Assembly: GCF_030512175.1 (NCBI RefSeq)
Contig: NZ_JAULBL010000002.1
Span: 742,149 to 806,148 of the forward strand
From: Paeniglutamicibacter sulfureus
GTDB lineage: Bacteria > Actinomycetota > Actinomycetes > Actinomycetales > Micrococcaceae
Direction of reading: 5' to 3'
Length of the DNA: 64,000 nucleotides
Position 1 is the stretch's first letter; the number at the start of each line of letters is the position of its first letter. Position numbers and translations under genes: made by a program. The notes under the pieces are model-generated. The model saw only the letters and a program-made list of their open reading frames with translations. It was not told the origin of the DNA and made no database searches. Below, in pieces: positions 1-64,000 of this stretch.

Positions 1-913
1 TGTGGTGCCGTCGGGGCGGTGGATCCGTTCGTTGGCGTCCACCAGGCGCTCGGCGATGGCCTCGTTCAGCTCGGCGAAGGTGGTCCAGGTTTCCTCGGCC
101 AGGTAGCCGATGACCCGCTTTTCGACGGTGTTCACCATCGACTCGACGTGGGCCTTCTGCCGCGGGCGATAGGGGCGGCCGGGACGATCGCGGTGCCGTA
201 GTGCTCGGCCAGCTCCCGGTATCTGGCGGTCACCACCCGCTCGGTGTCCCCGCGTTGTCGCCGGTGCACCGCGCTTGTGGCGTTATCGGGCACGATGATC
301 TGCGTAACGCCGCTGATGAACGCCAGCGCGTTCACGTGCGCCTGGTTCCAGGCGTCCTGCTTCATGTTCGCAAAGGCCTGGCAGAACACCAGTCCCGAAT
401 ACGGCAAGGAGGCAACAAATAGGTAGGCCTTGTGAATCTGGCCGGTGACAGCATCCTGCACCTCCATGGTGTCCCCGACCCAGTCGACGAACATCGACTT
501 GCCCGGCTCGTGGCGCAGCGTCGCGACGACGTCGTTGGATTCGGCAAAGCGGCCGAAAAGTTCGGCAAACTGCGAATACTGATACTTCTTCCCGGGATTT
601 CCTGCGGCATCCATGTAGCGGGTCCAGGCCTGTTGGATGGTGAAATGCCGGTTCGTTTTCATCGCGGCGAATACTCAACCTTGGAAAAGTCGGGCTGCGC
701 ATATTCCGAGGACACGTTGCTGCGCCCGTCGGGGAACAATGCGGCAGTATCCGTCTTGCTCATTGTCCCGAATTGTTCCGCGGTGATGGCGCCGGCTTCG
801 ATGGTTTTCTTCACCATCGACACATCGCGGCGTGAGCAATTCGCTGATGCGGTGATCTCCGTGTAGCTGCGGTGCTTGAACATCAACGACATGATCGCAC
901 TGTGGTCCACCAT
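1..913 (-). pseudogene. istA: IS21-family transposase IstA, frameshifted and cut by the window edge
   Basis: Minus-strand reading gives a DDE transposase of IS21 type in three frames. The N-terminal helix-turn-helix part (913 to about 670) runs into a stop near 660. The core continues from about 662 in another frame with the catalytic-type segments 'FVDWVGDTM' and 'IVPDNATSAV'. Near 178 one base is missing, after which the frame reads 'YRPRQKAHVESMVNTVEK', the normal IstA continuation, to the left edge. Two frameshifts mean no full-length IstA can be made. The partner gene istB would lie left of the window and is not visible. The start at 913 (MVDHSAIM...) has a purine-rich 'aggag' upstream. 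Sequencing error is an alternative explanation for either shift, but the nearby second remnant argues for real decay. Confidence 0.85.
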
Positions 914-991
914 TGCGTTTCTCCTGTCTCGGATTCACGGCGCCTGTTGCGCGGTGAATCCTCTCAGCGAAACACGGAAGAACCCGAAGCG

Positions 992-1057
992 GTACCGCCT
1001 ACGCGGAAATGGCGTACCGGGTACGCGGAATGGGCGTACCGCCTAGGCATATTTGCC
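992..1057. repeat. Tandem 22-nt repeats at an IS21-type element end
   Basis: Two imperfect 22-nt copies (992-1013 and 1014-1035) share 'gtaccg', 'tacgcgga' and 'ggc', and a third, more diverged copy starts at 1036 with 'gtaccgccta'. They lie just upstream of the istA start. IS21 elements are known to carry multiple transposase-binding repeats at their ends, so this is probably the outer end of the first IS21 copy. The exact terminal nucleotide was not determined. Confidence 0.6.
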
Positions 1058-1075
1058 ATTCAATGGTACGTAGAA

Positions 1076-1222
1076 TCAAGGCGAAGCATCACGTCCGTTC
1101 TCGAGGCGGCCCAGCAGCGAGGCGCCGGCTGGGACGAGGTGCGGGAGAAATCCGAGAGCGAGGTGTATGCCGTGCTGTTCCCGGGCCGCGGCGACCACCA
1201 GAGCGTTTTCGCCCAGCCGGAC
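1076..1222 (+). pseudogene. Remnant of a second IS21-type IstA (N-terminal part)
   Basis: The plus frame reads about 49 residues resembling an IstA N-terminus just after its helix-turn-helix: 'VLEAAQQRGAGWDEV', then 'EVYAVLFPGRG', then 'SVFAQPD'. In intact relatives this is followed by a 'W..VHRELAR.GVTL' segment; here the similarity stops after the Asp. The open frame around it (872-1591) is otherwise meaningless, with no start or core domain. Its strand is opposite to the first istA, so two different elements, or two ends, have collided here. Assignment rests on remembered family pattern, not alignment. Confidence 0.6.
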
Positions 1223-1380
1223 TCGGTGCCCAGAGCCCTGAACACCGGCCTCCGGGACCGCGCATGCCCACATCTCGCTCAGCCCATTAAGGAGATGGAG
1301 AACACCAGGTCCGCCAGGTTACAACGGGGCCGAGTCAAGGATCGAAGCACTGCCACTTCCCCGGAATTCGATTACCGCCT

Positions 1381-1512
1381 GCCCGGAGGACTCACTACCC
1401 GGTCGCCAGAACAGCACTACCATCAGACGCTATTTGGCAGAGTTACACACTGCCCGGAGGGGGCGCTACCAAGTCACCGGAATACCACTACTAGGAGGGG
1501 CTATTTGGCAGA
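1381..1512. repeat. Imperfect 61-nt direct repeats, probable IS end repeats
   Basis: Unit 1 (1381-1441) and unit 2 (1452-1512) both begin 'gcccggagg' and both end 'gctatttggcaga', with scattered identity between (for example 'accactact' against 'gcactacca'). A weaker third unit may precede 1381, around 1349. The spacing is 71 nt. No gene covers 1223-1659. Apart from these repeats I see only non-coding, probably IS-derived sequence there, including a short direct repeat of 'ccgaatctac' near 1640-1665. Confidence 0.5.
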
Positions 1513-1659
1513 AAGCGAGGAAGTAATGCTTGCCACGGCTCAATTAACTCAGCGTACGAACCATCATCTCTGTTCGCTTCCAGAGTGGTGAATCCATAAC
1601 AGGCTGGACCACCAACAACTATGAGCCCCGGCAAGCAGTACCGAATCTACACACCGAAT

Positions 1660-4600
1660 CTACGACACTTCGACGGTGGGAGCGTGGGGTCGGTCTGGAG
1701 CCATGACGCTGAACCCAGCTTTTCCCTTCGGTGCGGCAGCATGGGGAAGAGCCCAGGAGAATAGCGTCACGATATTCTCTGGATTGACCACGCCTGGAGG
1801 CAATGCGCTGGGATCCGAAACTGCCGCGTGGCCGTCCCATTGATCTGCTGCGAGTGTAATGATGACTGCCCCCGTCGTTCGGGAAGAAGGGTCGTTGGGC
1901 CCCTTTTTCTTAGTGAAGTCCTCTTCCAGCGGCATTCGTGTCCATCTAGACGATCCAGAGAAATCCCCCCGCTCGCGTCTGTTTCGTTCAATTATAGGGA
2001 ACGAAACCGATCCCGTAACGTCGAGATCAATCTTGCGCATGGCCGGGTTTTTTGAAGGAATTGGCATGACGACCTTGAAGTCAGTGATACTTCCCTTGCT
2101 GATTGCTTCTTTTACGAAGGCAATGTCCGCATCTGCAAAGCCGGGTTTGCTCCACTCAAATGACGCCAGAGCGTCGATGACCACTTGTGCGGGCACGAGG
2201 CCTGTCTTGGCTTTATAAGATGACTGCTTCTCAGTAGTGGTCGTGTAAAAGAAGGTTTCCTCATCCGTCAGAAGGTTGAGCACTGGAGCAATAGCCATCA
2301 GATTCTCGCGGTTCTTGGATTCCTGTGGATTCCGCGCGGGGAGATAGAAGAAGTCCTTAAATCTGTCGCCCTTTGCGTATTGAACGATCTGAGCGTTGTA
2401 CATACGGTTGCGTGCAGTGGGCCTGAGCCACGGCAAGCTTTGGGATACGAGCGGTGGGATATCGATGGGGCGCACTTGAGGTTGCCCATTTTCATCGAGT
2501 TCAGCGAACTGTTCAAGTTGGTCTCGAAACTCTTCCTCATCCTCGATCATGGATTCAAACGCCTCGTACAGATCATAAGGAGTGGGATTCCTGGGCGACG
2601 CCGGAACATTCCGTCCAATGTACAGCCGCACAAGATCTCGATAACCCGGCCGGAAACCGAACCAACGACCCATCTGCATCAAAGTGTCTGCTGCAAGCGC
2701 CTTGCGGGAGTACCAAGTAACAGTAAGGCCCTCAATCGTAAATCCACGGGAGAGTTTCGCCCCTCCCACCAGCATTTTCCACACAGGCCCTTTTTGGAAG
2801 TCAGCTCCCGCCTGAGTGTATTCGCTGTCCTTGTCGCCGTTGACTACCGCGATTGGGCGGAGGCCGCTTTCAATGCGCTTTACGACTTCTGGAATGTAGA
2901 CGCCGACGTCATCAAACGAGGAAGGGACCGGGTGCATTCGATAATCGGGTAACTCCGAATCGTTCCTCGTCGCCAGTCCTCGCATGACAACGTCAAAATC
3001 GTCTGTCCATAGAGCTGCGATGCGGTCATATCCGTCGAAGCCCAGATAATCGGATCTCTTCCACAGGCGGTGTATTTCCTCAGCCAGGGCTTGGTGCTCA
3101 ACCTGCTTCACAGATTCATGGAAAAGCATGGTGTGATGCTTGAAGTCTCCATGGCTGCCTCTAGCTTCGCGCCAGAGCTTGATCGCTCCGGAGAGAACAA
3201 ATGAATCCACGGCTCTCTGCATTTCACGTTGCCGCAGCTCCACAGTGTTGTGCCCTGATGATATGTCCCTAACGTAGGCCGCTTGGTTGCTTGAAACAGC
3301 CGTTCTGGTCTCTCCAGGTTCAAGGACCATATCGCGGTCGTGAAAGGAGCGTCCGCCCATGTATGTGGCGGGAGGGGTCAAACTGAAAATGAAGTCCTTG
3401 GGATAAATGTCCTCAACGTCCGCAGCATCAATGAAGACGTTGGCGAAGGGGGTTGCCGTGTATCCGACGTACTGGGCACGTGGCAAGATTCCCAACAGTT
3501 CCGACAAGAGTTTGTTTATGGCAGTCCGCTCTCGAGACTGCTGGTTTTCTTCATCTTGTTCTTCTTTGGTCAGCGTCAGCGGGGGCTTCTTCGTATTGAT
3601 TCCGGCCTGGTCAGCCTCATCATCAATGATCAGAGCGGGATAGTCTTGAGTGTTGCCGCGAATCTGTTTGAGATCCTTGATGACCTTACGCAATACGGCT
3701 GCATTCTTTTTGATCACCACCAGACGGACTGGTGTATCCCACAGGTTGTCCGGATGGTAGATCTTCTGCTCAGGGTTGCGTATATGTGATTTGTAATCGA
3801 GAGTACTGAGACCGGCTCTCAGCGACTTATAGTCTTCTTTGCTTTTCGTCAGGCGAATGATGTGGGGAACGCCTGGAACGCTTTCAGGGTCGTAGCCGAA
3901 CTTCACGAATTTATCGCCCGCCAACCAGTCTTCATCCCGGTTCGCAATGTAATCGATGGTTTCTTGGGCAAGTGCTTCATCCGAAAGATCTATGCCGCCG
4001 ACAATGTTTTCGAAACCCACTAGCTCCTTGTCAAGGCGGCGTTGGGTCTGGCTTCGAAGAAGCTCAAGGGTGCCGGTCAATACGATGATGAGTCGATAAC
4101 CTGCATCAATCGCTTTGGCTACGGTGCCTGTGAAATTCGCAGTTTTGCCGCTTTGGACATGACCCACGACAAGGCCTTTCGTTTGGTAGGTTTCGTCCCA
4201 TGTGGGGTCTGCGAACCTACTAACGATTTCTGTGGTTGATTCATCCAACGCAACGATGGCATCAGCACTGAACCCACGGCGTTTTAATACGCCTTGGTAG
4301 ACATCCCAGTAATGGCTCCGAGCTCGACGATCCGATGAATACCATGGCCAGCGGCCATCGGTTGGATTCGCGACGATCGTTCCAGCATTGATGATCGGAT
4401 AGTAGGAGTTGATGGATCGATATTCGCTTTCGGCAAAGCCGAGTTTCCCAAGCACGTATGCGCGTCTTTCGGGGCCCTTGGGCTGGATGGAGGACGAGGA
4501 GGCTTCGTTGATAAGCCAATATGCATCGGTTGTCTGGTCCCATCTGGATAGAGCCAGCCGAAATTCGACCTGTATCTGATCGTTCGGATCCCCTTCGCGT

Positions 4601-4755
4601 GTCAGCAGATTGATTAAATCTGCAGGGGTGAGTGTCTCTACTCCGTCTTCCTCCAAGGAGAAATTGACACGATTTAGGAGCGGTTTTGGACCCTTCTCCG
4701 CAATCATCGCGATGGCGCTTGTGATGGCGTCGACCTGGGCTTCTGACTTTGGCAT
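1660..4755 (-). CDS. Z1 domain superfamily-2 helicase/ATPase, last gene of putative defence operon
   Basis: A 1031-residue protein with the layout of Z1-type SF2 helicases. Walker A 'GHVQSGKT' is at about 198-205, the DEAD-type Walker B 'IIDDEAD' near 376-382 and motif III 'GYTATPFANV' at 431-440. The diagnostic Z1 block is 'GGAKLSRGFTIEGL' at about 664-677 followed by 'DTLMQMGRWFG' at 690-700. By family knowledge these enzymes translocate on or unwind DNA and are encoded beside MORC/MutL-like ATPases and nucleases in restriction-like loci. Its ATG overlaps the stop of the nuclease gene as TGATG, so the two are probably translationally coupled. No obvious terminator follows at 1600-1659. Helicase activity itself is inferred. 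Confidence 0.9.
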   Translation of the reverse strand: MPKSEAQVDAITSAIAMIAEKGPKPLLNRVNFSLEEDGVETLTPADLINLLTREGDPNDQIQVEFRLALSRWDQTTDAYWLINEASSSSIQPKGPERRAYVLGKLGFAESEYRSINSYYPIINAGTIVANPTDGRWPWYSSDRRARSHYWDVYQGVLKRRGFSADAIVALDESTTEIVSRFADPTWDETYQTKGLVVGHVQSGKTANFTGTVAKAIDAGYRLIIVLTGTLELLRSQTQRRLDKELVGFENIVGGIDLSDEALAQETIDYIANRDEDWLAGDKFVKFGYDPESVPGVPHIIRLTKSKEDYKSLRAGLSTLDYKSHIRNPEQKIYHPDNLWDTPVRLVVIKKNAAVLRKVIKDLKQIRGNTQDYPALIIDDEADQAGINTKKPPLTLTKEEQDEENQQSRERTAINKLLSELLGILPRAQYVGYTATPFANVFIDAADVEDIYPKDFIFSLTPPATYMGGRSFHDRDMVLEPGETRTAVSSNQAAYVRDISSGHNTVELRQREMQRAVDSFVLSGAIKLWREARGSHGDFKHHTMLFHESVKQVEHQALAEEIHRLWKRSDYLGFDGYDRIAALWTDDFDVVMRGLATRNDSELPDYRMHPVPSSFDDVGVYIPEVVKRIESGLRPIAVVNGDKDSEYTQAGADFQKGPVWKMLVGGAKLSRGFTIEGLTVTWYSRKALAADTLMQMGRWFGFRPGYRDLVRLYIGRNVPASPRNPTPYDLYEAFESMIEDEEEFRDQLEQFAELDENGQPQVRPIDIPPLVSQSLPWLRPTARNRMYNAQIVQYAKGDRFKDFFYLPARNPQESKNRENLMAIAPVLNLLTDEETFFYTTTTEKQSSYKAKTGLVPAQVVIDALASFEWSKPGFADADIAFVKEAISKGSITDFKVVMPIPSKNPAMRKIDLDVTGSVSFPIIERNRRERGDFSGSSRWTRMPLEEDFTKKKGPNDPSSRTTGAVIITLAADQWDGHAAVSDPSALPPGVVNPENIVTLFSWALPHAAAPKGKAGFSVMAPDRPHAPTVEVS

Positions 4756-5753
4756 CAGGACATCCTTAGTAGAGTAACCGAGTAATCAATGAATCCGTTT
4801 AACTCTTCTGGTATCGAATTGGATTGCAGGTGTGATACGTCGGTCCTGTATGAAATTTCGGACAGATGCTCGTAGTTTGCTAGCAACTGGCGCAGAACCG
4901 AGTCTTGCATAGAGGGGAAGTTTTCATTCACGGCGTAGAAGGCTGGTCGTGAGCGGAGCACGTACTTGTTGTTATATGAATCGGAGTCCGCCGCCCTCCA
5001 CCCCAAACTCGCCAAATAATCATTGAAGGGTGCTGAATGATGTCCCAGATCGTCTCGAACCTCCCTTACCAGTTGGAGGAGGCTAAATGAGTTGTCAGCA
5101 GTGCCGGCTGCGGTGATCTGGATGGAAAGGAAAAAAAGTGCACGGTTAACGGTTGGCTCGAGCTGTGTGGCTGAGCCAATGCGGTGGGTTCGTCGTTCCG
5201 ATTTCGTAGTCTTGACTTCTAGGTCGAAGGTACCGAAAGAGAAATCGTGTTGCTCTGCTTCCGGTCCGAGCCAAGATGTCAGTGCAGTGACCGGGTCCAT
5301 GCGGCAGAGATACTTCAATAGAAGGAGCTCTCCCAGTAGACCAGTCTGCTTCTCAGAGCTCAGCAAGCTCCGATTTTGAAGCAGCAGCTCATATTCGTTA
5401 AGGCTCCGTGAAATGGCGTTAGAAAAGAGATTACCGTGCTGCAATTCTTCGACGATCTTGGCAATAAATGAGTACGCCGCATAGTGCATCCCCTCGGCCG
5501 CGAGCTTCAGGCTAAAGTAGTCCTGCGTTGAATCGTTTAGGTATTCAATATCAATGTTTTCGAAGAGACTGAGGTCGGGAATCGAGCCGTCCCCTGGAAC
5601 CTGGAGTTCAATGAATTGGGTGGATGGTTCGATTCGAAGCTCACAATGAGGATCTTGCAAAAGGAGGTGTACGACAGGAGTAGGTGATTTGAAATAGCGC
5701 TCAACGGTTTCGGGATCCAGTCTGGGAATTGTTCCCGGGGGGCTTTGGTGCAT
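4755..5753 (-). CDS. PD-(D/E)XK nuclease-fold protein (DUF4420-like)
   Basis: 332 residues. The nuclease signature is visible as a conserved Glu in 'GLLGELLLL' (about E142), then Asp near 170 and 'FDLEVKTT' (D177, E179, K181), matching the E...D...(D/E)XK arrangement. A Thr/Ser/Arg-rich stretch follows the catalytic lysine, as in related restriction-like enzymes. Proteins of this type (PF14390, DUF4420) are known neighbours of Z1 helicases and GHKL ATPases. It starts 3 bp after the stop of the upstream ATPase gene and its stop overlaps the Z1 start. It is probably the DNA-cutting subunit of the system; sequence specificity cannot be read from the protein. Confidence 0.85.
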   Translation of the reverse strand: MHQSPPGTIPRLDPETVERYFKSPTPVVHLLLQDPHCELRIEPSTQFIELQVPGDGSIPDLSLFENIDIEYLNDSTQDYFSLKLAAEGMHYAAYSFIAKIVEELQHGNLFSNAISRSLNEYELLLQNRSLLSSEKQTGLLGELLLLKYLCRMDPVTALTSWLGPEAEQHDFSFGTFDLEVKTTKSERRTHRIGSATQLEPTVNRALFFLSIQITAAGTADNSFSLLQLVREVRDDLGHHSAPFNDYLASLGWRAADSDSYNNKYVLRSRPAFYAVNENFPSMQDSVLRQLLANYEHLSEISYRTDVSHLQSNSIPEELNGFIDYSVTLLRMS

Positions 5754-5756
5754 CGT

Positions 5757-7301
5757 CTACTCACTACCATTCTTCTCGGGGTCTGGCGCACTAAAATCTT
5801 CAGCAAATGCCGATAACAGAACGTCATTCAGGAGGCGTTGTCGCTCTTCTCTCACAGCGCTCCATCGTTGCTCAACTTTGAAATCGTTTTCCAGAAGAAA
5901 ATAAAGGAAAGTCTTGAGCAACTGTCCGTCCCGGTTGCTAAAGCGTCCTTCGGATCCATAAATTTTCCGCACAATTTCTACATTGATGTCGATTCGTCGC
6001 GCTATGCGATCGGCCCTGAAGAGCTCGGTGGCTGGGAGGGTGACGAAACGGAGATCAATTGAATCGGATTCAGCGAAATTCTGGAGGTCATTTAACCGGG
6101 ACATAACCGCGGGGTTCAGGCCTATCGAGGGTTCAACGAGCTGTATTTCTTGGCGCTTCATCCTCTTGGAATCTTTGTGCGCCCTTTGAAGGTCGGAAAA
6201 GTAAGATTCCAAGGAAACGGGTGAAGGCCCCAAACTACGAGAACTAGCCATTGATTTGGTGAAATCTGCCGAGTATACGGGCGTTACTTTCTCAGGATTG
6301 AGAGTTATGTAGTGATCGCCATCTGCCTCCAAATCGATCTTGATTCGACCAAGCCCCAATTCTTTTTTCGGAAGACGGAGACCGGCCCAGTTTTGGCCAC
6401 CCGATATGAGTCTCCCCCGTCGATATAAGTAGATTCCTTGCCTAGCTTCTCCAGGTTCCCCATACAGGTTAAACGTTGGAGAGTTTAGGCGCGGGGGAAA
6501 CATATGTGCCTCAATCGTGCAGGATGTTCCATCCGGAAGATCGACTAGAAAATTACGTGGGTAGCTGTCGCGATGCAAAGAATCTTTGAACGGGTCAATG
6601 GCACCCACCAGAAGCGGGGGGAGAGCCCGTTTGCGATCAACGTCGAATGTATCTATTGCTATTTCTACGTTTCCGAGTTCCAAGTGACGATGAAATGTGA
6701 CTCCAAGGTGTTCGCGGATGGAACGAAGGTTGGCTGATCTCCATTCCGTAAGCTCTCCTTGATCGGATGTGTGAATCACATCTTTCAGGCCGCGCCACTC
6801 GACCACGGTGCCGCTTGAAAGGTCCATACCCGACACGTCTTCGAGTCGCTCATTTGCGGCCCCTGCCTCCATCACCCCCACGCTGAAGTCGAGGCTTACG
6901 GACTGGTCCATTCTGCGACCAACTGCTGGTCCCCACTTCTGACGTGAATAGATTTCGAAGGAATAAGCCTGGGATAGGGAGGCAGCCTTGAGGCCGAGCC
7001 CAAAATGTCCCAGGTCCTCCGCTTCGTACTCCCGCCTCGCCCCAAAAGTCATCGCACGTTTGATTCCCTCGGCTGTTAGGCCGTTTCCGTTGTCGATGAT
7101 TTGCAGCCCCAAGATGCTGGTGCCCTGCTGCACGAAGCGGATCCGTACGTGTGTGGCAGCGGCATCTATTGAATTATCAACTAGGTCGGCCAGGGCGCTT
7201 GTAAGGGTGTGGTGCATGCCAATAGCGGCAATTGTCGAAGGGTCCGGCAGGACAGTCTCAAAAGACCATTGCCGCTCGTCAAGTTCGTATCCAGCCATCA
7301 T
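5757..7301 (-). CDS. GHKL (Bergerat-fold) ATPase, MORC/MutL/Hsp90-like
   Basis: 514 residues with a textbook N-terminal Bergerat fold: N-box 'ALADLVDNSIDAAA' (36-49), G1 'DNGNG' (70-74) and G2 'LGHFGLGLK' (about 97-105). The middle region resembles the S5-like transducer of MORC and MutL-type ATPases. The C-terminus is basic and partly helical ('SKRMKRQ', 'VREERQRLL'). Such ATPases dimerise on ATP binding and act as clamps or switches on DNA. The gene begins 5 bp after the large ATPase gene. Two ATG codons in tandem (7301 and 7298) are possible starts and the ribosome site (AAGAAAA) is weak, which fits translational coupling to the gene before it. Confidence 0.9.
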   Translation of the reverse strand: MMAGYELDERQWSFETVLPDPSTIAAIGMHHTLTSALADLVDNSIDAAATHVRIRFVQQGTSILGLQIIDNGNGLTAEGIKRAMTFGARREYEAEDLGHFGLGLKAASLSQAYSFEIYSRQKWGPAVGRRMDQSVSLDFSVGVMEAGAANERLEDVSGMDLSSGTVVEWRGLKDVIHTSDQGELTEWRSANLRSIREHLGVTFHRHLELGNVEIAIDTFDVDRKRALPPLLVGAIDPFKDSLHRDSYPRNFLVDLPDGTSCTIEAHMFPPRLNSPTFNLYGEPGEARQGIYLYRRGRLISGGQNWAGLRLPKKELGLGRIKIDLEADGDHYITLNPEKVTPVYSADFTKSMASSRSLGPSPVSLESYFSDLQRAHKDSKRMKRQEIQLVEPSIGLNPAVMSRLNDLQNFAESDSIDLRFVTLPATELFRADRIARRIDINVEIVRKIYGSEGRFSNRDGQLLKTFLYFLLENDFKVEQRWSAVREERQRLLNDVLLSAFAEDFSAPDPEKNGSE

Positions 7302-7306
7302 TTTTC

Positions 7307-10300
7307 TTAATGCTCAAACCGGGCTTGGCCGCCGAGTTTCGATATATTTTCCATTACTTTGTCAGCCGATTCACTGGCGATACCTCGCGAGGCATCCACT
7401 TCAAAGTTGAGTCTTAAGTCAAAGACGTCAGCATCGGGAGTATCCAGATAGCGAAGCACCGCCTGTTCAATCAATTTCATTTGTTCGTCCAAGTTCCTAG
7501 ATGCGTCAAGAGGGATAAATCCGCTGACATGCGTCTTGAGCTGCTGCTCGGGCTCTGCGGCGGGTTCGTCATTTTCCGTAGCATCCGGGGCGGTTTTCGC
7601 TAATCGGCGCATCTCTGCTTCAACGTCCGCGGTACGCCGAGAACTGCCGGCTTCCAATAACAGAGCGGTGAGCAGCCTTCTACTGGATAGGGCTGAGGAA
7701 TAGTAGAATTTCATACCCTCGCGAAAAGTCTCATGTGCTTCCACATTTTGCTCGTCGTTGAAGCTGTTTGACCGGATTGTACGCAACGAAAGGCAGGGGA
7801 CGCATTTGGAGCTCCGCCTGATTTTTGCTTCAACCTGAGACAAGAAGGGAAACAGATCGTTAATGGTCTTGGTTTCCGATTCCACATCCTCCGAGTATTC
7901 GAAAGCGCTAAATAGATCCACCTTAATCGCTTGGAGTTTCCACCGTTCTGCCAGGGGAACCGACAGTTCCGTGTTTCCGACATACAGTGCTGGTTTCTTC
8001 GCGGATTTCAAAAGAAACTGGTATGTATCGTCGTCGTTTGCTACAACGACAAAATCCGCTGGGTATCGGGTGCTGGAACCATCGGCTTGCTGGACTACTA
8101 ACTCTTTGGGTCGACGAACACCAAGTTTTGCCAAAATTCCATATAGCTCATGAACTCGTCCAACCGGGAGCTTTTCTTCAGCCAAGGGCAGAGCAAAGCC
8201 CCAGTTGATGGCATCGACCGAATCCGCCAATCCAAGCTTCTCAGCGTGTGCCGGCCCAGGATAGGGAAGGAAGCCGACAGGTATCTCGTTTACTGCGCCG
8301 GTGCAATACTTGACGTCAACCAAGTCCAGTCGCGTTTGGAGGACCCCAAAGTTCCGGACCCACCACATGTCTGGTCCCTCGATGGTTTGCGCAGTCTTGT
8401 AGGCGCTACTGAACTCCACCTTAGATTTGTACTGTTCGGCAGAAAGTATTCTTTGGGTTACCTTTTCGCGTGTGCGAACAGACGCTTTGCACAGGAGATG
8501 GAGCCCTTCAGTTCCCATCGCGGTGCTGAAACGAAGTGATGCTTTTGACACAGGTACGGCTGAATTGACTGATTCTTCCGAGATTCTCGCAGCCTCCGCC
8601 GACTGCCACATCTCATACGTTTTCCCACTGTTCATAGAGGTGGGATCCGACAGGCCACTCTTAATCTTGAGATTCTTCAGGAGGTTGAGGTCCTGCCTGT
8701 GAAATTGATCGTCCACAAGTAGGTGTTCGTCTCCTATGCTGCCAGAAGCGATCAATCCGTTGGGAAGCCAAACGTTAATGGTGGGCCGCCAAAGGCCGTC
8801 TTTTGAACGGATAAGCAGTTTGTCGATGTCGATCCAACTGTTAATGATAGTCAAGAGTTCGGGAACTGGTAGAGCTCTCGAAAGGCGCCAAAAAGACTCT
8901 GCTGCCCCCGCGTCCTCGTAGTCCTTTGAAACCTGTCGGGCGACTCGATCAACCTTGCCCCTGCCATCAAGAGCCTGGAAGTCCAAGGCTTTCAGCAAAG
9001 TACCCGAGTCACCGTGGTGCAGGAGTTCGTAGGAAACGAGGTTATCTCCCTTGTCTTCTCCATCCAGCGGAAGGAACACTTTTGTAGTGATGGGCGGCCG
9101 GGCGCTCCCATCCTGCATGAGTATGATTCTGCTTCGGCGCATGGCGGCCTGATGCTCCGGATGGCGCTTATCGATCTCCACCGCGACTCTCAAGGCATTT
9201 TCGAAGTCGTCGAGCCGATGGCCATGCGTGATTTCTTCAAGCCATTTCTCGACTGGTGCTCTACCCTTGTTAGCGTTGCCAAGGAGCCGGCGCACCATGA
9301 GCCGGCGTTCCTTGGTAGTCGATGCGGACCGGTGCAACCAGGGCCGATCTATCTTCACCGAGTTATCCCACATCTCTTCAATGCGAGTGGCTTCGTCTAG
9401 GTCAGGGGGGAAGAAAAGATCGGAAATGGGCTGAGGCACCCCGGCCCTGTCTGGCAGGCAGGGGACGGTCGATAGAGCAACGAAGATCGGCTCATTGATG
9501 ACGGTGTCCGCCCAGGAAATGATCTCGCGTCCGCGAGCAGGCAATAGATCCAAAAACGAGGCGGGATCCTTTTCATCGTGAAACGTCGATAACGCCCCGG
9601 CTACCAGTATTGGGACAGCCTTCTGGAGGATTTCCTTGTTGTAAAGCGTGTGAAGCATGCTGTGGCGGTCTTCGTTCATCTTGAAGGCCGCGTTCACAAT
9701 TCCCCGCAGTGTTGTCACATGGCTTGTCGGGAAGTAGTTCCAGAAGGAGCCTCGCTGGCGGCGGGGATTGCCAACCAGGGGTACTGCCCAAGTGACTTCG
9801 ACGATTTCTCGAGCTGCGATCGACCCTGCCTCTACGGCAGCTTGCTCACTGATGCGATGCATATATCGGAAGATTCGCCATTCTTCCTTCGTTTCACTGT
9901 CTTCCAAGATGATATTGGAGCCATCACGTCGTGCAGACCACGCCGTAAAAGTCCCGTCAATTCTGTTTTCGAACTCTAGGGAACCAACGTTCTGTGAAAA
10001 TAGCAGAAATTCATGAGGAAAATCGTGCATCTCCTTGCCGAGCCATGCAGGTTGCTGAACCAAAGGGAGCTTTACAACCGTCGTCGCCCAGGACATGAGT
10101 TCTCCCAGAATGGGATCGGAACCGGCTGCATCAACAGGATCCACTGGAGTCGCGATTCGTAATACGGGGTATGACGTCAGTCCCGGATACAGCGGTTCCA
10201 GGAGCTCATTGCTACGTCCTCGGTCCCATCTAACGGAACCGCTGGTGCTGAAAATTTGAGGGGCGTCCGAAATCTGAATGACCGACTTGAAACCAAGTCC

Positions 10301-10645
10301 GAATCGCCCAATCTGGTCGTCTCTCTTCTCCGAGGAATGCGACAGCATCAACGTACGGTATCCGGCCTCAGTAAAGGGCGAACCTTCATTCGCGCAGTAG
10401 AGCGCATGCTCCGTTAGCACGATCCGTATGCGGCCATTTGGAAGATCGACGGCATCGGCTGCGTTCTGGATTAGCTCATTCAGCTGTTTACGCCCATACC
10501 CACTCTGAGTAATCGCCTGTTCGATATTGCTATGTTCGCGTACCAAATCCGGACGTGCTTTGTACGCGTTCAATGCTTGCTGTGTCTCGCCTTCCACAAA
10601 GCGGCTCAGTTCGCTCTCGATACCCGCCCAAGATCCGTATGGCAA
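7307..10645 (-). CDS. Large sacsin-like GHKL ATPase, first gene of putative defence operon
   Basis: About 1112 residues from the chosen TTG at 10645. It is preceded by GGGAG with a 7-nt gap and begins '(M)PYGSWAGIESELSRFV', a natural start for this family. The open frame extends to a TTG at 10777, which has no good ribosome site. Bergerat-fold motifs are N-box 'QLNELIQNAADA' (about 54-65), the sacsin-type G1 'CANEGSPF' (84-91, Asn in place of the usual Asp) and G2 'IGRFGLGFKSV' (112-122). The remaining roughly 950 residues carry no motif I recognise and end in an Ala/Glu-rich acidic linker and a short terminal domain. It is probably the sensor or regulatory ATPase of the operon. Its pairing with a second GHKL ATPase is unusual. 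Confidence 0.85.
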   Translation of the reverse strand: MPYGSWAGIESELSRFVEGETQQALNAYKARPDLVREHSNIEQAITQSGYGRKQLNELIQNAADAVDLPNGRIRIVLTEHALYCANEGSPFTEAGYRTLMLSHSSEKRDDQIGRFGLGFKSVIQISDAPQIFSTSGSVRWDRGRSNELLEPLYPGLTSYPVLRIATPVDPVDAAGSDPILGELMSWATTVVKLPLVQQPAWLGKEMHDFPHEFLLFSQNVGSLEFENRIDGTFTAWSARRDGSNIILEDSETKEEWRIFRYMHRISEQAAVEAGSIAAREIVEVTWAVPLVGNPRRQRGSFWNYFPTSHVTTLRGIVNAAFKMNEDRHSMLHTLYNKEILQKAVPILVAGALSTFHDEKDPASFLDLLPARGREIISWADTVINEPIFVALSTVPCLPDRAGVPQPISDLFFPPDLDEATRIEEMWDNSVKIDRPWLHRSASTTKERRLMVRRLLGNANKGRAPVEKWLEEITHGHRLDDFENALRVAVEIDKRHPEHQAAMRRSRIILMQDGSARPPITTKVFLPLDGEDKGDNLVSYELLHHGDSGTLLKALDFQALDGRGKVDRVARQVSKDYEDAGAAESFWRLSRALPVPELLTIINSWIDIDKLLIRSKDGLWRPTINVWLPNGLIASGSIGDEHLLVDDQFHRQDLNLLKNLKIKSGLSDPTSMNSGKTYEMWQSAEAARISEESVNSAVPVSKASLRFSTAMGTEGLHLLCKASVRTREKVTQRILSAEQYKSKVEFSSAYKTAQTIEGPDMWWVRNFGVLQTRLDLVDVKYCTGAVNEIPVGFLPYPGPAHAEKLGLADSVDAINWGFALPLAEEKLPVGRVHELYGILAKLGVRRPKELVVQQADGSSTRYPADFVVVANDDDTYQFLLKSAKKPALYVGNTELSVPLAERWKLQAIKVDLFSAFEYSEDVESETKTINDLFPFLSQVEAKIRRSSKCVPCLSLRTIRSNSFNDEQNVEAHETFREGMKFYYSSALSSRRLLTALLLEAGSSRRTADVEAEMRRLAKTAPDATENDEPAAEPEQQLKTHVSGFIPLDASRNLDEQMKLIEQAVLRYLDTPDADVFDLRLNFEVDASRGIASESADKVMENISKLGGQARFEH

Positions 10646-10857
10646 AGTGTGTCTCCCAAGAAAATTGATGACCGTCAAACATCCGCTGCGGAATGACAGA
10701 TGTACTTGTTTTGCAGAGTATCCCATGGGCGACCATTGCAAAAAAACACGACTCGCTTCTTCGGTGAAAAATTTCAAGAGAGTTCTGATTTAGCGTTGTT
10801 AACGCGTAGTGGCATCTTTTTATGGAAGTATTTCTAATTAGCGCTTCAATAATGCGT
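10646..10857 (-). promoter_or_regulatory. Presumed promoter region of the defence operon
   Basis: AT-rich leader upstream of the operon, read on the minus strand. The stretch around 10800-10850 contains 'ttgaag' followed by an AT-rich run with 'cataaa', a loose promoter-like pattern. No strong consensus -35/-10 pair and no operator were identified. The placement follows from the operon's start, not from a clear motif. Confidence 0.3.
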
Positions 10858-11062
10858 TGCAGTGAGCTCATCGAACAGGCAGCCGGGGTGCGCATGGTGA
10901 TCCTGTGCAACCCCGGCAACCCCACCGGACGGGTCCACGCCGAATCGGACCTGCAAGGCACTTGAGCAGGCGCTTGCGGAGAACCCTCAGCTGTTGCTGC
11001 TCGCCGACGAGGCCTACGCCCTCACCAACTTTGACGGCTTGGGGTTCACTTCCGCACGGTAA
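10858..11062 (+). pseudogene. Fragment of a class I/II PLP-dependent aminotransferase
   Basis: Plus-strand reading from 10864 gives 'ELIEQAAGVRMVILCNPGN' followed by 'PTGRVHAESDLQ'. The Asn-Pro-x-Asn-Pro-Thr-Gly motif is the hallmark of this aminotransferase fold. A frameshift near 10957 moves the frame to 'ALEQALAENPQLLLLADEAY', with the Asp-Glu-x-Tyr motif that contacts PLP, ending at a TAA at 11060-11062. The N-terminal domain and the catalytic lysine are absent, so the enzyme is dead. The break on the left coincides with the start of the defence island, which suggests that insertion or deletion destroyed a chromosomal gene here. Confidence 0.75.
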
Positions 11063-11283
11063 AACGTCAGGTTGGATTCCCCGTGCACCGTGGTGCCCTT
11101 GTTGCCAATCGTGGTCTTCTTGACGCCCAGCAAGTCGCCCAATTGCTGTGCTCGCATATGCATCGGCTGCGACGGGTCGAACAGGAAGTTCTCCGACACT
11201 AGCGCGTTGAGGATCCCGCTGGCCCAGATCCGCAGGTCTCCGCGCAGATGTGAGGATGATCGTTTGCGCGCGAGTTTGCCCAC
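11063..11283 (-). pseudogene. Remnant of a DUF6398-like protein
   Basis: The minus-strand frame reads 'HLRGDLRIWASGILNAL', then 'NFLFDPSQPMHM' and 'LGDLLGVKKTTIGNK'. This resembles the small DUF6398 domain (a pattern of a W-A-x-G-I-L helix, 'NFLFD' and a helix-turn-helix-like segment). The start region and normal C-terminus are missing and the frame runs into the aminotransferase fragment. It is probably a gene end left by rearrangement. Nothing recognisable lies between 11284 and 11567. Confidence 0.45.
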
Positions 11284-11567
11284 CGCATTGCGGGAACCAG
11301 AGGTTTGGGGTGATTAGGCCAAAGTGGCGGTGAGGGACGTGCGACCGGTTCGCACCTCCACGCTGGTGCAAGGGGAGCTTGCTCAGTTGCGCAGGTCAAT
11401 TCCCGTGGTTTCCTTTCTATGTCATAGAAAAGGCTGAGCCCAGATTGACGATGATCGTGTAGACATTGAATGCCCATCCAAGATTCGCAGAGTTGGAATA
11501 GGCGTTCAAGTGGAAGTACCGCTGATAATCGCGACGGTGAGCAACATTTCCTTGCTCAGGATACGGC

Positions 11568-11608
11568 GCGGTAGTGTTCGGCTGGGATAACCAGCCGAAC
11601 ACTACCGC
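11568..11608. repeat. Perfect 18-bp inverted repeat with 5-nt loop
   Basis: The left arm GCGGTAGTGTTCGGCTGG (11568-11585) and its exact reverse complement at 11591-11608 are separated by 'gataa'. No T-run follows on either strand, so it is an atypical terminator for the minus-strand gene ending at 11696. It could instead be two abutted insertion-sequence ends with a short spacer. Region 11609-11695 holds nothing else recognisable. Confidence 0.7.
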
Positions 11609-11695
11609 CCTCTAAGACTCAGCTAACCTTCAAAAGGTGTTGCGGCGATCCTAGAATCGTCTCGTGGCATACCAATCCGCTTTGCTTTGCAGCGT

Positions 11696-13435
11696 CTAGT
11701 GGACTTCTACGTCCTCATAGGTTTCAACTTCTTCGTGGCCTTTGCTGGCCATTTTCGTCTCGACGCTCTTGAAGGAGACGTTCGGGTCGGTGTGGACGAC
11801 AAGAACGCCAACTCCGCCTGCAGACAGCAGCGCCTTCAGGCCAGAGCGCACCTCGTCTTCGCTGCGGGCCGACTCCACATTGCACCCTATGGCGAAAGCA
11901 ATAGCAGCGTGATCAAAGGGGTGGAAGTCGGACAGTAGGGGACGATCGCCTTGTCCGTGCTTAACCCAGCCAAGCATTTGGTTGTCCATCAGCACCGCGA
12001 TAAGCGTGCGCTGACTCTCCACAGCAGTCATGAGCGCGTGGAGGCTCATGGCGAAGCCCCCGTCGCCGGTCACCGCGACGGGGAGTCGGCCGGGATCAGC
12101 GAAGTTGACTGCCAGCGATGCTTGGATGGCGTAGCCCATGCCTCCGCCGCCGTTGGGTTGAAGTAGGTCCATTCCCTCACGGACCTGAAAGTCGTGCAGC
12201 ATGTATATGCGGTTCTCGCCTGCGTCGCAGGTGAGAGTCGCGTGGGATGGCAGTACTTCGCTCAGGATCCGCGCGAGTCGACGGGGATGGACGCGTTCCC
12301 GATCTTTCCAATCTTCGATGTTGATCTCGTTGTACAGTCCGCCACTGGCGAGGACATGTGTTTCACCCTCGAAACTCTTATCTCCGAGCGCTTTGGAAAG
12401 CATCGGAAGCGCAGCTGCGGCGTCCCCTAGGATCCCCGTGGCTACCGGCTGGGTCCAGCCAATGTTCAGCGGCTCTATATCAATCTGTACGATCGCCTGG
12501 CGTCCGGCGTCGACCAGGTCTTTCCGCTCATTTAGCAGATCCGAGGAGCCCAGCTTCGTCGCGATGGCGATGATGACATCAGCCCTCGCGACGAGCTCGT
12601 TCGCGGAGTCTTGGCCGTGTGATCCCATGGTCCCTCCCGCTAGAGAAGATTCTTCGTTGAACACTCCCTTGCCGCTCGACGTCGTCACTACGGGGATTCC
12701 GTGGGCTCGGGCGAATGCGGCAAGAGCTGCACGGGACTTCTCGGAGCGAGCACCATTGCCGGCGATGATCACGGGAGTAATCGCCTTAGCGAGCACCTTT
12801 GCAGCTTCCGCAATCGATTCCTCAGACGGTGTGGGATTGATCGGCGCGTAACCCTTCGTGGCATGAAGTCGCTCAACTCCATCCTCACCGAGGGGAGCGA
12901 GAAGCGCAGCTGAATGGAACACAACAGTCACCGGCCCAGGCTGCCCGGTCATGGCGTGTTTGTAGGCGAGCTGGGTCATCTGCACGGCCTGCACCGGATC
13001 GATCGCCACGAACACGCGCTTACTGATCGCATCCATGGCCCGGGCCAGATCGTATGCCCCGTACCCACCGAAGCCCGACTGGTATGGACCGTGGTGCGAG
13101 AAGCTTCCTCCCTCTGTAGCATCGATGAGGATCACTGCCGGGGATGCCCCGAGGTGGGCCTCCATAACCCCGATGCCGCCAGCCCCAAGAACCCACGCGC
13201 CTTGCGCCATTACTACGGCTGGAGTGTGTGCGATGCGGCCGTAGGCCTCGGCCATGACCGTACCGATGGACTCCTCGCGCACTAGGACGCACTCCACGCG
13301 GTCCTGCATGCTATGAAGCGCGTCATAGATATTGATCGTGTGGCCACCTGGCATACCGAAGACGAGCGGGCGTTCGAATTCTGCGATGACCTTGGCGACG
13401 CCTGTGGCGCCGAAATCGTTTGCACTAAAGTTCAT
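11696..13435 (-). CDS. Thiamine-diphosphate-dependent enzyme, acetolactate synthase-like
   Basis: 579 residues, the usual length for the acetolactate synthase/benzoylformate decarboxylase superfamily. The PYR domain begins 'VFGMPGGHTINIYDAL' and has the activating Glu in 'REESIGTVMAEAYGR'. A central nucleotide-binding-like domain follows. The C-terminal PP domain carries 'VTGDGGFAMS...DNQML', the Gly-Asp-Gly...Asn motif that binds ThDP and Mg. AAGGAAAGAAG precedes the ATG. It is the last gene of an operon with an SDR and a LIV-type ABC transporter, so a catabolic C-C lyase or decarboxylase is more likely than branched-chain amino acid synthesis; no small regulatory subunit is nearby. The substrate is unknown. 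Confidence 0.8.
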   Translation of the reverse strand: MNFSANDFGATGVAKVIAEFERPLVFGMPGGHTINIYDALHSMQDRVECVLVREESIGTVMAEAYGRIAHTPAVVMAQGAWVLGAGGIGVMEAHLGASPAVILIDATEGGSFSHHGPYQSGFGGYGAYDLARAMDAISKRVFVAIDPVQAVQMTQLAYKHAMTGQPGPVTVVFHSAALLAPLGEDGVERLHATKGYAPINPTPSEESIAEAAKVLAKAITPVIIAGNGARSEKSRAALAAFARAHGIPVVTTSSGKGVFNEESSLAGGTMGSHGQDSANELVARADVIIAIATKLGSSDLLNERKDLVDAGRQAIVQIDIEPLNIGWTQPVATGILGDAAAALPMLSKALGDKSFEGETHVLASGGLYNEINIEDWKDRERVHPRRLARILSEVLPSHATLTCDAGENRIYMLHDFQVREGMDLLQPNGGGGMGYAIQASLAVNFADPGRLPVAVTGDGGFAMSLHALMTAVESQRTLIAVLMDNQMLGWVKHGQGDRPLLSDFHPFDHAAIAFAIGCNVESARSEDEVRSGLKALLSAGGVGVLVVHTDPNVSFKSVETKMASKGHEEVETYEDVEVH

Positions 13436-13472
13436 GATCTTCTTTCCTTCTTTCTAACTGTGTGTCAGGGTT

Positions 13473-14282
13473 TTAAAATTCGGTAGTGCCGCCGTCGATC
13501 GGGATGACGGTTCCTGTCACGTAGGAACTCTGATCAGTGGCGAGGAATTGTAGGACATCTGCGCAATCCTCAGGTGTACCGAATCGGCGTAGGGCTACCT
13601 CATCCGTGAGTGATTCGCTGCCCATGGATTCGAACATGACTGAAAGGCGTCCGGTGGCGATGTAGCCGGGCGCTACGCAGTTGACAGTGATCCCTGCCGG
13701 GCCCAGTTCCTGAGCCAGATACTTCGTGTACATGATGATCCCGGCTTTGGCTGCGCCGTAGTGGGCGTAGCCTCCGCCTCGGTCCGCACGACGTCCGGCC
13801 TGCGACGACACCGTGATGATGCGCCCCCAACCGTTGTCTCGCATGTGCGGTACCGCAGCCCGGCAAGTGAAGTAGGTGCCGTAGAGATTGCGCTCCACCA
13901 CGGCAGTGAAATCCGAAGGGTCCACACTGCTAGCTAGGGTGGTCGCAGGTGTTCCGGATCCACCTCCCGCGTTACAAACGACAATGTCGATGCTGCCGAA
14001 TTCTGCGGCGATCTGGTCGAAGGTGGACTTCACCGAGTCCTCCTCGGTCACATCACACGTGTAGGACTCGGCCTTCCGGCCAAATTTCCTAAGGGCTTCT
14101 TCGGCCGGAGTTCCGCCGACGAGCTTGTTCTCGGCGTCATATTCCTCATAGGACCGAACGTTCTGGTCGACAACAGCAACGTCGGCACCCAGCTGGGCAA
14201 GTCTGAGCGCATACGCGCGCCCAATTCCTCGTGCGCCGCCGGTGACTATGGCTGTCTTGCCGTTAAGCGATTTGGCACTCAT
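13473..14282 (-). CDS. Short-chain dehydrogenase/reductase
   Basis: 269 residues, classical SDR. The N-terminal cofactor motif 'TGGARGIG' (about 14-21), the 'CNAGG' variant of the NAG motif near 105, the catalytic Ser in 'TVSSQAG' and 'YGAAK' are all visible, as is the C-terminal 'GTVIPIDGG'. An insert around residues 42-60 ('SYEEYDAENKLVGG') is typical of the mycofactocin-type or carveol-dehydrogenase-like SDRs of actinobacteria. No mycofactocin genes are in the window, so cofactor use is open. Its start overlaps the stop of the ABC ATPase gene by 4 bp (ATGA) and the ThDP enzyme gene follows 37 bp later. It probably oxidises an alcohol intermediate of the compound imported by the transporter. 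Confidence 0.85.
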   Translation of the reverse strand: MSAKSLNGKTAIVTGGARGIGRAYALRLAQLGADVAVVDQNVRSYEEYDAENKLVGGTPAEEALRKFGRKAESYTCDVTEEDSVKSTFDQIAAEFGSIDIVVCNAGGGSGTPATTLASSVDPSDFTAVVERNLYGTYFTCRAAVPHMRDNGWGRIITVSSQAGRRADRGGGYAHYGAAKAGIIMYTKYLAQELGPAGITVNCVAPGYIATGRLSVMFESMGSESLTDEVALRRFGTPEDCADVLQFLATDQSSYVTGTVIPIDGGTTEF

Positions 14283-15037
14283 TTGCTCACTTCTTTCCTT
14301 GTTTCGCTCGGATCGGGGGAGAAGGACGCAATGCCGAGCATTACGTCTTTCAGCCGGGGGTCGGTCAGCAGGGCTTCGCCTGTTCCCGATAGATATGTCT
14401 GGCCCTCCTGCATGGCATAAGCGCGGTCGGCCATCCGCAGCGTGCGGGTGACGTTCTGTTCGACGATCAGCACGGTGACGCCCTGATCTGCGACGTTGCG
14501 GATGATATCGAACAACTGGGACACGACGATGGGTGCGAGGCCTAATGAGGGTTCATCGAGCATCATCAACTTTGGTTTGGCCATTAGGGCGCGGCCAATG
14601 GCGAGCATTTGCTGCTGACCACCACTGAGCTCACCAGCGCGTTGTGCCTTTTTCTCGGCGAGAATCGGCAGCATCGCATAGATCTCGTCTTGGGTCGCTT
14701 TCGCGCCGGTGCGGGCCTTCTTTGAGTAAGACCCCAGCAAAAGGTTGTCCTCGACTGACAGGTTCTTGAACAGGTGCCTGTTCTCCGGCACTTGTACCAG
14801 GCCCAACTCCGGGAGTTTTGACGGTGCGGCATCGGTGATGTCGTGACCGTTGAACATGACTGATCCTGACGTCAACCTGTTGAATCCCGAGATCGCGTTG
14901 ATGACGGTAGTCTTCCCTGCACCATTGGCGCCGACGAGAGCCACGATTTCACCGTCATCCACATGGAACGACATGGAGTTCAATACACGAATGTGTCCGT
15001 AGGCGAAATCGGCGTTGGAAATATCAAGAAGCGGCAT
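14279..15037 (-). CDS. LIV-type ABC transporter ATPase, LivF family (system 1)
   Basis: 252 residues. Walker A 'GANGAGKTT', signature 'LSGGQQQMLAIGRAL' and Walker B 'LMMLDEPSLGLAP' are intact. The 'PENRHLF' segment and the short length place it in the LivF branch of hydrophobic amino acid uptake (HAAT) transporters. It works at the inner face of the membrane with the LivG-type partner to drive import. Start and stop overlap both neighbours, so translation is coupled. Solutes of this family range from branched-chain amino acids to aromatic acids, amides and urea; context here favours a catabolic substrate. Confidence 0.92.
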   Translation of the reverse strand: MPLLDISNADFAYGHIRVLNSMSFHVDDGEIVALVGANGAGKTTVINAISGFNRLTSGSVMFNGHDITDAAPSKLPELGLVQVPENRHLFKNLSVEDNLLLGSYSKKARTGAKATQDEIYAMLPILAEKKAQRAGELSGGQQQMLAIGRALMAKPKLMMLDEPSLGLAPIVVSQLFDIIRNVADQGVTVLIVEQNVTRTLRMADRAYAMQEGQTYLSGTGEALLTDPRLKDVMLGIASFSPDPSETRKEVSK

Positions 15038-15755
15038 ACGTCTCTCCTAGGTAGGACTGAATAACGGCCTGGTCGTTGAAGACTTCGTCTGCAGTGCCCT
15101 CGGCGATCTTCTTGCCTTGATTCATCACCACGATGCGTTGCGCCAGTTCGGTGACAGCCTTCATGACGTGTTCAACCACAATGAGGGTTGTTCCGGATCG
15201 GTTGATATCGCGGAGCGTGTCAAGGAACCCATCGAGTTCCTCAGGGTTGAGGCCAGCCATCATTTCGTCGAGGAGGAGCACCTTGGGCCCGGTCGCAAGC
15301 GCCCGTGCGACTTCCATCCGTTTCTGGCCCGACAGCGTCAGGTCCTGCGCCACCACCTGCATCTTGTCGCCGAGGCCCACGGTGCGACATGCGTCGGCGG
15401 CGATCTCGTGGGCAGCGGCAGTGGACGACGTTTGTGAGAATGCTCCGACCATCGCATTCTCGATAGCCGTCATCCCTTGTAGCGGCCTCACGACCTGGAA
15501 GGTCCTAGCAACGCCGCGTCGACACATTTCGAAGTCTCGGGCTTTGGTGACGTCTTCGCCGAACGCCACGATCTTTCCCGTGGTCGGTTGCGTCGAGCCG
15601 GCGATCAGGTTGAAAAGCGTGCTCTTACCCGCGCCGTTGGCTCCGACGAGCCCCAATAGTTCTCCATTGTTGACGTGGAAGTCCACTCCGTCGACGGCGC
15701 GCACACCACCGTAGTGCTTCGACACTCCGGTTGCTTCGATCAGGCGCTCAGCCAT
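15024..15755 (-). CDS. LIV-type ABC transporter ATPase, LivG family (system 1)
   Basis: About 243 residues from the ATG at 15755, chosen because GAGGAGG lies 6 nt upstream; the frame remains open to 15776. Walker A 'GANGAGKST', LivG-type signature 'LTLSGQKRMEVARALATG' and Walker B 'VLLLDEMMAGLNP' are visible. It pairs with the LivF-type ATPase in the same operon. The start lies inside the 3' end of the permease gene, a small overlap consistent with coupled translation. Confidence 0.92.
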   Translation of the reverse strand: MAERLIEATGVSKHYGGVRAVDGVDFHVNNGELLGLVGANGAGKSTLFNLIAGSTQPTTGKIVAFGEDVTKARDFEMCRRGVARTFQVVRPLQGMTAIENAMVGAFSQTSSTAAAHEIAADACRTVGLGDKMQVVAQDLTLSGQKRMEVARALATGPKVLLLDEMMAGLNPEELDGFLDTLRDINRSGTTLIVVEHVMKAVTELAQRIVVMNQGKKIAEGTADEVFNDQAVIQSYLGETYAAS

Positions 15756-16887
15756 GTGAGTCCTCCTCATGCTCATTGGTGGCCAAGGTTGGCCCCCCTG
15801 GTGGGGTCTTAGCCGCAGGCTTCCTAGACGTTCCGTCGCGCGACTTCCGGAGCTTCCATCGATCGATGCCTTGCTGGATGAATCCCCACAAGCCTTTGGG
15901 TGCGAAGAGCACTACGAGGATCAGCACGATGCCATAGATCAAGGTGTGCAGGCCGGGAACCCCGCCCCCGAACTGATCGAGAATCAAGTTGCTGAGGGGC
16001 ACCAAGAGTGCCGCGCCGACCAGCGGCCCATATATGAAACCGGCACCGCCAACGACCGCCAGTGCCAGCACTTCGATGGAGAATTCGATGCCAAAAGCGC
16101 TGTTAGGTGAAACATAGAGAATGTACTGGCCGTAGATTGTGCCGAGGCCGCCCACTAGAACGCCACTGACGGTGGCGGCAATGAGTTTGACGCGCATCGC
16201 GTTTACGCCCAGGGCACGGGCAGCGTCCTCATCGTCGCGCACGGCTGCTAGCTGGTATCCGAGCTTGCGGCGCAGGATATATGAGGAGACGAACACGCAG
16301 AGGGCTAGGAATGCGCCAGCAAGCACCACGTAGGACCAACGATTCTCGAATATCATGTTCGCCAGTCCCGGCTCGTACGGGATGGGCATGCCTACGTGAC
16401 CACGGGTGAGGTCTTGAAGCTCCACCGAGAGGTAAAACATGATCATGCCGGCAGCGAGCGTGGCAAGAGCGAAGTATGGCCCGCGGAGCCTGAATGCCGG
16501 GATACCGATAAGCAGGGATAGCACTCCGCCCGCTACCATTCCGACAATCATGCCGATCCAAGGAGAAACACCGTAATTTACAAACAGGATCGCGTTGGCG
16601 TACGCGCCGACTCCGAAGAATGCCGCATGGCCAAGCGATATCTGCCCGGCGAAGCCGCCGACTATGTTCCATGCCGTCGCCGCGGATGCCCAAATCAACG
16701 TCATGACGAGGATGTGCGATGTCGAGTCGCTAGAGAAGAACGCGATGATCGTGAGCACGGCAGTGAGTGCAAGGATAATCGCCGGAGGTGTGAACTCGGA
16801 GCGCAGTGAGCCAGCCTCGGAATTGATTTCCTCCACCGCGTTATCGCCCAGTTTAGCTTCTGCAATCATGCTGGCTTCGGTTTTCAT
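15748..16887 (-). CDS. LIV-type ABC transporter permease, LivM family (system 1)
   Basis: 379 residues, strongly hydrophobic with about ten predicted membrane segments. The LivM hallmark 'SLGHAAFFGVGAY' is near residue 90 and the cytoplasmic coupling segment 'AVRDDEDAARALGVN' follows later. A soluble N-terminal extension of about 30 residues and a basic Lys/Pro-rich C-terminal tail flank the membrane core. GGAGAAG precedes the ATG at 16887. Its start overlaps the stop of the LivH-type permease gene by 4 bp. It forms the membrane channel together with that protein. Confidence 0.92.
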   Translation of the reverse strand: MKTEASMIAEAKLGDNAVEEINSEAGSLRSEFTPPAIILALTAVLTIIAFFSSDSTSHILVMTLIWASAATAWNIVGGFAGQISLGHAAFFGVGAYANAILFVNYGVSPWIGMIVGMVAGGVLSLLIGIPAFRLRGPYFALATLAAGMIMFYLSVELQDLTRGHVGMPIPYEPGLANMIFENRWSYVVLAGAFLALCVFVSSYILRRKLGYQLAAVRDDEDAARALGVNAMRVKLIAATVSGVLVGGLGTIYGQYILYVSPNSAFGIEFSIEVLALAVVGGAGFIYGPLVGAALLVPLSNLILDQFGGGVPGLHTLIYGIVLILVVLFAPKGLWGFIQQGIDRWKLRKSRDGTSRKPAAKTPPGGPTLATNEHEEDSHG

Positions 16888-17750
16888 GCTGCTTCTCCTT
16901 TCATGATTCCGCGCGGGAGAACGACGAGGATAACGCCGAACAGGGCTAGGACGATGACTTGGCTAAGAGCCGCACCGACAAAATAGCCGGACACTGACTC
17001 GACGACTCCGACGATGAGACCACCGATAAGGGCACCGACGACGCTTCCGAGGCCGCCTAGGACCACCACGACGAAGGCGATGGTCATCATGGTCATGCCA
17101 ATGGTCGGGAAAACGGGATAGATCGGCAGGAGCACTGCAGCCGCGATACCGGCCAACGCCGCTCCGACACCCATCGTGATGAGGTAAATTCTCTTCACAG
17201 GGATGCCCATTAGTTGTGCTGCGTAGCCGTCCATTGCCGTTGCCCGGATCGCCTTGCCGATAAGCGTCTTGTCAAGGAATACGAGCAGCGCCACCGTCAC
17301 GACTATTGCTATAACGAAAGCGATGACACGCGTCATACCCAAGTTGATGGGCCCCAGCGAGATCGCCCCGGTGAAGCTGTCCGACATTGTCGCGGATCGG
17401 AAATTTCCACCGAACAGCACCAACGCGAGGCTCTGCAGAACGATTCCTATCCCCAGCGTTAACACGATTTGTCGTGTGTGCCCGCTGTTGATTGTCCATT
17501 GGATCAACCCGTAGTGAATCAGCGCGCCGAACGCAAACATGACTATGGCCACGATTGGCAGCGCGACGTAAGGGGAAAGCCCGAGCCCTTGGTTCAAGAA
17601 GAAGGTAAGAAACATGCCCACCATCATGAAATCACCATGTGCGAAGTTCACGACCTTGAGAACTCCGAAGATGAGCGTGATACCGCCAGCCAACAGTGCG
17701 TATACACCTCCGATCAACAGTCCAGAGGCGATGAGTTGTATGAAAGTCAT
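16884..17750 (-). CDS. LIV-type ABC transporter permease, LivH family (system 1)
   Basis: 288 residues, hydrophobic throughout. The LivH signature 'GVYALLAGGITLIFGVLK' is at the N-terminus, followed by 'VNFAHGDFMMVG', and a coupling segment 'RATAMDGYAAQLMGI' near the middle. AAGGA lies upstream of the ATG at 17750. It is separated from the binding-protein gene by a 69-bp gap that contains a hairpin, a common arrangement that lets the binding protein be made in excess of the membrane parts. Confidence 0.92.
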   Translation of the reverse strand: MTFIQLIASGLLIGGVYALLAGGITLIFGVLKVVNFAHGDFMMVGMFLTFFLNQGLGLSPYVALPIVAIVMFAFGALIHYGLIQWTINSGHTRQIVLTLGIGIVLQSLALVLFGGNFRSATMSDSFTGAISLGPINLGMTRVIAFVIAIVVTVALLVFLDKTLIGKAIRATAMDGYAAQLMGIPVKRIYLITMGVGAALAGIAAAVLLPIYPVFPTIGMTMMTIAFVVVVLGGLGSVVGALIGGLIVGVVESVSGYFVGAALSQVIVLALFGVILVVLPRGIMKGEAA

Positions 17751-17785
17751 GGAAAAATCCTTTCCGATCGAGTGTTAGCCGAACG

Positions 17786-17811
17786 GGGCTAGCGGATGCG
17801 GCCGCTAGCCC
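17786..17811 (-). terminator. Intercistronic hairpin between binding protein and permease genes
   Basis: Arms GGGCTAGCG (17786-17794) and CGCTAGCCC (17803-17811) pair perfectly around an 8-nt loop. It sits directly after the stop of the binding-protein gene. No strong T-run follows, so partial attenuation or 3' mRNA protection is more likely than full termination. Confidence 0.55.
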
Positions 17812-17819
17812 ATATCCAA

Positions 17820-19076
17820 CTAACGGAGCTCGAAGTCTTTAGCGGCGACGTTTTCGGGGTAGATGGTGACCATCTTCTTGTCGGAATACTGCATGAGGAA
17901 GGTCATGGCTCGTTCGTTTTGGCCCTTATCGTCGAACTTCACGCCGAAGTAGGAGGCGGTTCCGCCTGGAGCGATGTCGACTTTACGGGCAACCTCGAGA
18001 AATTCCTCGCCGTCGAGGGGGTCCGTCATCTTGGAGAGAACCTCTTGGAACAAGGTCATGGCACCCACGTAACCAATGGTTGCGTGCACGAGCGGGGCGC
18101 GATCGAACTTGGATTCGTAGCGCTCAACGAATTCCGAGTATGAGGGTGTCGGATTCTCGGGGAGCAGGTCGTCCTGAATGCCGATGGGTGCACCGTCCAT
18201 CGCCACGATCCCGTTGACGCGGTCACCCAGCGCGTTGACGATATCCGGTGTTGTGTAGCCCGCGCCGTAACCGAGAACGACTGCCGGATCGAAGCCGAGT
18301 TCTGCGGACTGGTTCATGAGGAGGATCGCATCATTAACGTAAGCGGCGGAGTACAGGACTTCCACTTGCGAGGTTTTCAGGTTCTGTACCACCGAGGAAA
18401 GGTCCGACGTCGTGGCGGTATAAGGCTGTTCCGCGACAACGTTCCATCCGTTCTCATCCGCGATTTTCTTGAAGGATGCCGCAGAGGAAACACCGAACGC
18501 GCTGTCTTCATGGGCAATTCCGATCTTCACCTCGGACATATCCTTGCCCATGGCCTTGGAAATCGTATTTTGGAAGAAATCGGCAGTCATCGCGCTGGTC
18601 TGTGGCTGGGACGCAGTGCCGCTCGTGCGGAATAGGTATTCAAGGCCACGGTCAGTGATCTCATCGGCGGCACCACCGGTCTCCCAGTAGGGCTTCTTAT
18701 TCCGGTTGGCGACCTCGGAGGCCGGGATAGCTATACCGGATGAATACGAGCCCATAATTGCGGCGACGGAAGCATCAGTACTCAGCTTGGTCGCTACGCT
18801 CACGGCATCTTCCGGGCTTGGGGCGTCCGAAGTCACGAACTCGACATCGCGACCGTTCACACCGCCCGCCTCGTTGAAGAGCTCTTGGGCTACGAGATAC
18901 CCGTTGTTCATCTCATTGCCGAGGGCCGAGAGGTTGCCAGTCAGCGGAAGAACCACGCCAACCTTTATCGCTCCGCTAACATTCGCACTACCTGAGCCGC
19001 CACATGCGCTTAATACGAGGGCCGCAGCGAGCGCGGTAGCACCGACCAAGAAAGGTCGCCTGTTGAATGGCTTCAT
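17820..19076 (-). CDS. LIV-type ABC transporter substrate-binding lipoprotein (system 1)
   Basis: 418 residues. Signal peptide with basic start 'MKPFNRR', hydrophobic core and lipobox 'LSAC' (Cys about 25), so it is lipid-anchored outside the membrane. The mature part has the type I periplasmic-binding-protein layout of leucine/amide-binding proteins ('VGVVLPLTGNLSALGNE', 'NEAGGVNGRDVE', 'GSYSSG'). It shares with the second binding protein of this window a segment of the form 'GGAADEITDRGLEYLFR'. CGGAG precedes the ATG. As first gene of the operon, divergent from an IclR regulator, it is the specificity determinant of the module; the ligand is unknown. Confidence 0.92.
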   Translation of the reverse strand: MKPFNRRPFLVGATALAAALVLSACGGSGSANVSGAIKVGVVLPLTGNLSALGNEMNNGYLVAQELFNEAGGVNGRDVEFVTSDAPSPEDAVSVATKLSTDASVAAIMGSYSSGIAIPASEVANRNKKPYWETGGAADEITDRGLEYLFRTSGTASQPQTSAMTADFFQNTISKAMGKDMSEVKIGIAHEDSAFGVSSAASFKKIADENGWNVVAEQPYTATTSDLSSVVQNLKTSQVEVLYSAAYVNDAILLMNQSAELGFDPAVVLGYGAGYTTPDIVNALGDRVNGIVAMDGAPIGIQDDLLPENPTPSYSEFVERYESKFDRAPLVHATIGYVGAMTLFQEVLSKMTDPLDGEEFLEVARKVDIAPGGTASYFGVKFDDKGQNERAMTFLMQYSDKKMVTIYPENVAAKDFELR

Positions 19077-19257
19077 GCCAAACTCCGATCATCTTCGTTG
19101 ATTTTCGTGAGGTCCACCGGCCGAACACCGACGTTGACATTCAGCTTCCGGTCGTGTGATGCGGAGCACAATAGCTGGTTCATGAAATCCCATAAGCTTG
19201 GATCACGTGTCCCACTGAGTGATACTTGAGGTTCCTGGGGGAACCGGAGGACGTAAC
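19077..19257. promoter_or_regulatory. Divergent promoter region between ABC operon and IclR gene
   Basis: About 180 bp separate the binding-protein gene and the IclR regulator, which are transcribed away from each other. IclR proteins usually bind such a shared region. I could not single out a convincing operator or -10/-35 pair, so the call rests on gene arrangement alone. Confidence 0.5.
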
Positions 19258-20055
19258 TTGTCAACACCACTGACTGGCTTTGGACGCACCATTGCGCTCT
19301 ATAATCTCGTTGCTGAGGAGGGTCCGGTCACTATCACGGAGATCGTCGGCGGGCTCAATGTTCCGCGAAGTACCGCGTATCGGCTGGTTAGCTCGCTATT
19401 GGACGAGTCGATCCTGTACCGAAAGGCCAGTGGCGAGATTGATCTGCATCCGAGTCACATGGCTAAGGCCCGCAGGTCCATCGACCGCCTCACCTTCCGT
19501 CAGCAAGCACTACCTGCGCTGCTGAAGCTTCGCACTTCGACGAACCTCGCTGTATTGCTGTCCGTCCAGCACGAGGATATGGCGCTATGTCTCGCGCGCA
19601 TGGAGGGTACTTCGTACCACGCCGGTGGAATGGAGGAGGGTGCACATCTCCCACTGAACGCCGGCGCGGCCCCTCGGGTCTTGCTCGCATATTCGGGGGA
19701 AGCGTTCATCGAGAAGTGGTTCTCCCGAGCGGCAAGGGGTTCCTCAGCCCAACATGTGACGCACAGAACTCTCGTCGATTTGGAGATTATCCGACGACGC
19801 CTCTCGGTTACCCGATCTCGAGGCTTCGAGCTCAGCACCGACGATTCCCACCTCGGATTATCGTCGATTGCCGTGCCGGTACTCAGCACTACGGGTGGAT
19901 GCGTCGCTGCCCTCACCTGCGCAGGTGAGACACACTTGGTGATGCGCCAGGAAAAGGTGGATGTAATCGTCGAAGCGTTACAGAAAGCTGCGTCCCAAAT
20001 CGCCGCCGACATGCGTGAACGAGGCTCTGCGGGGAACCCACCTTGGCTCTACTGA
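19258..20055 (+). CDS. IclR-family transcriptional regulator
   Basis: 265 residues from TTG at 19258, selected because GGAGG lies 7 nt upstream; a GTG at 19219 would add 13 residues without a good ribosome site. The N-terminal winged helix ('TITEIVGGLNVPRSTAYRLVSSLL') matches the IclR DNA-binding domain. The C-terminal effector domain has the family end 'GLSSIAVPVLSTTGGCVAALTCAG'. It is divergent from the ABC/SDR/ThDP operon and is the obvious local regulator, with the imported compound or a product as likely effector. Whether it represses or activates cannot be told from sequence. Confidence 0.9.
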   Translation: MSTPLTGFGRTIALYNLVAEEGPVTITEIVGGLNVPRSTAYRLVSSLLDESILYRKASGEIDLHPSHMAKARRSIDRLTFRQQALPALLKLRTSTNLAVLLSVQHEDMALCLARMEGTSYHAGGMEEGAHLPLNAGAAPRVLLAYSGEAFIEKWFSRAARGSSAQHVTHRTLVDLEIIRRRLSVTRSRGFELSTDDSHLGLSSIAVPVLSTTGGCVAALTCAGETHLVMRQEKVDVIVEALQKAASQIAADMRERGSAGNPPWLY

Positions 20056-20308
20056 TAAATAGACGTACGAGCAACTGCTCGCGCGTCGCATTTCTATTAG
20101 GTGCCCTCGCCACGAGTGATGGAGTTGTGACAGTAGTGAGGGCTCCACGCTTCGAAAAGTGCGAAATACTTGATCCCAAATCCGAAACGTAGCGCAGGAA
20201 GGGGCACTCGCGCGCTTTATGCTTGAAGATTAAACTAAAGCATGTATCGTTGAAGGTAGAAGCAAAGCGCTCTCCCTGACCACCTCTGCCCCAGGAGTCG
20301 ATCCACGA
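20056..20308. other. Intergenic region without a recognised gene
   Basis: About 250 bp downstream of the IclR gene. AT-rich sequence near 20220-20250 ('attaaactaaag') could serve as promoter for the esterase gene, but no clear motif pair is present. Confidence 0.4.
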
Positions 20309-20950
20309 ATGACCACCACACTGCGCGACGTCCGTTCAACCGGCTGGACCACTACCGAAACGCCCGCCGCGGTCGTGCTCTTTCTGCACGGCTTCGGATC
20401 CAACGAACAGGACCTCAGCGGGCTGGCCCCAGCCCTCGGGTTCGACCTGCCCTGGGCCTCGCTGCGCGCACCGCTCGAACTGGGCAACGGCGGCGCGGCC
20501 TGGTTCGAGATCACCACCCCCGGCGCCCCGGATGCTGCTCCGGTGGAGGCTGCCACCGCCGCCATCTGGGCCTGGATCGAGGCAAACGTCGACCCGGCCA
20601 CCCGCATCATTCCCATCGGCTTCTCCCAGGGCGGGCTCATGGCCAGCCAGCTGCTGCGCACCCGCCCCGAGCGCGTTATTGCCCCGGTGATCCTCGGCGG
20701 ATTCGTCCTCGGTGCGACCCAGCCTGGCGACGAGGATCTGCGCGAAAACCTTCCGGCCGTGTTCTGGGGCCGTGGCTCCGAGGATCGGGTCATTGCCCCG
20801 CTCGCGATCACCCGCACCACCGAATTCCTTCCGGCCCATTCCGCTCTCGTTGAGAAGGTCTACCCGGGACTGGCCCACGGCATCAACGCCGCCGAGCTCG
20901 ATGACGTCCGCGACTTCATCACCGCCCACATCGGTGCCGAGGTCATCTGA
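20309..20950 (+). CDS. Alpha/beta hydrolase, carboxylesterase/phospholipase family
   Basis: 213 residues, the normal size for small soluble esterases of this family. The oxyanion segment 'LFLHGFGSNEQDL' is near residue 30, the nucleophile elbow 'GFSQGG' near 110 (Ser), the acid in 'GRGSEDRVI' and the catalytic His in 'GLAHGI' near the C-terminus. AGGAG lies about 10 nt before the ATG. The flavoprotein gene starts 5 bp after its stop, so the two are co-transcribed. The natural ester substrate is unknown. Confidence 0.88.
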   Translation: MTTTLRDVRSTGWTTTETPAAVVLFLHGFGSNEQDLSGLAPALGFDLPWASLRAPLELGNGGAAWFEITTPGAPDAAPVEAATAAIWAWIEANVDPATRIIPIGFSQGGLMASQLLRTRPERVIAPVILGGFVLGATQPGDEDLRENLPAVFWGRGSEDRVIAPLAITRTTEFLPAHSALVEKVYPGLAHGINAAELDDVRDFITAHIGAEVI

Positions 20951-20955
20951 AGCGC

Positions 20956-21990
20956 ATGAATGCTACTAGCCCGTTCGAGATAGGGATCTTCACCTTCGGT
21001 GAGCTCACCCGCGATGCCGCCGGCAAGCCCATCGACGCAGCCACGCGCATGCGCGACATCCTTGAATGGGCCCGCGTGGCGGACGAGGCCGGACTTGACG
21101 TCTTTGGCGTGGGGGAGCACCACCGCGAGGACTTCGCCGTCTCCTCCCCGCCGGTCGTCCTGGCGGCCGCCGCCGCGCAGACCAAGAACATCCGCCTGAC
21201 CAGCACGGTCACTGTGCTCTCCAGTGCAGACCCGGTGCGCGTCTTCGAGGACTTCGCGACGCTGGACCTGATCAGCCAGGGTCGTGCGGAGCTCACCGCC
21301 GGACGCGGAGCCTACCTGGAGTCCTTCCCGCTCTTCGGCCAGGACCTGCAGCGCTACGACGAGTATTTCGACGACCGGCTTGAGCTCCTACTGAAGATCC
21401 GTGACGAAAACCCTGTCACGTTCAACGGCAGTACCCGCCCGCCGCTGCACGAGGCGGGTGTCTTCCCGCGCCCGGTCCAGGACTCACTGCCGATCTGGGC
21501 CGCGGTGGGCGGAACCCCGGCCTCGGCCGTGCGCGCCGGAAAGCTGGGGCTTCCGCTGTACCTGGCCATCCTCGGCGACCCGCCGCGCTTCGCACCTCTT
21601 GCCGAGCTATACCGCCGTTCCGCCGCGGCCGCGGGCCGGGAGCCTGGGCAGATCGGAGTGACCTCGCATTTCTATGTCGAGGAAACCTCGCAGGGAGCCA
21701 AGGACACGTTCTTCCCGCATTATGCCTCGTACATCGGCCAGAACATGCCCCGGGCCGGCCGCCTGGACCGGGCAGCCTTCGAGGCCTGGGCCAGCCCGCG
21801 CGGTGCCCTGTTCGCCGGCAGCCCCGCCGAAATCGTGGAGAAGATCCTCTGGGAGCACGAGATCCTGGGACACACCCGCTTCCTCGCCCAAGTGGGCTTG
21901 GGCGGTTTGTCGCAGGCACAGACGCTGCGCTCCATCGAACTGCTGGCCACTCAAGTGCTGCCCGCCGTACGGGCGGCGCTGAAAAACTAA
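20956..21990 (+). CDS. LLM-class (luciferase-like) flavin-dependent oxidoreductase
   Basis: 344 residues with the bacterial-luciferase TIM-barrel pattern: 'EIGIFTFGEL' at the N-terminus, 'VGEHHREDFAVSSPPVVLAA', 'SADPVRVFEDFATLDLISQGR' and 'PLFGQDL'. Enzymes of this class use reduced FMN, or in actinobacteria sometimes F420, for monooxygenation or hydride transfer. It follows the esterase gene by 5 bp and ends at a strong palindromic terminator. A decayed partial copy of the same gene is at 50034-50423, so this is the intact member of the pair. Confidence 0.88.
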   Translation: MNATSPFEIGIFTFGELTRDAAGKPIDAATRMRDILEWARVADEAGLDVFGVGEHHREDFAVSSPPVVLAAAAAQTKNIRLTSTVTVLSSADPVRVFEDFATLDLISQGRAELTAGRGAYLESFPLFGQDLQRYDEYFDDRLELLLKIRDENPVTFNGSTRPPLHEAGVFPRPVQDSLPIWAAVGGTPASAVRAGKLGLPLYLAILGDPPRFAPLAELYRRSAAAAGREPGQIGVTSHFYVEETSQGAKDTFFPHYASYIGQNMPRAGRLDRAAFEAWASPRGALFAGSPAEIVEKILWEHEILGHTRFLAQVGLGGLSQAQTLRSIELLATQVLPAVRAALKN

Positions 21991-21996
21991 CTTTCA

Positions 21997-22036
21997 CCAA
22001 GAAGGCCGGCCCGCGATCGCGGGCCGGCCTTCTTGG
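21997..22036. terminator. Perfect 40-nt palindrome, bidirectional terminator
   Basis: The 20-nt left half 21997-22016 is exactly complementary to 22017-22036, centred on GATC. It lies 6 bp past the stop of the LLM gene and 3 bp from the end of the convergent MFS gene. GC-rich stem with flanking CTT/AAG suits termination in both directions. Confidence 0.85.
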
Positions 22037-22039
22037 CGC

Positions 22040-23449
22040 CTAGTCCACGCGCGAGGGATCCAGTTCGTCGGGGACGCTTTCGGGTTCCGCTTCAACGGCC
22101 TTCCGCGAGCCGGGCAGCAGGAACAGGCTGGCGGCGGCGAGGAAGCAGAGAACTGCGGCGGTGATCCAGGCGATCAGGTAGCTGCCCGAGAGGTCGCGGC
22201 CGATCCCCGCGGTGAGTGCGCCCACGCCGGCGCCGACCATGTGGAAGGCGAAGACCCAGCCGAAGACCACTGCCGCCCGCACCGGGCCGAAGTATTGCCG
22301 GCACAGCACGACGGTGGGCGGGACGGTGGCCACCCAGTCCAGTCCGTAGAACAGGATGAAGATCCAGAGCACCGGCTCCACCGTGGGACCGAGCAGCGAG
22401 TGGACGGTCAGCAGCGATGCCCCGCGCAACCCGTAGTAGAAGACCAGCAGCAGCCACGGGCGCACCCGATCGGTCAGCCAGCCCGAGGCGATGGTGCCGA
22501 TGATGTCGAAGACGCCGATCAATGCCAGGAGCCCTGACGCGGTGGTTGCCGGCATGCCGTGGTCGTGGGATGCGGGAATGAAGTGCGTCTGGATCAGCCC
22601 GTTCGTCGACCAGCCGCAGATCCAGAACGTGAAGGCCAGAATCCAGAAGGCCCGGAACCGCATGGCGTGGCGAAGCACCCCCAGGGTCTCGGCCATGGCG
22701 TTGCCGGCGGGACGCGCCTTGGCCGTTGCCGTCGCTGCGTTCGCATCGGCGGAGGCTCCGTAGGCCGTGGTCTTCGCCTCGGCCGGGCTGTTGGCGAACG
22801 GCCAGAACAGCAGGGGAACGATCGCCAGCGCAAATCCCGCCACCAGCAGCGAGGCGGTGCGCCAGCCGTGGAGTCCGGTGAGATGCACGATGGTGGGCAG
22901 GAAGATCAGCTGGCCGCAGGCGTTGGCAGCGGAGAAGATTCCCATTACCAGGCCTCGCCGCGCCGCGAACCAGCGGTTCGCCACCACCGCCCCGAACACC
23001 AGGGCAATGGCACCGGTGCCGATTCCCACCAGCCCGCCCCACAGGAGCCAGAGCTGCCACACCTCGGACACGAAGACCGCCAGCCCTGCACCGGCCGAGA
23101 CCAGGCCCAAGGCCAGGGCGGCAACGAAGCGCATCGAGAACCGCTCCAGCAGCGTCGCCGCGAACGGCGCCACCAATCCATAGACCACGAGATTGATGGT
23201 CACCGCAGTGGAGAGCTGCGAGCGCGTCCATCCGAATTCGGATTCCAGCGGCTCGAAGAACGCGCCGGTGGTGGAACGGAAGGCGGCGGCCGCCACGAGG
23301 GCGAGTACCGTCACCGCGGCCACAAGCCAGGCGCGGTGGATACGAGGCGTTTTTCGCGGCACCGTGTTGCGGACGGGATCGGCGGGCGATGAGGGCAGTG
23401 TCAAGGGCTTGGCTTTCTGGCAAGGGAAGGACTGATCCAACGGTTGCAC
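22040..23449 (-). CDS. MFS transporter, oxalate/formate antiporter-like
   Basis: 469 residues, about twelve predicted membrane helices in two halves joined by a polar loop rich in Ala/Lys near 'ATATAKARPAG'. Segments 'GAFFEPLESEFGWTRSQLS' and 'WFAARRGLVMGIFSAANACG' are typical of the OFA/monocarboxylate branch of MFS carriers. The start is uncertain: the frame opens with GTG at 23449 and about 35 hydrophilic residues precede the first helix, so a later start is possible. It is convergent with the LLM gene and shares its terminator. The substrate is unknown, a small organic acid being likely. Confidence 0.85.
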   Translation of the reverse strand: MQPLDQSFPCQKAKPLTLPSSPADPVRNTVPRKTPRIHRAWLVAAVTVLALVAAAAFRSTTGAFFEPLESEFGWTRSQLSTAVTINLVVYGLVAPFAATLLERFSMRFVAALALGLVSAGAGLAVFVSEVWQLWLLWGGLVGIGTGAIALVFGAVVANRWFAARRGLVMGIFSAANACGQLIFLPTIVHLTGLHGWRTASLLVAGFALAIVPLLFWPFANSPAEAKTTAYGASADANAATATAKARPAGNAMAETLGVLRHAMRFRAFWILAFTFWICGWSTNGLIQTHFIPASHDHGMPATTASGLLALIGVFDIIGTIASGWLTDRVRPWLLLVFYYGLRGASLLTVHSLLGPTVEPVLWIFILFYGLDWVATVPPTVVLCRQYFGPVRAAVVFGWVFAFHMVGAGVGALTAGIGRDLSGSYLIAWITAAVLCFLAAASLFLLPGSRKAVEAEPESVPDELDPSRVD

Positions 23450-23941
23450 ATCCAGGTCAGTTGGTCGAAGTATGTCACGCGATTCCCGTGGAAACGGATC
23501 GTGGGGTGGGCTCCGGTCTACAGACTCCGGCTGATGGTGCGACGTCGAAGACGGCGGGAAATCTGGGACAGAATCTCCGCCTTACAGGTAACTAATGGCA
23601 AGCATAGAAGGAATCCGGCGAAATGTGCTTGCCAAATCTCGCCCGCTACCCGAGTCTCAGGGAAGAAAATACCTGCCTCCATCCGTTCCAGGGCGAGAAT
23701 ATCGCCGACCGGCCTGAGTCTGCACCACATGCCCCTCCCGAGCCGTCGCCGAATAGGTCGAAACCCATGTCAGTGCGGTTTTGGCGTCGCATTGTCGTCA
23801 CGATTGGGTCCCGCGCGCCGTTCGTCTCGCATCCGGGGCCGCTTGGCGCTTGTGACGACGGTCACCCATTGACCGGTGCGGGGACGCTCGGCAAGCGTGG
23901 GTCTTGCACTCGCACTGCACAAGACCAAAGAAGGTATAAAA
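23450..23941. other. Divergent intergenic region without a recognised gene
   Basis: About 490 bp between the MFS and peptidase genes. Small open frames on both strands lack start signals and recognisable protein patterns. It must contain the promoters of both flanking genes, but no convincing -35/-10 pair, repeat or RNA structure was picked out. Confidence 0.5.
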
Positions 23942-25489
23942 ATGGACATCACACGTGATTTGGGCGAGGTTGCAAAGACGCCGCTGCGCCGCCGTACATT
24001 CCTGGGAGGCGTTGCCGCACTGGGGGCCGCCGGAGTCGTCGGCGGGGGAGTCTTCGCCTCAGCAACCGGGGCCAATCCCGCAGCTGCCGCCTCGGCGGTG
24101 CCGGAAGCCGACAAGGATGCGCTCGACCTGCTCCAGCGCATGCTCCGCTTCGACACACAGAACTTCGGTCAGGGCGCCGACACCCGGCCGCATGCCGAGA
24201 TGCTCAAGGCCGTGTGGGAGAACGCGGGCATTCCCGTGGAAATCATCGACACCCCGCAACCGAACAACGTCCATCTGATTGCGCGCATCCCCGGAACAGG
24301 CACCGAGAAACCATTGCTCATCCTCGGCCACTCCGACGTCGTGCCGGTGGAACGGGAAAACTGGACCGTGGACCCGTTTTCCGGCGAGGTGCATGACGGC
24401 GAGGTTTACGGGCGTGGGGCCCTGGACATGAAGGGCGCCAACTCGGCCACCATCAGTGCACTGCTGCGGCACATCTCCGAAGGCGCCACGTTCGACCGGG
24501 ACATCATCGTGCTCACCGATTGCGACGAGGAGGCCGGATCCTTCGGCTCGCGGTGGCTGGCCGCCAACCACTGGGACAAGCTGGACGCCGGTATGGTGCT
24601 GACCGAGGGCGGCTGGTTCCTGGCGCAGAAGGACAAGACCACCCCGATGCTCATCACCGCCACCCGGCAGGACAAGGTCTACTTCAACCTGGATCTGACC
24701 GCTGGCGGGACAGCGACCCACTCCTCAAAGCCCAACCCCGACTCCGCCATCGTCGCGCTCTCCCGCGCGGTGGCCGAACTCGGCGATTGGCAGGCGCCGG
24801 TCCACCTCACGGAGGTGACCCGCGAGTACTTCTCCGCCCTTGCCAAGGCCTCGGAGGACGCCGGATTCAAGCGTGCCGTCGAATTGCTGCTCTCTGCCCG
24901 CAGCCAGAACGCCCGCGAGCGCGCGGCCCGCGTCATGGTGTCCAAGTCCAGCTACCCGTGGCTGCACAGCGCCCTGTTGCGGACCACCCACGCCTTCGTC
25001 ATTGAGGACGCGGGTTACAAGGAGAACGTGATTCCGTCCTCGGCCCACGTACGCATCAACTGCCGGGCAATACCCGGCGGGCAGAAGCCGCGCGAGTTCC
25101 TGGAGCAGGTGCGCGAGATGATGGCCGCACGCGACGTGGAGGTGGCGCTGGCCGTGACCGAGGGAGTGAGCGAGGAGGAAACGCTGGCCGAGCTCGACAA
25201 GACCTGGGCCACGCCGCCGGCGGACATCGACACCCCGCTGTTCAAGGCCTTGGGCGAAGCGGCGGAGGAGACCTACCCGGATGCGGCCTTCGCCCCGGCG
25301 CTCTTCGAGGCCGGCACCTCCCTGGCCCCGTGGCGGGCCCGCGGCATCCCCGGCTACGGCGTCTACCCCTACGTGCTGGACAACGACCAGCTCGTCGGAA
25401 TGCACGGCAACGACGAGCGCATCTACGTCGAGGCGCTGCGCCAGGGCAGCGACTACATGTACAAGGTGTTCGCCCGCTTCCGCAACTGA
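23942..25489 (+). CDS. M20-family metallopeptidase with Tat signal
   Basis: 515 residues from ATG 23942 (AAAGAAGG upstream; the frame extends further but without a ribosome site). The N-terminus carries a twin-arginine motif 'LRRRTFLGG' and an Ala/Gly-rich hydrophobic stretch, so the folded enzyme is probably exported. Catalytic-domain metal sites are visible: 'GHSDVVP', 'GRGALDMKG' and 'TDCDEEAGS', then a dimerisation insert and 'FEAGTSLAPWRARGIPGYG'. M20 enzymes remove amino acids from peptides or N-acyl groups using two zinc ions. Export of an M20 enzyme points to nutrient scavenging. It is followed by a hairpin terminator. Confidence 0.9.
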   Translation: MDITRDLGEVAKTPLRRRTFLGGVAALGAAGVVGGGVFASATGANPAAAASAVPEADKDALDLLQRMLRFDTQNFGQGADTRPHAEMLKAVWENAGIPVEIIDTPQPNNVHLIARIPGTGTEKPLLILGHSDVVPVERENWTVDPFSGEVHDGEVYGRGALDMKGANSATISALLRHISEGATFDRDIIVLTDCDEEAGSFGSRWLAANHWDKLDAGMVLTEGGWFLAQKDKTTPMLITATRQDKVYFNLDLTAGGTATHSSKPNPDSAIVALSRAVAELGDWQAPVHLTEVTREYFSALAKASEDAGFKRAVELLLSARSQNARERAARVMVSKSSYPWLHSALLRTTHAFVIEDAGYKENVIPSSAHVRINCRAIPGGQKPREFLEQVREMMAARDVEVALAVTEGVSEEETLAELDKTWATPPADIDTPLFKALGEAAEETYPDAAFAPALFEAGTSLAPWRARGIPGYGVYPYVLDNDQLVGMHGNDERIYVEALRQGSDYMYKVFARFRN

Positions 25490-25538
25490 GGGTTGCACCG
25501 GCCGACTAAGTCGGTTTGGGCACCCGCCGAACAACGAT

Positions 25539-25575
25539 GAGAGGGCTGGGATCGGATTCCGATCCCAGCCCTCTC
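25539..25575. terminator. 17-bp hairpin between convergent genes
   Basis: Arms 25539-25555 (GAGAGGGCTGGGATCGG) and 25559-25575 are perfectly complementary around a 3-nt loop. It separates the peptidase gene from the convergent E2 gene and probably terminates both. Confidence 0.8.
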
Positions 25576-25653
25576 GAGTGGTGGATAGCTCGAGCCTAAT
25601 TCGTTTCGGGCCAATATCCTGGGCTACGCGGCAGCCGCTTCCAGTCGCCTTCG

Positions 25654-26928
25654 CTAAAGCAGGATACTGAGTGGGTTCTCCAGCAACTCCTTGAACTTGG
25701 TCATGAGCCGCGCCGCCACTGCACCATCGATGACACGGTGGTCAGCTGAAAGCGTGCAAGTCATGACGGTGGCGATTGCCAATTCGTCGTTGATCACCAC
25801 CGCGCGCTTCTCCGCCGCGCCGATCGCCAGGATGCCGGACTGCGGCGGGTTGAGGATTGCTGAGAATGCCTTGGTCCCGAACATCCCCAGGTTGCTGACA
25901 GTGAAAGTTCCGCCTGCGATCTCGTCTGGGCGGATCTTGTTCTCCCGGGCACGAGTGACGAAGTCGGCAATCGTGGCGCTAATTGTGCTAATGGACAGCG
26001 CATGGGCACCCCTGACGATTGGGGTGACCAGACCTCCGTCGGTGGCAATTGCCACCGAGATATCGGAATCCTCGTGGCGCGCGATACTGTCGCCGGCAAA
26101 GGCAACATTGGCCTCGGGAACCTGCTGCAACGCCAAGGAAATCGCGCGAACGGCAAGGTCGTTGACGGTGATTTTTCGGTTGGCACTGGCGTTGGCTTGC
26201 CTGCGCAAATCCAGCAGCTTGTCCAAATGGACATCCACGCTCAGGTAGAAGTGCGGAACCGTCGTCTTGGACTCCGTGAGGCGCCGGGCGATTGCCTGGC
26301 GCATCCGGGACATTGGGGCCAGCTCAATACCAGGCACCGGCCGCTCCTCGGAGGACTTCCTCGCCGACGGTGGGCTCGGCATGGCTTCCTGGTTTAGCAC
26401 CATGTCAACTTCGCCTGCGTCTCGTATGGCGCGTTCCACATCGGAACGCAAGACGCGACCGTTCGGTCCGTTCCCGGTTACTGCAGCCACATCGATTCCG
26501 TTTTCCTTGGCGAGCCGTCGTGCCAGGGGCGAGGCGAACAGGCGAGGCGCGTCGGAGACGTCCAAGGTGGTCTCGCTCCCGTCGGCGTTGTCTGCGCCAG
26601 CCGCAGGTGCCGCGGTTTCCCTGCCGTCCGATTCGGAACCTTGGAGACCGCCGTCACCAAGGACCGCAGTGATGTCGTCCTCGTTATCGCCCGCCGCTGC
26701 GATGACGGCGATGGGGGATCCGACCACCACCAGCGCGCCGGCATCGACGAGCAAACGCGCCACGCGCCCGGTGGCCTCTGATTCCAGCTCGACCGTGGCC
26801 TTCTCGGTTTCCACGTCGGCGAGCGGGGTTCCGGTCCCTATTTCGGTTCCGATTTCCACGAGCCAGGTCGCCAATACCGCGTCCGTGGCATCCGCGACAA
26901 TCGCGGGCATGGTGATGAGTGTTGCCAT
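25654..26928 (-). CDS. 2-oxoacid dehydrogenase E2 (dihydrolipoyl acyltransferase)
   Basis: 424 residues in the standard order: one lipoyl domain (residues 1-78, lipoyl lysine in 'VETEKATVE'), an acidic linker, the peripheral subunit-binding domain 'ASPLARRLAKENGIDVAAV' and the catalytic acyltransferase domain ending 'LSADHRVIDGAVAARL', which has the active-site His and Asp. It passes the acyl group from the ThDP-bound E1 to CoA. GGAGG precedes the ATG, and the fused E1 gene lies 25 bp upstream on the same strand. No E3 (lipoamide dehydrogenase) gene is in the window, so an E3 from elsewhere must serve. The acyl substrate is undefined. Confidence 0.92.
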   Translation of the reverse strand: MATLITMPAIVADATDAVLATWLVEIGTEIGTGTPLADVETEKATVELESEATGRVARLLVDAGALVVVGSPIAVIAAAGDNEDDITAVLGDGGLQGSESDGRETAAPAAGADNADGSETTLDVSDAPRLFASPLARRLAKENGIDVAAVTGNGPNGRVLRSDVERAIRDAGEVDMVLNQEAMPSPPSARKSSEERPVPGIELAPMSRMRQAIARRLTESKTTVPHFYLSVDVHLDKLLDLRRQANASANRKITVNDLAVRAISLALQQVPEANVAFAGDSIARHEDSDISVAIATDGGLVTPIVRGAHALSISTISATIADFVTRARENKIRPDEIAGGTFTVSNLGMFGTKAFSAILNPPQSGILAIGAAEKRAVVINDELAIATVMTCTLSADHRVIDGAVAARLMTKFKELLENPLSILL

Positions 26929-26953
26929 GGGATTCCTCCTTTCCTGGGGATTG

Positions 26954-29164
26954 CTAACCGCGGCCGAGATTTCGGGCGGCGGCCTGGATGCCTGCGGTGA
27001 CTTCGTTGTGCCCGGCTATTGCCGCATGCTCAAGGACCTTCGAAATGCTCGGTGAGGACTCGGCGCCCGTGACGCGCTGCACGGGCTGGTCCAGGTGGTC
27101 AAAGTACCTGCGCTGGATCTCATCGGATAGCCAAGCGCCGTAGCCCGTGCCTGAAGCGCCCTGCTCGGCGATAATGACATTGTTGGTCTTCTTGACCGAT
27201 TCTCCGATGGTGTCCCAGTCGATGCTGGCGCGGTCCAGCCATCGCAGGTCGATGACCTCCGCGTCGAGCGTGGCCCCTGCAGCAGCTTCGAGGGCCGGGG
27301 CGACCATGCCCAGATAGGTCAGGATCGTGACGTCCTTACCTTGGCGACGGACGGCAGCCTTGCCCACGGGCAGACGGTAGTCAAAGTCGTTGACGGGTCC
27401 GGTACCAGTGGAGGTGTACAGATCCGTATGTTCGAGCACCACCACCGGGTCGTTGAGGTCCAGGGCCGTGTTCATGAGTCCTACATAATCGTATGGCGTG
27501 GATGCCGCGACGATGCGCCACCCGGGTTGCGTGGCAAAGACGCCCGCTGGATCCATGGAATGTTGGGACCCGTAGCCCGTGCCCATCGCCACCTTAGAGC
27601 GCAAAACCACCGGCATGCTGCATTGGCCGCCGAACATGTGGCGGGCCTTGCCAATTTGATTGAACAGCTGATCTGCAGCCACCCACATGAAATCCGCATA
27701 CATGAATTCGACGATTGGCTTGAACCTGCCGTCCATAGCCATGCCCCCTGCCAGCCCGGTGAACGCATTTTCGGAGATCGGTGTGCCAAGGACCCTTGTG
27801 GGGTGGGCTGCCTTCAAACCGCGGGTCGCACCATTGGTCCCGCCCTTGAGTCGGTGCACATCCTCGCCCATCACGACGATTGACTCATCCCTATCCATGC
27901 GTTGCTGCAATACGTCGGCAATGACGTCGATGAACTTGCGCTCGGCGAGTTCCCCGGAGAAATCCTTTTGTTCCGTGATTCCGTCATGGGACAACTCGGA
28001 TAGGTCACCGCGGATGCCGACATCCACGAAACCAGGCTGGGGCCAGAGCTCGGGACGGATGCGGCGCTTGCCGTTCTTCCCTGCCGGATCGATTTCTGTT
28101 AGGGCTGAAACTGCAGCGGCACAGGCGGCCTTGACTGCCTTGGTCATGGAATCGATGGATTCCTGGTCGATATGGCCTAGTCGGATCATTTCCTGCCTCG
28201 TGCGAAGTATCGGATCCCGATCCCGCCAGGACCTTTCTTCGTCTTTGGTCCTGTAGCCGAAGGCGCTTCCCGGGAAGGGGCCGTTTTGGTGGAAGAAGCG
28301 ATAAACCTCTGCTTCGATGAGGGTCGGCCCGTGACCCGCACGCATGTGCTCGGCTGCGGCTTCTGTGGCCAAATGCACAGCTAACGGATCCATGCCGTCC
28401 ACTCGCCATGAGGCGATGCCGAAGCCGGGCCCACGAGCAGAGAGCCGCGCTTCTCCGGTAACTTCCGAGACATGCGTGGAGACGGCATAGAGGTTGTTCT
28501 CAATGAAGAAACACAACGGCAGCTTCCATGCAGCAGCGAGATTCATTGTTTCAAGGGTGGAGCCGATATTGGAGGCGCCGTCGCCGAAGTAGGTGAGGGT
28601 CAGGTCGGTGGAATCCGAATTCGGATCGGTATGCTTCTGTGCCCACGCGTTGCCTGCCGCCAACGGCACTCCGCCTCCAACAATGGCGTTGGTTCCAAGC
28701 GCGCCGGCCTCTAGCCATTGCAGGTGCATGGAGCCGCCCCGTCCGCCACTGAATCCTTGTTCAAGTCCGAGGATTTCGGCAAGGGTTCGTTGGAGGAGGT
28801 GTTGGACTTGAGGGGTGACTGGAGATTGCGCGGCCATGGCGCCACCGGTTGAACTGGATAGGAACGCCAAGGACTTCGCAAGGAACTGGTGATGCCCGCG
28901 GTGCGTTCCGTTGACGCCGTCGCCAGGGCGCAGTGAAACTGCGGATCCGACAGCACCGCCCTCTTGGCCAATGCTCGAATGCGCAGGGCCATGGACAAGG
29001 CCTTCTGAGGCCAATTCCAGGACGGATTCCTCGAAGGATCGAATGATCTGCATCTGAACCAACATGGTCTCAAGCAACTTGGGATCGGCGCCCGCCCAGT
29101 CGTCGGGGGAGGTGCGCAGCTCAATCCACTGCGCCGTTGGTTCAAGTGAAGTTGTTTCAGCCAT
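26954..29164 (-). CDS. 2-oxoacid dehydrogenase E1, fused alpha and beta subunits
   Basis: 736 residues from ATG at 29164, chosen for the GGAGAG upstream; the frame extends to 29218. The alpha half contains 'GTHRGHHQFLAK' and the ThDP motif 'YFGDGASNIGS' with Asn in 'IENNLYAVS'. The beta half starts near residue 395 with 'ERKFIDVIADVLQQRM' and has 'VVMGEDVHRLKGG' and 'ISENAFTGLAGGMAMDG'. Fused E1 proteins of this kind are found in branched-chain, pyruvate, acetoin and uncharacterised 2-oxoacid dehydrogenases. With the E2 gene it decarboxylates a 2-oxoacid to an acyl-CoA. A TTGGATCCAA palindrome in its upstream region suggests GntR control with the neighbouring catabolic genes. Confidence 0.9.
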   Translation of the reverse strand: MAETTSLEPTAQWIELRTSPDDWAGADPKLLETMLVQMQIIRSFEESVLELASEGLVHGPAHSSIGQEGGAVGSAVSLRPGDGVNGTHRGHHQFLAKSLAFLSSSTGGAMAAQSPVTPQVQHLLQRTLAEILGLEQGFSGGRGGSMHLQWLEAGALGTNAIVGGGVPLAAGNAWAQKHTDPNSDSTDLTLTYFGDGASNIGSTLETMNLAAAWKLPLCFFIENNLYAVSTHVSEVTGEARLSARGPGFGIASWRVDGMDPLAVHLATEAAAEHMRAGHGPTLIEAEVYRFFHQNGPFPGSAFGYRTKDEERSWRDRDPILRTRQEMIRLGHIDQESIDSMTKAVKAACAAAVSALTEIDPAGKNGKRRIRPELWPQPGFVDVGIRGDLSELSHDGITEQKDFSGELAERKFIDVIADVLQQRMDRDESIVVMGEDVHRLKGGTNGATRGLKAAHPTRVLGTPISENAFTGLAGGMAMDGRFKPIVEFMYADFMWVAADQLFNQIGKARHMFGGQCSMPVVLRSKVAMGTGYGSQHSMDPAGVFATQPGWRIVAASTPYDYVGLMNTALDLNDPVVVLEHTDLYTSTGTGPVNDFDYRLPVGKAAVRRQGKDVTILTYLGMVAPALEAAAGATLDAEVIDLRWLDRASIDWDTIGESVKKTNNVIIAEQGASGTGYGAWLSDEIQRRYFDHLDQPVQRVTGAESSPSISKVLEHAAIAGHNEVTAGIQAAARNLGRG

Positions 29165-29259
29165 GGGTTTCTCTCCGTGGGCGGAAGTTCCAAACATTGC
29201 GCCCCAAAAGTGGCGCAAGTTACGTGAACGGCGTCACGATGATCCCACGCTAGGGCTAA

Positions 29260-29271
29260 ATTGGATCCAAT
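29260..29271. promoter_or_regulatory. Palindromic operator, TTGGATCCAA type
   Basis: A perfect 12-nt palindrome, ATTGGATCCAAT, between the divergent E1 gene and the SDR operon. On the minus strand it overlaps a loose promoter ('ttgcat', 17 nt, 'tagcgt'). The same site recurs around the GntR-FCD regulator gene 9-10 kb away. Confidence 0.65.
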
Positions 29272-29323
29272 GCAAGCGCAACAGTTGACATATCTAGCTA
29301 ATTGACCCGGATTGGCTCTAAGG

Positions 29324-29333
29324 TTGGATACAA
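29324..29333. promoter_or_regulatory. Operator variant TTGGATACAA at the SDR operon promoter
   Basis: Lies over the -10 of a plausible plus-strand promoter (TTGACC at 29302-29307, 17-nt spacer, TGGATA). It differs by one base from the palindrome at 29260 and is placed 63-64 nt downstream of it. A weaker match, 'ctgaatccaa', is at 29354-29363. Confidence 0.55.
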
Positions 29334-29382
29334 GTTGGTTTGGAGTGAATCAACTGAATCCAAATGTCAAAGGAGCAACAGA

Positions 29383-30138
29383 GTGAGTCCTTCATCACGG
29401 GTAGCGGCAATCACAGGGGGCGCATCCGGCATTGGCTTTGCCTTCGCCAAGCGTTGGGTGGAAGCCGGCGGCGTTGCTGTCTTGCTGGACATGGACATTG
29501 ACCACTTGCGCGTTGCCGTCGAAGCCATTGGCAGCGACGCGCGTGGAATATGGATCGATGTGACCAGCCGCGTGAGTGTCGACGACGCTTTCAGCGACAT
29601 CACCGCCACCGAACGCAGATTGGATGTCTTGGTAAATTGTGCGGGCATCGCCGACCCGAGCCCCAGCCATGAGGTTAGCGATGAATCCTTTAACCGCATG
29701 CTCGACATACACGTCACGGGATCCATGCGCTGTGCCAGGGCTGCATACCCGCTACTCGTAAATTCCGAGGCAGCGAGCATCGTCAACCTTGGGTCCGTAG
29801 CGACCTACGCCGGCATGCCCCAACGAGCCAGCTATACAGCGGCCAAAGCGGGCATCGGGGGACTGACGCGAACACTCGCTGCTGAATGGGCCGAGCTCGG
29901 AATCCGAGTTAACGCCGTCGGTCCCGGATATGTACGTACAAAGTTGACAGACAGCCTCGTGGCTGAAGGAAAACTAGTCGATGGGCCGATCAGGGCTCGG
30001 ACGCCGATGGGCCGATTTGCGGAACCCGAGGAAATTGCCGACGCCATGCATTTCTTGGCCGGAGAGACCTCCACCTACATCACTGGTCACATGCTGATGG
30101 CCGATGGCGGGATGAGCATAGACGGGTCGTGGTACTAA
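29383..30138 (+). CDS. Short-chain dehydrogenase/reductase
   Basis: 251 residues from GTG at 29383, picked because AAGGAG lies 7-8 nt upstream; the frame is open from 29302. Classical SDR motifs: 'TGGASGIG' near residue 10, 'NCAGIADP', catalytic Ser in 'NLGSVA' and 'YTAAK'. The C-terminus 'HMLMADGGMSIDGSWY' is normal. Its TAA shares one base with the next ATG (TAATG), so the following SDR is co-translated. Probably a hydroxy/oxo interconversion in the pathway fed by this regulon; the substrate is unknown. Confidence 0.88.
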   Translation: MSPSSRVAAITGGASGIGFAFAKRWVEAGGVAVLLDMDIDHLRVAVEAIGSDARGIWIDVTSRVSVDDAFSDITATERRLDVLVNCAGIADPSPSHEVSDESFNRMLDIHVTGSMRCARAAYPLLVNSEAASIVNLGSVATYAGMPQRASYTAAKAGIGGLTRTLAAEWAELGIRVNAVGPGYVRTKLTDSLVAEGKLVDGPIRARTPMGRFAEPEEIADAMHFLAGETSTYITGHMLMADGGMSIDGSWY

Positions 30139-30881
30139 TGAATGCACGATTCGACTTCACAGGCAAGACACTTCTCCTCACTGGCGCGACAGGAGGAATC
30201 GGTCGACAGATTGCCGCGTTGTTCCACCAAAGTGGCGCCAACATCATTCTCATGGATCTTGATGCCGCTCAGTTGGAATCCGTCAGGGCCCAGCTGGCGG
30301 TGCGTGTGGTGGCGGTCGCGGGAGACGCAACGGCCAGTGAAGCCATCCAGGAGGCGTTGCGCCTGGGTTCAGCGTCTTTTGGCGAAGGCATAGATTTCGT
30401 GGTTCCCGCCGCCGGAATTTATCCCGAAAGCTCGATCTTAGATACTGGCGAGGACCTCTGGCGCAAAGTCATGTCCATCAATCTTGACGGCGTGTACCGT
30501 CTCCTTCAAGCGTCAATTCCACGGATGAACGATGGCGGTGCGATTGTCAACTTCGCTTCCGTAGCAGGACATCGGGGAAGCAAGAATCACGGCCACTATG
30601 CTGCGTCGAAGGGCGCCATTCTTGCGTTGACCCGGAGCCTCGCCCACGAGGTGGGGCCAAAACTGCGAGTGAACGCCGTATCGCCGGGAACCATCCGTAC
30701 ACCAATGGTTGAGTCCTTGGTAGCGGCCAAGGGAGCCGCGATGCTGTCCGAGACGCCCTTGGCGCGTTACGGTGAGGCAGCCGAAGTGGCTTCCGTCGTT
30801 GCGTTTCTGTGCTCGGACGCTGCAAGTTTCATGACGGGAGAAGCCCTGCATGTGAACGGTGGGCTCTTCATGGCGGGCTAA
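30138..30881 (+). CDS. Short-chain dehydrogenase/reductase
   Basis: 247 residues from ATG 30138, which overlaps the previous stop by one base. Motifs are 'TGATGGIG', 'PAAGIYP' (a variant of NAG), Ser in 'NFASVAG' and 'YAASK', with the end 'GEALHVNGGLFM'. It is a different SDR from its neighbour (low visible identity outside motifs), so the pair may catalyse successive steps or act on two stereoisomers. No terminator is evident in the 45 bp before the convergent regulator gene. Confidence 0.88.
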   Translation: MNARFDFTGKTLLLTGATGGIGRQIAALFHQSGANIILMDLDAAQLESVRAQLAVRVVAVAGDATASEAIQEALRLGSASFGEGIDFVVPAAGIYPESSILDTGEDLWRKVMSINLDGVYRLLQASIPRMNDGGAIVNFASVAGHRGSKNHGHYAASKGAILALTRSLAHEVGPKLRVNAVSPGTIRTPMVESLVAAKGAAMLSETPLARYGEAAEVASVVAFLCSDAASFMTGEALHVNGGLFMAG

Positions 30882-30925
30882 CCCGCTTCGTAGACAATCG
30901 AAGTTTACAGAAATCAGAATGTCAT

Positions 30926-32737
30926 CTATTTCCAATTTCCATTTCTTTCCATGGAGCCCCAAGAAACAAACTGGGCAGCTAAATGTAATGCGGCAGAACG
31001 CGGACCGGTCCTCCAATCATTGCCGATCAAAATATCGATCTTTGCGAGTCGGCGGACCAGGGTATTGATGTGTATAAAGAGCGCCTCAGCAGTGCGCTTT
31101 TGCTGCTGACCGTACTGAAAAAATGTTGCCAAAGTCGTGAGCAGTTCAGTTCCGTGCGTTTGATCATGTCTACGCAAAGTACCTACTGTGAACTCCATGA
31201 AGGCTTCATAGTCCTGTTCGCGGTCTGGATCAATGATCATTGAGTAGGGTGCCAACTCATCCAGGTTCAGGACCGGAGACTTCAAACCCATTCTCTCGGA
31301 AACGGCCAATGCGCGAGCTAGTCGGGTTGCGAGACGGGCAGGGGACGCCTCGAAGCTGAAGGGGGCGGCTACGACCTGCATTCGTTCTCCAGCCCGTCCT
31401 TCAAAGATCTCTCGAACATGGCCTGCAAATTCCATGGTGTCTTTCGCCGCACTCAACACGAATATTTGGCCCATGTATTCGCCTGTCAGAAGCGGGTAAC
31501 CTTCGTATTCTTCAGGTGCAGAACGGATAGGGGCTACCGTTCCATCCCATCGTGCGGCAACTAGCGTTGTCATTCTCTCAAGCGAAATTCGTTGGGCGTT
31601 TGCATGTGCAACAGTTTCGGCCCCGACGGCTCCGGATGAGGATAAAATTTCTGTGAGCAGGTTTGATCTCATCTTCTTCCAAGCGTCCGAAGCTGCGTTG
31701 CGCTGCAATAGATACAAGCCAAGTGCCTTTGCGGCGTACTCAACTGTTGATTGTTTGGAAACCTCGAGAGGTCTGGCGCTCTCCACCTGCAGTAGACCAA
31801 ACTCATCTATGTTGATGGGGATAGCCGTAATTGTCAGGTACTTAGTACCGCCATTGCTCGCAGGTGCTCCGGCGCTTTCGCCATGCAATGCAACTTCCAC
31901 TATTTGTGCTCTGCCTAGGCGACGCGAACGGGCTAGGGCATCCATCACTTGCGGCATGCGGCTGTGATCCAAGGATCCGCTTTCTGGAGGCCACATTCCC
32001 AAAAAACCGGCCGAATACCCGTCGGCGAATACGTTACCTTCAACATGAGCCGACAAGGTGGCTAGAATATCCGTTGCTTCACCCCCTGCCAAGAGCAGGT
32101 CAGTGATGGCTGTGTGTACCCGATCGGATTCGTTGCCTTGCTCGATACGACGCGTCGCCGCCTCATGGTCTCGCCGCATTTCGTCGAGCTTTTCCTCCAT
32201 TTGACGCCGTTCCTTAGCTTGCACCAAGGCTTCCGAAGCTAGGTCGGCAAAAGTGGAAAACATGGCGACTTCTTCAGGCGAAAATGTTCGAGAGGTACGA
32301 TTTCCGGCAAACAGGACCCCGAAAAAATCGTTGCCGGCTTTCATCGGCACTCCAAGAAGGGCGACTATCCCTTCTCGTTCAAGAATCACGTCGGTCTCCG
32401 CGGAATGTTTAAAGCGCACGTCTTCAAGGTAATTGGTGGTCCATACTGGCGCTTGGGTCGCTTCCACCTTGCCGCCTATGCCTTCATGCGGGGCGAGTCT
32501 GTTTTGGATGTAGGCGGCATCGAGGATGCCATGGGCAACATGCATGACCTGCCCGTGTTCTTCGAAGAGACTGACGTAGACAACGTCAGTTGCCATCAGC
32601 ATGTAAGCGTGCTTCACCACGGCGTGGAACATCCCGTCCGGATCACGAAATGTTAGAAGCTGCCGAATCGAATCGTACAGCGGCAAAAAATCCCGGCCAT
32701 GGGGGATCTCTATCCTTGAAGGTTCCATGTTGCTCAT
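30926..32737 (-). CDS. GAF-domain PucR/CdaR-type transcriptional regulator
   Basis: About 603 residues from ATG 32737 (open frame to 32839; no start has a strong ribosome site). A GAF sensor domain is visible at the N-terminus ('GIGGKVEATQAPVWTTNYLED', 'GVPMKAGNDFFGVLFAGNR'), followed by a coiled stretch 'ERRQMEEKLDEMRRDHEAA', a middle domain and the C-terminal PucR helix-turn-helix ('LLTTLATFFQYGQQQKRTAEALFIHINTLVRRL'). Such proteins sense small molecules and activate catabolic genes. It is divergent from the HADH/MFS/SDR/BKACE operon and most likely controls it through the shared upstream region. Confidence 0.85.
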   Translation of the reverse strand: MSNMEPSRIEIPHGRDFLPLYDSIRQLLTFRDPDGMFHAVVKHAYMLMATDVVYVSLFEEHGQVMHVAHGILDAAYIQNRLAPHEGIGGKVEATQAPVWTTNYLEDVRFKHSAETDVILEREGIVALLGVPMKAGNDFFGVLFAGNRTSRTFSPEEVAMFSTFADLASEALVQAKERRQMEEKLDEMRRDHEAATRRIEQGNESDRVHTAITDLLLAGGEATDILATLSAHVEGNVFADGYSAGFLGMWPPESGSLDHSRMPQVMDALARSRRLGRAQIVEVALHGESAGAPASNGGTKYLTITAIPINIDEFGLLQVESARPLEVSKQSTVEYAAKALGLYLLQRNAASDAWKKMRSNLLTEILSSSGAVGAETVAHANAQRISLERMTTLVAARWDGTVAPIRSAPEEYEGYPLLTGEYMGQIFVLSAAKDTMEFAGHVREIFEGRAGERMQVVAAPFSFEASPARLATRLARALAVSERMGLKSPVLNLDELAPYSMIIDPDREQDYEAFMEFTVGTLRRHDQTHGTELLTTLATFFQYGQQQKRTAEALFIHINTLVRRLAKIDILIGNDWRTGPRSAALHLAAQFVSWGSMERNGNWK

Positions 32738-32778
32738 AATCGACCATGCCAATCTATTCATCGTTCTCAAGGATCGAA

Positions 32779-32825
32779 GTGTGGTGAACACACCGCCATC
32801 GGCAGCATGTGTGGCGGAATCACAC
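32779..32825. promoter_or_regulatory. Two dyads in the PucR/HADH divergent region
   Basis: Dyad 1 is GTGTGGTGAACACACC (32779-32794), with arms GTGTG/CACAC and a 5-nt core. Dyad 2 (32809-32825) has the same arms around a 7-nt core 'gcggaat'. They start 30 nt apart, about three helical turns, and fall between two divergent genes, one of which is a regulator. They are good candidates for its binding sites. Confidence 0.5.
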
Positions 32826-32862
32826 CTCCCAAGTGACAAGGATCACCTATAGCCTTGAATTT

Positions 32863-33846
32863 ATGCAAATCTCACTTACTGGAATCCACAATGAGCCGCG
32901 CTTACCGGCTACTGCTGCAGAAATGCCCATCTCTGCAGTGGAAGGAATAAATGTCGCGGTGATCGGCGGGGGTCTCATGGGACACGCAATCGCCGGGCTG
33001 CATGCGGCTGCCGGCGCCCAAGTCACTGTGCTGGAGTCGGACGCCGAGTCCAGACGCTCGATGCATGGACGTATTCACGCCAGCTTCACTCCTTTAGGCT
33101 CGGCCGATCGAGCCGTTGCAAACACCAGTGTCACCAGCGATAGTGGACGGGCCCTGTCCGGTAGCCACATCGTCATCGAAGCAGCTGTTGAAAAGATCGC
33201 CGTCAAGAATGACCTGGTTCGACTGGCATCACGATTCGCCCCCGAATCCATCTTCGCAACCAACACCTCGGCAATCAGGATCTCCGATATTGCTGAGAGC
33301 CACGCTAATCCCGAGCTCGTCGTAGGCACCCACTACTTCAATCCACCGCACCTTATACCGCTGGTAGAAGTTGTCCCCGGTCAACGAACTTCACCGAATA
33401 CGGTGCAAAAAATAGCCGCATACCTTCGGTTAATCGACAAGATTCCCGCGGTTCTTTCGTCGGACCCCCCTGGGTTTGTCGCAAACCGAATCCAGCACGC
33501 AATGTGGCGTGAAGCGCTGGCGCTGCTCGAAGCCGGTGTTGCTGATGCCGAAACCATTGACTTGATTGTCCGCAATAGCTTTGGCCCGCGACTAACCGTC
33601 ATGGGACCAATAGAGAACGCCGATTATGTGGGATTGGACCTCACCGAATCGATCCACTCCTACCTTTTCCCCCATCTTTCCTCAACAACGTCACCCTCCG
33701 CTGAAGTCTTGAATGCGGTGGCACGCGGAAAACTGGGCCGTAAAACGGGTCAAGGAATAACCACGTGGACCGAGCAACGCGCGCAACAGGCAACTGAACG
33801 GCTAGCTAGTCATCTCATCACCACTTTTTCCTCAAGAAAGGGCTGA
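32863..33846 (+). CDS. 3-hydroxyacyl-CoA/3-hydroxyacid dehydrogenase family protein
   Basis: About 327 residues from ATG 32863; ATG 32923 and an upstream ATG at 32809 are alternatives and none has a clear ribosome site. The Rossmann domain begins 'VAVIGGGLMGHAIAGLHAAAG', the catalytic His lies in 'GTHYFNPPHLIPLVEVVPG' and the C-terminal domain has 'DPPGFVANRIQHAMWREAL'. The family includes hydroxyacyl-CoA dehydrogenases and enzymes acting on free 3-hydroxyacids such as carnitine or gulonate. A BKACE gene in the same operon consumes a 3-oxo acid, so oxidation of a free 3-hydroxyacid is a good inference. Confidence 0.85.
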   Translation: MQISLTGIHNEPRLPATAAEMPISAVEGINVAVIGGGLMGHAIAGLHAAAGAQVTVLESDAESRRSMHGRIHASFTPLGSADRAVANTSVTSDSGRALSGSHIVIEAAVEKIAVKNDLVRLASRFAPESIFATNTSAIRISDIAESHANPELVVGTHYFNPPHLIPLVEVVPGQRTSPNTVQKIAAYLRLIDKIPAVLSSDPPGFVANRIQHAMWREALALLEAGVADAETIDLIVRNSFGPRLTVMGPIENADYVGLDLTESIHSYLFPHLSSTTSPSAEVLNAVARGKLGRKTGQGITTWTEQRAQQATERLASHLITTFSSRKG

Positions 33847-33851
33847 ACTTC

Positions 33852-35201
33852 GTGCAAGCTCCACAAGTATCACCGCAAGCTATCGAAGCGCCGTCACGAG
33901 AGACCATGCGGCGGGTCTTCATCAAGCTCCTGCCCCTACTCTGCATTGTTTATGTTCTGTGTTTCCTCGATCGCACCAACATCGGCATGGCGAAGGAACG
34001 GCTGGAACTCGATGTCGGAATTTCTGCAGCCGCTTACGGACTTGGCGCCGGGTTGTTCTTCCTTGCCTATGCATCGCTGGAAATTCCCTCGAACCTCATC
34101 ATCCACAAGGTTGGGGCGCGAGCCTGGATCACCAGGATCATGTTGACGTGGGGCCTTATTTCCATGGGAATGGCTTTCGTCCAAGGCGAGTTGTCTTTCT
34201 ACATTCTCCGAATACTTCTCGGAGCGGCCGAAGCCGGCCTTTACCCGGGAATCCTGTATTTCCTCACGCTGTGGTTCCCACATCAGGACCGAGCCCGTGC
34301 CCAAGCCTTGTTCCTCCTTGGGGCACCCATCGCCGTCATCTTTGGCGCTCCGCTCAGCGGAGCGCTCATGCAAATGGACGGTGTAGGGGGCTTGCACGGC
34401 TGGCAGTGGATGTTCCTGATCGAAGGACTGCCTACTGTCCTGCTTGCCTTCTATGTGTGGAAAGTTCTCCCTGATCGACCCACAAAAGCAAAGTGGTTGG
34501 ACCCTCAAACCGCACGTAGCTTGGAAGATTTTGTGGCCAGGCAAAACGAGGAAGGCGCGTCGAGTTCCGGAAACCACAATTTCAAGGCGGCGCTCAAGGA
34601 CCGTCAAATCCTGATAGTCGCAGCGCTGTATTTCACCAACCAGATTTCGTTATATGCCGTGGCGTATTTTCTGCCATCAATTATGGCGAAAGCTGGGGAT
34701 TTCACGTCTTTCCAGATCGGATTGTTGGTTTCGGTGCCGTGGATCTTCGCTGCTGCCGGCATGCTTCTCGTTGCGCGTTGGGCCAAGCAACACAATTCAG
34801 ACCGGCTCTGGATCATCACTGCGACTCTCGGAATGGCCATAGGGCTCAGCGTTGCCGCCGCAGGTCCACCATGGATCGCCTTTGCTGGCTTCTGCCTCAT
34901 GGGATTGTGCATGCTGGCACCCCAACCACTACTTTTCACACACGTCAGCAAGCGTTTGAGCGGCGTCACCGTTGCGGCAGGCCTTGCATTCATCAACACA
35001 CTAGGACTGCTTGGCGGATTCTTCGGCCCCAACGCCATGGGCCTGGCGGAACAAACCACCGGTGCTACGACAGCCGGACTCTGGCTCCTCGCTGGACTGT
35101 GTGTCGTCGGTGTCGTCCTGGGAGCATTGCTCACCAAATCATCAGCGGGCAAAGACGAATTCCGCACGGACCCACAATTGCAGAAAGACGCCCGACCATG
35201 A
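33852..35201 (+). CDS. MFS transporter, anion:cation symporter (ACS) family
   Basis: 449 residues from GTG 33852 with AAAGGGC upstream. Twelve membrane helices are expected. ACS-family marks are 'LLCIVYVLCFLDRTNIGMA' in helix 1, 'GAGLFFLAYASLEIPSNLI' and 'GAAEAGLYPGILYFLTLWF'. These carriers import organic acids such as tartrate, phthalate and hydroxyphenylacetate with protons. It is embedded between the dehydrogenase and SDR genes (ATGA overlap with the latter), so it probably brings in the operon's substrate, a carboxylate. Confidence 0.9.
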   Translation: MQAPQVSPQAIEAPSRETMRRVFIKLLPLLCIVYVLCFLDRTNIGMAKERLELDVGISAAAYGLGAGLFFLAYASLEIPSNLIIHKVGARAWITRIMLTWGLISMGMAFVQGELSFYILRILLGAAEAGLYPGILYFLTLWFPHQDRARAQALFLLGAPIAVIFGAPLSGALMQMDGVGGLHGWQWMFLIEGLPTVLLAFYVWKVLPDRPTKAKWLDPQTARSLEDFVARQNEEGASSSGNHNFKAALKDRQILIVAALYFTNQISLYAVAYFLPSIMAKAGDFTSFQIGLLVSVPWIFAAAGMLLVARWAKQHNSDRLWIITATLGMAIGLSVAAAGPPWIAFAGFCLMGLCMLAPQPLLFTHVSKRLSGVTVAAGLAFINTLGLLGGFFGPNAMGLAEQTTGATTAGLWLLAGLCVVGVVLGALLTKSSAGKDEFRTDPQLQKDARP

Positions 35202-35980
35202 AAATTGACCACACCGGGAAACGGATTCTGATTACCGGAGGTGCCAGCGGCATCGGCCACGCCATAGCCAAAGCGTTCGCCGACCTGGGCGCTCAAGTGT
35301 ATGTGACCGACGTCAGCATCGAAGCCGTCAAGGCAGCTCGCAACGATGGCATGCACGCCTCGGTCGCCGACGCCTCGCGTGAAAGCGATGTCGTCGAACT
35401 GGTAGGTGCCGTCAACAAAACCATGGGCGGCCTCGACATCCTAATTAACAACGCAGGCATTCCAGGCCCAACAGCAAATATCGAAGACATCCTCACCGAC
35501 GACTTCGAACAGACCATGCGAGTCAGCCTCTACGGTACCTGGATGCACAGTAAGCACTTCATGCCGAACTTACGACAATCCGCAGAACATGGCAACGAAC
35601 CATCAATCATCACCATGGCTTCCATCGCCGGAATCCGTGGAGCCCCGCAACGCACTCCCTATGTTTCAGCAAAATGGGCGATTGTCGGGCTGACCAAGGC
35701 TCTTGCTCGGGAATTGGGACCCGACGGCATCCGGGTCAATGCAATCGCGCCGGGGATCATTGAGGGACCCCGCATCGACGGGGTCATAGAACGGAAGGCC
35801 GTGGCCATCGGAAGACCGATCGCCGACGTACGCGCCGAGTATGTTGGCCAGGCGGACCTCGGAAGGATGCCGGAAGGACAAGACATTGCAAATATGTGCG
35901 CCTTTGTCACTTCCTCGCTCGGACGCAACATCCATGGTCAAGTCCTATCCGTTGACGGCCATATTGATCGAATCATGTAG
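35198..35980 (+). CDS. Short-chain dehydrogenase/reductase
   Basis: 260 residues from ATG 35198, overlapping the MFS stop as ATGA; the longer open frame upstream is the shadow of the transporter gene. Motifs: 'TGGASGIG' near residue 14, 'NNAGIPGP', Ser in 'TMASIAG', 'YVSAK' and 'HGQVLSVDGH'. It sits between the transporter and the BKACE gene and likely oxidises or reduces a hydroxy intermediate of the same acid. Confidence 0.88.
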   Translation: MKIDHTGKRILITGGASGIGHAIAKAFADLGAQVYVTDVSIEAVKAARNDGMHASVADASRESDVVELVGAVNKTMGGLDILINNAGIPGPTANIEDILTDDFEQTMRVSLYGTWMHSKHFMPNLRQSAEHGNEPSIITMASIAGIRGAPQRTPYVSAKWAIVGLTKALARELGPDGIRVNAIAPGIIEGPRIDGVIERKAVAIGRPIADVRAEYVGQADLGRMPEGQDIANMCAFVTSSLGRNIHGQVLSVDGHIDRIM

Positions 35981-36006
35981 TGAACAAGAACAAGTTAGGA
36001 CCAACC

Positions 36007-36936
36007 ATGCCAAAGCGTAAAGTCATCATCTCGTGCGCCGTGACCGGATCCATCCACACCCCCAGCATGTCCCCGTACCTCCCGGTCACCGCCGAAGAGA
36101 TCTCCCAAGCAGCGCTAGAGGCTGCGCAAGCCGGTGCAGCAATTGTGCATCTTCATACCCGTGACCCCAAGGACGGGCGGCCATCGCAAGATCCCGCCCT
36201 CTACGAACCATTCCTCAAAAAAATCAACGCATCCAGCGACGTGATTATCAACATTACGACCGGCGGTTCAACTGCGATGCCCGTCGAAGAACGTATCCGC
36301 CCGGCAATGGAATTCCAACCAGAACTTGCCTCCCTGAACATGGGATCAATGAACTTTGCCACGTTCCCCATGCTCCAAAGGTTCACCGAATTTGAACACG
36401 CGTGGGAGCGCGACTACTTGGAAAACAGCCGCGACGTCATTTTCAAGAACACGTTCAAGGACATCGAGCACATCCTTAGCGAAGGGGGCAGGAACGGGAC
36501 CCGCTTCGAATATGAATGCTACGACATAGGACACCTATATAGCCTGTCTCACTTCTTCCGTGAAGGGCTCGCTACCGCCCCCCTGCTGATCCAATCGGTG
36601 ATGGGAATCCTCGGCGGCATCGGAACCCACCCGGAGGACCTTGCCCATATGCGCCGCACCGCCGATCGCCTCTTCGGCGATGCATACGAATGGTCCGTCG
36701 TCGGTGCCGGCCGCCATCAGATGCCACTGGCCACCTTAGTGGCAGCCCAAGGCGGACACGTTCGCGTGGGACTCGAGGACTCGCTTTGGCTCGGTCCAGG
36801 CCAGCTAGCCAATTCATCAGCACAGCAGGTCATTCAAATACGAAAGATACTGGAAGGACTCGGGCTCGAAGTAGCTACCCCCGACGAAGCCCGCGAGATG
36901 CTAAAGCTCAAGGGCAGAGGGAACGTCGGCTTTTAG
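36007..36936 (+). CDS. BKACE family beta-keto acid cleavage enzyme (DUF849)
   Basis: 309 residues from ATG 36007, which has TTAGGA upstream; a GTG at 35980 overlapping the SDR stop is less likely. The zinc-binding 'VHLHTRDPKDGRPSQD' near residue 45 and 'NITTGGS' plus 'SLNMGSMNFA' are hallmarks of this family. BKACE enzymes condense a 3-oxo carboxylate with acetyl-CoA and release acetoacetate and a new acyl-CoA. With the dehydrogenase and transporter genes upstream this gives a coherent route: import of a 3-hydroxyacid, oxidation, then cleavage. It ends the operon before a hairpin terminator. Confidence 0.9.
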   Translation: MPKRKVIISCAVTGSIHTPSMSPYLPVTAEEISQAALEAAQAGAAIVHLHTRDPKDGRPSQDPALYEPFLKKINASSDVIINITTGGSTAMPVEERIRPAMEFQPELASLNMGSMNFATFPMLQRFTEFEHAWERDYLENSRDVIFKNTFKDIEHILSEGGRNGTRFEYECYDIGHLYSLSHFFREGLATAPLLIQSVMGILGGIGTHPEDLAHMRRTADRLFGDAYEWSVVGAGRHQMPLATLVAAQGGHVRVGLEDSLWLGPGQLANSSAQQVIQIRKILEGLGLEVATPDEAREMLKLKGRGNVGF

Positions 36937-36968
36937 AGCCAGAGTGGTCCAAAAATGAACTCAAATAT

Positions 36969-37005
36969 GATAGCTCGCGTGGACTCTTTGGCCGCGTGAG
37001 CTATC
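36969..37005 (+). terminator. Hairpin terminator after the BKACE gene
   Basis: Arms GATAGCTCGCGTGG and CCGCGTGAGCTATC pair with two G-U type positions around a short loop and are followed by 'ttatt'. Confidence 0.75.
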
Positions 37006-37410
37006 TTATTCGATCCGCTTGAATCGCTCTACGATTCCAAAGCTGGAAGTAGATCGTCGTTGTAAGACGGAACATACCTTTGTGGACAGAAAGTCGCGGG
37101 ATGATGGGGTCAGCTCGAGACGTCTGGTCTACGGCCAACATAGCAGCCCCGTTGGTGTGTTGATTATGAGCGGCTCTGGGGACCTTGTCCTATCGGTGGG
37201 GTGACGCGTGGTGCGAACATGAAGAAACTTCTAGAAACATGACTGCTCGTCGCCATGATACCTACGGCAAATGGGTCGGAGCCATGAAACCAGAAGTTTG
37301 TGGCCCGCGTGGTCGCTGCACAGGCCTCGTTTCGTCGTTGCACTGTTGATTGCAGATTCCATGCCCTTGGAGGAATCCCGTGGGATGGATGGGTTAGAAG
37401 CGGGTCCGGA
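37006..37410. other. Intergenic region without a recognised gene
   Basis: About 400 bp between the BKACE terminator and the end of the VOC gene. Short open frames on both strands show no family pattern and no ribosome site. No repeats or RNA structure were noticed. Confidence 0.5.
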
Positions 37411-37938
37411 CTATATCCGGGGGTCCCAAAGAAGAGTTTGTGCCCCTGGCTCGTAGGCCTTTCCGGCTGGGTATGAGACTAGCTCAAACTGCATTCCCCA
37501 GGGAGAAAGGAAATACACCCAGCGTTGTCCCGCGCTCGCACCGGAACTATTCGTGGCGTCGCCGAGGACCTCTACCTTTTGGTCTTTGAGGTAGTTAATC
37601 GCTTCATCGATATCATCGACGTAGAAGGCAATGTGGTGCCCGCCGATGTCGCTGTTTTTCGGTTGGATGGATCGCTGGTCCGGCGACGAGTAGTGAAAGA
37701 CTTCGAAGTTTGCCCCATTGAAGCAACGATAAAAGCGAATCTCGTGAATGACGGCCTCGTCATGGATGTTCAGGTGGGAACTCATCCACCTGCCACTTGG
37801 TTGCATCGGGCCCAACGAATAGACATGATCACAGCCCAAGAGGTTCACGAAAAATTCGTGCGCTTCATCCATATCGGGAACGGTGAACCCGATATGATCC
37901 GTACCTCGCAGCCCGGGCAGGCCTCGTTCTTTGAACAT
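37411..37938 (-). CDS. VOC-fold metalloprotein (glyoxalase/ring-cleavage dioxygenase family)
   Basis: 175 residues from ATG 37938, selected for GGAGG 6 nt upstream (frame open to 37968). Two beta-alpha-beta-beta-beta modules are seen, with metal-ligand candidates His15 ('GTDHIGFTV'), His101/102 ('GGHHIAFYVDD') and Glu152 ('MQFELVSYP'). The family covers lactoylglutathione lyases, extradiol dioxygenases and isomerases, so the reaction is open. Two TTGGATCC-type sites lie in its promoter region and the GntR gene is divergent from it, tying it to the same regulon as the dehydrogenase operon. Confidence 0.82.
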   Translation of the reverse strand: MFKERGLPGLRGTDHIGFTVPDMDEAHEFFVNLLGCDHVYSLGPMQPSGRWMSSHLNIHDEAVIHEIRFYRCFNGANFEVFHYSSPDQRSIQPKNSDIGGHHIAFYVDDIDEAINYLKDQKVEVLGDATNSSGASAGQRWVYFLSPWGMQFELVSYPAGKAYEPGAQTLLWDPRI

Positions 37939-37958
37939 ATGGCACCTCCATGTCGAAT

Positions 37959-37968
37959 TTGGATCCAA
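37959..37968. promoter_or_regulatory. Operator TTGGATCCAA at the VOC gene promoter
   Basis: On the minus strand the sequence reads TATATTGGATCCAAA, so the palindrome overlaps a likely -10 element (TATATT) 20-30 bp upstream of the VOC start. Repressor binding here would block transcription. Confidence 0.65.
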
Positions 37969-38020
37969 TATAGCCCATTGTTGACCCTGGAAACGACACT
38001 TCGCGATAGAATGATTGCAT

Positions 38021-38030
38021 TAGGATCCAA
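38021..38030. promoter_or_regulatory. Operator variant TAGGATCCAA in the VOC/GntR divergent region
   Basis: Nine of ten bases match the palindrome found at 37959; the two sites are 62 nt apart, about the same spacing as the pair at 29260 and 29324. It lies between the VOC and GntR genes. Confidence 0.5.
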
Positions 38031-38261
38031 TCACCTTGTTCGAAGCTGGACGAACGAAAGGTCCGGACGAGTGTCCGGATCCTCAAACCATGAAATCGAG
38101 TGCCCAGTGGCATTGGATGAGACATTATGAAAGCTGCGGGGTCAATTAACGCGGATTCTGAGGCCGTCTGAACGGGCCTAGTTTCAGTACGTTATGTAGC
38201 CCGACAGTCCAGGCTGATTGGAAGCTGAATCGCATCAACGAAGCGCGCCACAAGGAGAACC

Positions 38262-38939
38262 ATGAACCGTTCGAAGAACAACAATGCCGACGTAAGCGGA
38301 CGCCGGATTGCCGATGAGATGCGGGATTCGATTTTGCAGGGAGAATTGCAGCCCGGAACCCGGATGGGCCAAGAGATGCTTGCAGAGAGGTTCAAGGCCA
38401 GCCGCATGCCCGTTAGGGAGGCACTTCGTCAACTAGAGTCCGAAGGCTTGGTCACAATCATTCCACATAGCGGCGCATGGGTGGCCAAGATGGATCCATT
38501 CGAGTTTGACCAAACTTATAAGCTTCGCGAAGCGGTTGAACCACTGGCAATTCGCGAGAGCATTCCGCATTTGGACGATGAACGGAAGCAGCGAATCGTG
38601 GACCTTGCGCACGAGATAAAGGAAATCGCGACTTCCGAAGAATCTATTGACGTGGAGCGCTTCCTGGATCTGGATAGGCAATTTCACCTGCTGACTTATT
38701 CCGGGGTGCGCTCGCAGTATCTCAATGAAGTGGTTCAGCGTTTGTGGAACACAACGCAGCACTATCGCCGGGTGCTGATGACATCTCTTCCGACCGAACA
38801 GCTTGAGGCGACGAACGCCGACCATTTCTTGATTGCCGACAGCGTCAGACGCGGTGATGCCGATGCGGCAGCCACGCTGGTGAAACTTCACATTCGTCGT
38901 ACGCGCAGCAATTTGCCGACCATCGCCGCGACGACCTAA
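38262..38939 (+). CDS. GntR-family regulator with FCD effector domain
   Basis: 225 residues. The winged helix 'GRRIADEMRDSILQGELQPG' to 'SRMPVREALRQLESEGLV' spans about residues 8-70, followed by an all-helical FCD ligand domain ('DQTYKLREAVEPLAIRES', 'LDLDRQFHLL'). CAAGGAGAACC precedes the ATG. FCD-type GntR proteins usually repress catabolic genes until a pathway acid binds. Palindromes TTGGATCCAA or variants surround the gene: upstream of the divergent VOC gene, just after its own stop (38940-38949) and in the promoter of the following nine-gene operon. It is therefore the likely central regulator of this block. Confidence 0.9.
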   Translation: MNRSKNNNADVSGRRIADEMRDSILQGELQPGTRMGQEMLAERFKASRMPVREALRQLESEGLVTIIPHSGAWVAKMDPFEFDQTYKLREAVEPLAIRESIPHLDDERKQRIVDLAHEIKEIATSEESIDVERFLDLDRQFHLLTYSGVRSQYLNEVVQRLWNTTQHYRRVLMTSLPTEQLEATNADHFLIADSVRRGDADAAATLVKLHIRRTRSNLPTIAATT

Positions 38940-39112
38940 TTGGATCCTAAAGTAATAATTCTTCCCTTCTTGGTGTTCGCGGCTTTTCGCAAAGTGTCCT
39001 ATCGGCACCTGAGATAAGTACCGCGAATTCAATCTTCTCGGCAATTCTGGCCGTTCTTCGGTCTAATCTAGTCCGCGTGGGATTGGGCGCTTCACAGGCA
39101 GCTTCCGTCACT

Positions 39113-39226
39113 TTGGATACAATCGGGTTGACGTGGGTCACACAGTGTGGTTATCTATCTCTCATTGGATCCAAATTCCAACTATTGCACCGCGCAAAGG
39201 CTCGAATTGCCGGTTATTGGATACAA
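39113..39226 (+). promoter_or_regulatory. Promoter with three spaced GntR-type operators
   Basis: Sites TTGGATACAA (39113-39122), TTGGATCCAA (39165-39174) and TTGGATACAA (39217-39226) are each exactly 52 nt apart, five helical turns. A promoter fits between them: TTGACG (39128-39133), 18-nt spacer, TATCTA (39152-39157), which puts the start site near 39164 at the central operator. Regular spacing suggests cooperative or looped repressor binding. A partial site 'ttggatccta' is at 38940-38949. Confidence 0.7.
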
Positions 39227-39246
39227 ACCCGAAAGTTGAGAAGAAG

Positions 39247-40443
39247 ATGTCACATACTTGGCGCCCACCGGTAGCACCTGCTTCCGTATTCCTGTCCCCC
39301 GGAGTCGTAATCGGTGGGAACAACTCGTCCCTTGAGTTGGCGTCGGTCCTGGCTGCCCAACTTGGGGTCAAAGACGGGCCGATACTTTTGGCCATTGATG
39401 ACGCCGTAAAGTCAGCCGGCTTGATCGCACCTGTCGAGGCTGCGCTGCAAGATGCCGGCTATGCAGTCCAACTGCGCGGTGGCTTCGGTGCCGAACCCAC
39501 GGACGAGATCGTCAACGCCGTTGCGAATGAAGCGCGATCCAACAACGTACAAGCAGTGATCGGCGTCGGTGGTGGGTCGGTCTTGGATTCCGCCAAGCTC
39601 GTTGCGTTGCTTCTGAAAAACGAGGGATTGTGCGCGGATTGGACCGGCGTCGTGGAACCGGCCAATGGTGTGGCGCCGCTTGTGTTGGTCCCCACCACAT
39701 GTGGCACGGGAGCTGAGGCAACACGCATCGCCATGGTGACGATCGGCGGTAACAAGCGTGCGTCATCGTGCAGCCTTTACGTTCCGCGTGTTGCCGTTCT
39801 TGATCCGGTATTGGTGTCTTCCCTTCCCGGGAAGGTTGTCGCCGCGACGGGGATGGACGCACTGGCCCACGCCACCGAAGCGTTGATGTCCGCAACTGCC
39901 TCGCCGCTGAGTGCACACCACTCCCTACGCGCCATCGAATTGCTTGTGGACCATCTTGAGGCGGCATCGCAGGGGGACCAGGAAGCGCTTGGCCAAGTTC
40001 TGTGGGCATCGCACTTTGCTGGCCAAGCACTGAATGCCGGCGTTGTCCTCGGCCACTCGCTGGCATACTGCCTCGCCCACGCAAATCCAATGCCGCATGG
40101 AGTCTCGTGTGCCATGGCCCTTCCGTACTGCATTGCGTATAACCAAAACCTGGAGCCGTCCCTGGCCAAGCTTATTGCGAACGCACTGACGGCGGGCCAA
40201 AGCAACGACCTGCAGGTAGCGGCAAAATCTGTTGCCGAGCTGGCCGGCCGCATGGGTCTGCCAACCACGTTGGCCGACGCGGGCATTGGCGAAGACAAGA
40301 CGTCTTCGATGGCTCAGCTCTGCGTCGCCGATTACCAGCGGCCCACGAATCCGGAGCCAATGACCCTCGAGGCCGTCCACAGCCTGTTTGACGCCATGAT
40401 CTCCGGCGACATTGCAGGCGCCTTCTCCGTGACTGCACGTTGA
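39247..40443 (+). CDS. Iron-containing alcohol dehydrogenase
   Basis: 398 residues from ATG 39247 (GAGAAGAAG upstream); the frame is open from 39133 but that part lies in the promoter. The NAD-binding 'GVGGGSVLDSAK' is near residue 95. The metal site is visible in 'GMDALAHATEALMS' and in 'VLGHSLAYCLAHANPMPHG', supplying the Asp and His ligands of group III alcohol dehydrogenases. It is the first gene of a nine-gene operon and is followed 23 bp later by an aldehyde dehydrogenase, so the pair should turn an alcohol into an acid. Maleylacetate reductase-type activity is a less likely alternative within the same fold. Confidence 0.88.
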   Translation: MSHTWRPPVAPASVFLSPGVVIGGNNSSLELASVLAAQLGVKDGPILLAIDDAVKSAGLIAPVEAALQDAGYAVQLRGGFGAEPTDEIVNAVANEARSNNVQAVIGVGGGSVLDSAKLVALLLKNEGLCADWTGVVEPANGVAPLVLVPTTCGTGAEATRIAMVTIGGNKRASSCSLYVPRVAVLDPVLVSSLPGKVVAATGMDALAHATEALMSATASPLSAHHSLRAIELLVDHLEAASQGDQEALGQVLWASHFAGQALNAGVVLGHSLAYCLAHANPMPHGVSCAMALPYCIAYNQNLEPSLAKLIANALTAGQSNDLQVAAKSVAELAGRMGLPTTLADAGIGEDKTSSMAQLCVADYQRPTNPEPMTLEAVHSLFDAMISGDIAGAFSVTAR

Positions 40444-40466
40444 TACCGACGAAGCAAGGACCAATT

Positions 40467-41918
40467 ATGAAAACCATCGAAGCAAATAACCTAGTCAATG
40501 GACAGTTCAAGGCTGCCAGTAACGGCGCCACGATCGAGGTCAGTAACCCGGCTACGGATGGCGAACTCGTCGGAACGGTACCCGCCATGACCTCAGACGA
40601 CGTTCGCGAGGTCTTTGAAGCGGCTGTCCAAGGTGCTGCCGTGTGGAAGGGCGCATCCCAGCTCGAACGCGGGCGGATCCTCCTTCGCACCGCGGAACTT
40701 CTGCGCGAACGTAGCGGATCGCTCGTTGACCTGATTGTCAGGGAAATGGGTAAGACTCGAACCGAAGCTACTGGCGAAGTCGGCAAGACCGCAGAATTCT
40801 TCGAGTACTACGGTGGCATGGGACGAGACCCGTTTGGGGAAATGCTGAGCGATGCACGTCCGGGAACCTTTGCCGCACGCATCACTGAACCGCTGGGCGT
40901 TGTCCTCTTGATTACGCCGTGGAACGATCCGCTGCTCACACCAGCCCGCAAGCTGGGTCCGGCGCTCATCGCAGGGAACGCAGTCGTCATCAAGCCGGCG
41001 TCTGTCACCCCGCTGATCACGCTGGCACTGGCCGAAATCATGGTCGACGCCGGACTTCCGCAGGGTGTTTTGGGAACGGTGACTGGCCGGGGACGCGATA
41101 TTTCCGAGGAGCTATTCGCCTCTGAACATATCCGCGCTGTCTCCTTCACCGGATCGACCGAGGTCGGACTAGATATCCAACGACGTCTTGCCGGACGCGG
41201 AATTCGGATCCAAACCGAAATGGGCGGCAAAAACGCCGCCGTCATCATGAACGACGCCGATTTGGATCTGGCGGTGCCCACGATCGTCGCGGGGGCCTTT
41301 GCCCAGGCCGGACAACGTTGCACCGCCACGAGTCGTCTCATTGTCCAGCGCGGCGTTGCAGACGAAGTGCGCAAACGCATCTCGGACGCCGTTTGCAACC
41401 TGGTGGTTGCTCCCGGTCAGACTCCGGGTGCCAACCTTGGCCCGGTGGTCGATTCCGGGGCGCAGAAACAGATCCAGCTGCATTTGGAAACCGCAAGGCA
41501 GGAGGGGGCATCGGTTCTCGCCGCCTCCCGGCTGGATGGGCAGACCTCCGACATTGGTTGCTTTGTCGCTCCCACGTTCCTGTCGGTCTCGCGGGAACAC
41601 TCAATCTGGCGCGACGAGGTTTTTGGTCCGGTGCTCGCCATGCTCGAGGTCGACACTCTCGATGAGGCTGTCGACGCCGTCAATGATTCCGACTACGGTC
41701 TGTCCGCGGCGATTTTCACGAAGGACCTGGAGACCTCATTCGCGTTTCTTCGACGTGTTGACACCGGCCAGGTGTCCGTAAACCAGCCAACGACCGGCTG
41801 GGACATCCACCATCCTTTCGGAGGTTTCAAGGACTCGGGTTCCGGGTACAAGGAACAGGGGCGCGATGCGCTGACGTTCTACACGCGCATCAAGACCGCA
41901 GCAATTCGCACCCACTGA
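40467..41918 (+). CDS. NAD(P)-dependent aldehyde dehydrogenase
   Basis: 483 residues from ATG 40467 with AAGGA upstream. All ALDH family marks are present: 'ITPWNDPLLTPARKLGPAL' with Lys in 'VVIKPASVTPL', 'FTGSTEVG', catalytic Glu in 'TEMGGKNAAVIM', catalytic Cys in 'QAGQRCTATSR' and 'EVFGPVLAM'. It oxidises the aldehyde presumably made by the Fe-ADH encoded just upstream. The family resembles benzaldehyde/succinate-semialdehyde-type enzymes, but substrate cannot be fixed from sequence. Confidence 0.92.
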   Translation: MKTIEANNLVNGQFKAASNGATIEVSNPATDGELVGTVPAMTSDDVREVFEAAVQGAAVWKGASQLERGRILLRTAELLRERSGSLVDLIVREMGKTRTEATGEVGKTAEFFEYYGGMGRDPFGEMLSDARPGTFAARITEPLGVVLLITPWNDPLLTPARKLGPALIAGNAVVIKPASVTPLITLALAEIMVDAGLPQGVLGTVTGRGRDISEELFASEHIRAVSFTGSTEVGLDIQRRLAGRGIRIQTEMGGKNAAVIMNDADLDLAVPTIVAGAFAQAGQRCTATSRLIVQRGVADEVRKRISDAVCNLVVAPGQTPGANLGPVVDSGAQKQIQLHLETARQEGASVLAASRLDGQTSDIGCFVAPTFLSVSREHSIWRDEVFGPVLAMLEVDTLDEAVDAVNDSDYGLSAAIFTKDLETSFAFLRRVDTGQVSVNQPTTGWDIHHPFGGFKDSGSGYKEQGRDALTFYTRIKTAAIRTH

Positions 41919-41937
41919 TTACGAAGGAACCGGAATC

Positions 41938-42696
41938 ATGAATGAATCCTTTTCACTCGTCGGCCGTCGTGCCTTGGTTACGGGTGGGAGCCGTGGTCTG
42001 GGCCGGGCAATCGCAGGAGGTCTGATTGGCGCAGGTGCAAGCGTCGCGATTGTTTCCCGTACCGCCTCTGAGGTCCAATCCGCAGCCACAGATTTGGGTG
42101 CTGCAGCATATCCGCTGGCCATGGACGTCGCCGTCGCCGGCCAGGAAGCCACGGTGATAGATCAGGCAGAGAATGTTCTTGGGGGGCCACTCGACATCGT
42201 GGTCCATGCCGCGGGTGTCCAACATAGGCAGCCCGCGGAGGAATTCGATCCTGCGGAATGGGAACGGATTCTTCGAATCAACCTGACTGCCCCGTTCATG
42301 CTAAGCCGAGAAATCGGTGCCCGCCAACTTCGGCGCGGTACCCAAGGAAGCCATATCTTTATCGGTTCTCTGACGAGCCTGCTGTCACTTCCGGACGTCA
42401 GCGCCTACACAGCCAGCAAGGCCGGAATCCATGGAGTCTTGCGGAGTCTTTCCACGGAATGGTCGGGGCGCGGAATCCGGGCCAACGGGATCGCTCCCGG
42501 ATACTTTCGCACTGAGCTCACCGAAGCGGTATTCGCGGACACCGAACGATACCAAAAGATGCTCGATCGTATCCCCATGGGACGTTTCGGCAAACCCGAG
42601 GAATTGGCGGGAACGGCCGTGTTCCTTGCATCGGATGCCTCGAGCTACACAACGGGACAACTACTGGTTGTCGACGGCGGTTGGACTGCTGCATAG
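41938..42696 (+). CDS. Short-chain dehydrogenase/reductase
   Basis: 252 residues, 19 bp after the ALDH stop with AAGGAACCGG upstream. Motifs: 'TGGSRGLG' near residue 15, 'HAAGVQH' in place of NAG, Ser in 'FIGSLTSL', 'YTASK' and 'TGQLLVVDGG'. Resembles gluconate 5-dehydrogenase-like SDRs. It is the fifth SDR in the window and the third redox enzyme of this operon. Confidence 0.88.
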   Translation: MNESFSLVGRRALVTGGSRGLGRAIAGGLIGAGASVAIVSRTASEVQSAATDLGAAAYPLAMDVAVAGQEATVIDQAENVLGGPLDIVVHAAGVQHRQPAEEFDPAEWERILRINLTAPFMLSREIGARQLRRGTQGSHIFIGSLTSLLSLPDVSAYTASKAGIHGVLRSLSTEWSGRGIRANGIAPGYFRTELTEAVFADTERYQKMLDRIPMGRFGKPEELAGTAVFLASDASSYTTGQLLVVDGGWTAA

Positions 42697-42744
42697 CCGC
42701 CGCACCACCTCACTCGTCTTACCCCATTTTGATTGGAGTAGAAA

Positions 42745-44013
42745 ATGTACTTGAGAAGCAAGAGCGTTGATCGTCGCAGTTTCCTGAAAATTACCGGTGC
42801 TTCATTGGCAACCCTGGCGGCTGCACCGCTGCTGGCCAGCTGTGCGAGTCCCGGGACCGATGCCACTACATTGCGCATCGGTGCGATGTACCCGGTAAGC
42901 GGCACGAACGCTTTGCTGGGAGAGGAATCCTGGCGTGGAGCCCAAATTGCTGCAGAGTTGCGCAACCGAGCCGGCGGCGTTGCCGGCAAAGCGGTGGAAC
43001 TGGTCTTTGCGGACGTTCCGGATGTTAATACGGCAACATCCGAAGCACGCCGCTTGGTCTTCAACAAAAACATCAAGATGGCGATTGGAACATATGGTTC
43101 CTCGCTGTGCTTGGCTGCCTCGGAGGTCTTCGCCCGTACCGGAAACGCCTTCATCGAACTCGGTGCGGTGTCAGAAGCCATCACGAATCGGGGTTATGAG
43201 CACGTATTCCGTTTCAATCCCACGGCGCACACCATGGCAGTTCTGCACATGCAATTCATCGACCAATTCCTCGCCGGAGCCCTTGGTAAGGAAATGAAGG
43301 ATCTCAAGGTCCTGATGGTGCATGAAGATTCCTCCTATGGACAATCCATTGTCGAATTGGCGCGTCGCGAGGCAGCGAAGATCGGGCTGAAACACTTCGA
43401 AGCCGAACCCTACAGCGCCAAATCCACCGATTTGTCCTCGACGGTCTTGAGGATGAAGAACCAGAATCCCGATGTGGTCCTGGCGGTGTCCTACGCGGCC
43501 GATGCAGTGCTATTGGGCCGGCAGATTCGCGACAACAAACTGAAGCTCGGCGCATTCATCGGGACTGGAGGTGGGCACTCGCTGGCGAACTTCCAGAAGG
43601 CCCTGGGCTCCGCCGCTGATGGCGTCTTCGATGTGGATTTCACACAGATTCACGTGAATCCAGATTTTGCCCCGGGCATTGATGCGTTCCTTCAGGAATA
43701 TCGAAGCCGCTTTGGCCAAGATCCGGCCTCGGGCCATTCGATTGCCAATTTCACCGGTACGAACTTGCTTCTGGATATCTTGGAACAGACCGGAGGATCC
43801 GATGACCCATCGGCGTTTGGTGCCGCCGCGCGCTCGATGAAGGTTCCAGAAGGCAGCACCGCTTCGGGCTGGGGCCTTGACCTGGATGAGCACAACCAAA
43901 ACTCGCTTGGAACCATGAACGTCATGCAATGGAACGGGACGAAGCTCGAAACCGTCTTCCCGCCCGCTGCCGCCGTGCGTGAACCCCAACTCATTACGCC
44001 TTTCGGGCTATGA
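42745..44013 (+). CDS. LIV-type ABC transporter substrate-binding protein (system 2), Tat lipoprotein
   Basis: 422 residues. The signal sequence combines a twin-arginine motif 'DRRSFLKITGAS' with a lipobox 'LLASC' (Cys about 33), so the protein is probably Tat-exported and lipid-anchored. The mature protein has the type I binding-protein pattern ('RIGAMYPVSGTNALLGEE', 'NRAGGVAGKAVE'), and shares 'VSEAITNRGYEHVFRFN' and 'VLMVHEDSSYGQS' with the first system's binding protein, suggesting related ligands. Four transporter genes follow. It defines what the second regulon imports. Confidence 0.9.
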   Translation: MYLRSKSVDRRSFLKITGASLATLAAAPLLASCASPGTDATTLRIGAMYPVSGTNALLGEESWRGAQIAAELRNRAGGVAGKAVELVFADVPDVNTATSEARRLVFNKNIKMAIGTYGSSLCLAASEVFARTGNAFIELGAVSEAITNRGYEHVFRFNPTAHTMAVLHMQFIDQFLAGALGKEMKDLKVLMVHEDSSYGQSIVELARREAAKIGLKHFEAEPYSAKSTDLSSTVLRMKNQNPDVVLAVSYAADAVLLGRQIRDNKLKLGAFIGTGGGHSLANFQKALGSAADGVFDVDFTQIHVNPDFAPGIDAFLQEYRSRFGQDPASGHSIANFTGTNLLLDILEQTGGSDDPSAFGAAARSMKVPEGSTASGWGLDLDEHNQNSLGTMNVMQWNGTKLETVFPPAAAVREPQLITPFGL

Positions 44014-44029
44014 CAGATAGGACCATCTA

Positions 44030-44917
44030 ATGGACTACCTTGTGCAAACAGTTGTTGCGGGCCTGATGCTGGGCGGTGTGTACGCCCTCGTTGCAGTCGG
44101 GCTGAACCTGATCTTCGGTGTCGTGAAAATCATCAACTTCGCCCACGGCGAGCTGGTCATGATGGCCATGTACATGACCTGGTGGTTGTGGAACAGTTGG
44201 AATCTCAACCCCTACCTTTCGCTGGTGATAGTTACTCCGACGATGTTCCTCTTTGGTGTATTGCTGCAAAAGGTCATGATCGGGCCCATGCAGAATTCTT
44301 CGCCAATTATGAAGATCTTTGCCACACTTGGCCTTTCGGTGTTGCTGCAAAACCTGGCGCTATTTGTGTTCGGTGGGCAGTTCCGATCGGTGAGCATTCC
44401 GTGGGCCGAACAGAACACCACCATCCTCGGCGTCAGCGCCACTTATGGGCGAATCACGGCATTCGTTGTTGCTTTGGCCTTGGTGCTCGGCCTGTTCCTG
44501 CTGATGAACCGAACGTTAATCGGCACGGTGCTGCGTTCACTGGCTGAGGACCGTGAGACCGCAGGGTTGATCGGCATTCCCGTCCAGCGTTATTACCTGT
44601 TGGCGATGGGTCTCGGTGCGGCCTTGACCGGTGTCGCCGGAACCTTGATTATCCCGTTCCAAGCGGCCTACCCGCTGGTCGGTGCCCACTTCACGCTTCT
44701 GGCATTTGTCGTTGTCGTGCTTGGAGGGCTGGGTAACATGGCGGGTTCGTTGATCGGCGGATTGCTATTGGGGATCGTGGAGACCGTTGTAGGAACCTAT
44801 ATTGATCCCGCCCTCCAGCAGGTTGCCGTATTCGTCGTGTTTATTCTCGTGCTCATTGTTCGTCCGCAGGGTATCTTCGGCGGGTCGGCGCGCAACGCGG
44901 AAGTTGGTTTGAAGTGA
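44030..44917 (+). CDS. LIV-type ABC transporter permease, LivH family (system 2)
   Basis: 295 residues, hydrophobic, with the LivH signature 'GGVYALVAVGLNLIFGVVK' followed by 'INFAHGELVMM' near the start and 'GIPVQRYYLLAMGLGAAL' later. It begins 16 bp after the binding-protein stop, and its stop overlaps the LivM start as GTGA. It forms half of the membrane channel for the second system. Confidence 0.93.
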   Translation: MDYLVQTVVAGLMLGGVYALVAVGLNLIFGVVKIINFAHGELVMMAMYMTWWLWNSWNLNPYLSLVIVTPTMFLFGVLLQKVMIGPMQNSSPIMKIFATLGLSVLLQNLALFVFGGQFRSVSIPWAEQNTTILGVSATYGRITAFVVALALVLGLFLLMNRTLIGTVLRSLAEDRETAGLIGIPVQRYYLLAMGLGAALTGVAGTLIIPFQAAYPLVGAHFTLLAFVVVVLGGLGNMAGSLIGGLLLGIVETVVGTYIDPALQQVAVFVVFILVLIVRPQGIFGGSARNAEVGLK

Positions 44918-45948
44918 AAAAGAAGGATCTTATCTGGCTTGGCGCAGGGACCCTGGCGGCCATTCTGCTTCCGCTTTTGGTCAGCGACCAATACATGTTG
45001 CACATCGGTGTCATGATCCTGATTTACGTGGGCATCACTGTGGCATGGAACATCATGGCGGTCGGCGGCATCCTGTCGCTCGGACACGCAGCCTTCTTTG
45101 GCGTGGGCGCATACACAGTCGCAATTCTGTATACGAACTACCATGTCAATCCTTGGCTTGGGCTCTTCCTCGCCGGCATCGCCGCCGCTGTTTCCTCACT
45201 GATTCTCGTAATTCCCTTGGTCCGGTTGCGCGGTCCGTTCTTCACCCTCGCAACATTGGCCTTTGTGGAAGTCCTGCGTTTGCTCTCCATCTGGGCGGTG
45301 TCAATTACTAAGGGTTCGGTGGGTATCACCACCCCGCCGCTCCAAGGCTTCGCTTATATTTCCTTTGAAAATCGTGAACCCTACTATTTCATCGCGCTGG
45401 TTCTGACCTTACTCACGGTGCTGCTTTCGATATGGATCTACCGGTCCAAGCTCGGATACCATCTGAGGGCCACCGACTCCAATGAGGAAGCCGTCCGAGC
45501 GCTGGGTGTTCGATCAAATCGAGTCAAAATCGGGTCGTTGCTCATCAGCTCCGCTGTGACTGGCATATTCGGTGCTTTCGCAGCGCTGTACTTCTTCGTG
45601 ATCGAACCGGACACGCAGTTTTCCTCCACGCTTTACTCGATTCAACCCGCGCTGAATGGAATCATCGGCGGCATGGGGACAATTGCCGGACCCATTATTG
45701 GTGCGATCATCATGACTCCACTTGGCGAATGGCTGCGTGTGACATTCTCCGGGGCCAGCCAGGGCGTGAACTTCATGATCTACGGTTTGGTGTTGATCGT
45801 GATGGTCAGGATGATGCCCGGGGGACTGGTCGACGGCTTCCGTCGGCTTTTCTCGAAGTTCAAGAAAACCGATCCGGATGTCGATGCGGATTCCCGACCC
45901 GAGCCCGAGATGGCGACCGTAGGAAAGGCAGCGTCCAGCAATGACTGA
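44914..45948 (+). CDS. LIV-type ABC transporter permease, LivM family (system 2)
   Basis: 344 residues starting with GTG that overlaps the LivH stop. The hallmark 'SLGHAAFFGVGAY' is present near residue 50, and the cytoplasmic coupling segment 'ATDSNEEAVRALGV' near the middle. The C-terminus is a polar tail of about 30 residues that is rich in Asp/Pro. Its end overlaps the LivG start by 8 bp. It lacks the soluble N-terminal extension of the first system's LivM. Confidence 0.93.
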   Translation: MKKKDLIWLGAGTLAAILLPLLVSDQYMLHIGVMILIYVGITVAWNIMAVGGILSLGHAAFFGVGAYTVAILYTNYHVNPWLGLFLAGIAAAVSSLILVIPLVRLRGPFFTLATLAFVEVLRLLSIWAVSITKGSVGITTPPLQGFAYISFENREPYYFIALVLTLLTVLLSIWIYRSKLGYHLRATDSNEEAVRALGVRSNRVKIGSLLISSAVTGIFGAFAALYFFVIEPDTQFSSTLYSIQPALNGIIGGMGTIAGPIIGAIIMTPLGEWLRVTFSGASQGVNFMIYGLVLIVMVRMMPGGLVDGFRRLFSKFKKTDPDVDADSRPEPEMATVGKAASSND

Positions 45949-46663
45949 ACCGCTATTGAAAGTCGATAACGTTTCCAAGAGGTTCGGTGGCGTGCAGGCG
46001 GTAGGTGGAGTCAGTCTGGAATTGGCACCAGCGGAAATCGTCGGAATCATCGGACCCAACGGCGCCGGCAAGACATCATTCTTCAATCTCATTTCAGGCA
46101 TGTTCTTCACCGACACCGGTTCGGTTAACTTCGACGGCGTCGATATCACCCGGCAGAATCCGGTGAAGCGCGCCCGAAACGGGATTGGTCGAACCTTCCA
46201 AGTGGTTAAGCCTTTCACCGGCATGACTGTCGCTGAAAACGTGATGGTCCCATTGCTGGTGAAGAGCGCCTCGGTAACTGCTGCCCGTCGCGGGGCCATG
46301 GAACTTCTCGACGACCTGGGAATTGCCAATATTGCCGACGCCCCCAGCGAGTCGCTGACTCTGGCACAGCGCAAGCGGGTCGAAGTCGCACGCGCGTTGG
46401 CCACCGGTCCGAAGCTATTGCTCTTGGACGAGGTCCTTGCCGGGTTGAATAGCCGTGAAGTCGTGGATGTATTGCCCTTCGTCACCCGTGTACGCGACCG
46501 AGGTGTTGCCATTTTGATGATTGAGCATATCGTTTCCGCGGTCATGGAAGTTTCGGACCGGATGATGGTGCTAGATCATGGACAACAAATCGCCTTTGGT
46601 GACCCGGAAGAGGTCATCAAGGATCCTAAGGTCGTCGAGGCCTACCTCGGCACCTCCGAGTAG
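45941..46663 (+). CDS. LIV-type ABC transporter ATPase, LivG family (system 2)
   Basis: 240 residues. Walker A 'GPNGAGKTS', the LivG-type signature 'SLTLAQRKRVEVARALATG' and Walker B 'LLLLDEVLAGLN' are intact, as is the switch His in 'MIEHIVSAVMEVSD'. It overlaps the LivM gene by 8 bp and is followed 12 bp later by the LivF gene. Confidence 0.93.
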   Translation: MTEPLLKVDNVSKRFGGVQAVGGVSLELAPAEIVGIIGPNGAGKTSFFNLISGMFFTDTGSVNFDGVDITRQNPVKRARNGIGRTFQVVKPFTGMTVAENVMVPLLVKSASVTAARRGAMELLDDLGIANIADAPSESLTLAQRKRVEVARALATGPKLLLLDEVLAGLNSREVVDVLPFVTRVRDRGVAILMIEHIVSAVMEVSDRMMVLDHGQQIAFGDPEEVIKDPKVVEAYLGTSE

Positions 46664-46675
46664 GAGACAGACAAG

Positions 46676-47380
46676 ATGCTTGAAGTAAAGAACATCTCGG
46701 CGTACTACGGCGATGCACAGGCGCTCGAAGACGTCAGCCTACAGATGCCGTTCAACGGCATTACTGCCCTGCTCGGACCCAATGCCGCTGGGAAGTCCAC
46801 CACCTTACGAGTTATTTCCGGGCTGATTCCGGCCAAGACCGGCGACATCCAGTTCAATGGACAAAGCGTTCTGCGGCTCAGCCCCCAGCAACGCGTCCGT
46901 CTGGGCATCGTGCATGTGCCTGAGGGACGTAAGCTCTTTGGCTCACTAACGGTTGAGGAGAATCTGATCCTTGGGGGTTATGTCACTCGCAAGGACAGCA
47001 AGATGCAGTCACGACTCGACGCGATCTATGACCATTTCCCGCGCCTGGCCGAACGACGAAACCAGGAAGCTGGCCTGATGTCGGGCGGCGAGCAACAAAT
47101 GTGCGCAGTGGGACGCGGGCTGATGGCCGAGCCCAAGGCCCTGTTGATCGATGAGATGTCTCTGGGACTGGCTCCCGTGATCGTCACCCAGATGTTCTCC
47201 ATCGTCCGGGACATTGCGTCCACCGGCGTTGGTGTCCTTTTGGTCGAGCAGCACGTGAAGAACGCCCTCGAAGTGGCTGACTTCGCGACGATCATCGACG
47301 GCGGTCAAACTCGCGTCACCGGGACGGCCGCAGACCTGCGCGAAAGCGACTTGGTCCGCGAGTCCTATCTGGGAAAGTGA
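46676..47380 (+). CDS. LIV-type ABC transporter ATPase, LivF family (system 2)
   Basis: 234 residues. Walker A is 'GPNAAGKST' (Ala for the usual Gly at the fifth position), signature 'MSGGEQQMCAVGRGLMAE', Walker B 'ALLIDEMSLGLAP', switch His in 'VEQHVKNALEVAD'. GGAGACAG precedes the ATG. A zinc alcohol dehydrogenase gene follows after only 9 bp, so the transporter and enzymes are a single transcript. Confidence 0.92.
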   Translation: MLEVKNISAYYGDAQALEDVSLQMPFNGITALLGPNAAGKSTTLRVISGLIPAKTGDIQFNGQSVLRLSPQQRVRLGIVHVPEGRKLFGSLTVEENLILGGYVTRKDSKMQSRLDAIYDHFPRLAERRNQEAGLMSGGEQQMCAVGRGLMAEPKALLIDEMSLGLAPVIVTQMFSIVRDIASTGVGVLLVEQHVKNALEVADFATIIDGGQTRVTGTAADLRESDLVRESYLGK

Positions 47381-47389
47381 CGGATCTAG

Positions 47390-48394
47390 ATGTTTGCCTT
47401 ACAGAAGGTTTCGTCTGAACCGTGGGACCTACAGATCTCAGAGGTGAAGACCCCGCAGCTCGTCGCCGGTGAAGTCCTGTTGCGGTCGCAAGCAATCGGA
47501 ATTTGCGGATCTGACGTTCACGCAGCGCGATCGGACGAAGGCTACGAGTGGTTAAGGCCGCCGTTGGTACTGGGCCATGAAGTCACCGGACAGATTGCCG
47601 CAACGGCTTCCGGACTCGAGTCGTTGATCGGTCGCCGCGCTGTAGTCATTGCCATCGACGGATGCGGCGATTGTCCGATCTGCCGCCGAGGTGAGACCAA
47701 CTATTGTGAGGGCCGCGACTGTATTGGCATCCACGCCGATGGCGGGTTGGCGGAGTTCCTGGCCATTCCAGCCAGTCGATTGTATTTGCTGCCCGAGGAC
47801 AGCGACCTGGCTCCCGTGCTGGCGGCACTCATTGAGCCAGCCGCCATTGCGCTTCAGGCAATCAGCCGACTGGAAATGGACCTATCCGGAGCTCCCATAG
47901 GTGTATCCGGTCCCGGTGCCATTGGTTTGCTTTCCGGTCTGGCCCTGTTGGAGGAAGGTGCCTCAGTGCACATGTATGGCCCTGCAGAAGGCGCGGAAAC
48001 ACGGATAGCCTTCGCTCAGCGCCTGGGAATGCAAATCGGTCGACAAGACGATCCCTTTGCTGCAGTTGGATGGGTGGAAGCATCGGGATCCGAATCCGCC
48101 CTGAACGCGGCGCTGCAACGGTTGGGCTTGCGCTCCCAAATAGTGGTGCCGGCCATGTTCCGGAATCTCACTGGCATAAATATGAACCTGATTGTGCGCA
48201 GGGGAATGAGATTGCACGGTACCTACGGTTACGTCCGTAGCGATTACGAAGCTGCACATCGCCTGATTCATAAGTACAAGGACCAGCTGCAGGAAATGAT
48301 CACCATTTTTCGGTTCGAGGATTCAATTGAAGCCATTAAGCGTACGTCAAGGGCCGAACTGATCAAAGCCGTAATCGTGCCAGGACCGGCATAG
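47390..48394 (+). CDS. Zinc-dependent medium-chain alcohol dehydrogenase
   Basis: 334 residues. Catalytic zinc site 'GICGSDVH' and 'GHEVTGQI'; structural zinc site with four Cys in 'GCGDCPICRRGETNYCEG'; nucleotide-binding 'GVSGPGAIGLLSGLALL'. The layout matches sorbitol/threonine-type dehydrogenases. It is the last gene of the nine-gene operon. Together with the Fe-ADH, ALDH and SDR it implies a substrate with more than one hydroxyl group, or several related alcohols. Confidence 0.9.
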   Translation: MFALQKVSSEPWDLQISEVKTPQLVAGEVLLRSQAIGICGSDVHAARSDEGYEWLRPPLVLGHEVTGQIAATASGLESLIGRRAVVIAIDGCGDCPICRRGETNYCEGRDCIGIHADGGLAEFLAIPASRLYLLPEDSDLAPVLAALIEPAAIALQAISRLEMDLSGAPIGVSGPGAIGLLSGLALLEEGASVHMYGPAEGAETRIAFAQRLGMQIGRQDDPFAAVGWVEASGSESALNAALQRLGLRSQIVVPAMFRNLTGINMNLIVRRGMRLHGTYGYVRSDYEAAHRLIHKYKDQLQEMITIFRFEDSIEAIKRTSRAELIKAVIVPGPA

Positions 48395-48744
48395 ATTCAG
48401 TGGCCAACGTCGGATTCTTCGTTGGACCGTTATTGATTGCCTCGGAGTGACACACGTCGCGCTCGAAGCCGTTAGCGTGCGGCGAATTCCATGGAAATGG
48501 GCGAGGGCTCGGAAGCCAAACGCTCAAGGGTGTCGACCGGCCCGGCTCGACCGAAATCTAATGGACGGTGCGGGCCAGGACGAGAAAGCCAGGGGATGGG
48601 TTGGAGCCAACGTCGCATTCATATCGCAGGGATTCGGCAGTGAAACACAGTCCTGACGGACACTCTTCATCAGCGCACAGTAGCCGTAAGTGTGGGAGCG
48701 CTGACGAAAATCAACGGGGAACTAGTAGAAAGAAGATGATAACC
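48395..48744. other. Intergenic region before the LhgO gene
   Basis: About 350 bp with no recognisable gene. A long open frame overlaps it (from 48568) but lacks a start signal and reads as low-complexity Ser/Arg. It should hold the lhgO promoter; no TTGGATCCAA site was seen here. Confidence 0.5.
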
Positions 48745-49947
<1,203 letters not shown>

Positions 49948-50033
49948 GTCCGAATCAAGGTCTTGTGGAAGTGGCAGCAAGCCTCAAAGGACAACGGCGA
50001 AATGGCACCTTGCTGCCACTTCTGCTTGGGACA

Positions 50034-50423
50034 CATCATCGCGAGGCCTTCGCCATCCCCTCCCCGCCGGTCGTGGTGATCACTGCCGCCGAGGGCCGGG
50101 AACCCGGGCAGACAGGAGTGACCTCGCACTTCCATATCGAGGAGACCTCGCAGGGAGCCAGGGACACGATCTTCCCGCACTACAGCTACTGCATCGGGCA
50201 GAACATGTCGCGCGCCAGCTGCCTGGACCGGGGGCCTTCGAGTTCTGGGCGTCTGCCCGTGGTGCCTTCTTCGCGGGCAGACCAGCGGAGATCGTCGAGA
50301 GGACCCTCTGGGACACACCCGCCCTGGCCCAGGACAGGGTTGGCGCCCTGTGGCAGGTCGCATACGCTGGGCTCCATCGAGCTGCTGGCCACTGAAGTGT
50401 TGCCCGCGTCAGTGCAGCACTGA
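50034..50423 (+). pseudogene. Decayed, internally deleted copy of the LLM flavoprotein gene
   Basis: The plus frame reads 'HHREAFAIPSPPVVVITA', which matches residues about 55-70 of the intact protein at 20956, then jumps directly to 'REPGQTGVTSHFHIEETSQG' (intact copy about residues 228-250). About 160 codons are missing. After 'SRASCLDR' the frame slips, and the matching end 'SIELLATEVLPA' reappears in the original frame before a stop at 50421-50423. There is no start codon context. It appears to be a duplicated, now dead paralogue, with base identity to the intact gene visibly high in the matching blocks. Confidence 0.8.
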
Positions 50424-50807
50424 AGCAGCAAAGGCCAGCTCGGGTTGTTGACGTGCCCACCGGATGCGGGGACTGGGTCGGTGCCCGGGCTCCATCATTT
50501 CATGCAGTGGGGGAGGCTACCGTTCGGCCGTAAGTTGCTCGAGGGGACTCGGGCGTGAAAAGACGAAGTAGCGCTGCTCGGAATCGATGTTGAACGCCGA
50601 CACTCAGCCCTGATATCTGAGTCCTGGACGGCCTGGCAACCGTCGCATGCCCGCTTGTGCCGTGAGAGGATCCAAAAGTGGGCAACTCGGCGCGAGGAGC
50701 TCTGTTTTCCCGAATCGAGGATTCATAAACGCTTCACAACTCTCGAACGAGCGCCCAGAAAAATGGGCAGTCGAGCATAAATATGCGTGATTGCCTACAA
50801 AGTGGTG
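50424..50807. other. Intergenic region without a recognised gene
   Basis: About 380 bp between the LLM pseudogene and the membrane protein gene. Only short frames without family pattern are present. It may contain further decayed sequence from the same duplication. Confidence 0.45.
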
Positions 50808-51332
50808 TTAAGCGCGGTCCGCGCTGTCAATACCCTGATCGGCGCCGCGGTATGCCGCGCGTCGCTTCCAATAACCGGCCGTTGCCACCAGCTCGAGCGG
50901 TCCCCAAAGAAGCAGCGGTGCGTAGCAGGCAACCATGATTGCCAACGGGATCCCGGAGACCAGGCCGTTGTCGGGACGGTGACCGGCAAGGACCTGTGTC
51001 GTCATCGTGATGGTGAATAGCCATGTCACGGCAAGCCCGCCAAGCGTGGCGACCACGAGTACCGGTGCGAGAATTACCCGCCGTCCCAGGAGTCTCTCGC
51101 CCCAAGGCCGAACAAGCCCGATCGTGAGGAAGCCCGCGGTGAGTTGGACCACGCTCAAGGCGAAGACGTAAACGTAATTCGCAACAGGGTCGCCGGCCAG
51201 CTCAAATTGTCGGAGCGCCTCGGTCCCGGGCAACAGTCCAAGGATCATGAGAATCCGCGACAGGGCAGAGGGGACGGTCGCGAGGAATGCTCCCCATGCG
51301 GCGATCACGGCCCAGCGCTGAACTGCTGGCAT
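50808..51332 (-). CDS. Small integral membrane protein of unknown function
   Basis: 174 residues from ATG 51332, chosen for AAGGTGGA upstream (a GTG at 51350 is also open). Four hydrophobic segments are apparent: residues about 8-30, 55-75, 87-110 and 130-155. The C-terminus is charged. No enzyme motif is visible and the family is not recognised. It stands alone between a pseudogene and an FMN reductase gene on the same strand, the latter ending beyond a hairpin. Confidence 0.65.
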   Translation of the reverse strand: MPAVQRWAVIAAWGAFLATVPSALSRILMILGLLPGTEALRQFELAGDPVANYVYVFALSVVQLTAGFLTIGLVRPWGERLLGRRVILAPVLVVATLGGLAVTWLFTITMTTQVLAGHRPDNGLVSGIPLAIMVACYAPLLLWGPLELVATAGYWKRRAAYRGADQGIDSADRA

Positions 51333-51578
51333 GTTGGTTCCACCTTTCACCGTCGTACGCTAGCCATGAACTTCGCAGGTGGCAAGGCCTTCCTGCTCGG
51401 CATCAAACGGAGACTCGGCGTGTCTGTGGTGGTGCCGGGCGATAGGCAGCGAGCCGCCGCGGGCGCGATCCAACGCGGGCAGGGAGTCGCTGAAGGGAAA
51501 GGATGGCCGGGCGAGCAGGTTTCCAATCGGAGCGGTGAACAGAAGGTTCCCCGGACTTCCGGAACCTGGGCACACAGC
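51333..51578. other. Intergenic region without a recognised gene
   Basis: About 245 bp between the membrane-protein start and the hairpin at 51579. Open frames on both strands here show no family pattern. It should include the membrane-protein promoter, read leftwards. Confidence 0.4.
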
Positions 51579-51625
51579 GGGAGCGCGTGGCCGGGGCATG
51601 CCGACCGCCCCGGCCACGCGCTCCC
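51579..51625 (-). terminator. 19-bp GC-rich hairpin after the FMN reductase gene
   Basis: Arms 51579-51597 (GGGAGCGCGTGGCCGGGGC) and 51607-51625 are exact complements around a 9-nt loop, 10 bp beyond the stop of the minus-strand reductase gene. Confidence 0.75.
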
Positions 51626-51634
51626 TGATTGCCG

Positions 51635-52237
51635 TTACGGGGCCTCTACCGGGTCCACATCGCCGATGTGGCCTTCGGCGTTGGCGTCCAGGACGCGTGC
51701 GACGAATGCGCCGAATTCGCTCATGTAGTGGCCGAGGAACTCCGCCGTTCCGCTGTCGGAGACGTTGCCTTCATCATCGAAGATCTCGGGCTTGAAGGCG
51801 ATGTAAGCCTCGGGGGAGTTCAGCTGCGGGGCATCGAGGAAGCTGAGCACGCTGCGCATGTTCGATTGCATGACCGCGGTGCCGATGGCACCGACGGAGG
51901 CGCCGATGATGCCGCTGGGCTTGCGGGCGAAGGAGTTGGCACCCCACGGGCGCGAACCCCAGTCGATGGCGTTCTTCAGTGCGCCGGGAATCGAACGGTT
52001 GTATTCGGGGGAAACGAACAGCAGGCCGTCCGAAGACTCGACTGCCTGCTTGAATGCGGTGCCCTCGGGCGGGTAGTTGTCGTCAAAATCGTAGTTGTAC
52101 AACGGGAGATCCTTGATGGAGATCTCGGTGAATTGAAGGTTGTCCGGAGCGAGCTTGATCAACGCCTTGGAAAGAGTGCGGTTGATGGATCCGGTGGACA
52201 GTGAACCGACGATATAACCAATGTTGTATTGAGTCAT
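51635..52237 (-). CDS. NADPH-dependent FMN reductase family protein
   Basis: 200 residues from ATG 52237; the longer open frame to 52477 is not translated convincingly. The flavodoxin-like fold starts 'YIVGSLSTGSINRTLSKAL' (phosphate-binding loop) and has the family motif 'LLFVSPEYNRSIPGALKNAIDW' with 'SPEYN'. 'KPSGIIGASVGAIGTA' follows. These enzymes reduce FMN, quinones or azo compounds with NADPH. It could supply reduced FMN to LLM-class enzymes such as the one at 20956, but is not adjacent to it. Confidence 0.9.
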   Translation of the reverse strand: MTQYNIGYIVGSLSTGSINRTLSKALIKLAPDNLQFTEISIKDLPLYNYDFDDNYPPEGTAFKQAVESSDGLLFVSPEYNRSIPGALKNAIDWGSRPWGANSFARKPSGIIGASVGAIGTAVMQSNMRSVLSFLDAPQLNSPEAYIAFKPEIFDDEGNVSDSGTAEFLGHYMSEFGAFVARVLDANAEGHIGDVDPVEAP

Positions 52238-52445
52238 GGGGACAGTCCAACACGGGAACCGCGGCATCGTCCATAGCTGCTGGCCAAATATTAGGTGAAC
52301 GCGCAAGCATGCTGAATCCCGCACTGTCCGGGAACAACGAAGCAGCAGCCGGTGACCGAGGACGAAACGTTGGGGGCACGGAGTCTCCGGCGCTGCGCTG
52401 TTCCGCGGCTCCGCCGGAGCCGGTGCCGAACCGGCCGGCGTTTGT

Positions 52446-52898
52446 CTACGTGGGCTCCTTCGGTGCTGTTGCCTCATGGTGGCGTCGGCCGTGGGTGCGG
52501 CGCTCTTCCTTCATTTGGGCCTCGAAAAGGTGGCGGCGTCCCTGCACGAGCTGTTCGCGGACCCCCTGCTCCAGGGACTTGAAATCGTTATAGTACCCAT
52601 CGTCGTATTCCTCCATGATCTGAAAGGTCCAGCGGCCTTCCAAAACATTGCGTCCCACCAGGCTGTCCTGCAACTCCTGGGCAATCTCTTCGTGTCCTGC
52701 TTCCTTGAACAGGTCCACCGCCTCTCCCAGTGCCAGGTCTGCCCTACCGGTGAGACGGTGAAAACGGTAGAGATTCCCGCGCGCCTCTTCAATGATTTCA
52801 AAGGCCTCGGAGAGTTTTCCCAGCGCCTTGATGGTGCCTTCCGAAGTGCCCGGCGGCGCCACATGATCCGGACTCGGTTTTTCTCGGTCATGTTCCAT
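52446..52898 (-). CDS. Conserved-looking protein of unknown function
   Basis: 150 residues from ATG 52898 with GGAGG 8 nt upstream, a strong start. The protein is helical and highly charged, ending in a His/Arg-rich tail ('RRTHGRRHHEATAPKEPT'). A segment 'LSEAFEIIEEARGNLYRFHR' followed by 'LALGEAVDLFKEAGHEEIAQ' and 'VGRNVLEGRWTFQIMEEYDD' is suggestive of a helical bundle, but no family is recognised. It is monocistronic as far as can be seen. Confidence 0.7.
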   Translation of the reverse strand: MEHDREKPSPDHVAPPGTSEGTIKALGKLSEAFEIIEEARGNLYRFHRLTGRADLALGEAVDLFKEAGHEEIAQELQDSLVGRNVLEGRWTFQIMEEYDDGYYNDFKSLEQGVREQLVQGRRHLFEAQMKEERRTHGRRHHEATAPKEPT

Positions 52899-52978
52899 GA
52901 AAGATCCCTCCGTTGCCTGTGCCGATACGTGGCGAGCGTAAACCACCACGGATAGAAAGTCAGCAAAATGCAGCGGGA

Positions 52979-53962
52979 CTAGAAGCGCTTGAAGGTATTG
53001 CTCAGTGGCAGGCCCTCCTTGAAGGCATTGATATTCTGCGCAATCTCCGTAGCACGCCGCACGAAGGTCTGGTGCGCGTGGCCGGAGTGGTGTGGAGTGG
53101 CGATGACTTGGGGAAGGGCAGCTAAACGCGACACAGACTCCGGGGCGTCGATTCCGATGGGTGCATCCCACCAAACATCCAGGGCGGCCCCGCCAATGGC
53201 TTTGTTCTGCAGCGCAGCATAAAGTGCCTCCTCGTCAACGATCGACCCTCGCGAGACATTGACCAGCAGGGCATCGTCGCGCATGAGCTCGAATTGCCCG
53301 GCTCCCATCAGCCCGCGGGTTTCCCCGGTGAGTGGCAGGCACAGCACCACCACGTCGCTGGCCGCAAGCAGTTCGGGCAGGTTCTCCATGGCTTTGACCC
53401 ATTCGAGGTCCGCTTCCAGAACGGAGCCGGCTTGGGGGCTCCGGCGAACCGCAACGGCCTTCATGCCCAGCCCGGTGCACAGGCGCACCGCTTCGGTGCC
53501 GATCCCGCCCAGCCCGACGAAGCCGATCGTGAGCTCATCCAGGGTCCGGTGCAGGGGAGTGCTAGGTTCGGTGGCCACCGAGGGCCAGGTGCCGGAGCGC
53601 ATCTGTTCGGTCACGGACAGCAGCCGCCGCTGGTGGGCCAGCACCGTCATCAGGATGTGCTCGGCGATTGAGCGTTCATGGTGCGAGGTCCGAGAAACCA
53701 CCGTCTCGACTGGCAAGTCGGCAACGGCGACCCTATCGGCACCGGAACCGGTGATGTGCACGAATCCTGCGGTGCAGGCGGCCGCATCACGGGAGCCGAG
53801 CTTTGCGCACACCAGCACCTCGGCACCGGCAATGGCCGCGGACTGTGCTTCGGAGGAAAGGTTGGCAACGAATTCCCAGTCGTTGCCGGGAGCCGTTTCC
53901 TGCAGCAGGTCCGCGAACCTGGAGATGATGGGGTCGGTGACAACAACGCGCACGGCACTCAC
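52979..53962 (-). CDS. D-isomer-specific 2-hydroxyacid dehydrogenase
   Basis: 327 residues, starting at GTG 53962 which overlaps the stop of the dehydratase gene (GTGA). The NAD-binding domain has 'GLGGIGTEAVRLCTGLGM'. The catalytic Arg lies in 'LLVNVSRGSIVDEEAL', the Glu near 'ALDVWW' and the His in 'TPHHSGH'. It resembles phosphoglycerate/glyoxylate reductase-like enzymes. Operon membership with a glucarate dehydratase-like gene suggests it handles a 2-oxo or 2-hydroxy acid product of aldarate breakdown. Confidence 0.88.
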   Translation of the reverse strand: MSAVRVVVTDPIISRFADLLQETAPGNDWEFVANLSSEAQSAAIAGAEVLVCAKLGSRDAAACTAGFVHITGSGADRVAVADLPVETVVSRTSHHERSIAEHILMTVLAHQRRLLSVTEQMRSGTWPSVATEPSTPLHRTLDELTIGFVGLGGIGTEAVRLCTGLGMKAVAVRRSPQAGSVLEADLEWVKAMENLPELLAASDVVVLCLPLTGETRGLMGAGQFELMRDDALLVNVSRGSIVDEEALYAALQNKAIGGAALDVWWDAPIGIDAPESVSRLAALPQVIATPHHSGHAHQTFVRRATEIAQNINAFKEGLPLSNTFKRF

Positions 53963-55287
53963 CAGCGCGGGGTGGTGAGCTGGAATTCCGGCTGGATGCT
54001 CTGCATATAGGTGGTGTCGTCGCGTTTAGTGAGCCCGCAATCCAGGTACTGCTGGTGCAGCCGGGCCAGCGCGTCCTCGTCGAGTTCCACTCCAAGCCCG
54101 GGTTTGGTGGAAACCTTGACCGAGCCCCCGCTGATTTCCAGGGCCCCAGGAACGATCACGTCGTCACTGGCCAGCTTCCAAGGCCAATGCGTGTCGCAGG
54201 CGTAGTCGATGTTCCTGGTGGCGGCGGCCAGCTGGATCATCGCGGCAAAGCTGATGCCAAGGTGCGAGTTCGAGTGCATGGACAGGCCAAGCTTGAATGT
54301 CTCGGCAATGCCGGCCAACGCCTGCGAGCGCCTCAGCCCGCCCCAGAAGTGGTGGTCCGAGAGGACGACGTCCACGGCGCCCGCGGCGATCGCCGGCGGC
54401 ACGTCGTTGAAGGACACCACGCACATGTTGGTGGCGATGGGCAGGTCGACTGCGGCGCGGACCGCTGCGTTGTCTTCGATGGACAGGCACGGATCCTCGA
54501 GGTATTCCAGGACCTTCTCCAGGCGCTTGCCGACCTTGATGGCGGTCTCCACGGTCCACACGCCATTGGGATCGATCCTCAGCGGCATCTCAGGGAACGC
54601 TTCGCGCAAGGCCTCGATCGTGGCGGACTCGATCTCCGGTTCGAAGACCCCGCCCTTGAGCTTGAGCGCGGTAAAACCGTAGTCGTTGACCATCTTGCGG
54701 GCCTGGGCCACGATTCCCGCCGGGTCCAGCGCCTCGCCCCACGCATCGGGTGCATGGCCCGGATGTCCCGCCCATTTGTAGAAGAGGTAGCCGCTGAACG
54801 CGACCTCGTCGCGCACCGCTCCGCCCAACAACATGCTGACCGGAACACCCAGTGCCTTGCCCTGGATGTCGAGGCATGCCACGTCGAATGCCGAGAGGAC
54901 CCGGTCCTCGAGCGAGGTCGTCGTGACCATGCCGCCGGTTCCGTGCCCGCCGAGGCCTGAATCCTCCCGCAGGGATTCGGCGACCAGGGCAGAAACCTGG
55001 TTGATGTTGAAGGCATCAGCACCCACCAGCAGGGTAGCCGCACGGTTCAGCCGGGCCACATGGGCCTCGTCGCCGTAGGTTTCACCCAGACCGTAGATCC
55101 CGTCCTCGGTGCGGATGACCACGATGGCACGCAAAGCGAATGGTTCGTGCACTCCCACGGAGTTCAGCAACGGGGGATCGGCGAATGCCACGGGAGTCAC
55201 GCTGACCTCGGTGATGAGGCAGCAGTTCATGGGCGTTGTCTCGGGATTGAGCGTTGCGAGCGAGAAGTCTGGACCAGATTCCGACAT
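53959..55287 (-). CDS. Glucarate dehydratase-like enolase superfamily enzyme
   Basis: 442 residues from ATG 55287 (GGAGC upstream; frame open to 55374). The catalytic pattern of the glucarate dehydratase subgroup is visible: K-x-K in 'ALKLKGGVF' (209-211), metal ligand Asp and Asn in 'IDPNGVW' (about 238-244), Glu in 'EYLEDPC', 'IATNM', and the His base in 'HSNSHLGIS' (338-346). It differs from the canonical gudD of this window, where the last motif is 'HSNNHFDIS', so its substrate may be another aldarate. It is divergent from a LysR gene and forms an operon with the 2-hydroxyacid dehydrogenase gene. Confidence 0.88.
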   Translation of the reverse strand: MSESGPDFSLATLNPETTPMNCCLITEVSVTPVAFADPPLLNSVGVHEPFALRAIVVIRTEDGIYGLGETYGDEAHVARLNRAATLLVGADAFNINQVSALVAESLREDSGLGGHGTGGMVTTTSLEDRVLSAFDVACLDIQGKALGVPVSMLLGGAVRDEVAFSGYLFYKWAGHPGHAPDAWGEALDPAGIVAQARKMVNDYGFTALKLKGGVFEPEIESATIEALREAFPEMPLRIDPNGVWTVETAIKVGKRLEKVLEYLEDPCLSIEDNAAVRAAVDLPIATNMCVVSFNDVPPAIAAGAVDVVLSDHHFWGGLRRSQALAGIAETFKLGLSMHSNSHLGISFAAMIQLAAATRNIDYACDTHWPWKLASDDVIVPGALEISGGSVKVSTKPGLGVELDEDALARLHQQYLDCGLTKRDDTTYMQSIQPEFQLTTPRW

Positions 55288-55323
55288 GTGGGGGCTCCGT
55301 ATCAAAGGTGTGGTTAGACTCAC

Positions 55324-55355
55324 CCTAGAAGCATGTATCGATGCATGTCCAAGCC
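55324..55355. promoter_or_regulatory. Candidate LysR operator, copy 1
   Basis: A 20-nt sequence (55336-55355, TATCGATGCATGTCCAAGCC) is identical to 63760-63779, and CCTAG lies 12 nt before its first base in both. The dyad 'atgtatcgatgcat' around the ATCGAT core is typical of LysR sites. It lies between the divergent LysR and dehydratase genes. Confidence 0.7.
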
Positions 55356-55389
55356 AAATATGACAAGCAATCATTCAAGGAGTGAATCG

Positions 55390-56337
55390 ATGTTTTCGCT
55401 GATCCAGCTCGAGTCATTCGTGGCAGTGGCCGAGGAATTGCACTTCGGTGCCGCGGCGGAGCGGCTGAACATGACCCAGCCTCCGCTGAGTCGACAGATC
55501 CAACTCCTCGAACGCGAGCTCCAGGCCCAGCTCTTCATTCGCAACTCCCGCCGGGTGGAGCTCACCGCAGCGGGCCGGGTGTTGTTGCCCAATGCCAGGC
55601 GAATCCTCGACTTGAGCTCGAAGACCAGTTTGGAGGTGTCCCGGGTGGCCACGGGTGACGCGGGGACCGTGGTCATCGGGTACACGGCCGTAGCCGGCCA
55701 AGCCGTGCTTCCGGATCTCTTGGGCCAAGCGTCCAAGCACCTGCCGCACGTCACCCTGGTGTTGCGTGAGGCCGTCTCCGTTGACCAGTTGGAGGCGCTG
55801 AGCAAGGGAGCGATCGACATTGGGATCCTGCGCCCCATCGTCACCCGTCCCGGCGTTCTCACGCAGCTCATCAAGAAGGACCGCTTGGTGGTGGCGCTTC
55901 CGGAGGGCCATGACCTGGCCACGGGAAAGGGCGTGTTCATCAAAGAACTCGTGGGCCTCCCGCTGATGATGTACTCGACGGGCGAGGCCCGATACTTCTA
56001 CGACCTGGTGCTCCGGCTCTTCGACTCGGTCGGGGCACGGCCGAACATTGCCCAGATCGCCAGCCAGATCCCTGCGCTCTTGGCGTTGGTGGCGGCCGGC
56101 TTGGGTGTCACGCTGGTTCCGGCAACGGCCATGGAGTTCACCCCGCGCGGGGTGGTCTTCGAGGAGATCACCGGGGCCAACGGGCTGTCGAACCTGAACC
56201 ACTCGGACATGTATCTGGCGTGGGACGAATCATCCACCAACCCCGCCGCCGAAATGCTGCGCAAGATCTTCCTGGATTCGCTAACTTCGGAATCCGGGGA
56301 ACCCGGCGATTCGACCTCCCCGAATGAGTCGTCCTGA
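55390..56337 (+). CDS. LysR-family transcriptional regulator
   Basis: 315 residues from ATG 55390, preceded by AAGGAG at 8 nt. The N-terminal winged helix is 'LIQLESFVAVAEELHFGAAA' with 'MTQPPLSRQIQLLEREL'. The C-terminal co-inducer domain has 'GTVVIGYTAVAGQAVLPDLL' and 'LVAAGLGVTLVPA'. It is divergent from the glucarate dehydratase-like operon, and its presumed site recurs before kdgD. It probably activates both with an aldarate or pathway intermediate as inducer. Confidence 0.9.
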   Translation: MFSLIQLESFVAVAEELHFGAAAERLNMTQPPLSRQIQLLERELQAQLFIRNSRRVELTAAGRVLLPNARRILDLSSKTSLEVSRVATGDAGTVVIGYTAVAGQAVLPDLLGQASKHLPHVTLVLREAVSVDQLEALSKGAIDIGILRPIVTRPGVLTQLIKKDRLVVALPEGHDLATGKGVFIKELVGLPLMMYSTGEARYFYDLVLRLFDSVGARPNIAQIASQIPALLALVAAGLGVTLVPATAMEFTPRGVVFEEITGANGLSNLNHSDMYLAWDESSTNPAAEMLRKIFLDSLTSESGEPGDSTSPNESS

Positions 56338-56386
56338 ACTTGGATTGAATTGACTGGCGTTCCCTCGCGTGACAGCAGCTCCGCAG

Positions 56387-57580
56387 CTACCGCTCACCCC
56401 TTCCCGCCGGGTCTCGCGCGCCCAAGAGGCGGCTGTCGATCAGGTGCCTTTCGAGCACCTCGGCGTCCGGCGCGAATCCCAGACCCGAGGTGTAAGGAAG
56501 GTCAAAGTTTGCCCGGACGGCATGAAGCGGGTGGAGGTGCTCGTCCCAGACCAGCAACGGGACTTCCAGCTGGACCTCCTCGGACATGGCGGCGATGAAT
56601 TGGGCGGTGGCCACCTGTGCCGGTCCGTAGTAGAAACAGTGGGGAACCACCACGGCTGTGTCGGTGCGGGGCGACAGGTAACGCAGCATGGAACTGAATC
56701 CGCCGATCTTGCCGATGCTCGGCTGGGCCACACCCAGCGCGCCGGCAGCGAGCGCGGCATCCAGGGCCTGTGCGCCGGAGACGTTTTCGCCGCCGGCCAG
56801 CGCAATTCCCCTGGAATTCAAGCGGCGATGGGCCTCGACGTCGTCCGGGGGCCACAGCGGTTCCTCCAGCCAGCGCAGGTTCAGCGGCAGGAACGAATCG
56901 ATTGCCGCCGCCGCGTCCCCTTCATTCCACCGGCAATTGACGTCCACCATGAGCGGTGCGGAGGCACCTGCCTGTGCCCGGGCCGCGGCGATGGCCGGAT
57001 AGCTGGACTCATGCAGCTTGAAGGCCTCAAAGCCCAAGCCCGGGGCGCGGGAAATCTGCCGGGCCACCTCGGCGGGGTCTTCCCCGTAGTGCACCAGGCT
57101 GGCATAGGCAGTGATGCTATTCCTAGCCGAGGGGTTGAGCAATTGCCGCAGTGGCATCTCGGCGATCTGCGCCTTGATATCCCACAAGGCGATGTCGAGG
57201 GCAGAAATGGCATAGAGGACCGGGCCGGTGCGGCCGAAGGCATGGAAGGCGCGTTGCGCCTGGTCGTTGAGCGCTTCCGGATCCACGGGCTTGTTCAGGT
57301 AGAACGGGGCAACGAGCGATTCGAGGGCGGCCCAGGTGACGTCGTTGACCTTGTGCCCGAAGGCCTCGCCCCATCCGATCAGCCCTTCGCTGGTTGTCAC
57401 CTTGACCATCAAAGATTCCATGGACGTGAAGGTGCGCGAGGAGGCGTTGAACTCATCAATGCTCTCCTCGCCGGCCTCCGCACTGCGGGTCGCGTTGAAG
57501 GGCATGCGCACCCGGAGCAGCTGAACCGACTCAATGCTTGGTTCGGCTCGCGGACCTGTCACTGGCATGGGGTGCTCCAT
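56387..57580 (-). CDS. Mandelate racemase/muconate lactonizing enzyme family dehydratase or epimerase
   Basis: 397 residues. Enolase-superfamily barrel with Asp in 'VDVNCRW' (about 213), Glu in 'LEEPLWPPDD' (239-240) and 'GGENVSG' (about 265) as metal ligands. The usual K-x-K base pair is replaced by K-L-H ('EAFKLHESS', 188-190), and a second candidate base is His314 in 'VVPHCFYYGP'. This combination resembles acid-sugar dehydratases of the mandelate racemase subgroup, but I cannot assign a substrate. It is convergent with the LysR gene and divergent from an epimerase gene. The start (57580) has only a weak ribosome site; ATG at residue 5 is an alternative. Confidence 0.82.
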   Translation of the reverse strand: MEHPMPVTGPRAEPSIESVQLLRVRMPFNATRSAEAGEESIDEFNASSRTFTSMESLMVKVTTSEGLIGWGEAFGHKVNDVTWAALESLVAPFYLNKPVDPEALNDQAQRAFHAFGRTGPVLYAISALDIALWDIKAQIAEMPLRQLLNPSARNSITAYASLVHYGEDPAEVARQISRAPGLGFEAFKLHESSYPAIAAARAQAGASAPLMVDVNCRWNEGDAAAAIDSFLPLNLRWLEEPLWPPDDVEAHRRLNSRGIALAGGENVSGAQALDAALAAGALGVAQPSIGKIGGFSSMLRYLSPRTDTAVVVPHCFYYGPAQVATAQFIAAMSEEVQLEVPLLVWDEHLHPLHAVRANFDLPYTSGLGFAPDAEVLERHLIDSRLLGARDPAGRGER

Positions 57581-57725
57581 TTGAAGGATTGGGTTTGCGT
57601 GGCAGATATTGGGGCGGACATGGGGCTTCCCACTTCACCCGAATATAGGGTCGGGCCCGATGGTTGTCTAGGACCACCCCTGGATTGTCCGCAACAGGTC
57701 CCGGCCGGGAGGTAATGTTCAGGAC

Positions 57726-58652
57726 ATGGGACTCACCGAACATATTCTGGTCACCGGCGGCTCGGGACGACTCGGACGCAGCGTTGTCCAGGGCCTGCTT
57801 GCAGCCGGCCACGCCGTCACGTCCGTTGACCAACGCCTGCCCGAGGCCCCGGAGCCAGGGGCCGAGTACCTCTCTGTCGACCTTCTGGACACCGACCAAA
57901 CCCTCGAGGCCTTTGCCTCGGTCCGTCCGGACGCCGTCATTTCCCTGGCTGCCATCGCTGTGCCGTTCAGCGCCCCGGAAGGGGTGATCCTGAATACGAA
58001 TGCGAGCATCGCACACAACGTGGCCTCGGCAGCGCTGGAGGTCGGGTGCACGAAGATCGTGCTGGCCTCCAGCCCCACTGTCATTGGCTATGGAGCGCCC
58101 TCCGGCTGGCTACCCGCGCGATTCCCGCTGGACGAGGAAACCCCGACAAAACCGTGGCACGCCTATGGCCTGTCCAAGTTGGTGGCCGAGCAGGTTGCCT
58201 CGATGTTCGCTGCGGCCCGCGGCAACGAGGCACGGTTCGCCTCCTTCCGCCCCTGCTACGTGATTGCCCCCGAGGAATGGGAGGGCGCGCCGACCCAGCA
58301 AGGCCACACCGTCACCGAACGGCTTCAGGACCCGGATTTGGCGGCGCCCTCGCTGTTCAACTACGTCGATGCCCGGGACGTCACCGATTTCCTGCTGCTG
58401 CTATTGGAGAAGATGGACATCATCGAGAACGGTTCGACCTTCTTCGTGGGCGCCGACGATGCCCTGGCCACCAGGCCGCTGTGCGAGCTGCTGCCGCACT
58501 ATGTGCCGGGCAGCGAGGAACTGGCCGCCGGGCTGGTCGGGACATCTCCGGCCTTCAGCATCTCTCGCGCCCGCACCGTCCTGGGCTGGGAGCCCAAGCG
58601 CAGCTGGCGCACCGAACTTCTCAACCAGCCGGAGCCCGTGCGCGACGTCTGA
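57726..58652 (+). CDS. NAD-dependent epimerase/dehydratase family protein (extended SDR)
   Basis: 308 residues. 'ILVTGGSGRLGRSVVQGLL' binds NAD, the catalytic Ser-Thr region is 'ASSPTVIG' and 'YGLSK' gives Tyr/Lys. Extended SDRs near aldarate genes include uronate dehydrogenases, which make aldaric acid lactones from uronates; that role would feed this cluster but the protein is longer than typical uronate dehydrogenases (about 265 residues). It is divergent from the MR/MLE-family gene and its stop abuts the convergent AEC gene. Confidence 0.82.
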   Translation: MGLTEHILVTGGSGRLGRSVVQGLLAAGHAVTSVDQRLPEAPEPGAEYLSVDLLDTDQTLEAFASVRPDAVISLAAIAVPFSAPEGVILNTNASIAHNVASAALEVGCTKIVLASSPTVIGYGAPSGWLPARFPLDEETPTKPWHAYGLSKLVAEQVASMFAAARGNEARFASFRPCYVIAPEEWEGAPTQQGHTVTERLQDPDLAAPSLFNYVDARDVTDFLLLLLEKMDIIENGSTFFVGADDALATRPLCELLPHYVPGSEELAAGLVGTSPAFSISRARTVLGWEPKRSWRTELLNQPEPVRDV

Positions 58653-59594
58653 TCAGCCCAGCAGGAGCGTAATCCCCAGCGTTACCGGTAAGGCCAGCAG
58701 CGTGCTGCAGAGGACCACTTCGCGGGCCACCGTGGTTTCCAGCCGGAACTGCTGGGAAAAGAGCAGCACGTTCTGCGCGGTGGGAAGCGCCGCCATGATC
58801 ACGACCCCGAGCAGGGCGGTGCCCTGCAATTTGAAGACGAAAGCGGCAAACACCCAGGCCACCAGCGGCATGAAGAGCATCTTGAATCCGGTGGCCAAAA
58901 AGACCTCGCCGCGCAGGGACTTCTCCGCCAACGGGCGCTGCCCGAAGAGTGCCATGCCGAACGCCATCAACAGCAGCGGGATGGAGGCCTGGCCCAACAT
59001 GTTCAGTGGGATGTTGATGACCTCGGGCAGGCGCAGGTTGAAGGCGGCGAAGAGCGCGCCGACGAACGTGGCGATGGTGACGGGGTTGGCGATGGAGCGA
59101 AGGATGGTCTTGGCCAGCGGGGGCTTGTTTTCCTGGTTGCCCTCGGCCCGGGCCGCCAAGGCAAAGAGGCACAGATAGACCGGTGCGATCAACAGCAGTT
59201 GGGCGATGAGGACCGAGACCACTGGATTGGTGCTGCCCACCGCGTAGAGCGCCAGCGGGACGCCGATGTTTCCTGCATTGACGTAGCTGGTAGACATGGC
59301 AGCGCCCGGCAGCCGGGCCGCCGGCACCTTGAGGAACAGCTTGGCGCACAGCGCGTAGAGGCCGCCGGTCAGCGCGGCGGTGATGAGCGCTATCGGGGTG
59401 AACACCCCGATCACGGAGCGCAGGTCGGTGTCGGCAAGCAGGGTGAACATCAGCGCGGGGTTGGTGATGTAGTAGATCAGCGGGGTCAACCCGGTGGCGA
59501 TGGATTCGCGCTTGCGCGGCAAGAACCGTGCGGTGGCCAGCCCGATGAAGATCAGGATCAGCACGATCGTGAAGCCCTGGAGCACTCCCTGCAC
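58653..59594 (-). CDS. AEC-family (auxin efflux carrier-like) transporter
   Basis: About 313 residues from GTG 59594, with AGGAGG 4 nt upstream; the open frame begins at 59636. Around ten hydrophobic segments, with 'NAGNIGVPLAL' in the first half and 'AALPTAQNVLLFSQQ' in the second, the two conserved AEC motifs. Bacterial AEC proteins carry malate, malonate and other acids. The location, next to gudD, kdgD and other acid-sugar genes, suggests transport of an aldarate or a product. Stop directly abuts the convergent epimerase gene's stop with no space for a terminator. Confidence 0.85.
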   Translation of the reverse strand: MQGVLQGFTIVLILIFIGLATARFLPRKRESIATGLTPLIYYITNPALMFTLLADTDLRSVIGVFTPIALITAALTGGLYALCAKLFLKVPAARLPGAAMSTSYVNAGNIGVPLALYAVGSTNPVVSVLIAQLLLIAPVYLCLFALAARAEGNQENKPPLAKTILRSIANPVTIATFVGALFAAFNLRLPEVINIPLNMLGQASIPLLLMAFGMALFGQRPLAEKSLRGEVFLATGFKMLFMPLVAWVFAAFVFKLQGTALLGVVIMAALPTAQNVLLFSQQFRLETTVAREVVLCSTLLALPVTLGITLLLG

Positions 59595-59653
59595 ATGGCC
59601 TCCTGAAACGGCGTTGAAAAAGCGGGCGCGATCCACGCCCGCGTTTAAGCATG

Positions 59654-59699
59654 GCAGGGACGCGGGAATCGTTCCGACGAACGTTTCCCGCGTCCCTGC
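59654..59699. terminator. Long hairpin between gudD and the AEC gene
   Basis: Outer arms GCAGGGACGCGGGAA (59654-59668) and 59685-59699 are exact complements; an inner 5-bp stem (CGTTC/GAACG) sits above a single mismatch. A T-run follows on the plus side only. It probably terminates gudD on the minus strand, although the T-run polarity does not match. Confidence 0.65.
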
Positions 59700-59728
59700 T
59701 TTTTATGAGGCGTTTTGCAAGATCGGCG

Positions 59729-61060
59729 TTAGCGGACCAGCGCCGGGGACTTTGCGTTGAATTCCCATCCGGGAATCAGGTACTGCATGGATGCCGCGTC
59801 GTCGCGCGAGCCCAGCCCGTGTTCCAGGTAGAGCTCGTGGGCCTCGGCCAGCCGCGTGCGGTCAAGGGTGACACCCAGGCCCGCACGTGCAGGAACCTTG
59901 ATCTCGCCGTCGCGGATCAGCAGCGGTTCCTCGGTCAGCCCCTGCCCGTCCTGCCAGATCCAATGCGTGTCCAGGGCCGTGATTTCGCCCGGCGCTGCGG
60001 CGCCGACCTGGGTGAACATGGCCAGGGAGATGTCGAAGTGGTTGTTCGAGTGCGAACCCCACGTCAGTCCGAACTCCTTGCAGAGCTGGGCCACGCGCAC
60101 GGAACCCGCCATGGTCCAGAAGTGCGGGTCGGCAAGCGGGATGTCCACGGCATTGGTGCGCACCGCGTGGGACATTTCGCGCCAGTCGGTGGCGATCATG
60201 TTGGTGGCGGTCTGCAGGCCGGTGGCGCGCCGGAACTCGGCCATCACCTCGCGCCCGGAGAACTTGCCCTCGGCACCGCAGGGGTCCTCGGCGTAGGCGA
60301 CGACTCCCTGCATCCTCTTGCCCAGGCGAATGGCATCCTTCAGCAGCCAGCCGCCGTTGGGGTCCAGGGTAATGCGAGCCTCGGGGAAGCGCTGCTTCAG
60401 GGCGATGACCGCATCGACTTCCGCATCGCCTTCCTGCACGCCGCCCTTGAGCTTGAAGTCCTTGAAGCCGTAACGCTTCTGTGCGGCCTCGGCGAGCCGG
60501 ACAATGGCCTCGGGGGTCATGGCCTCTTCGCGGCGCACGCGCTCCCAGTCATCGGTGCCGTTGGGCTCGCGCAGGTAGGGGAGATCGGTGTCATCCGGGT
60601 TGCCCACATAGAAGAGGTAGCCGAGCATCGGCACCGCATCACGCTGCTGCCCGTCGCCCAGCAGCTCCGCGACCGGAACGCCGAGGAACTGGCCGTGCAG
60701 GTCCAACAGGGCCGACTCGATGGCAGTGACCGCGTGCACCGTGGTGCGCAGGTCGAAGGTCTGCGCGCCGCGCCCGCCCGCATCGCGGTCGGCAAACTTG
60801 GTGGCGACCTCGCGCAGCAGCGAGCGGTAGCGTGCCACCGGGGCACCGATGAGCAGTTCGCCGGCCTCCTGAATGGTGCTGCGGATCGCCTCGCCGCCGG
60901 GCACCTCACCCAGGCCCGTGCGGCCGTCGGAGTCCGTGATGATGGTGATGTTGCGGGTGAAGAACGGGCCGTGGGCGCCGGAGAGGTTCAGCAGCATCGA
61001 GTCGTGCCCGGCAACCGGGACGACCTCGATGGCTGCGATGGTGGGTTGTGCTGTGCTCAT
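59729..61060 (-). CDS. gudD: D-glucarate dehydratase
   Basis: 443 residues, close to the E. coli enzyme. It dehydrates D-glucarate to 5-dehydro-4-deoxy-D-glucarate. Catalytic features: K-x-K in 'DFKLKGGV' (about K203 and K205), metal ligands in 'TLDPNGGW' (about D233) and 'AYAEDPC', Asn in '[10 protein letters not shown]', and the His base in '[11 protein letters not shown]' (about H337). The segment '[18 protein letters not shown]' is nearly diagnostic for GudD. Its ATG overlaps the ALDH stop by 4 bp, so it is the third gene of the kdgD-ALDH-gudD operon. Confidence 0.95.
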
Positions 61061-62664
61061 GCTTGTTCTCCGGCGGTCTTCAGGGTGCCGTCGATGCGGC
61101 GGGTCAGCTTCCAGGGGTTGGCCTGCTGCAGCGGGGCCGGCAGCAAGGAGTCGGGGATGTTCTGGTAGGCGACCGGGCGCAGGAAGCGCTCGATGGCCAG
61201 GGTTCCGACCGAGGTGGTGCGGGTGTCCGAGGTTGCCGGGAACGGTCCGCCGTGGACCATGGCGTGGCCGACCTCGACACCGGTGGGCCAGCCGTTGACC
61301 AGGATGCGTCCGGCCTTGCGCTCCAGGATGGGCAGCACCGCGGCGACGGCCTCATGGTCTTCATCGTTCAGCTGCAGGGTCGCGGTGAGCTGGCCCTCCA
61401 ACTTGGACAGGGCGGAGGCCAGGTCGGCCGCGTTCTCGTAGCGGATGACCAGGGAGGCGGCGCCGAAGATCTCTTCGTGCAGCACCGGGTTGTCCAGCAG
61501 CTGCTCCACGCCGGTGGAGAAGATGGACGGGGCCGGGGCGTTTTCGGTTGCCCCCTTGGAGCCCTCGGCCAAGAGCTCGACACCAGCCTGCTGGCCAAGG
61601 TTTTCCACACCCTGGACCCAGGAGTTGTAGATGCCCTGGGTGAGCATGGTCTGCCCTGCGACATCGGCGGTCTCGCCACGAAGCGCGGCGGCGAAGGCGT
61701 CGCCTGCAGCCCCGGCCGGGACGAAGACCATGCCCGGGGCGGTGCACAGCTGGCCGCTGGAGCCGGTGACCGAGCCCAGGTAGGCTTTGGCGTGGCCTGC
61801 TGAGTCCTCTGCCAAGGCGCCGGCGAAGAAGATGACCGGGTTGATGGAGCTCATCTCGGCGTAGACCGGGATCGGCTCCGGGCGCGCGGCCGCGGTGGCC
61901 ATCAGCGCGGTGCCGCCGCCGCGGGAACCGGTGAAGCCAACGGCCTTGATGCGCGGGTCGGACACCAGCGCCTGGCCGATGCTTGCGCCCGGTCCGTAGA
62001 CCAGTGAGAAGATGCCCGGGTGCAGGTTCGCATCCGTGATGGCGGCGGTGATGGCCCGGCCCACGATTTCGCTGGTGCCCGGGTGGGCGTTGTGTGCCTT
62101 GAAGACCACCGGGCAGCCCGCGGCCAGGGCCGAGGCCGTGTCACCGCCGGCGGTGGAGAAGGCCAGGGGGAAGTTGGACGCACCGAACACCGCGACCGGA
62201 CCCACCGGGATCTTGCGCTGGCGGATGTCCACGCGCGGCATGGGCGTGCGCTCCGGCAGTGCCGGGTCGATCCGCACCCCGAGGTGGTCGCCCTGGCGGA
62301 CAACCTGGGCGAAGAGCCGCAACTGGTTGCAGGTGCGCCCGCGCTCGCCGGTCAGGCGTGCCTCGGGAAGCCCTGTCTCTTCCATGGCCCGGGCAACCAG
62401 CTCGGTTCCCAAGGCCTCGATGTTCGCGGCGATGGCCTCGAGGAAGGCGGCGTGGGTTTCCGGGTCAAGGGCACGGAAGGAATCGAAGGCGTCCTCGGCT
62501 GCGGTCGTGGCCAGCTCCAACTGTTCGGTGTCGATCAGCGAGTAGGCCGGTTCGAGGGGCTGGTTGGTGGCGGGGTTGAAGCCGCGCACCTCTTTTCCGT
62601 TGCCCGGGGTGGCGATCCCGGCCAGGATGGACTGGCCGGTGAGTTGCTGGGTATCCGTGGACAT
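61057..62664 (-). CDS. 2,5-dioxopentanoate (alpha-ketoglutarate semialdehyde) dehydrogenase
   Basis: 535 residues, the long ALDH subfamily used in aldarate breakdown. NADP-type features '[20 protein letters not shown]', 'FTGSRGGG', catalytic Glu in '[10 protein letters not shown]' and catalytic Cys in '[11 protein letters not shown]' are visible. It oxidises 2,5-dioxopentanoate, the KdgD product, to 2-oxoglutarate. It lies between kdgD and gudD on the same strand, which makes the assignment firm. Start at ATG 62664 with GGAGC upstream. Confidence 0.92.
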
Positions 62665-62728
62665 TGCTGCTCCTGCGTCGGAAGGTGGGTATATCGGTGA
62701 AGATGTTGGTGCGTCCTGCTGGAAAGGT

Positions 62729-63664
62729 TTAGACGGCTGCTGCTGCAGGCATCAGGCCGGCCTGCGTCAGCAGTGCGCCCAAATCGGCCAGGTCGGCTTC
62801 GGTGAGGTTCTGCAGCGGCGGGCGCACCGATCCGGCGTCGCGGCCGATGGCCTTCAGTCCACCCTTGACGATGGAGACGCCGTATCCGGACACGCGGTCG
62901 CGGATGTCCAGGTAGGGAAGGACGAAGCGCTTGAGCTTTTCGGTGACGGCAGCGCGGTCCTGGTTGCGGACGTCCTGGTAGAACTCGAGGGCGAACTCCG
63001 GAACGAAGTTGTACATGGCCGAGGAGTAGGTGCTCATGCCCAGCTGCAGCAGCGGCAGGGCGAAGGTTTCGGCGGTGGGCAGGCCACCCAGGTAGAAGAG
63101 GCGGTCGCCGTTCTTGGTGTAGACCCGGGTCAGGTGCTCGATGTCCCCGGTGGCGTCCTTGAATCCAATGAAGTTCTCGTGGGTGTCGGCCAGGCGGGCC
63201 ACGGTGTCGGCCGAGTAGATGGCGTTGGCGCGGTTGTAGACGATGACGCCGGTGGAGGTTGAGGAGCAAACGGCGGAGGCGTGGGCGAACAGGCCGTCCT
63301 GGTCGCACTCGGTCAGGTACGGCGGCAGCAACAGCAGGCCCTGGGCGCCGGCGGCCTCGGAGTCCTGGGCGTTGAGGATGGCCTGCTTGGTGGAGCCTCC
63401 GGCCGAGCCGAGCACCGGCACGCGTGAGCCGGCTTCCTCGACTGCCATGCGCACCACGCGGGCGGATTCCTCCGGGGTGAGGGTGAAACCCTCGCCGGTG
63501 CCGCCGGCGGCGAAGAGGCCTGCGACGCCGAAGCTGGACTGCCAGTCGAGGTGGCGGCGGTAGGCGGCCTCGTCGATTTCCAGGTCGGCATCGAATGCGG
63601 TCACCGGGAAGGAGAGCAGCCCGTCCTTGAGCGTGGTGGCAAGTTCGGCGGGGGTGTACGTGGC
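62729..63664 (-). CDS. kdgD: 5-dehydro-4-deoxyglucarate dehydratase
   Basis: 311 residues from ATG 63664 (GGAGTATCCCC upstream; frame open to 63697). A DapA-type (beta/alpha)8 barrel with the Schiff-base Lys in 'IGFKDATGDIEHL', the Tyr in 'VIVYNRANAIY' and 'FAAGGTGEGFTLTPEE' near residue 50. It dehydrates and decarboxylates 5-dehydro-4-deoxyglucarate to 2,5-dioxopentanoate and CO2. It is the first gene of the kdgD-ALDH-gudD operon, with a shared LysR-type site 96 bp upstream of its start. Confidence 0.95.
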   Translation of the reverse strand, partial: ATYTPAELATTLKDGLLSFPVTAFDADLEIDEAAYRRHLDWQSSFGVAGLFAAGGTGEGFTLTPEESARVVRMAVEEAGSRVPVLGSAGGSTKQAILNAQDSEAAGAQGLLLLPPYLTECDQDGLFAHASAVCSSTSTGVIVYNRANAIYSADTVARLADTHENFIGFKDATGDIEHLTRVYTKNGDRLFYLGGLPTAETFALPLLQLGMSTYSSAMYNFVPEFALEFYQDVRNQDRAAVTEKLKRFVLPYLDIRDRVSGYGVSIVKGGLKAIGRDAGSVRPPLQNLTEADLADLGALLTQAGLMPAAAAV

Positions 63665-63747
63665 CATGGGGATACTCCTAAAGCTGGGCGCCTCCACGAC
63701 GACGTGGATTGGTGGCGACGGACGATGGTGTTGTTCGTTGACCTCAG

Positions 63748-63779
63748 CCTAGGTAGCACTATCGATGCATGTCCAAGCC
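63748..63779. promoter_or_regulatory. Candidate LysR operator, copy 2
   Basis: 63760-63779 repeats exactly the 20-nt sequence found at 55336-55355, with CCTAG at the same distance. It lies upstream of kdgD and downstream of the partial LysR gene, so the kdgD operon probably has its own promoter here. Confidence 0.7.
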
Positions 63780-63820
63780 CATATTTGTATTGACTGATAC
63801 TCGTTGGGTATCACAAAGCC

Positions 63821-64000
63821 TTACTCCGCGGCCCGCTCTCGGACGACTTCCAAAAGGCTCGTGATCGCAGGGTTCCGGATTTCGCGGTTCCAGATTGCGT
63901 GCATTTCCACGATGTCGCCTTCGACCCCGGCAAGCCGAAGGTAATTGACCCCGTCGATCCCCAGCGCCATGGAGGATTCGGGCACGAATGCGACCCCGCG
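63821..64000 (-). CDS. LysR-family regulator, C-terminal end (partial)
   Basis: The minus frame ending in TAA at 63821-63823 encodes about 59 residues up to the window edge, too short for the open frame list. It reads 'GVAFVPESSMALGIDGVNYL', then 'WNREIRNPAITSLLEVVRE', a pattern matching the final beta strand and helix of LysR co-inducer domains. The DNA-binding part lies beyond the window. It is on the same strand as kdgD and separated by about 155 bp, so it could be a second regulator of the cluster. Confidence 0.75.
   Translation of the reverse strand, partial: RGVAFVPESSMALGIDGVNYLRLAGVEGDIVEMHAIWNREIRNPAITSLLEVVRERAAE

Follow-up and report, generated by a model that had tools for sequence, protein, structure and literature searches.

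How does an operon of the restriction type spare the DNA of its own host when it encodes no methylase? This question is raised by four genes in a 64,000-nucleotide stretch of the Paeniglutamicibacter sulfureus genome (the window), which an earlier note, made from the sequence alone, had described as a candidate defence system. In the reading of that note, the place of the methylase is taken by a sacsin-like ATPase, and self/non-self discrimination works without methylation, perhaps by sensing DNA ends or phage proteins.

A Compact Operon of Four Intact Genes

An ORF check and profile matches confirmed the four intact, tightly coupled genes described at 1660-10645 (Table 1). The ORFs run unbroken over about 3000 codons, with zero internal stops and every catalytic motif present. 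In the window, 5 bp separate the sacsin-like gene from the MORC gene and 3 bp the MORC gene from the nuclease gene, and the nuclease and Z1 genes overlap by 1 base (TGATG). The profile searches proposed in the note (Z1, DUF4420, HATPase_c_3, sacsin-type ATPase) all returned matches, and the motifs that it had listed (N/G boxes, nuclease E-D-ExK, and Walker A/B, LSRG and QMGRWFG in Z1) are not only intact here, they are also kept in relatives. Compared with the related copy on p2MP, from Arthrobacter sp. 68b, the four genes display dN/dS values of 0.065-0.144, at dS values (1.3-1.85) that are near saturation; as judged from these ratios, they are under purifying selection.

Table 1. Features of the operon and its surroundings, in window coordinates.
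Feature	Position	Strand	Evidence
Sacsin/Hsp90-like GHKL ATPase, 1112 aa, TTG start, first gene	7307..10645	-	NF047352, PDB phmmer, Foldseek, conserved start
MORC-family GHKL ATPase, 514 aa	5757..7301	-	HATPase_c_3, MORC S5 motif, PDB matches
DUF4420 PD-(D/E)XK nuclease, 332 aa	4755..5753	-	PF14390, invariant catalytic residues
Z1-type superfamily II helicase-like motor, 1031 aa	1660..4755	-	PF10593, conserved motifs
Replaced upstream region, without recognised gene	10646..11690	.	blastn to p2MP, eye inspection, plasmid and sigma70 scans
Integrase-core piece of broken IS21 istA	132..662	-	rve PF00665 4e-8

The first gene is predicted to encode a sacsin/Hsp90-type GHKL ATPase, with an N-terminal ATP-binding domain scoring above the cut-off and a modelled Hsp90-like fold. 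Indeed, the protein reaches 77.7 bits with NF047352 (cut-off 50), 32.8 bits with SACS PF25794, which is exactly the cut-off of that profile, and E values of 0.001-0.003 with sacsin chains of the PDB (phmmer). Foldseek aligned its AlphaFold model (pLDDT 80.6) with structures of Hsp90/TRAP1 (best E 2e-7) and of sacsin SR1 (1e-5), with TM-scores that are low (0.10-0.22) over the whole long query. The motifs QNAADA and GRFGLGFKS are present and kept in relatives. The longer mechanical ORF starts at 10777; the TTG start is common to p2MP, L067, L068, L070, L071 and L072, five of these six relatives carrying GGGGGAG just 5' of it (slightly different in L072; GGGAG in the window copy). The N-terminal 400-500 residues or so also match the Tiamat-like TmtA of PADLOC (best E 9e-48), which we take to be Tiamat; the C-terminal part stays uncovered, and the gene here sits in a multi-gene unit. 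A bacterial Hsp90-like module, of a kind known from a human ataxia protein, belongs to a defence-type operon.

The MORC protein matches HATPase_c_3 (4e-21) and, in the PDB, MORC2 and MutL. Its motifs DNSIDA, DNGxG and FGLGLK are kept in relatives, and GIYLYRRGRLI, from residue 289 and near-identical across them, fits the MORC-specific S5 motif GhXhhpXXRhl, as given in the available portion of PMC2292703. The nuclease matches DUF4420 (PF14390, E=4e-35) and its catalytic set E142, D170, E179-V-K181 is invariant among 16 sequences; its structure model (pLDDT 85.5) gave no Foldseek match at E<0.1 (best E 0.2), so that the fold is unconfirmed by structure search, and its profile gave no match in a PDB sequence search. 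The Z1 protein (PF10593, E=7e-48) carries VQSGKT (Walker A), DDExD (Walker B), LSRG and DTLMQMGRWFG (690-700), all conserved in relatives, and had no match in a PDB sequence search.

A Variant of the MORC/Z1 Restriction Theme

Iyer, Abhiman and Aravind (2008) described restriction operons that combine MORC, a Z1 SFII helicase, an RE-fold nuclease and DCM (PMC2292703). The unit matches the third of their operon types, as described in the available text, by its S5-motif MORC, its helicase motif (DThhQXuRhFG) and its E-D-ExK nuclease, and its relatives also have the cytosine methylase. The note's placing of the genes in the MORC/Z1/DUF4420 restriction theme is supported. The unit differs by the additional 1112-aa sacsin/Hsp90-like ATPase, the word "sacsin" having 0 occurrences in that text, and by the missing methyltransferase (MTase) of the window operon; in this type, a DNA methylase is frequent in the operon, though not strictly present. 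On these sequence comparisons, the system is best read as a sacsin-bearing variant of this known theme.

Other systems share part of this composition. MZA (mzaABCDE) has homologous ATPase, Z1 and PD-(D/E)XK subunits; the unit here lacks AIPR, has an extra sacsin-like gene and is ordered unlike the AIPR-bearing relative on pASPHE302. Canonical MZA membership was rejected, the scores for MzaB (98 bits, cut-off 850), MzaC (282, cut-off 1500) and MzaD (65, cut-off 420) lying far under the equivalog cut-offs; a profile built from one AIPR sequence found no match at E<=1e-3 in C9:736149-754148. A putative system of Z1, DUF4420 (printed DUF4220) and cytosine MTase, with types I and II (Nat Commun 2022, PMC9523054), has the same core of Z1 protein, PD-(D/E)XK nuclease and m5C MTase; here there is no AIPR, and no sacsin-like partner is mentioned in the available part of that paper. 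In CglI/NgoAVII, according to the accessible portion of PMC4267653, a Z1-containing ATPase drives restriction and an m5C MTase guards the host, with a separate nuclease as here. That nuclease is of the PLD-B3 type and none of the three CglI genes encodes a GHKL ATPase, whereas the nuclease here is a DUF4420 PD-(D/E)XK enzyme. Among the matches listed from the open-licence literature, titles and abstracts do not describe a bacterial sacsin/Z1/DUF4420 combination.

The Unit Recurs with a Methylase

The four genes recur together in nine other Micrococcaceae loci, i.e., ten with the window, a recurrence that the note had set as a check. The order in relatives is m5C MTase, sacsin-like ATPase, MORC, DUF4420 nuclease and Z1, the MTase gene lying immediately upstream of the sacsin-like gene in eight of the nine. 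The ninth (L069, Glutamicibacter) has no upstream MTase; there, a family MTase adjoins a NaeI-like REase at 1.3 kb from Z1. Searches of 8 records or genomes with the p2MP MTase gave exactly one match per record or genome at E<1e-70; seven of these matches lie at the operon and the other one 1.3 kb from Z1; weaker matches (7e-28 or worse) are found elsewhere in G570, G572, G574 and G576. The MTase family (E<=1e-40) is present in 6/198 related genomes, which include all four, the window's own among them, that carry an intact close Z1 relative (hypergeometric 2.4e-7, uncorrected for kinship or for thresholds chosen afterwards). In the wider class, Z1 is present in 32/32 fetched DUF4420 loci and an m5C MTase match lies nearby in 30 of them. 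Elsewhere, the sacsin domain is fused to an SF2 helicase, and 8/11 of these loci also have an upstream MTase; sacsin thus accompanies the MTase and is no substitute for it. The proposal that the sacsin-like ATPase replaces the methylase did not survive, as both co-occur in eight of nine units.

The Window Copy Has Lost Its Leader

In the window copy, the MTase gene and the conserved leader of the relatives are both lost. Blastn homology to p2MP ends at 10645, and about 25 bp beyond, ribosome site included, can still be recognised by eye. No gene was recognised in 10646-11700, 10640-11700 had no match in the plasmid collection, and a scan with a crude sigma70 consensus found no promoter-like site on the operon (-) strand, only one on the + strand. 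With its native leader gone and no such site on its strand, the operon may be silent.

It could then be an orphaned remnant, in which the loss of the MTase was tolerated because leader and promoter went too, leaving unexpressed and decaying genes. Decay does occur in the family: what remains of Z1 in G051 is a C-terminal piece (frame of 381 aa, identity 78%), in a genome with no DUF4420 match, and in L146 the MTase matches fall on three separate ORFs, which use two frames. The sacsin-like protein also evolved faster in the window lineage (87 v 54 changes vs p2MP, chi2 7.7; 82 v 60 in the comparison with L067, chi2 3.4). However, this subunit alone shows a significant excess, nuclease and Z1 not being accelerated; all four frames and their catalytic motifs are intact, the ribosome site and TTG start are still there, and the promoter scan was crude. 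We therefore hold silence and decay to be unlikely, while giving them some weight.

A Methylase Just Beyond the Window

No methylase was found within the window (tblastn, best E 1.9), and to this extent the note was right. An MTase of the operon family nevertheless sits 3.9 kb past the left edge, 5.5 kb from Z1 and in the same variable island; the methylase-free look of the window is an edge effect, and the tempting inference drawn from it is corrected. Besides this MTase, the host genome (4.55 Mb) yielded only one other of the m5C type. A methylase consistently encoded just outside the window, which the note had counted against its own reading, is nearly what is observed: upstream in eight of nine units and, for the rest, within 5.5 kb.

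This MTase adjoins a paraMORC-type divergent GHKL ATPase, with a C-terminal Hypoth_Ymh (HEPN) domain, and a broken IS21, which lies between the operon and this outside pair. Besides the piece in Table 1, this element includes istB and another fragment of istA, both beyond the window's left edge (IstB PF01695 4e-37, Mu-transpos_C_2 5e-19); its istA fragments occupy at least two frames. Of the flanking IS remnants announced in the note, one was recovered on the left, the right side (10646-11700) holding no recognised gene. The island setting is upheld, as a variable island: Z1 had no match in the same-species genome G198 nor in G008 (its own genome was matched), and the 9-kb left-flank stretch had no DNA match in G198. 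At the matching site, G008 carries other helicase/nuclease-type genes.

By sequence, the neighbouring MTase is distinct from the lost operon gene. It groups weakly (81/82) with the MTases of G188 and G460. Its TRD core is 76-77% identical to those of the p2MP and G039 MTases (catalytic part about 50%); such likeness is family-wide (53-77% in full-length members) and leaves an equal target of the neighbouring and p2MP MTases unproven. In 124 kb of the host genome, neither GTCGAC, the target of M.HgiDII, nor GCCGGC is depleted; among 64 palindromes they rank 17th and 48th. The neighbouring ATPase scores below the cut-off of the BbrUII/HgiDII restriction enzyme profile (NF050001, 211 bits, cut-off 550).

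The MTase may serve only its Ymh-type ATPase partner, and the locus could be a defence hotspot with two independent restriction systems, this pair and a four-gene unit having another guard. Defence genes do cluster, as the genes at the matching site in G008 illustrate, IS21 separates the two sets and the TRD likeness is not specific. We regard this as quite improbable, because the association recurs beyond what chance sharing of a hotspot would give: full-length Ymh-type ATPases (E<1e-100) occur in 3/198 genomes, all within the six with the family MTase, one directly after Z1 in G188 and one beside MTase and MORC-nuclease-Z1 in G419, and ATPase and MTase family recur in G145, a genome with the sacsin-SF2 fusion. 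That the system instead dispenses with methylation, its sacsin-like ATPase sensing DNA ends or phage proteins, as the note had suggested from the missing MTase (missing also from the L069 operon) and as the rate excess of this subunit alone might recall, is very improbable, given the MTase directly upstream in eight of nine relatives, a family MTase no more than 5.5 kb away in the two loci that lack it there and the upstream MTase of most sacsin-SF2 loci.

A Shared Guard?

The explanation that we favour, and judge reasonably probable, makes the four genes the effectors of an anti-phage system of the restriction type, ATP-dependent and methylation-guarded, with the neighbouring MTase as its guard here. 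Unmodified target sites would be recognised, DNA would be clamped or looped by the two GHKL ATPases, which would also remodel the complex, and ATP-driven translocation would fall to the Z1 motor and cutting to the PD-(D/E)XK subunit. Cytosine-5 methylation would spare host DNA, the neighbouring MTase standing in for the lost one; it probably supplies the operon's guard now. More tentatively, the sacsin/Hsp90-like ATPase could be integral to an ATP-driven restriction machine that in two loci shed its methylase and relies on that of an adjacent system. Such guard-sharing, if true, would lock both systems into one addictive unit and show how restriction genes outlive their own methylase, which bears on their transfer and on addiction.

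The adjacent methylase sources would be a paraMORC-HEPN-type pair in the window host and a NaeI-like pair in Glutamicibacter. The sacsin-type module pairs with different helicases, either a fused SF2 helicase or a separate Z1.

Gene content and recurrence of the unit

The earlier note had described four coupled genes with intact catalytic motifs between 1660 and 10645. Our ORF check bears out these coordinates and couplings and places the genes on the minus strand, and the motifs are not only intact but also kept in relatives. Profile searches identified a sacsin-type ATPase, a GHKL ATPase, a DUF4420 nuclease and a Z1 protein. The first of them scores above the cut-off of NF047352 and exactly at that of PF25794; the PDB structures matched by its AlphaFold model (pLDDT 80.6) are Hsp90/TRAP1 and the sacsin SR1 domain, at low TM-scores over the whole length. 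In the GHKL protein, GIYLYRRGRLI fits the MORC-specific motif given by Iyer et al. 2008 (PMC2292703). The structure search with the predicted nuclease model gave no match, so its fold assignment rests on Pfam and on invariant residues. The GC content is 0.49-0.55 in 1-kb windows inside the unit versus 0.57-0.61 in the right flank.

The recurrence of the four genes as a unit, which the note proposed to check, is real: they lie together in nine loci besides the window, several of which are closely related and not independent. These include p2MP, a plasmid of Arthrobacter sp. 68b (75.8% DNA identity across 1660-10645), the genome G039, and 7 of the 18 genome_contigs loci retrieved with a sacsin alignment (L067-L072, L078). 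In eight of the nine, the gene immediately preceding the sacsin gene, in the same orientation, encodes an m5C methyltransferase (MTase), as identified by PF00145 with Pfam in L060, L021 and L078 and by phmmer in the remaining loci. The exception is L069, from Glutamicibacter ardleyensis, where a family MTase is found 1.3 kb past Z1 on the opposite strand, accompanied by a NaeI-like restriction enzyme (Table); we take the NaeI target to be GCCGGC. Together with the window, this makes two parallel cases.

Against p2MP, dN/dS is 0.065-0.144, with dS near saturation. In relative-rate tests with L069 as outgroup, the nuclease and Z1 had no surplus of changes and MORC had a slight one (30-32 v 19-23, chi2 0.9-2.9); the four comparisons of the sacsin protein gave 87 v 54, 82 v 60, 87 v 56 and 86 v 58 (chi2 3.4-7.7). 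No promoter-like site was found upstream on the operon strand.

Features of the unit, its surroundings and related loci (C9, host contig, reaching beyond the window; L, fetched loci)
Feature	Location	Remarks
Z1	window 1660-4755 (-)	
DUF4420 nuclease	window 4755-5753 (-)	
MORC	window 5757-7301 (-)	
Sacsin-like ATPase	window 7307-10645 (-)	
ABC transporter cassettes	window 14279-19076 and 42745-45948	
m5C MTase 1	C9:194627-195982	33% identity to p2MP in TRD core
m5C MTase 2 (neighbour)	C9:737179-738237	54% identical to p2MP MTase; outside window
Z1 C-terminal remnant (G051)	L064:5440-6582	381-aa frame, 78% identical
NaeI-like REase (PF09126, 5e-31) and family m5C MTase	L069:19358-21611	directly downstream of unit without upstream MTase
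m5C MTase matches	L146:12191-13723	three ORFs, two frames; adjoin intact MORC-nuclease-Z1

Loss of the upstream methyltransferase and its neighbouring relative

By blastn, the homology between the window and p2MP stops at 10645; by eye, it can be followed for roughly another 25 bp, which take in the ribosome site. The MTase and its leader, kept in close relatives, are gone from the window operon. The absence of a methylase claimed earlier stands for the operon but not for its surroundings: among the two m5C MTases found in the 4.55 Mb of the own genome that were searched, one, the neighbour, starts 5,514 bp away from the Z1 stop. Divergent from it lies a 592-aa ATPase related to the BbrUII/HgiDII enzymes (211 bits, under the cut-off of 550), with a C-terminal Hypoth_Ymh domain. 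Because PMC3710099 counts Ymh among the HEPN families and reports its fusions to pMORC and its operons with R-M, we infer that this ATPase is of paraMORC type. A broken IS21 sits between this pair and the operon.

A tree built from 32 MTases, flagged for long branches, joins the neighbour with weak support (81/82) to the MTases of G188 and G460 and not to the p2MP group, which by sequence comparison makes it a relative of the lost gene and not that gene. In the TRD core it shares 76-77% identity with the p2MP and G039 MTases, against about 50% in the catalytic part, but values of 53-77% are seen across full-length family rows. M.HgiDII is reported to be an m5C MTase of GTCGAC (PMC5867850). Neither GTCGAC nor GCCGGC is depleted in 124 kb of the own genome.

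Among 198 relatives, own genome included, the MTase family (E<=1e-40) occurs in six (G000, G039, G044, G059, G145, G188) and a close Z1 relative (E<1e-100) in five (G000, G039, G059, G188, G051). The Z1 of G051 is a C-terminal remnant, with none of the other three unit genes in the 12 kb retrieved; the MTase family is absent from this genome and present in all four with an intact close Z1 relative. A full-length Ymh-type ATPase (E<1e-100) was found in three genomes (G000, G145, G188; seven at E<=1e-20), all among the six with the MTase. The co-occurrence probabilities are 2.4e-7 and 1.6e-5, with kinship ignored, the prompting genome included and thresholds set after the data were seen. In G188, the Ymh-type ATPase immediately follows Z1, and in G419 MORC-nuclease-Z1 is adjoined by an MTase and by a Ymh-type ATPase that falls in two frames. 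Both units without an upstream MTase have a family MTase nearby, versus a second one in 0/8 of those with it (p 0.02, flanks unequal).

Proposed activity

These comparisons establish gene content, conservation and linkage to m5C MTases. By analogy, the unit would most likely perform ATP-driven cleavage of unmodified DNA, and the guard of host DNA would now most likely come from the neighbouring MTase, with putatively equal specificity. A Z1 motor coupled to m5C-guarded restriction is proposed because of the precedent of CglI/NgoAVII, as reported in PMC4267653; likewise, the GHKL ATPases may act as DNA-looping or complex-remodelling engines since PMC2292703 describes such roles. A core of Z1, PD-(D/E)XK and cytosine MTase has been described before (PMC9523054), as have MORC/Z1 restriction operons (PMC2292703). 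Our literature searches found in print neither a sacsin-like subunit in such a system nor the loss of an upstream MTase beside another family MTase (two cases), and these are the elements that appear to be new.

Variants of the system

DUF4420 occurs at 33 places in 31/394 genomes of the window's class. For each of the 32 that lie outside the own genome, a region of 11-20 kb was examined (own profiles, E<=1e-5): Z1 is present in every case and an m5C match in 30, the exceptions being L147 (an 11.1-kb contig with a Vsr gene) and L156. The m5C matches beside the L135 Z1 genes are split across frames, and the MTase gene of L146 looks broken from its sequence. In L062, L063 and L150, an m5C MTase adjoins the MORC-DUF4420-Z1 set. 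In front of the set come a further methylase-like gene, presumably DUF1156-like, whose tested pieces had no Pfam match, and a Swt1-HEPN/DUF499 protein, assigned with Pfam in L062 and L063 and with our own profile in L150. In view of these combinations, MORC-nuclease-Z1 seems to be a portable module that occurs behind several front ends. L062 also has a Ymh-type ATPase after Z1.

In the remaining 11 of the 18 sacsin loci (L073-L077, L079-L084), the sacsin part runs on into an SF2 helicase, and the available flanks gave no match to MORC, nuclease or Z1. Eight have an MTase match upstream, which belongs to the p2MP family in L079, L080, L082 and L083 but to a distant type in L074-L077. Of the other three, L073 is truncated where its contig ends, and L081 and L084 have MTase matches elsewhere. 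This mostly MTase-preceded fusion suggests that the helicase partners of the sacsin-like protein are swapped. The fusion loci are L023/L074, L024/L077, L025/L082 (same contigs, counted once), L026, L027, L073, L075, L076, L079, L080, L081, L083 and L084, with the helicase domains checked by Pfam in L023-L027. The fusion, in which the SF2 helicase is RadD-like, is a single chain of about 1550-1675 aa.

Genomic surroundings

Within the stretches retrieved, and counting only matches of at least 150 bases, DNA similarity to G008, G003 and G198 (same species) ends at C9:736894 and in G008 restarts at window 20293. The variable segment comprises the four genes, a transporter cassette, IS21 and the MTase/ATPase pair that lies outside the window. 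The Z1 protein had no match in G198 or G008; the own genome, searched alongside, matches. At the matching place (L090, L091), G008 carries other helicase/nuclease-type genes (PLD-ResIII helicase, NERD, AAA), so the segment is likely a defence hotspot. Immediately upstream of the operon, 10868-11300 holds scrambled gene fragments with no match in the plasmid collection; by eye, we take one to resemble an aminotransferase and another a plasmid-borne conserved protein. Both ABC transporter cassettes, named from their translations, are presumably of the branched-chain amino-acid type.
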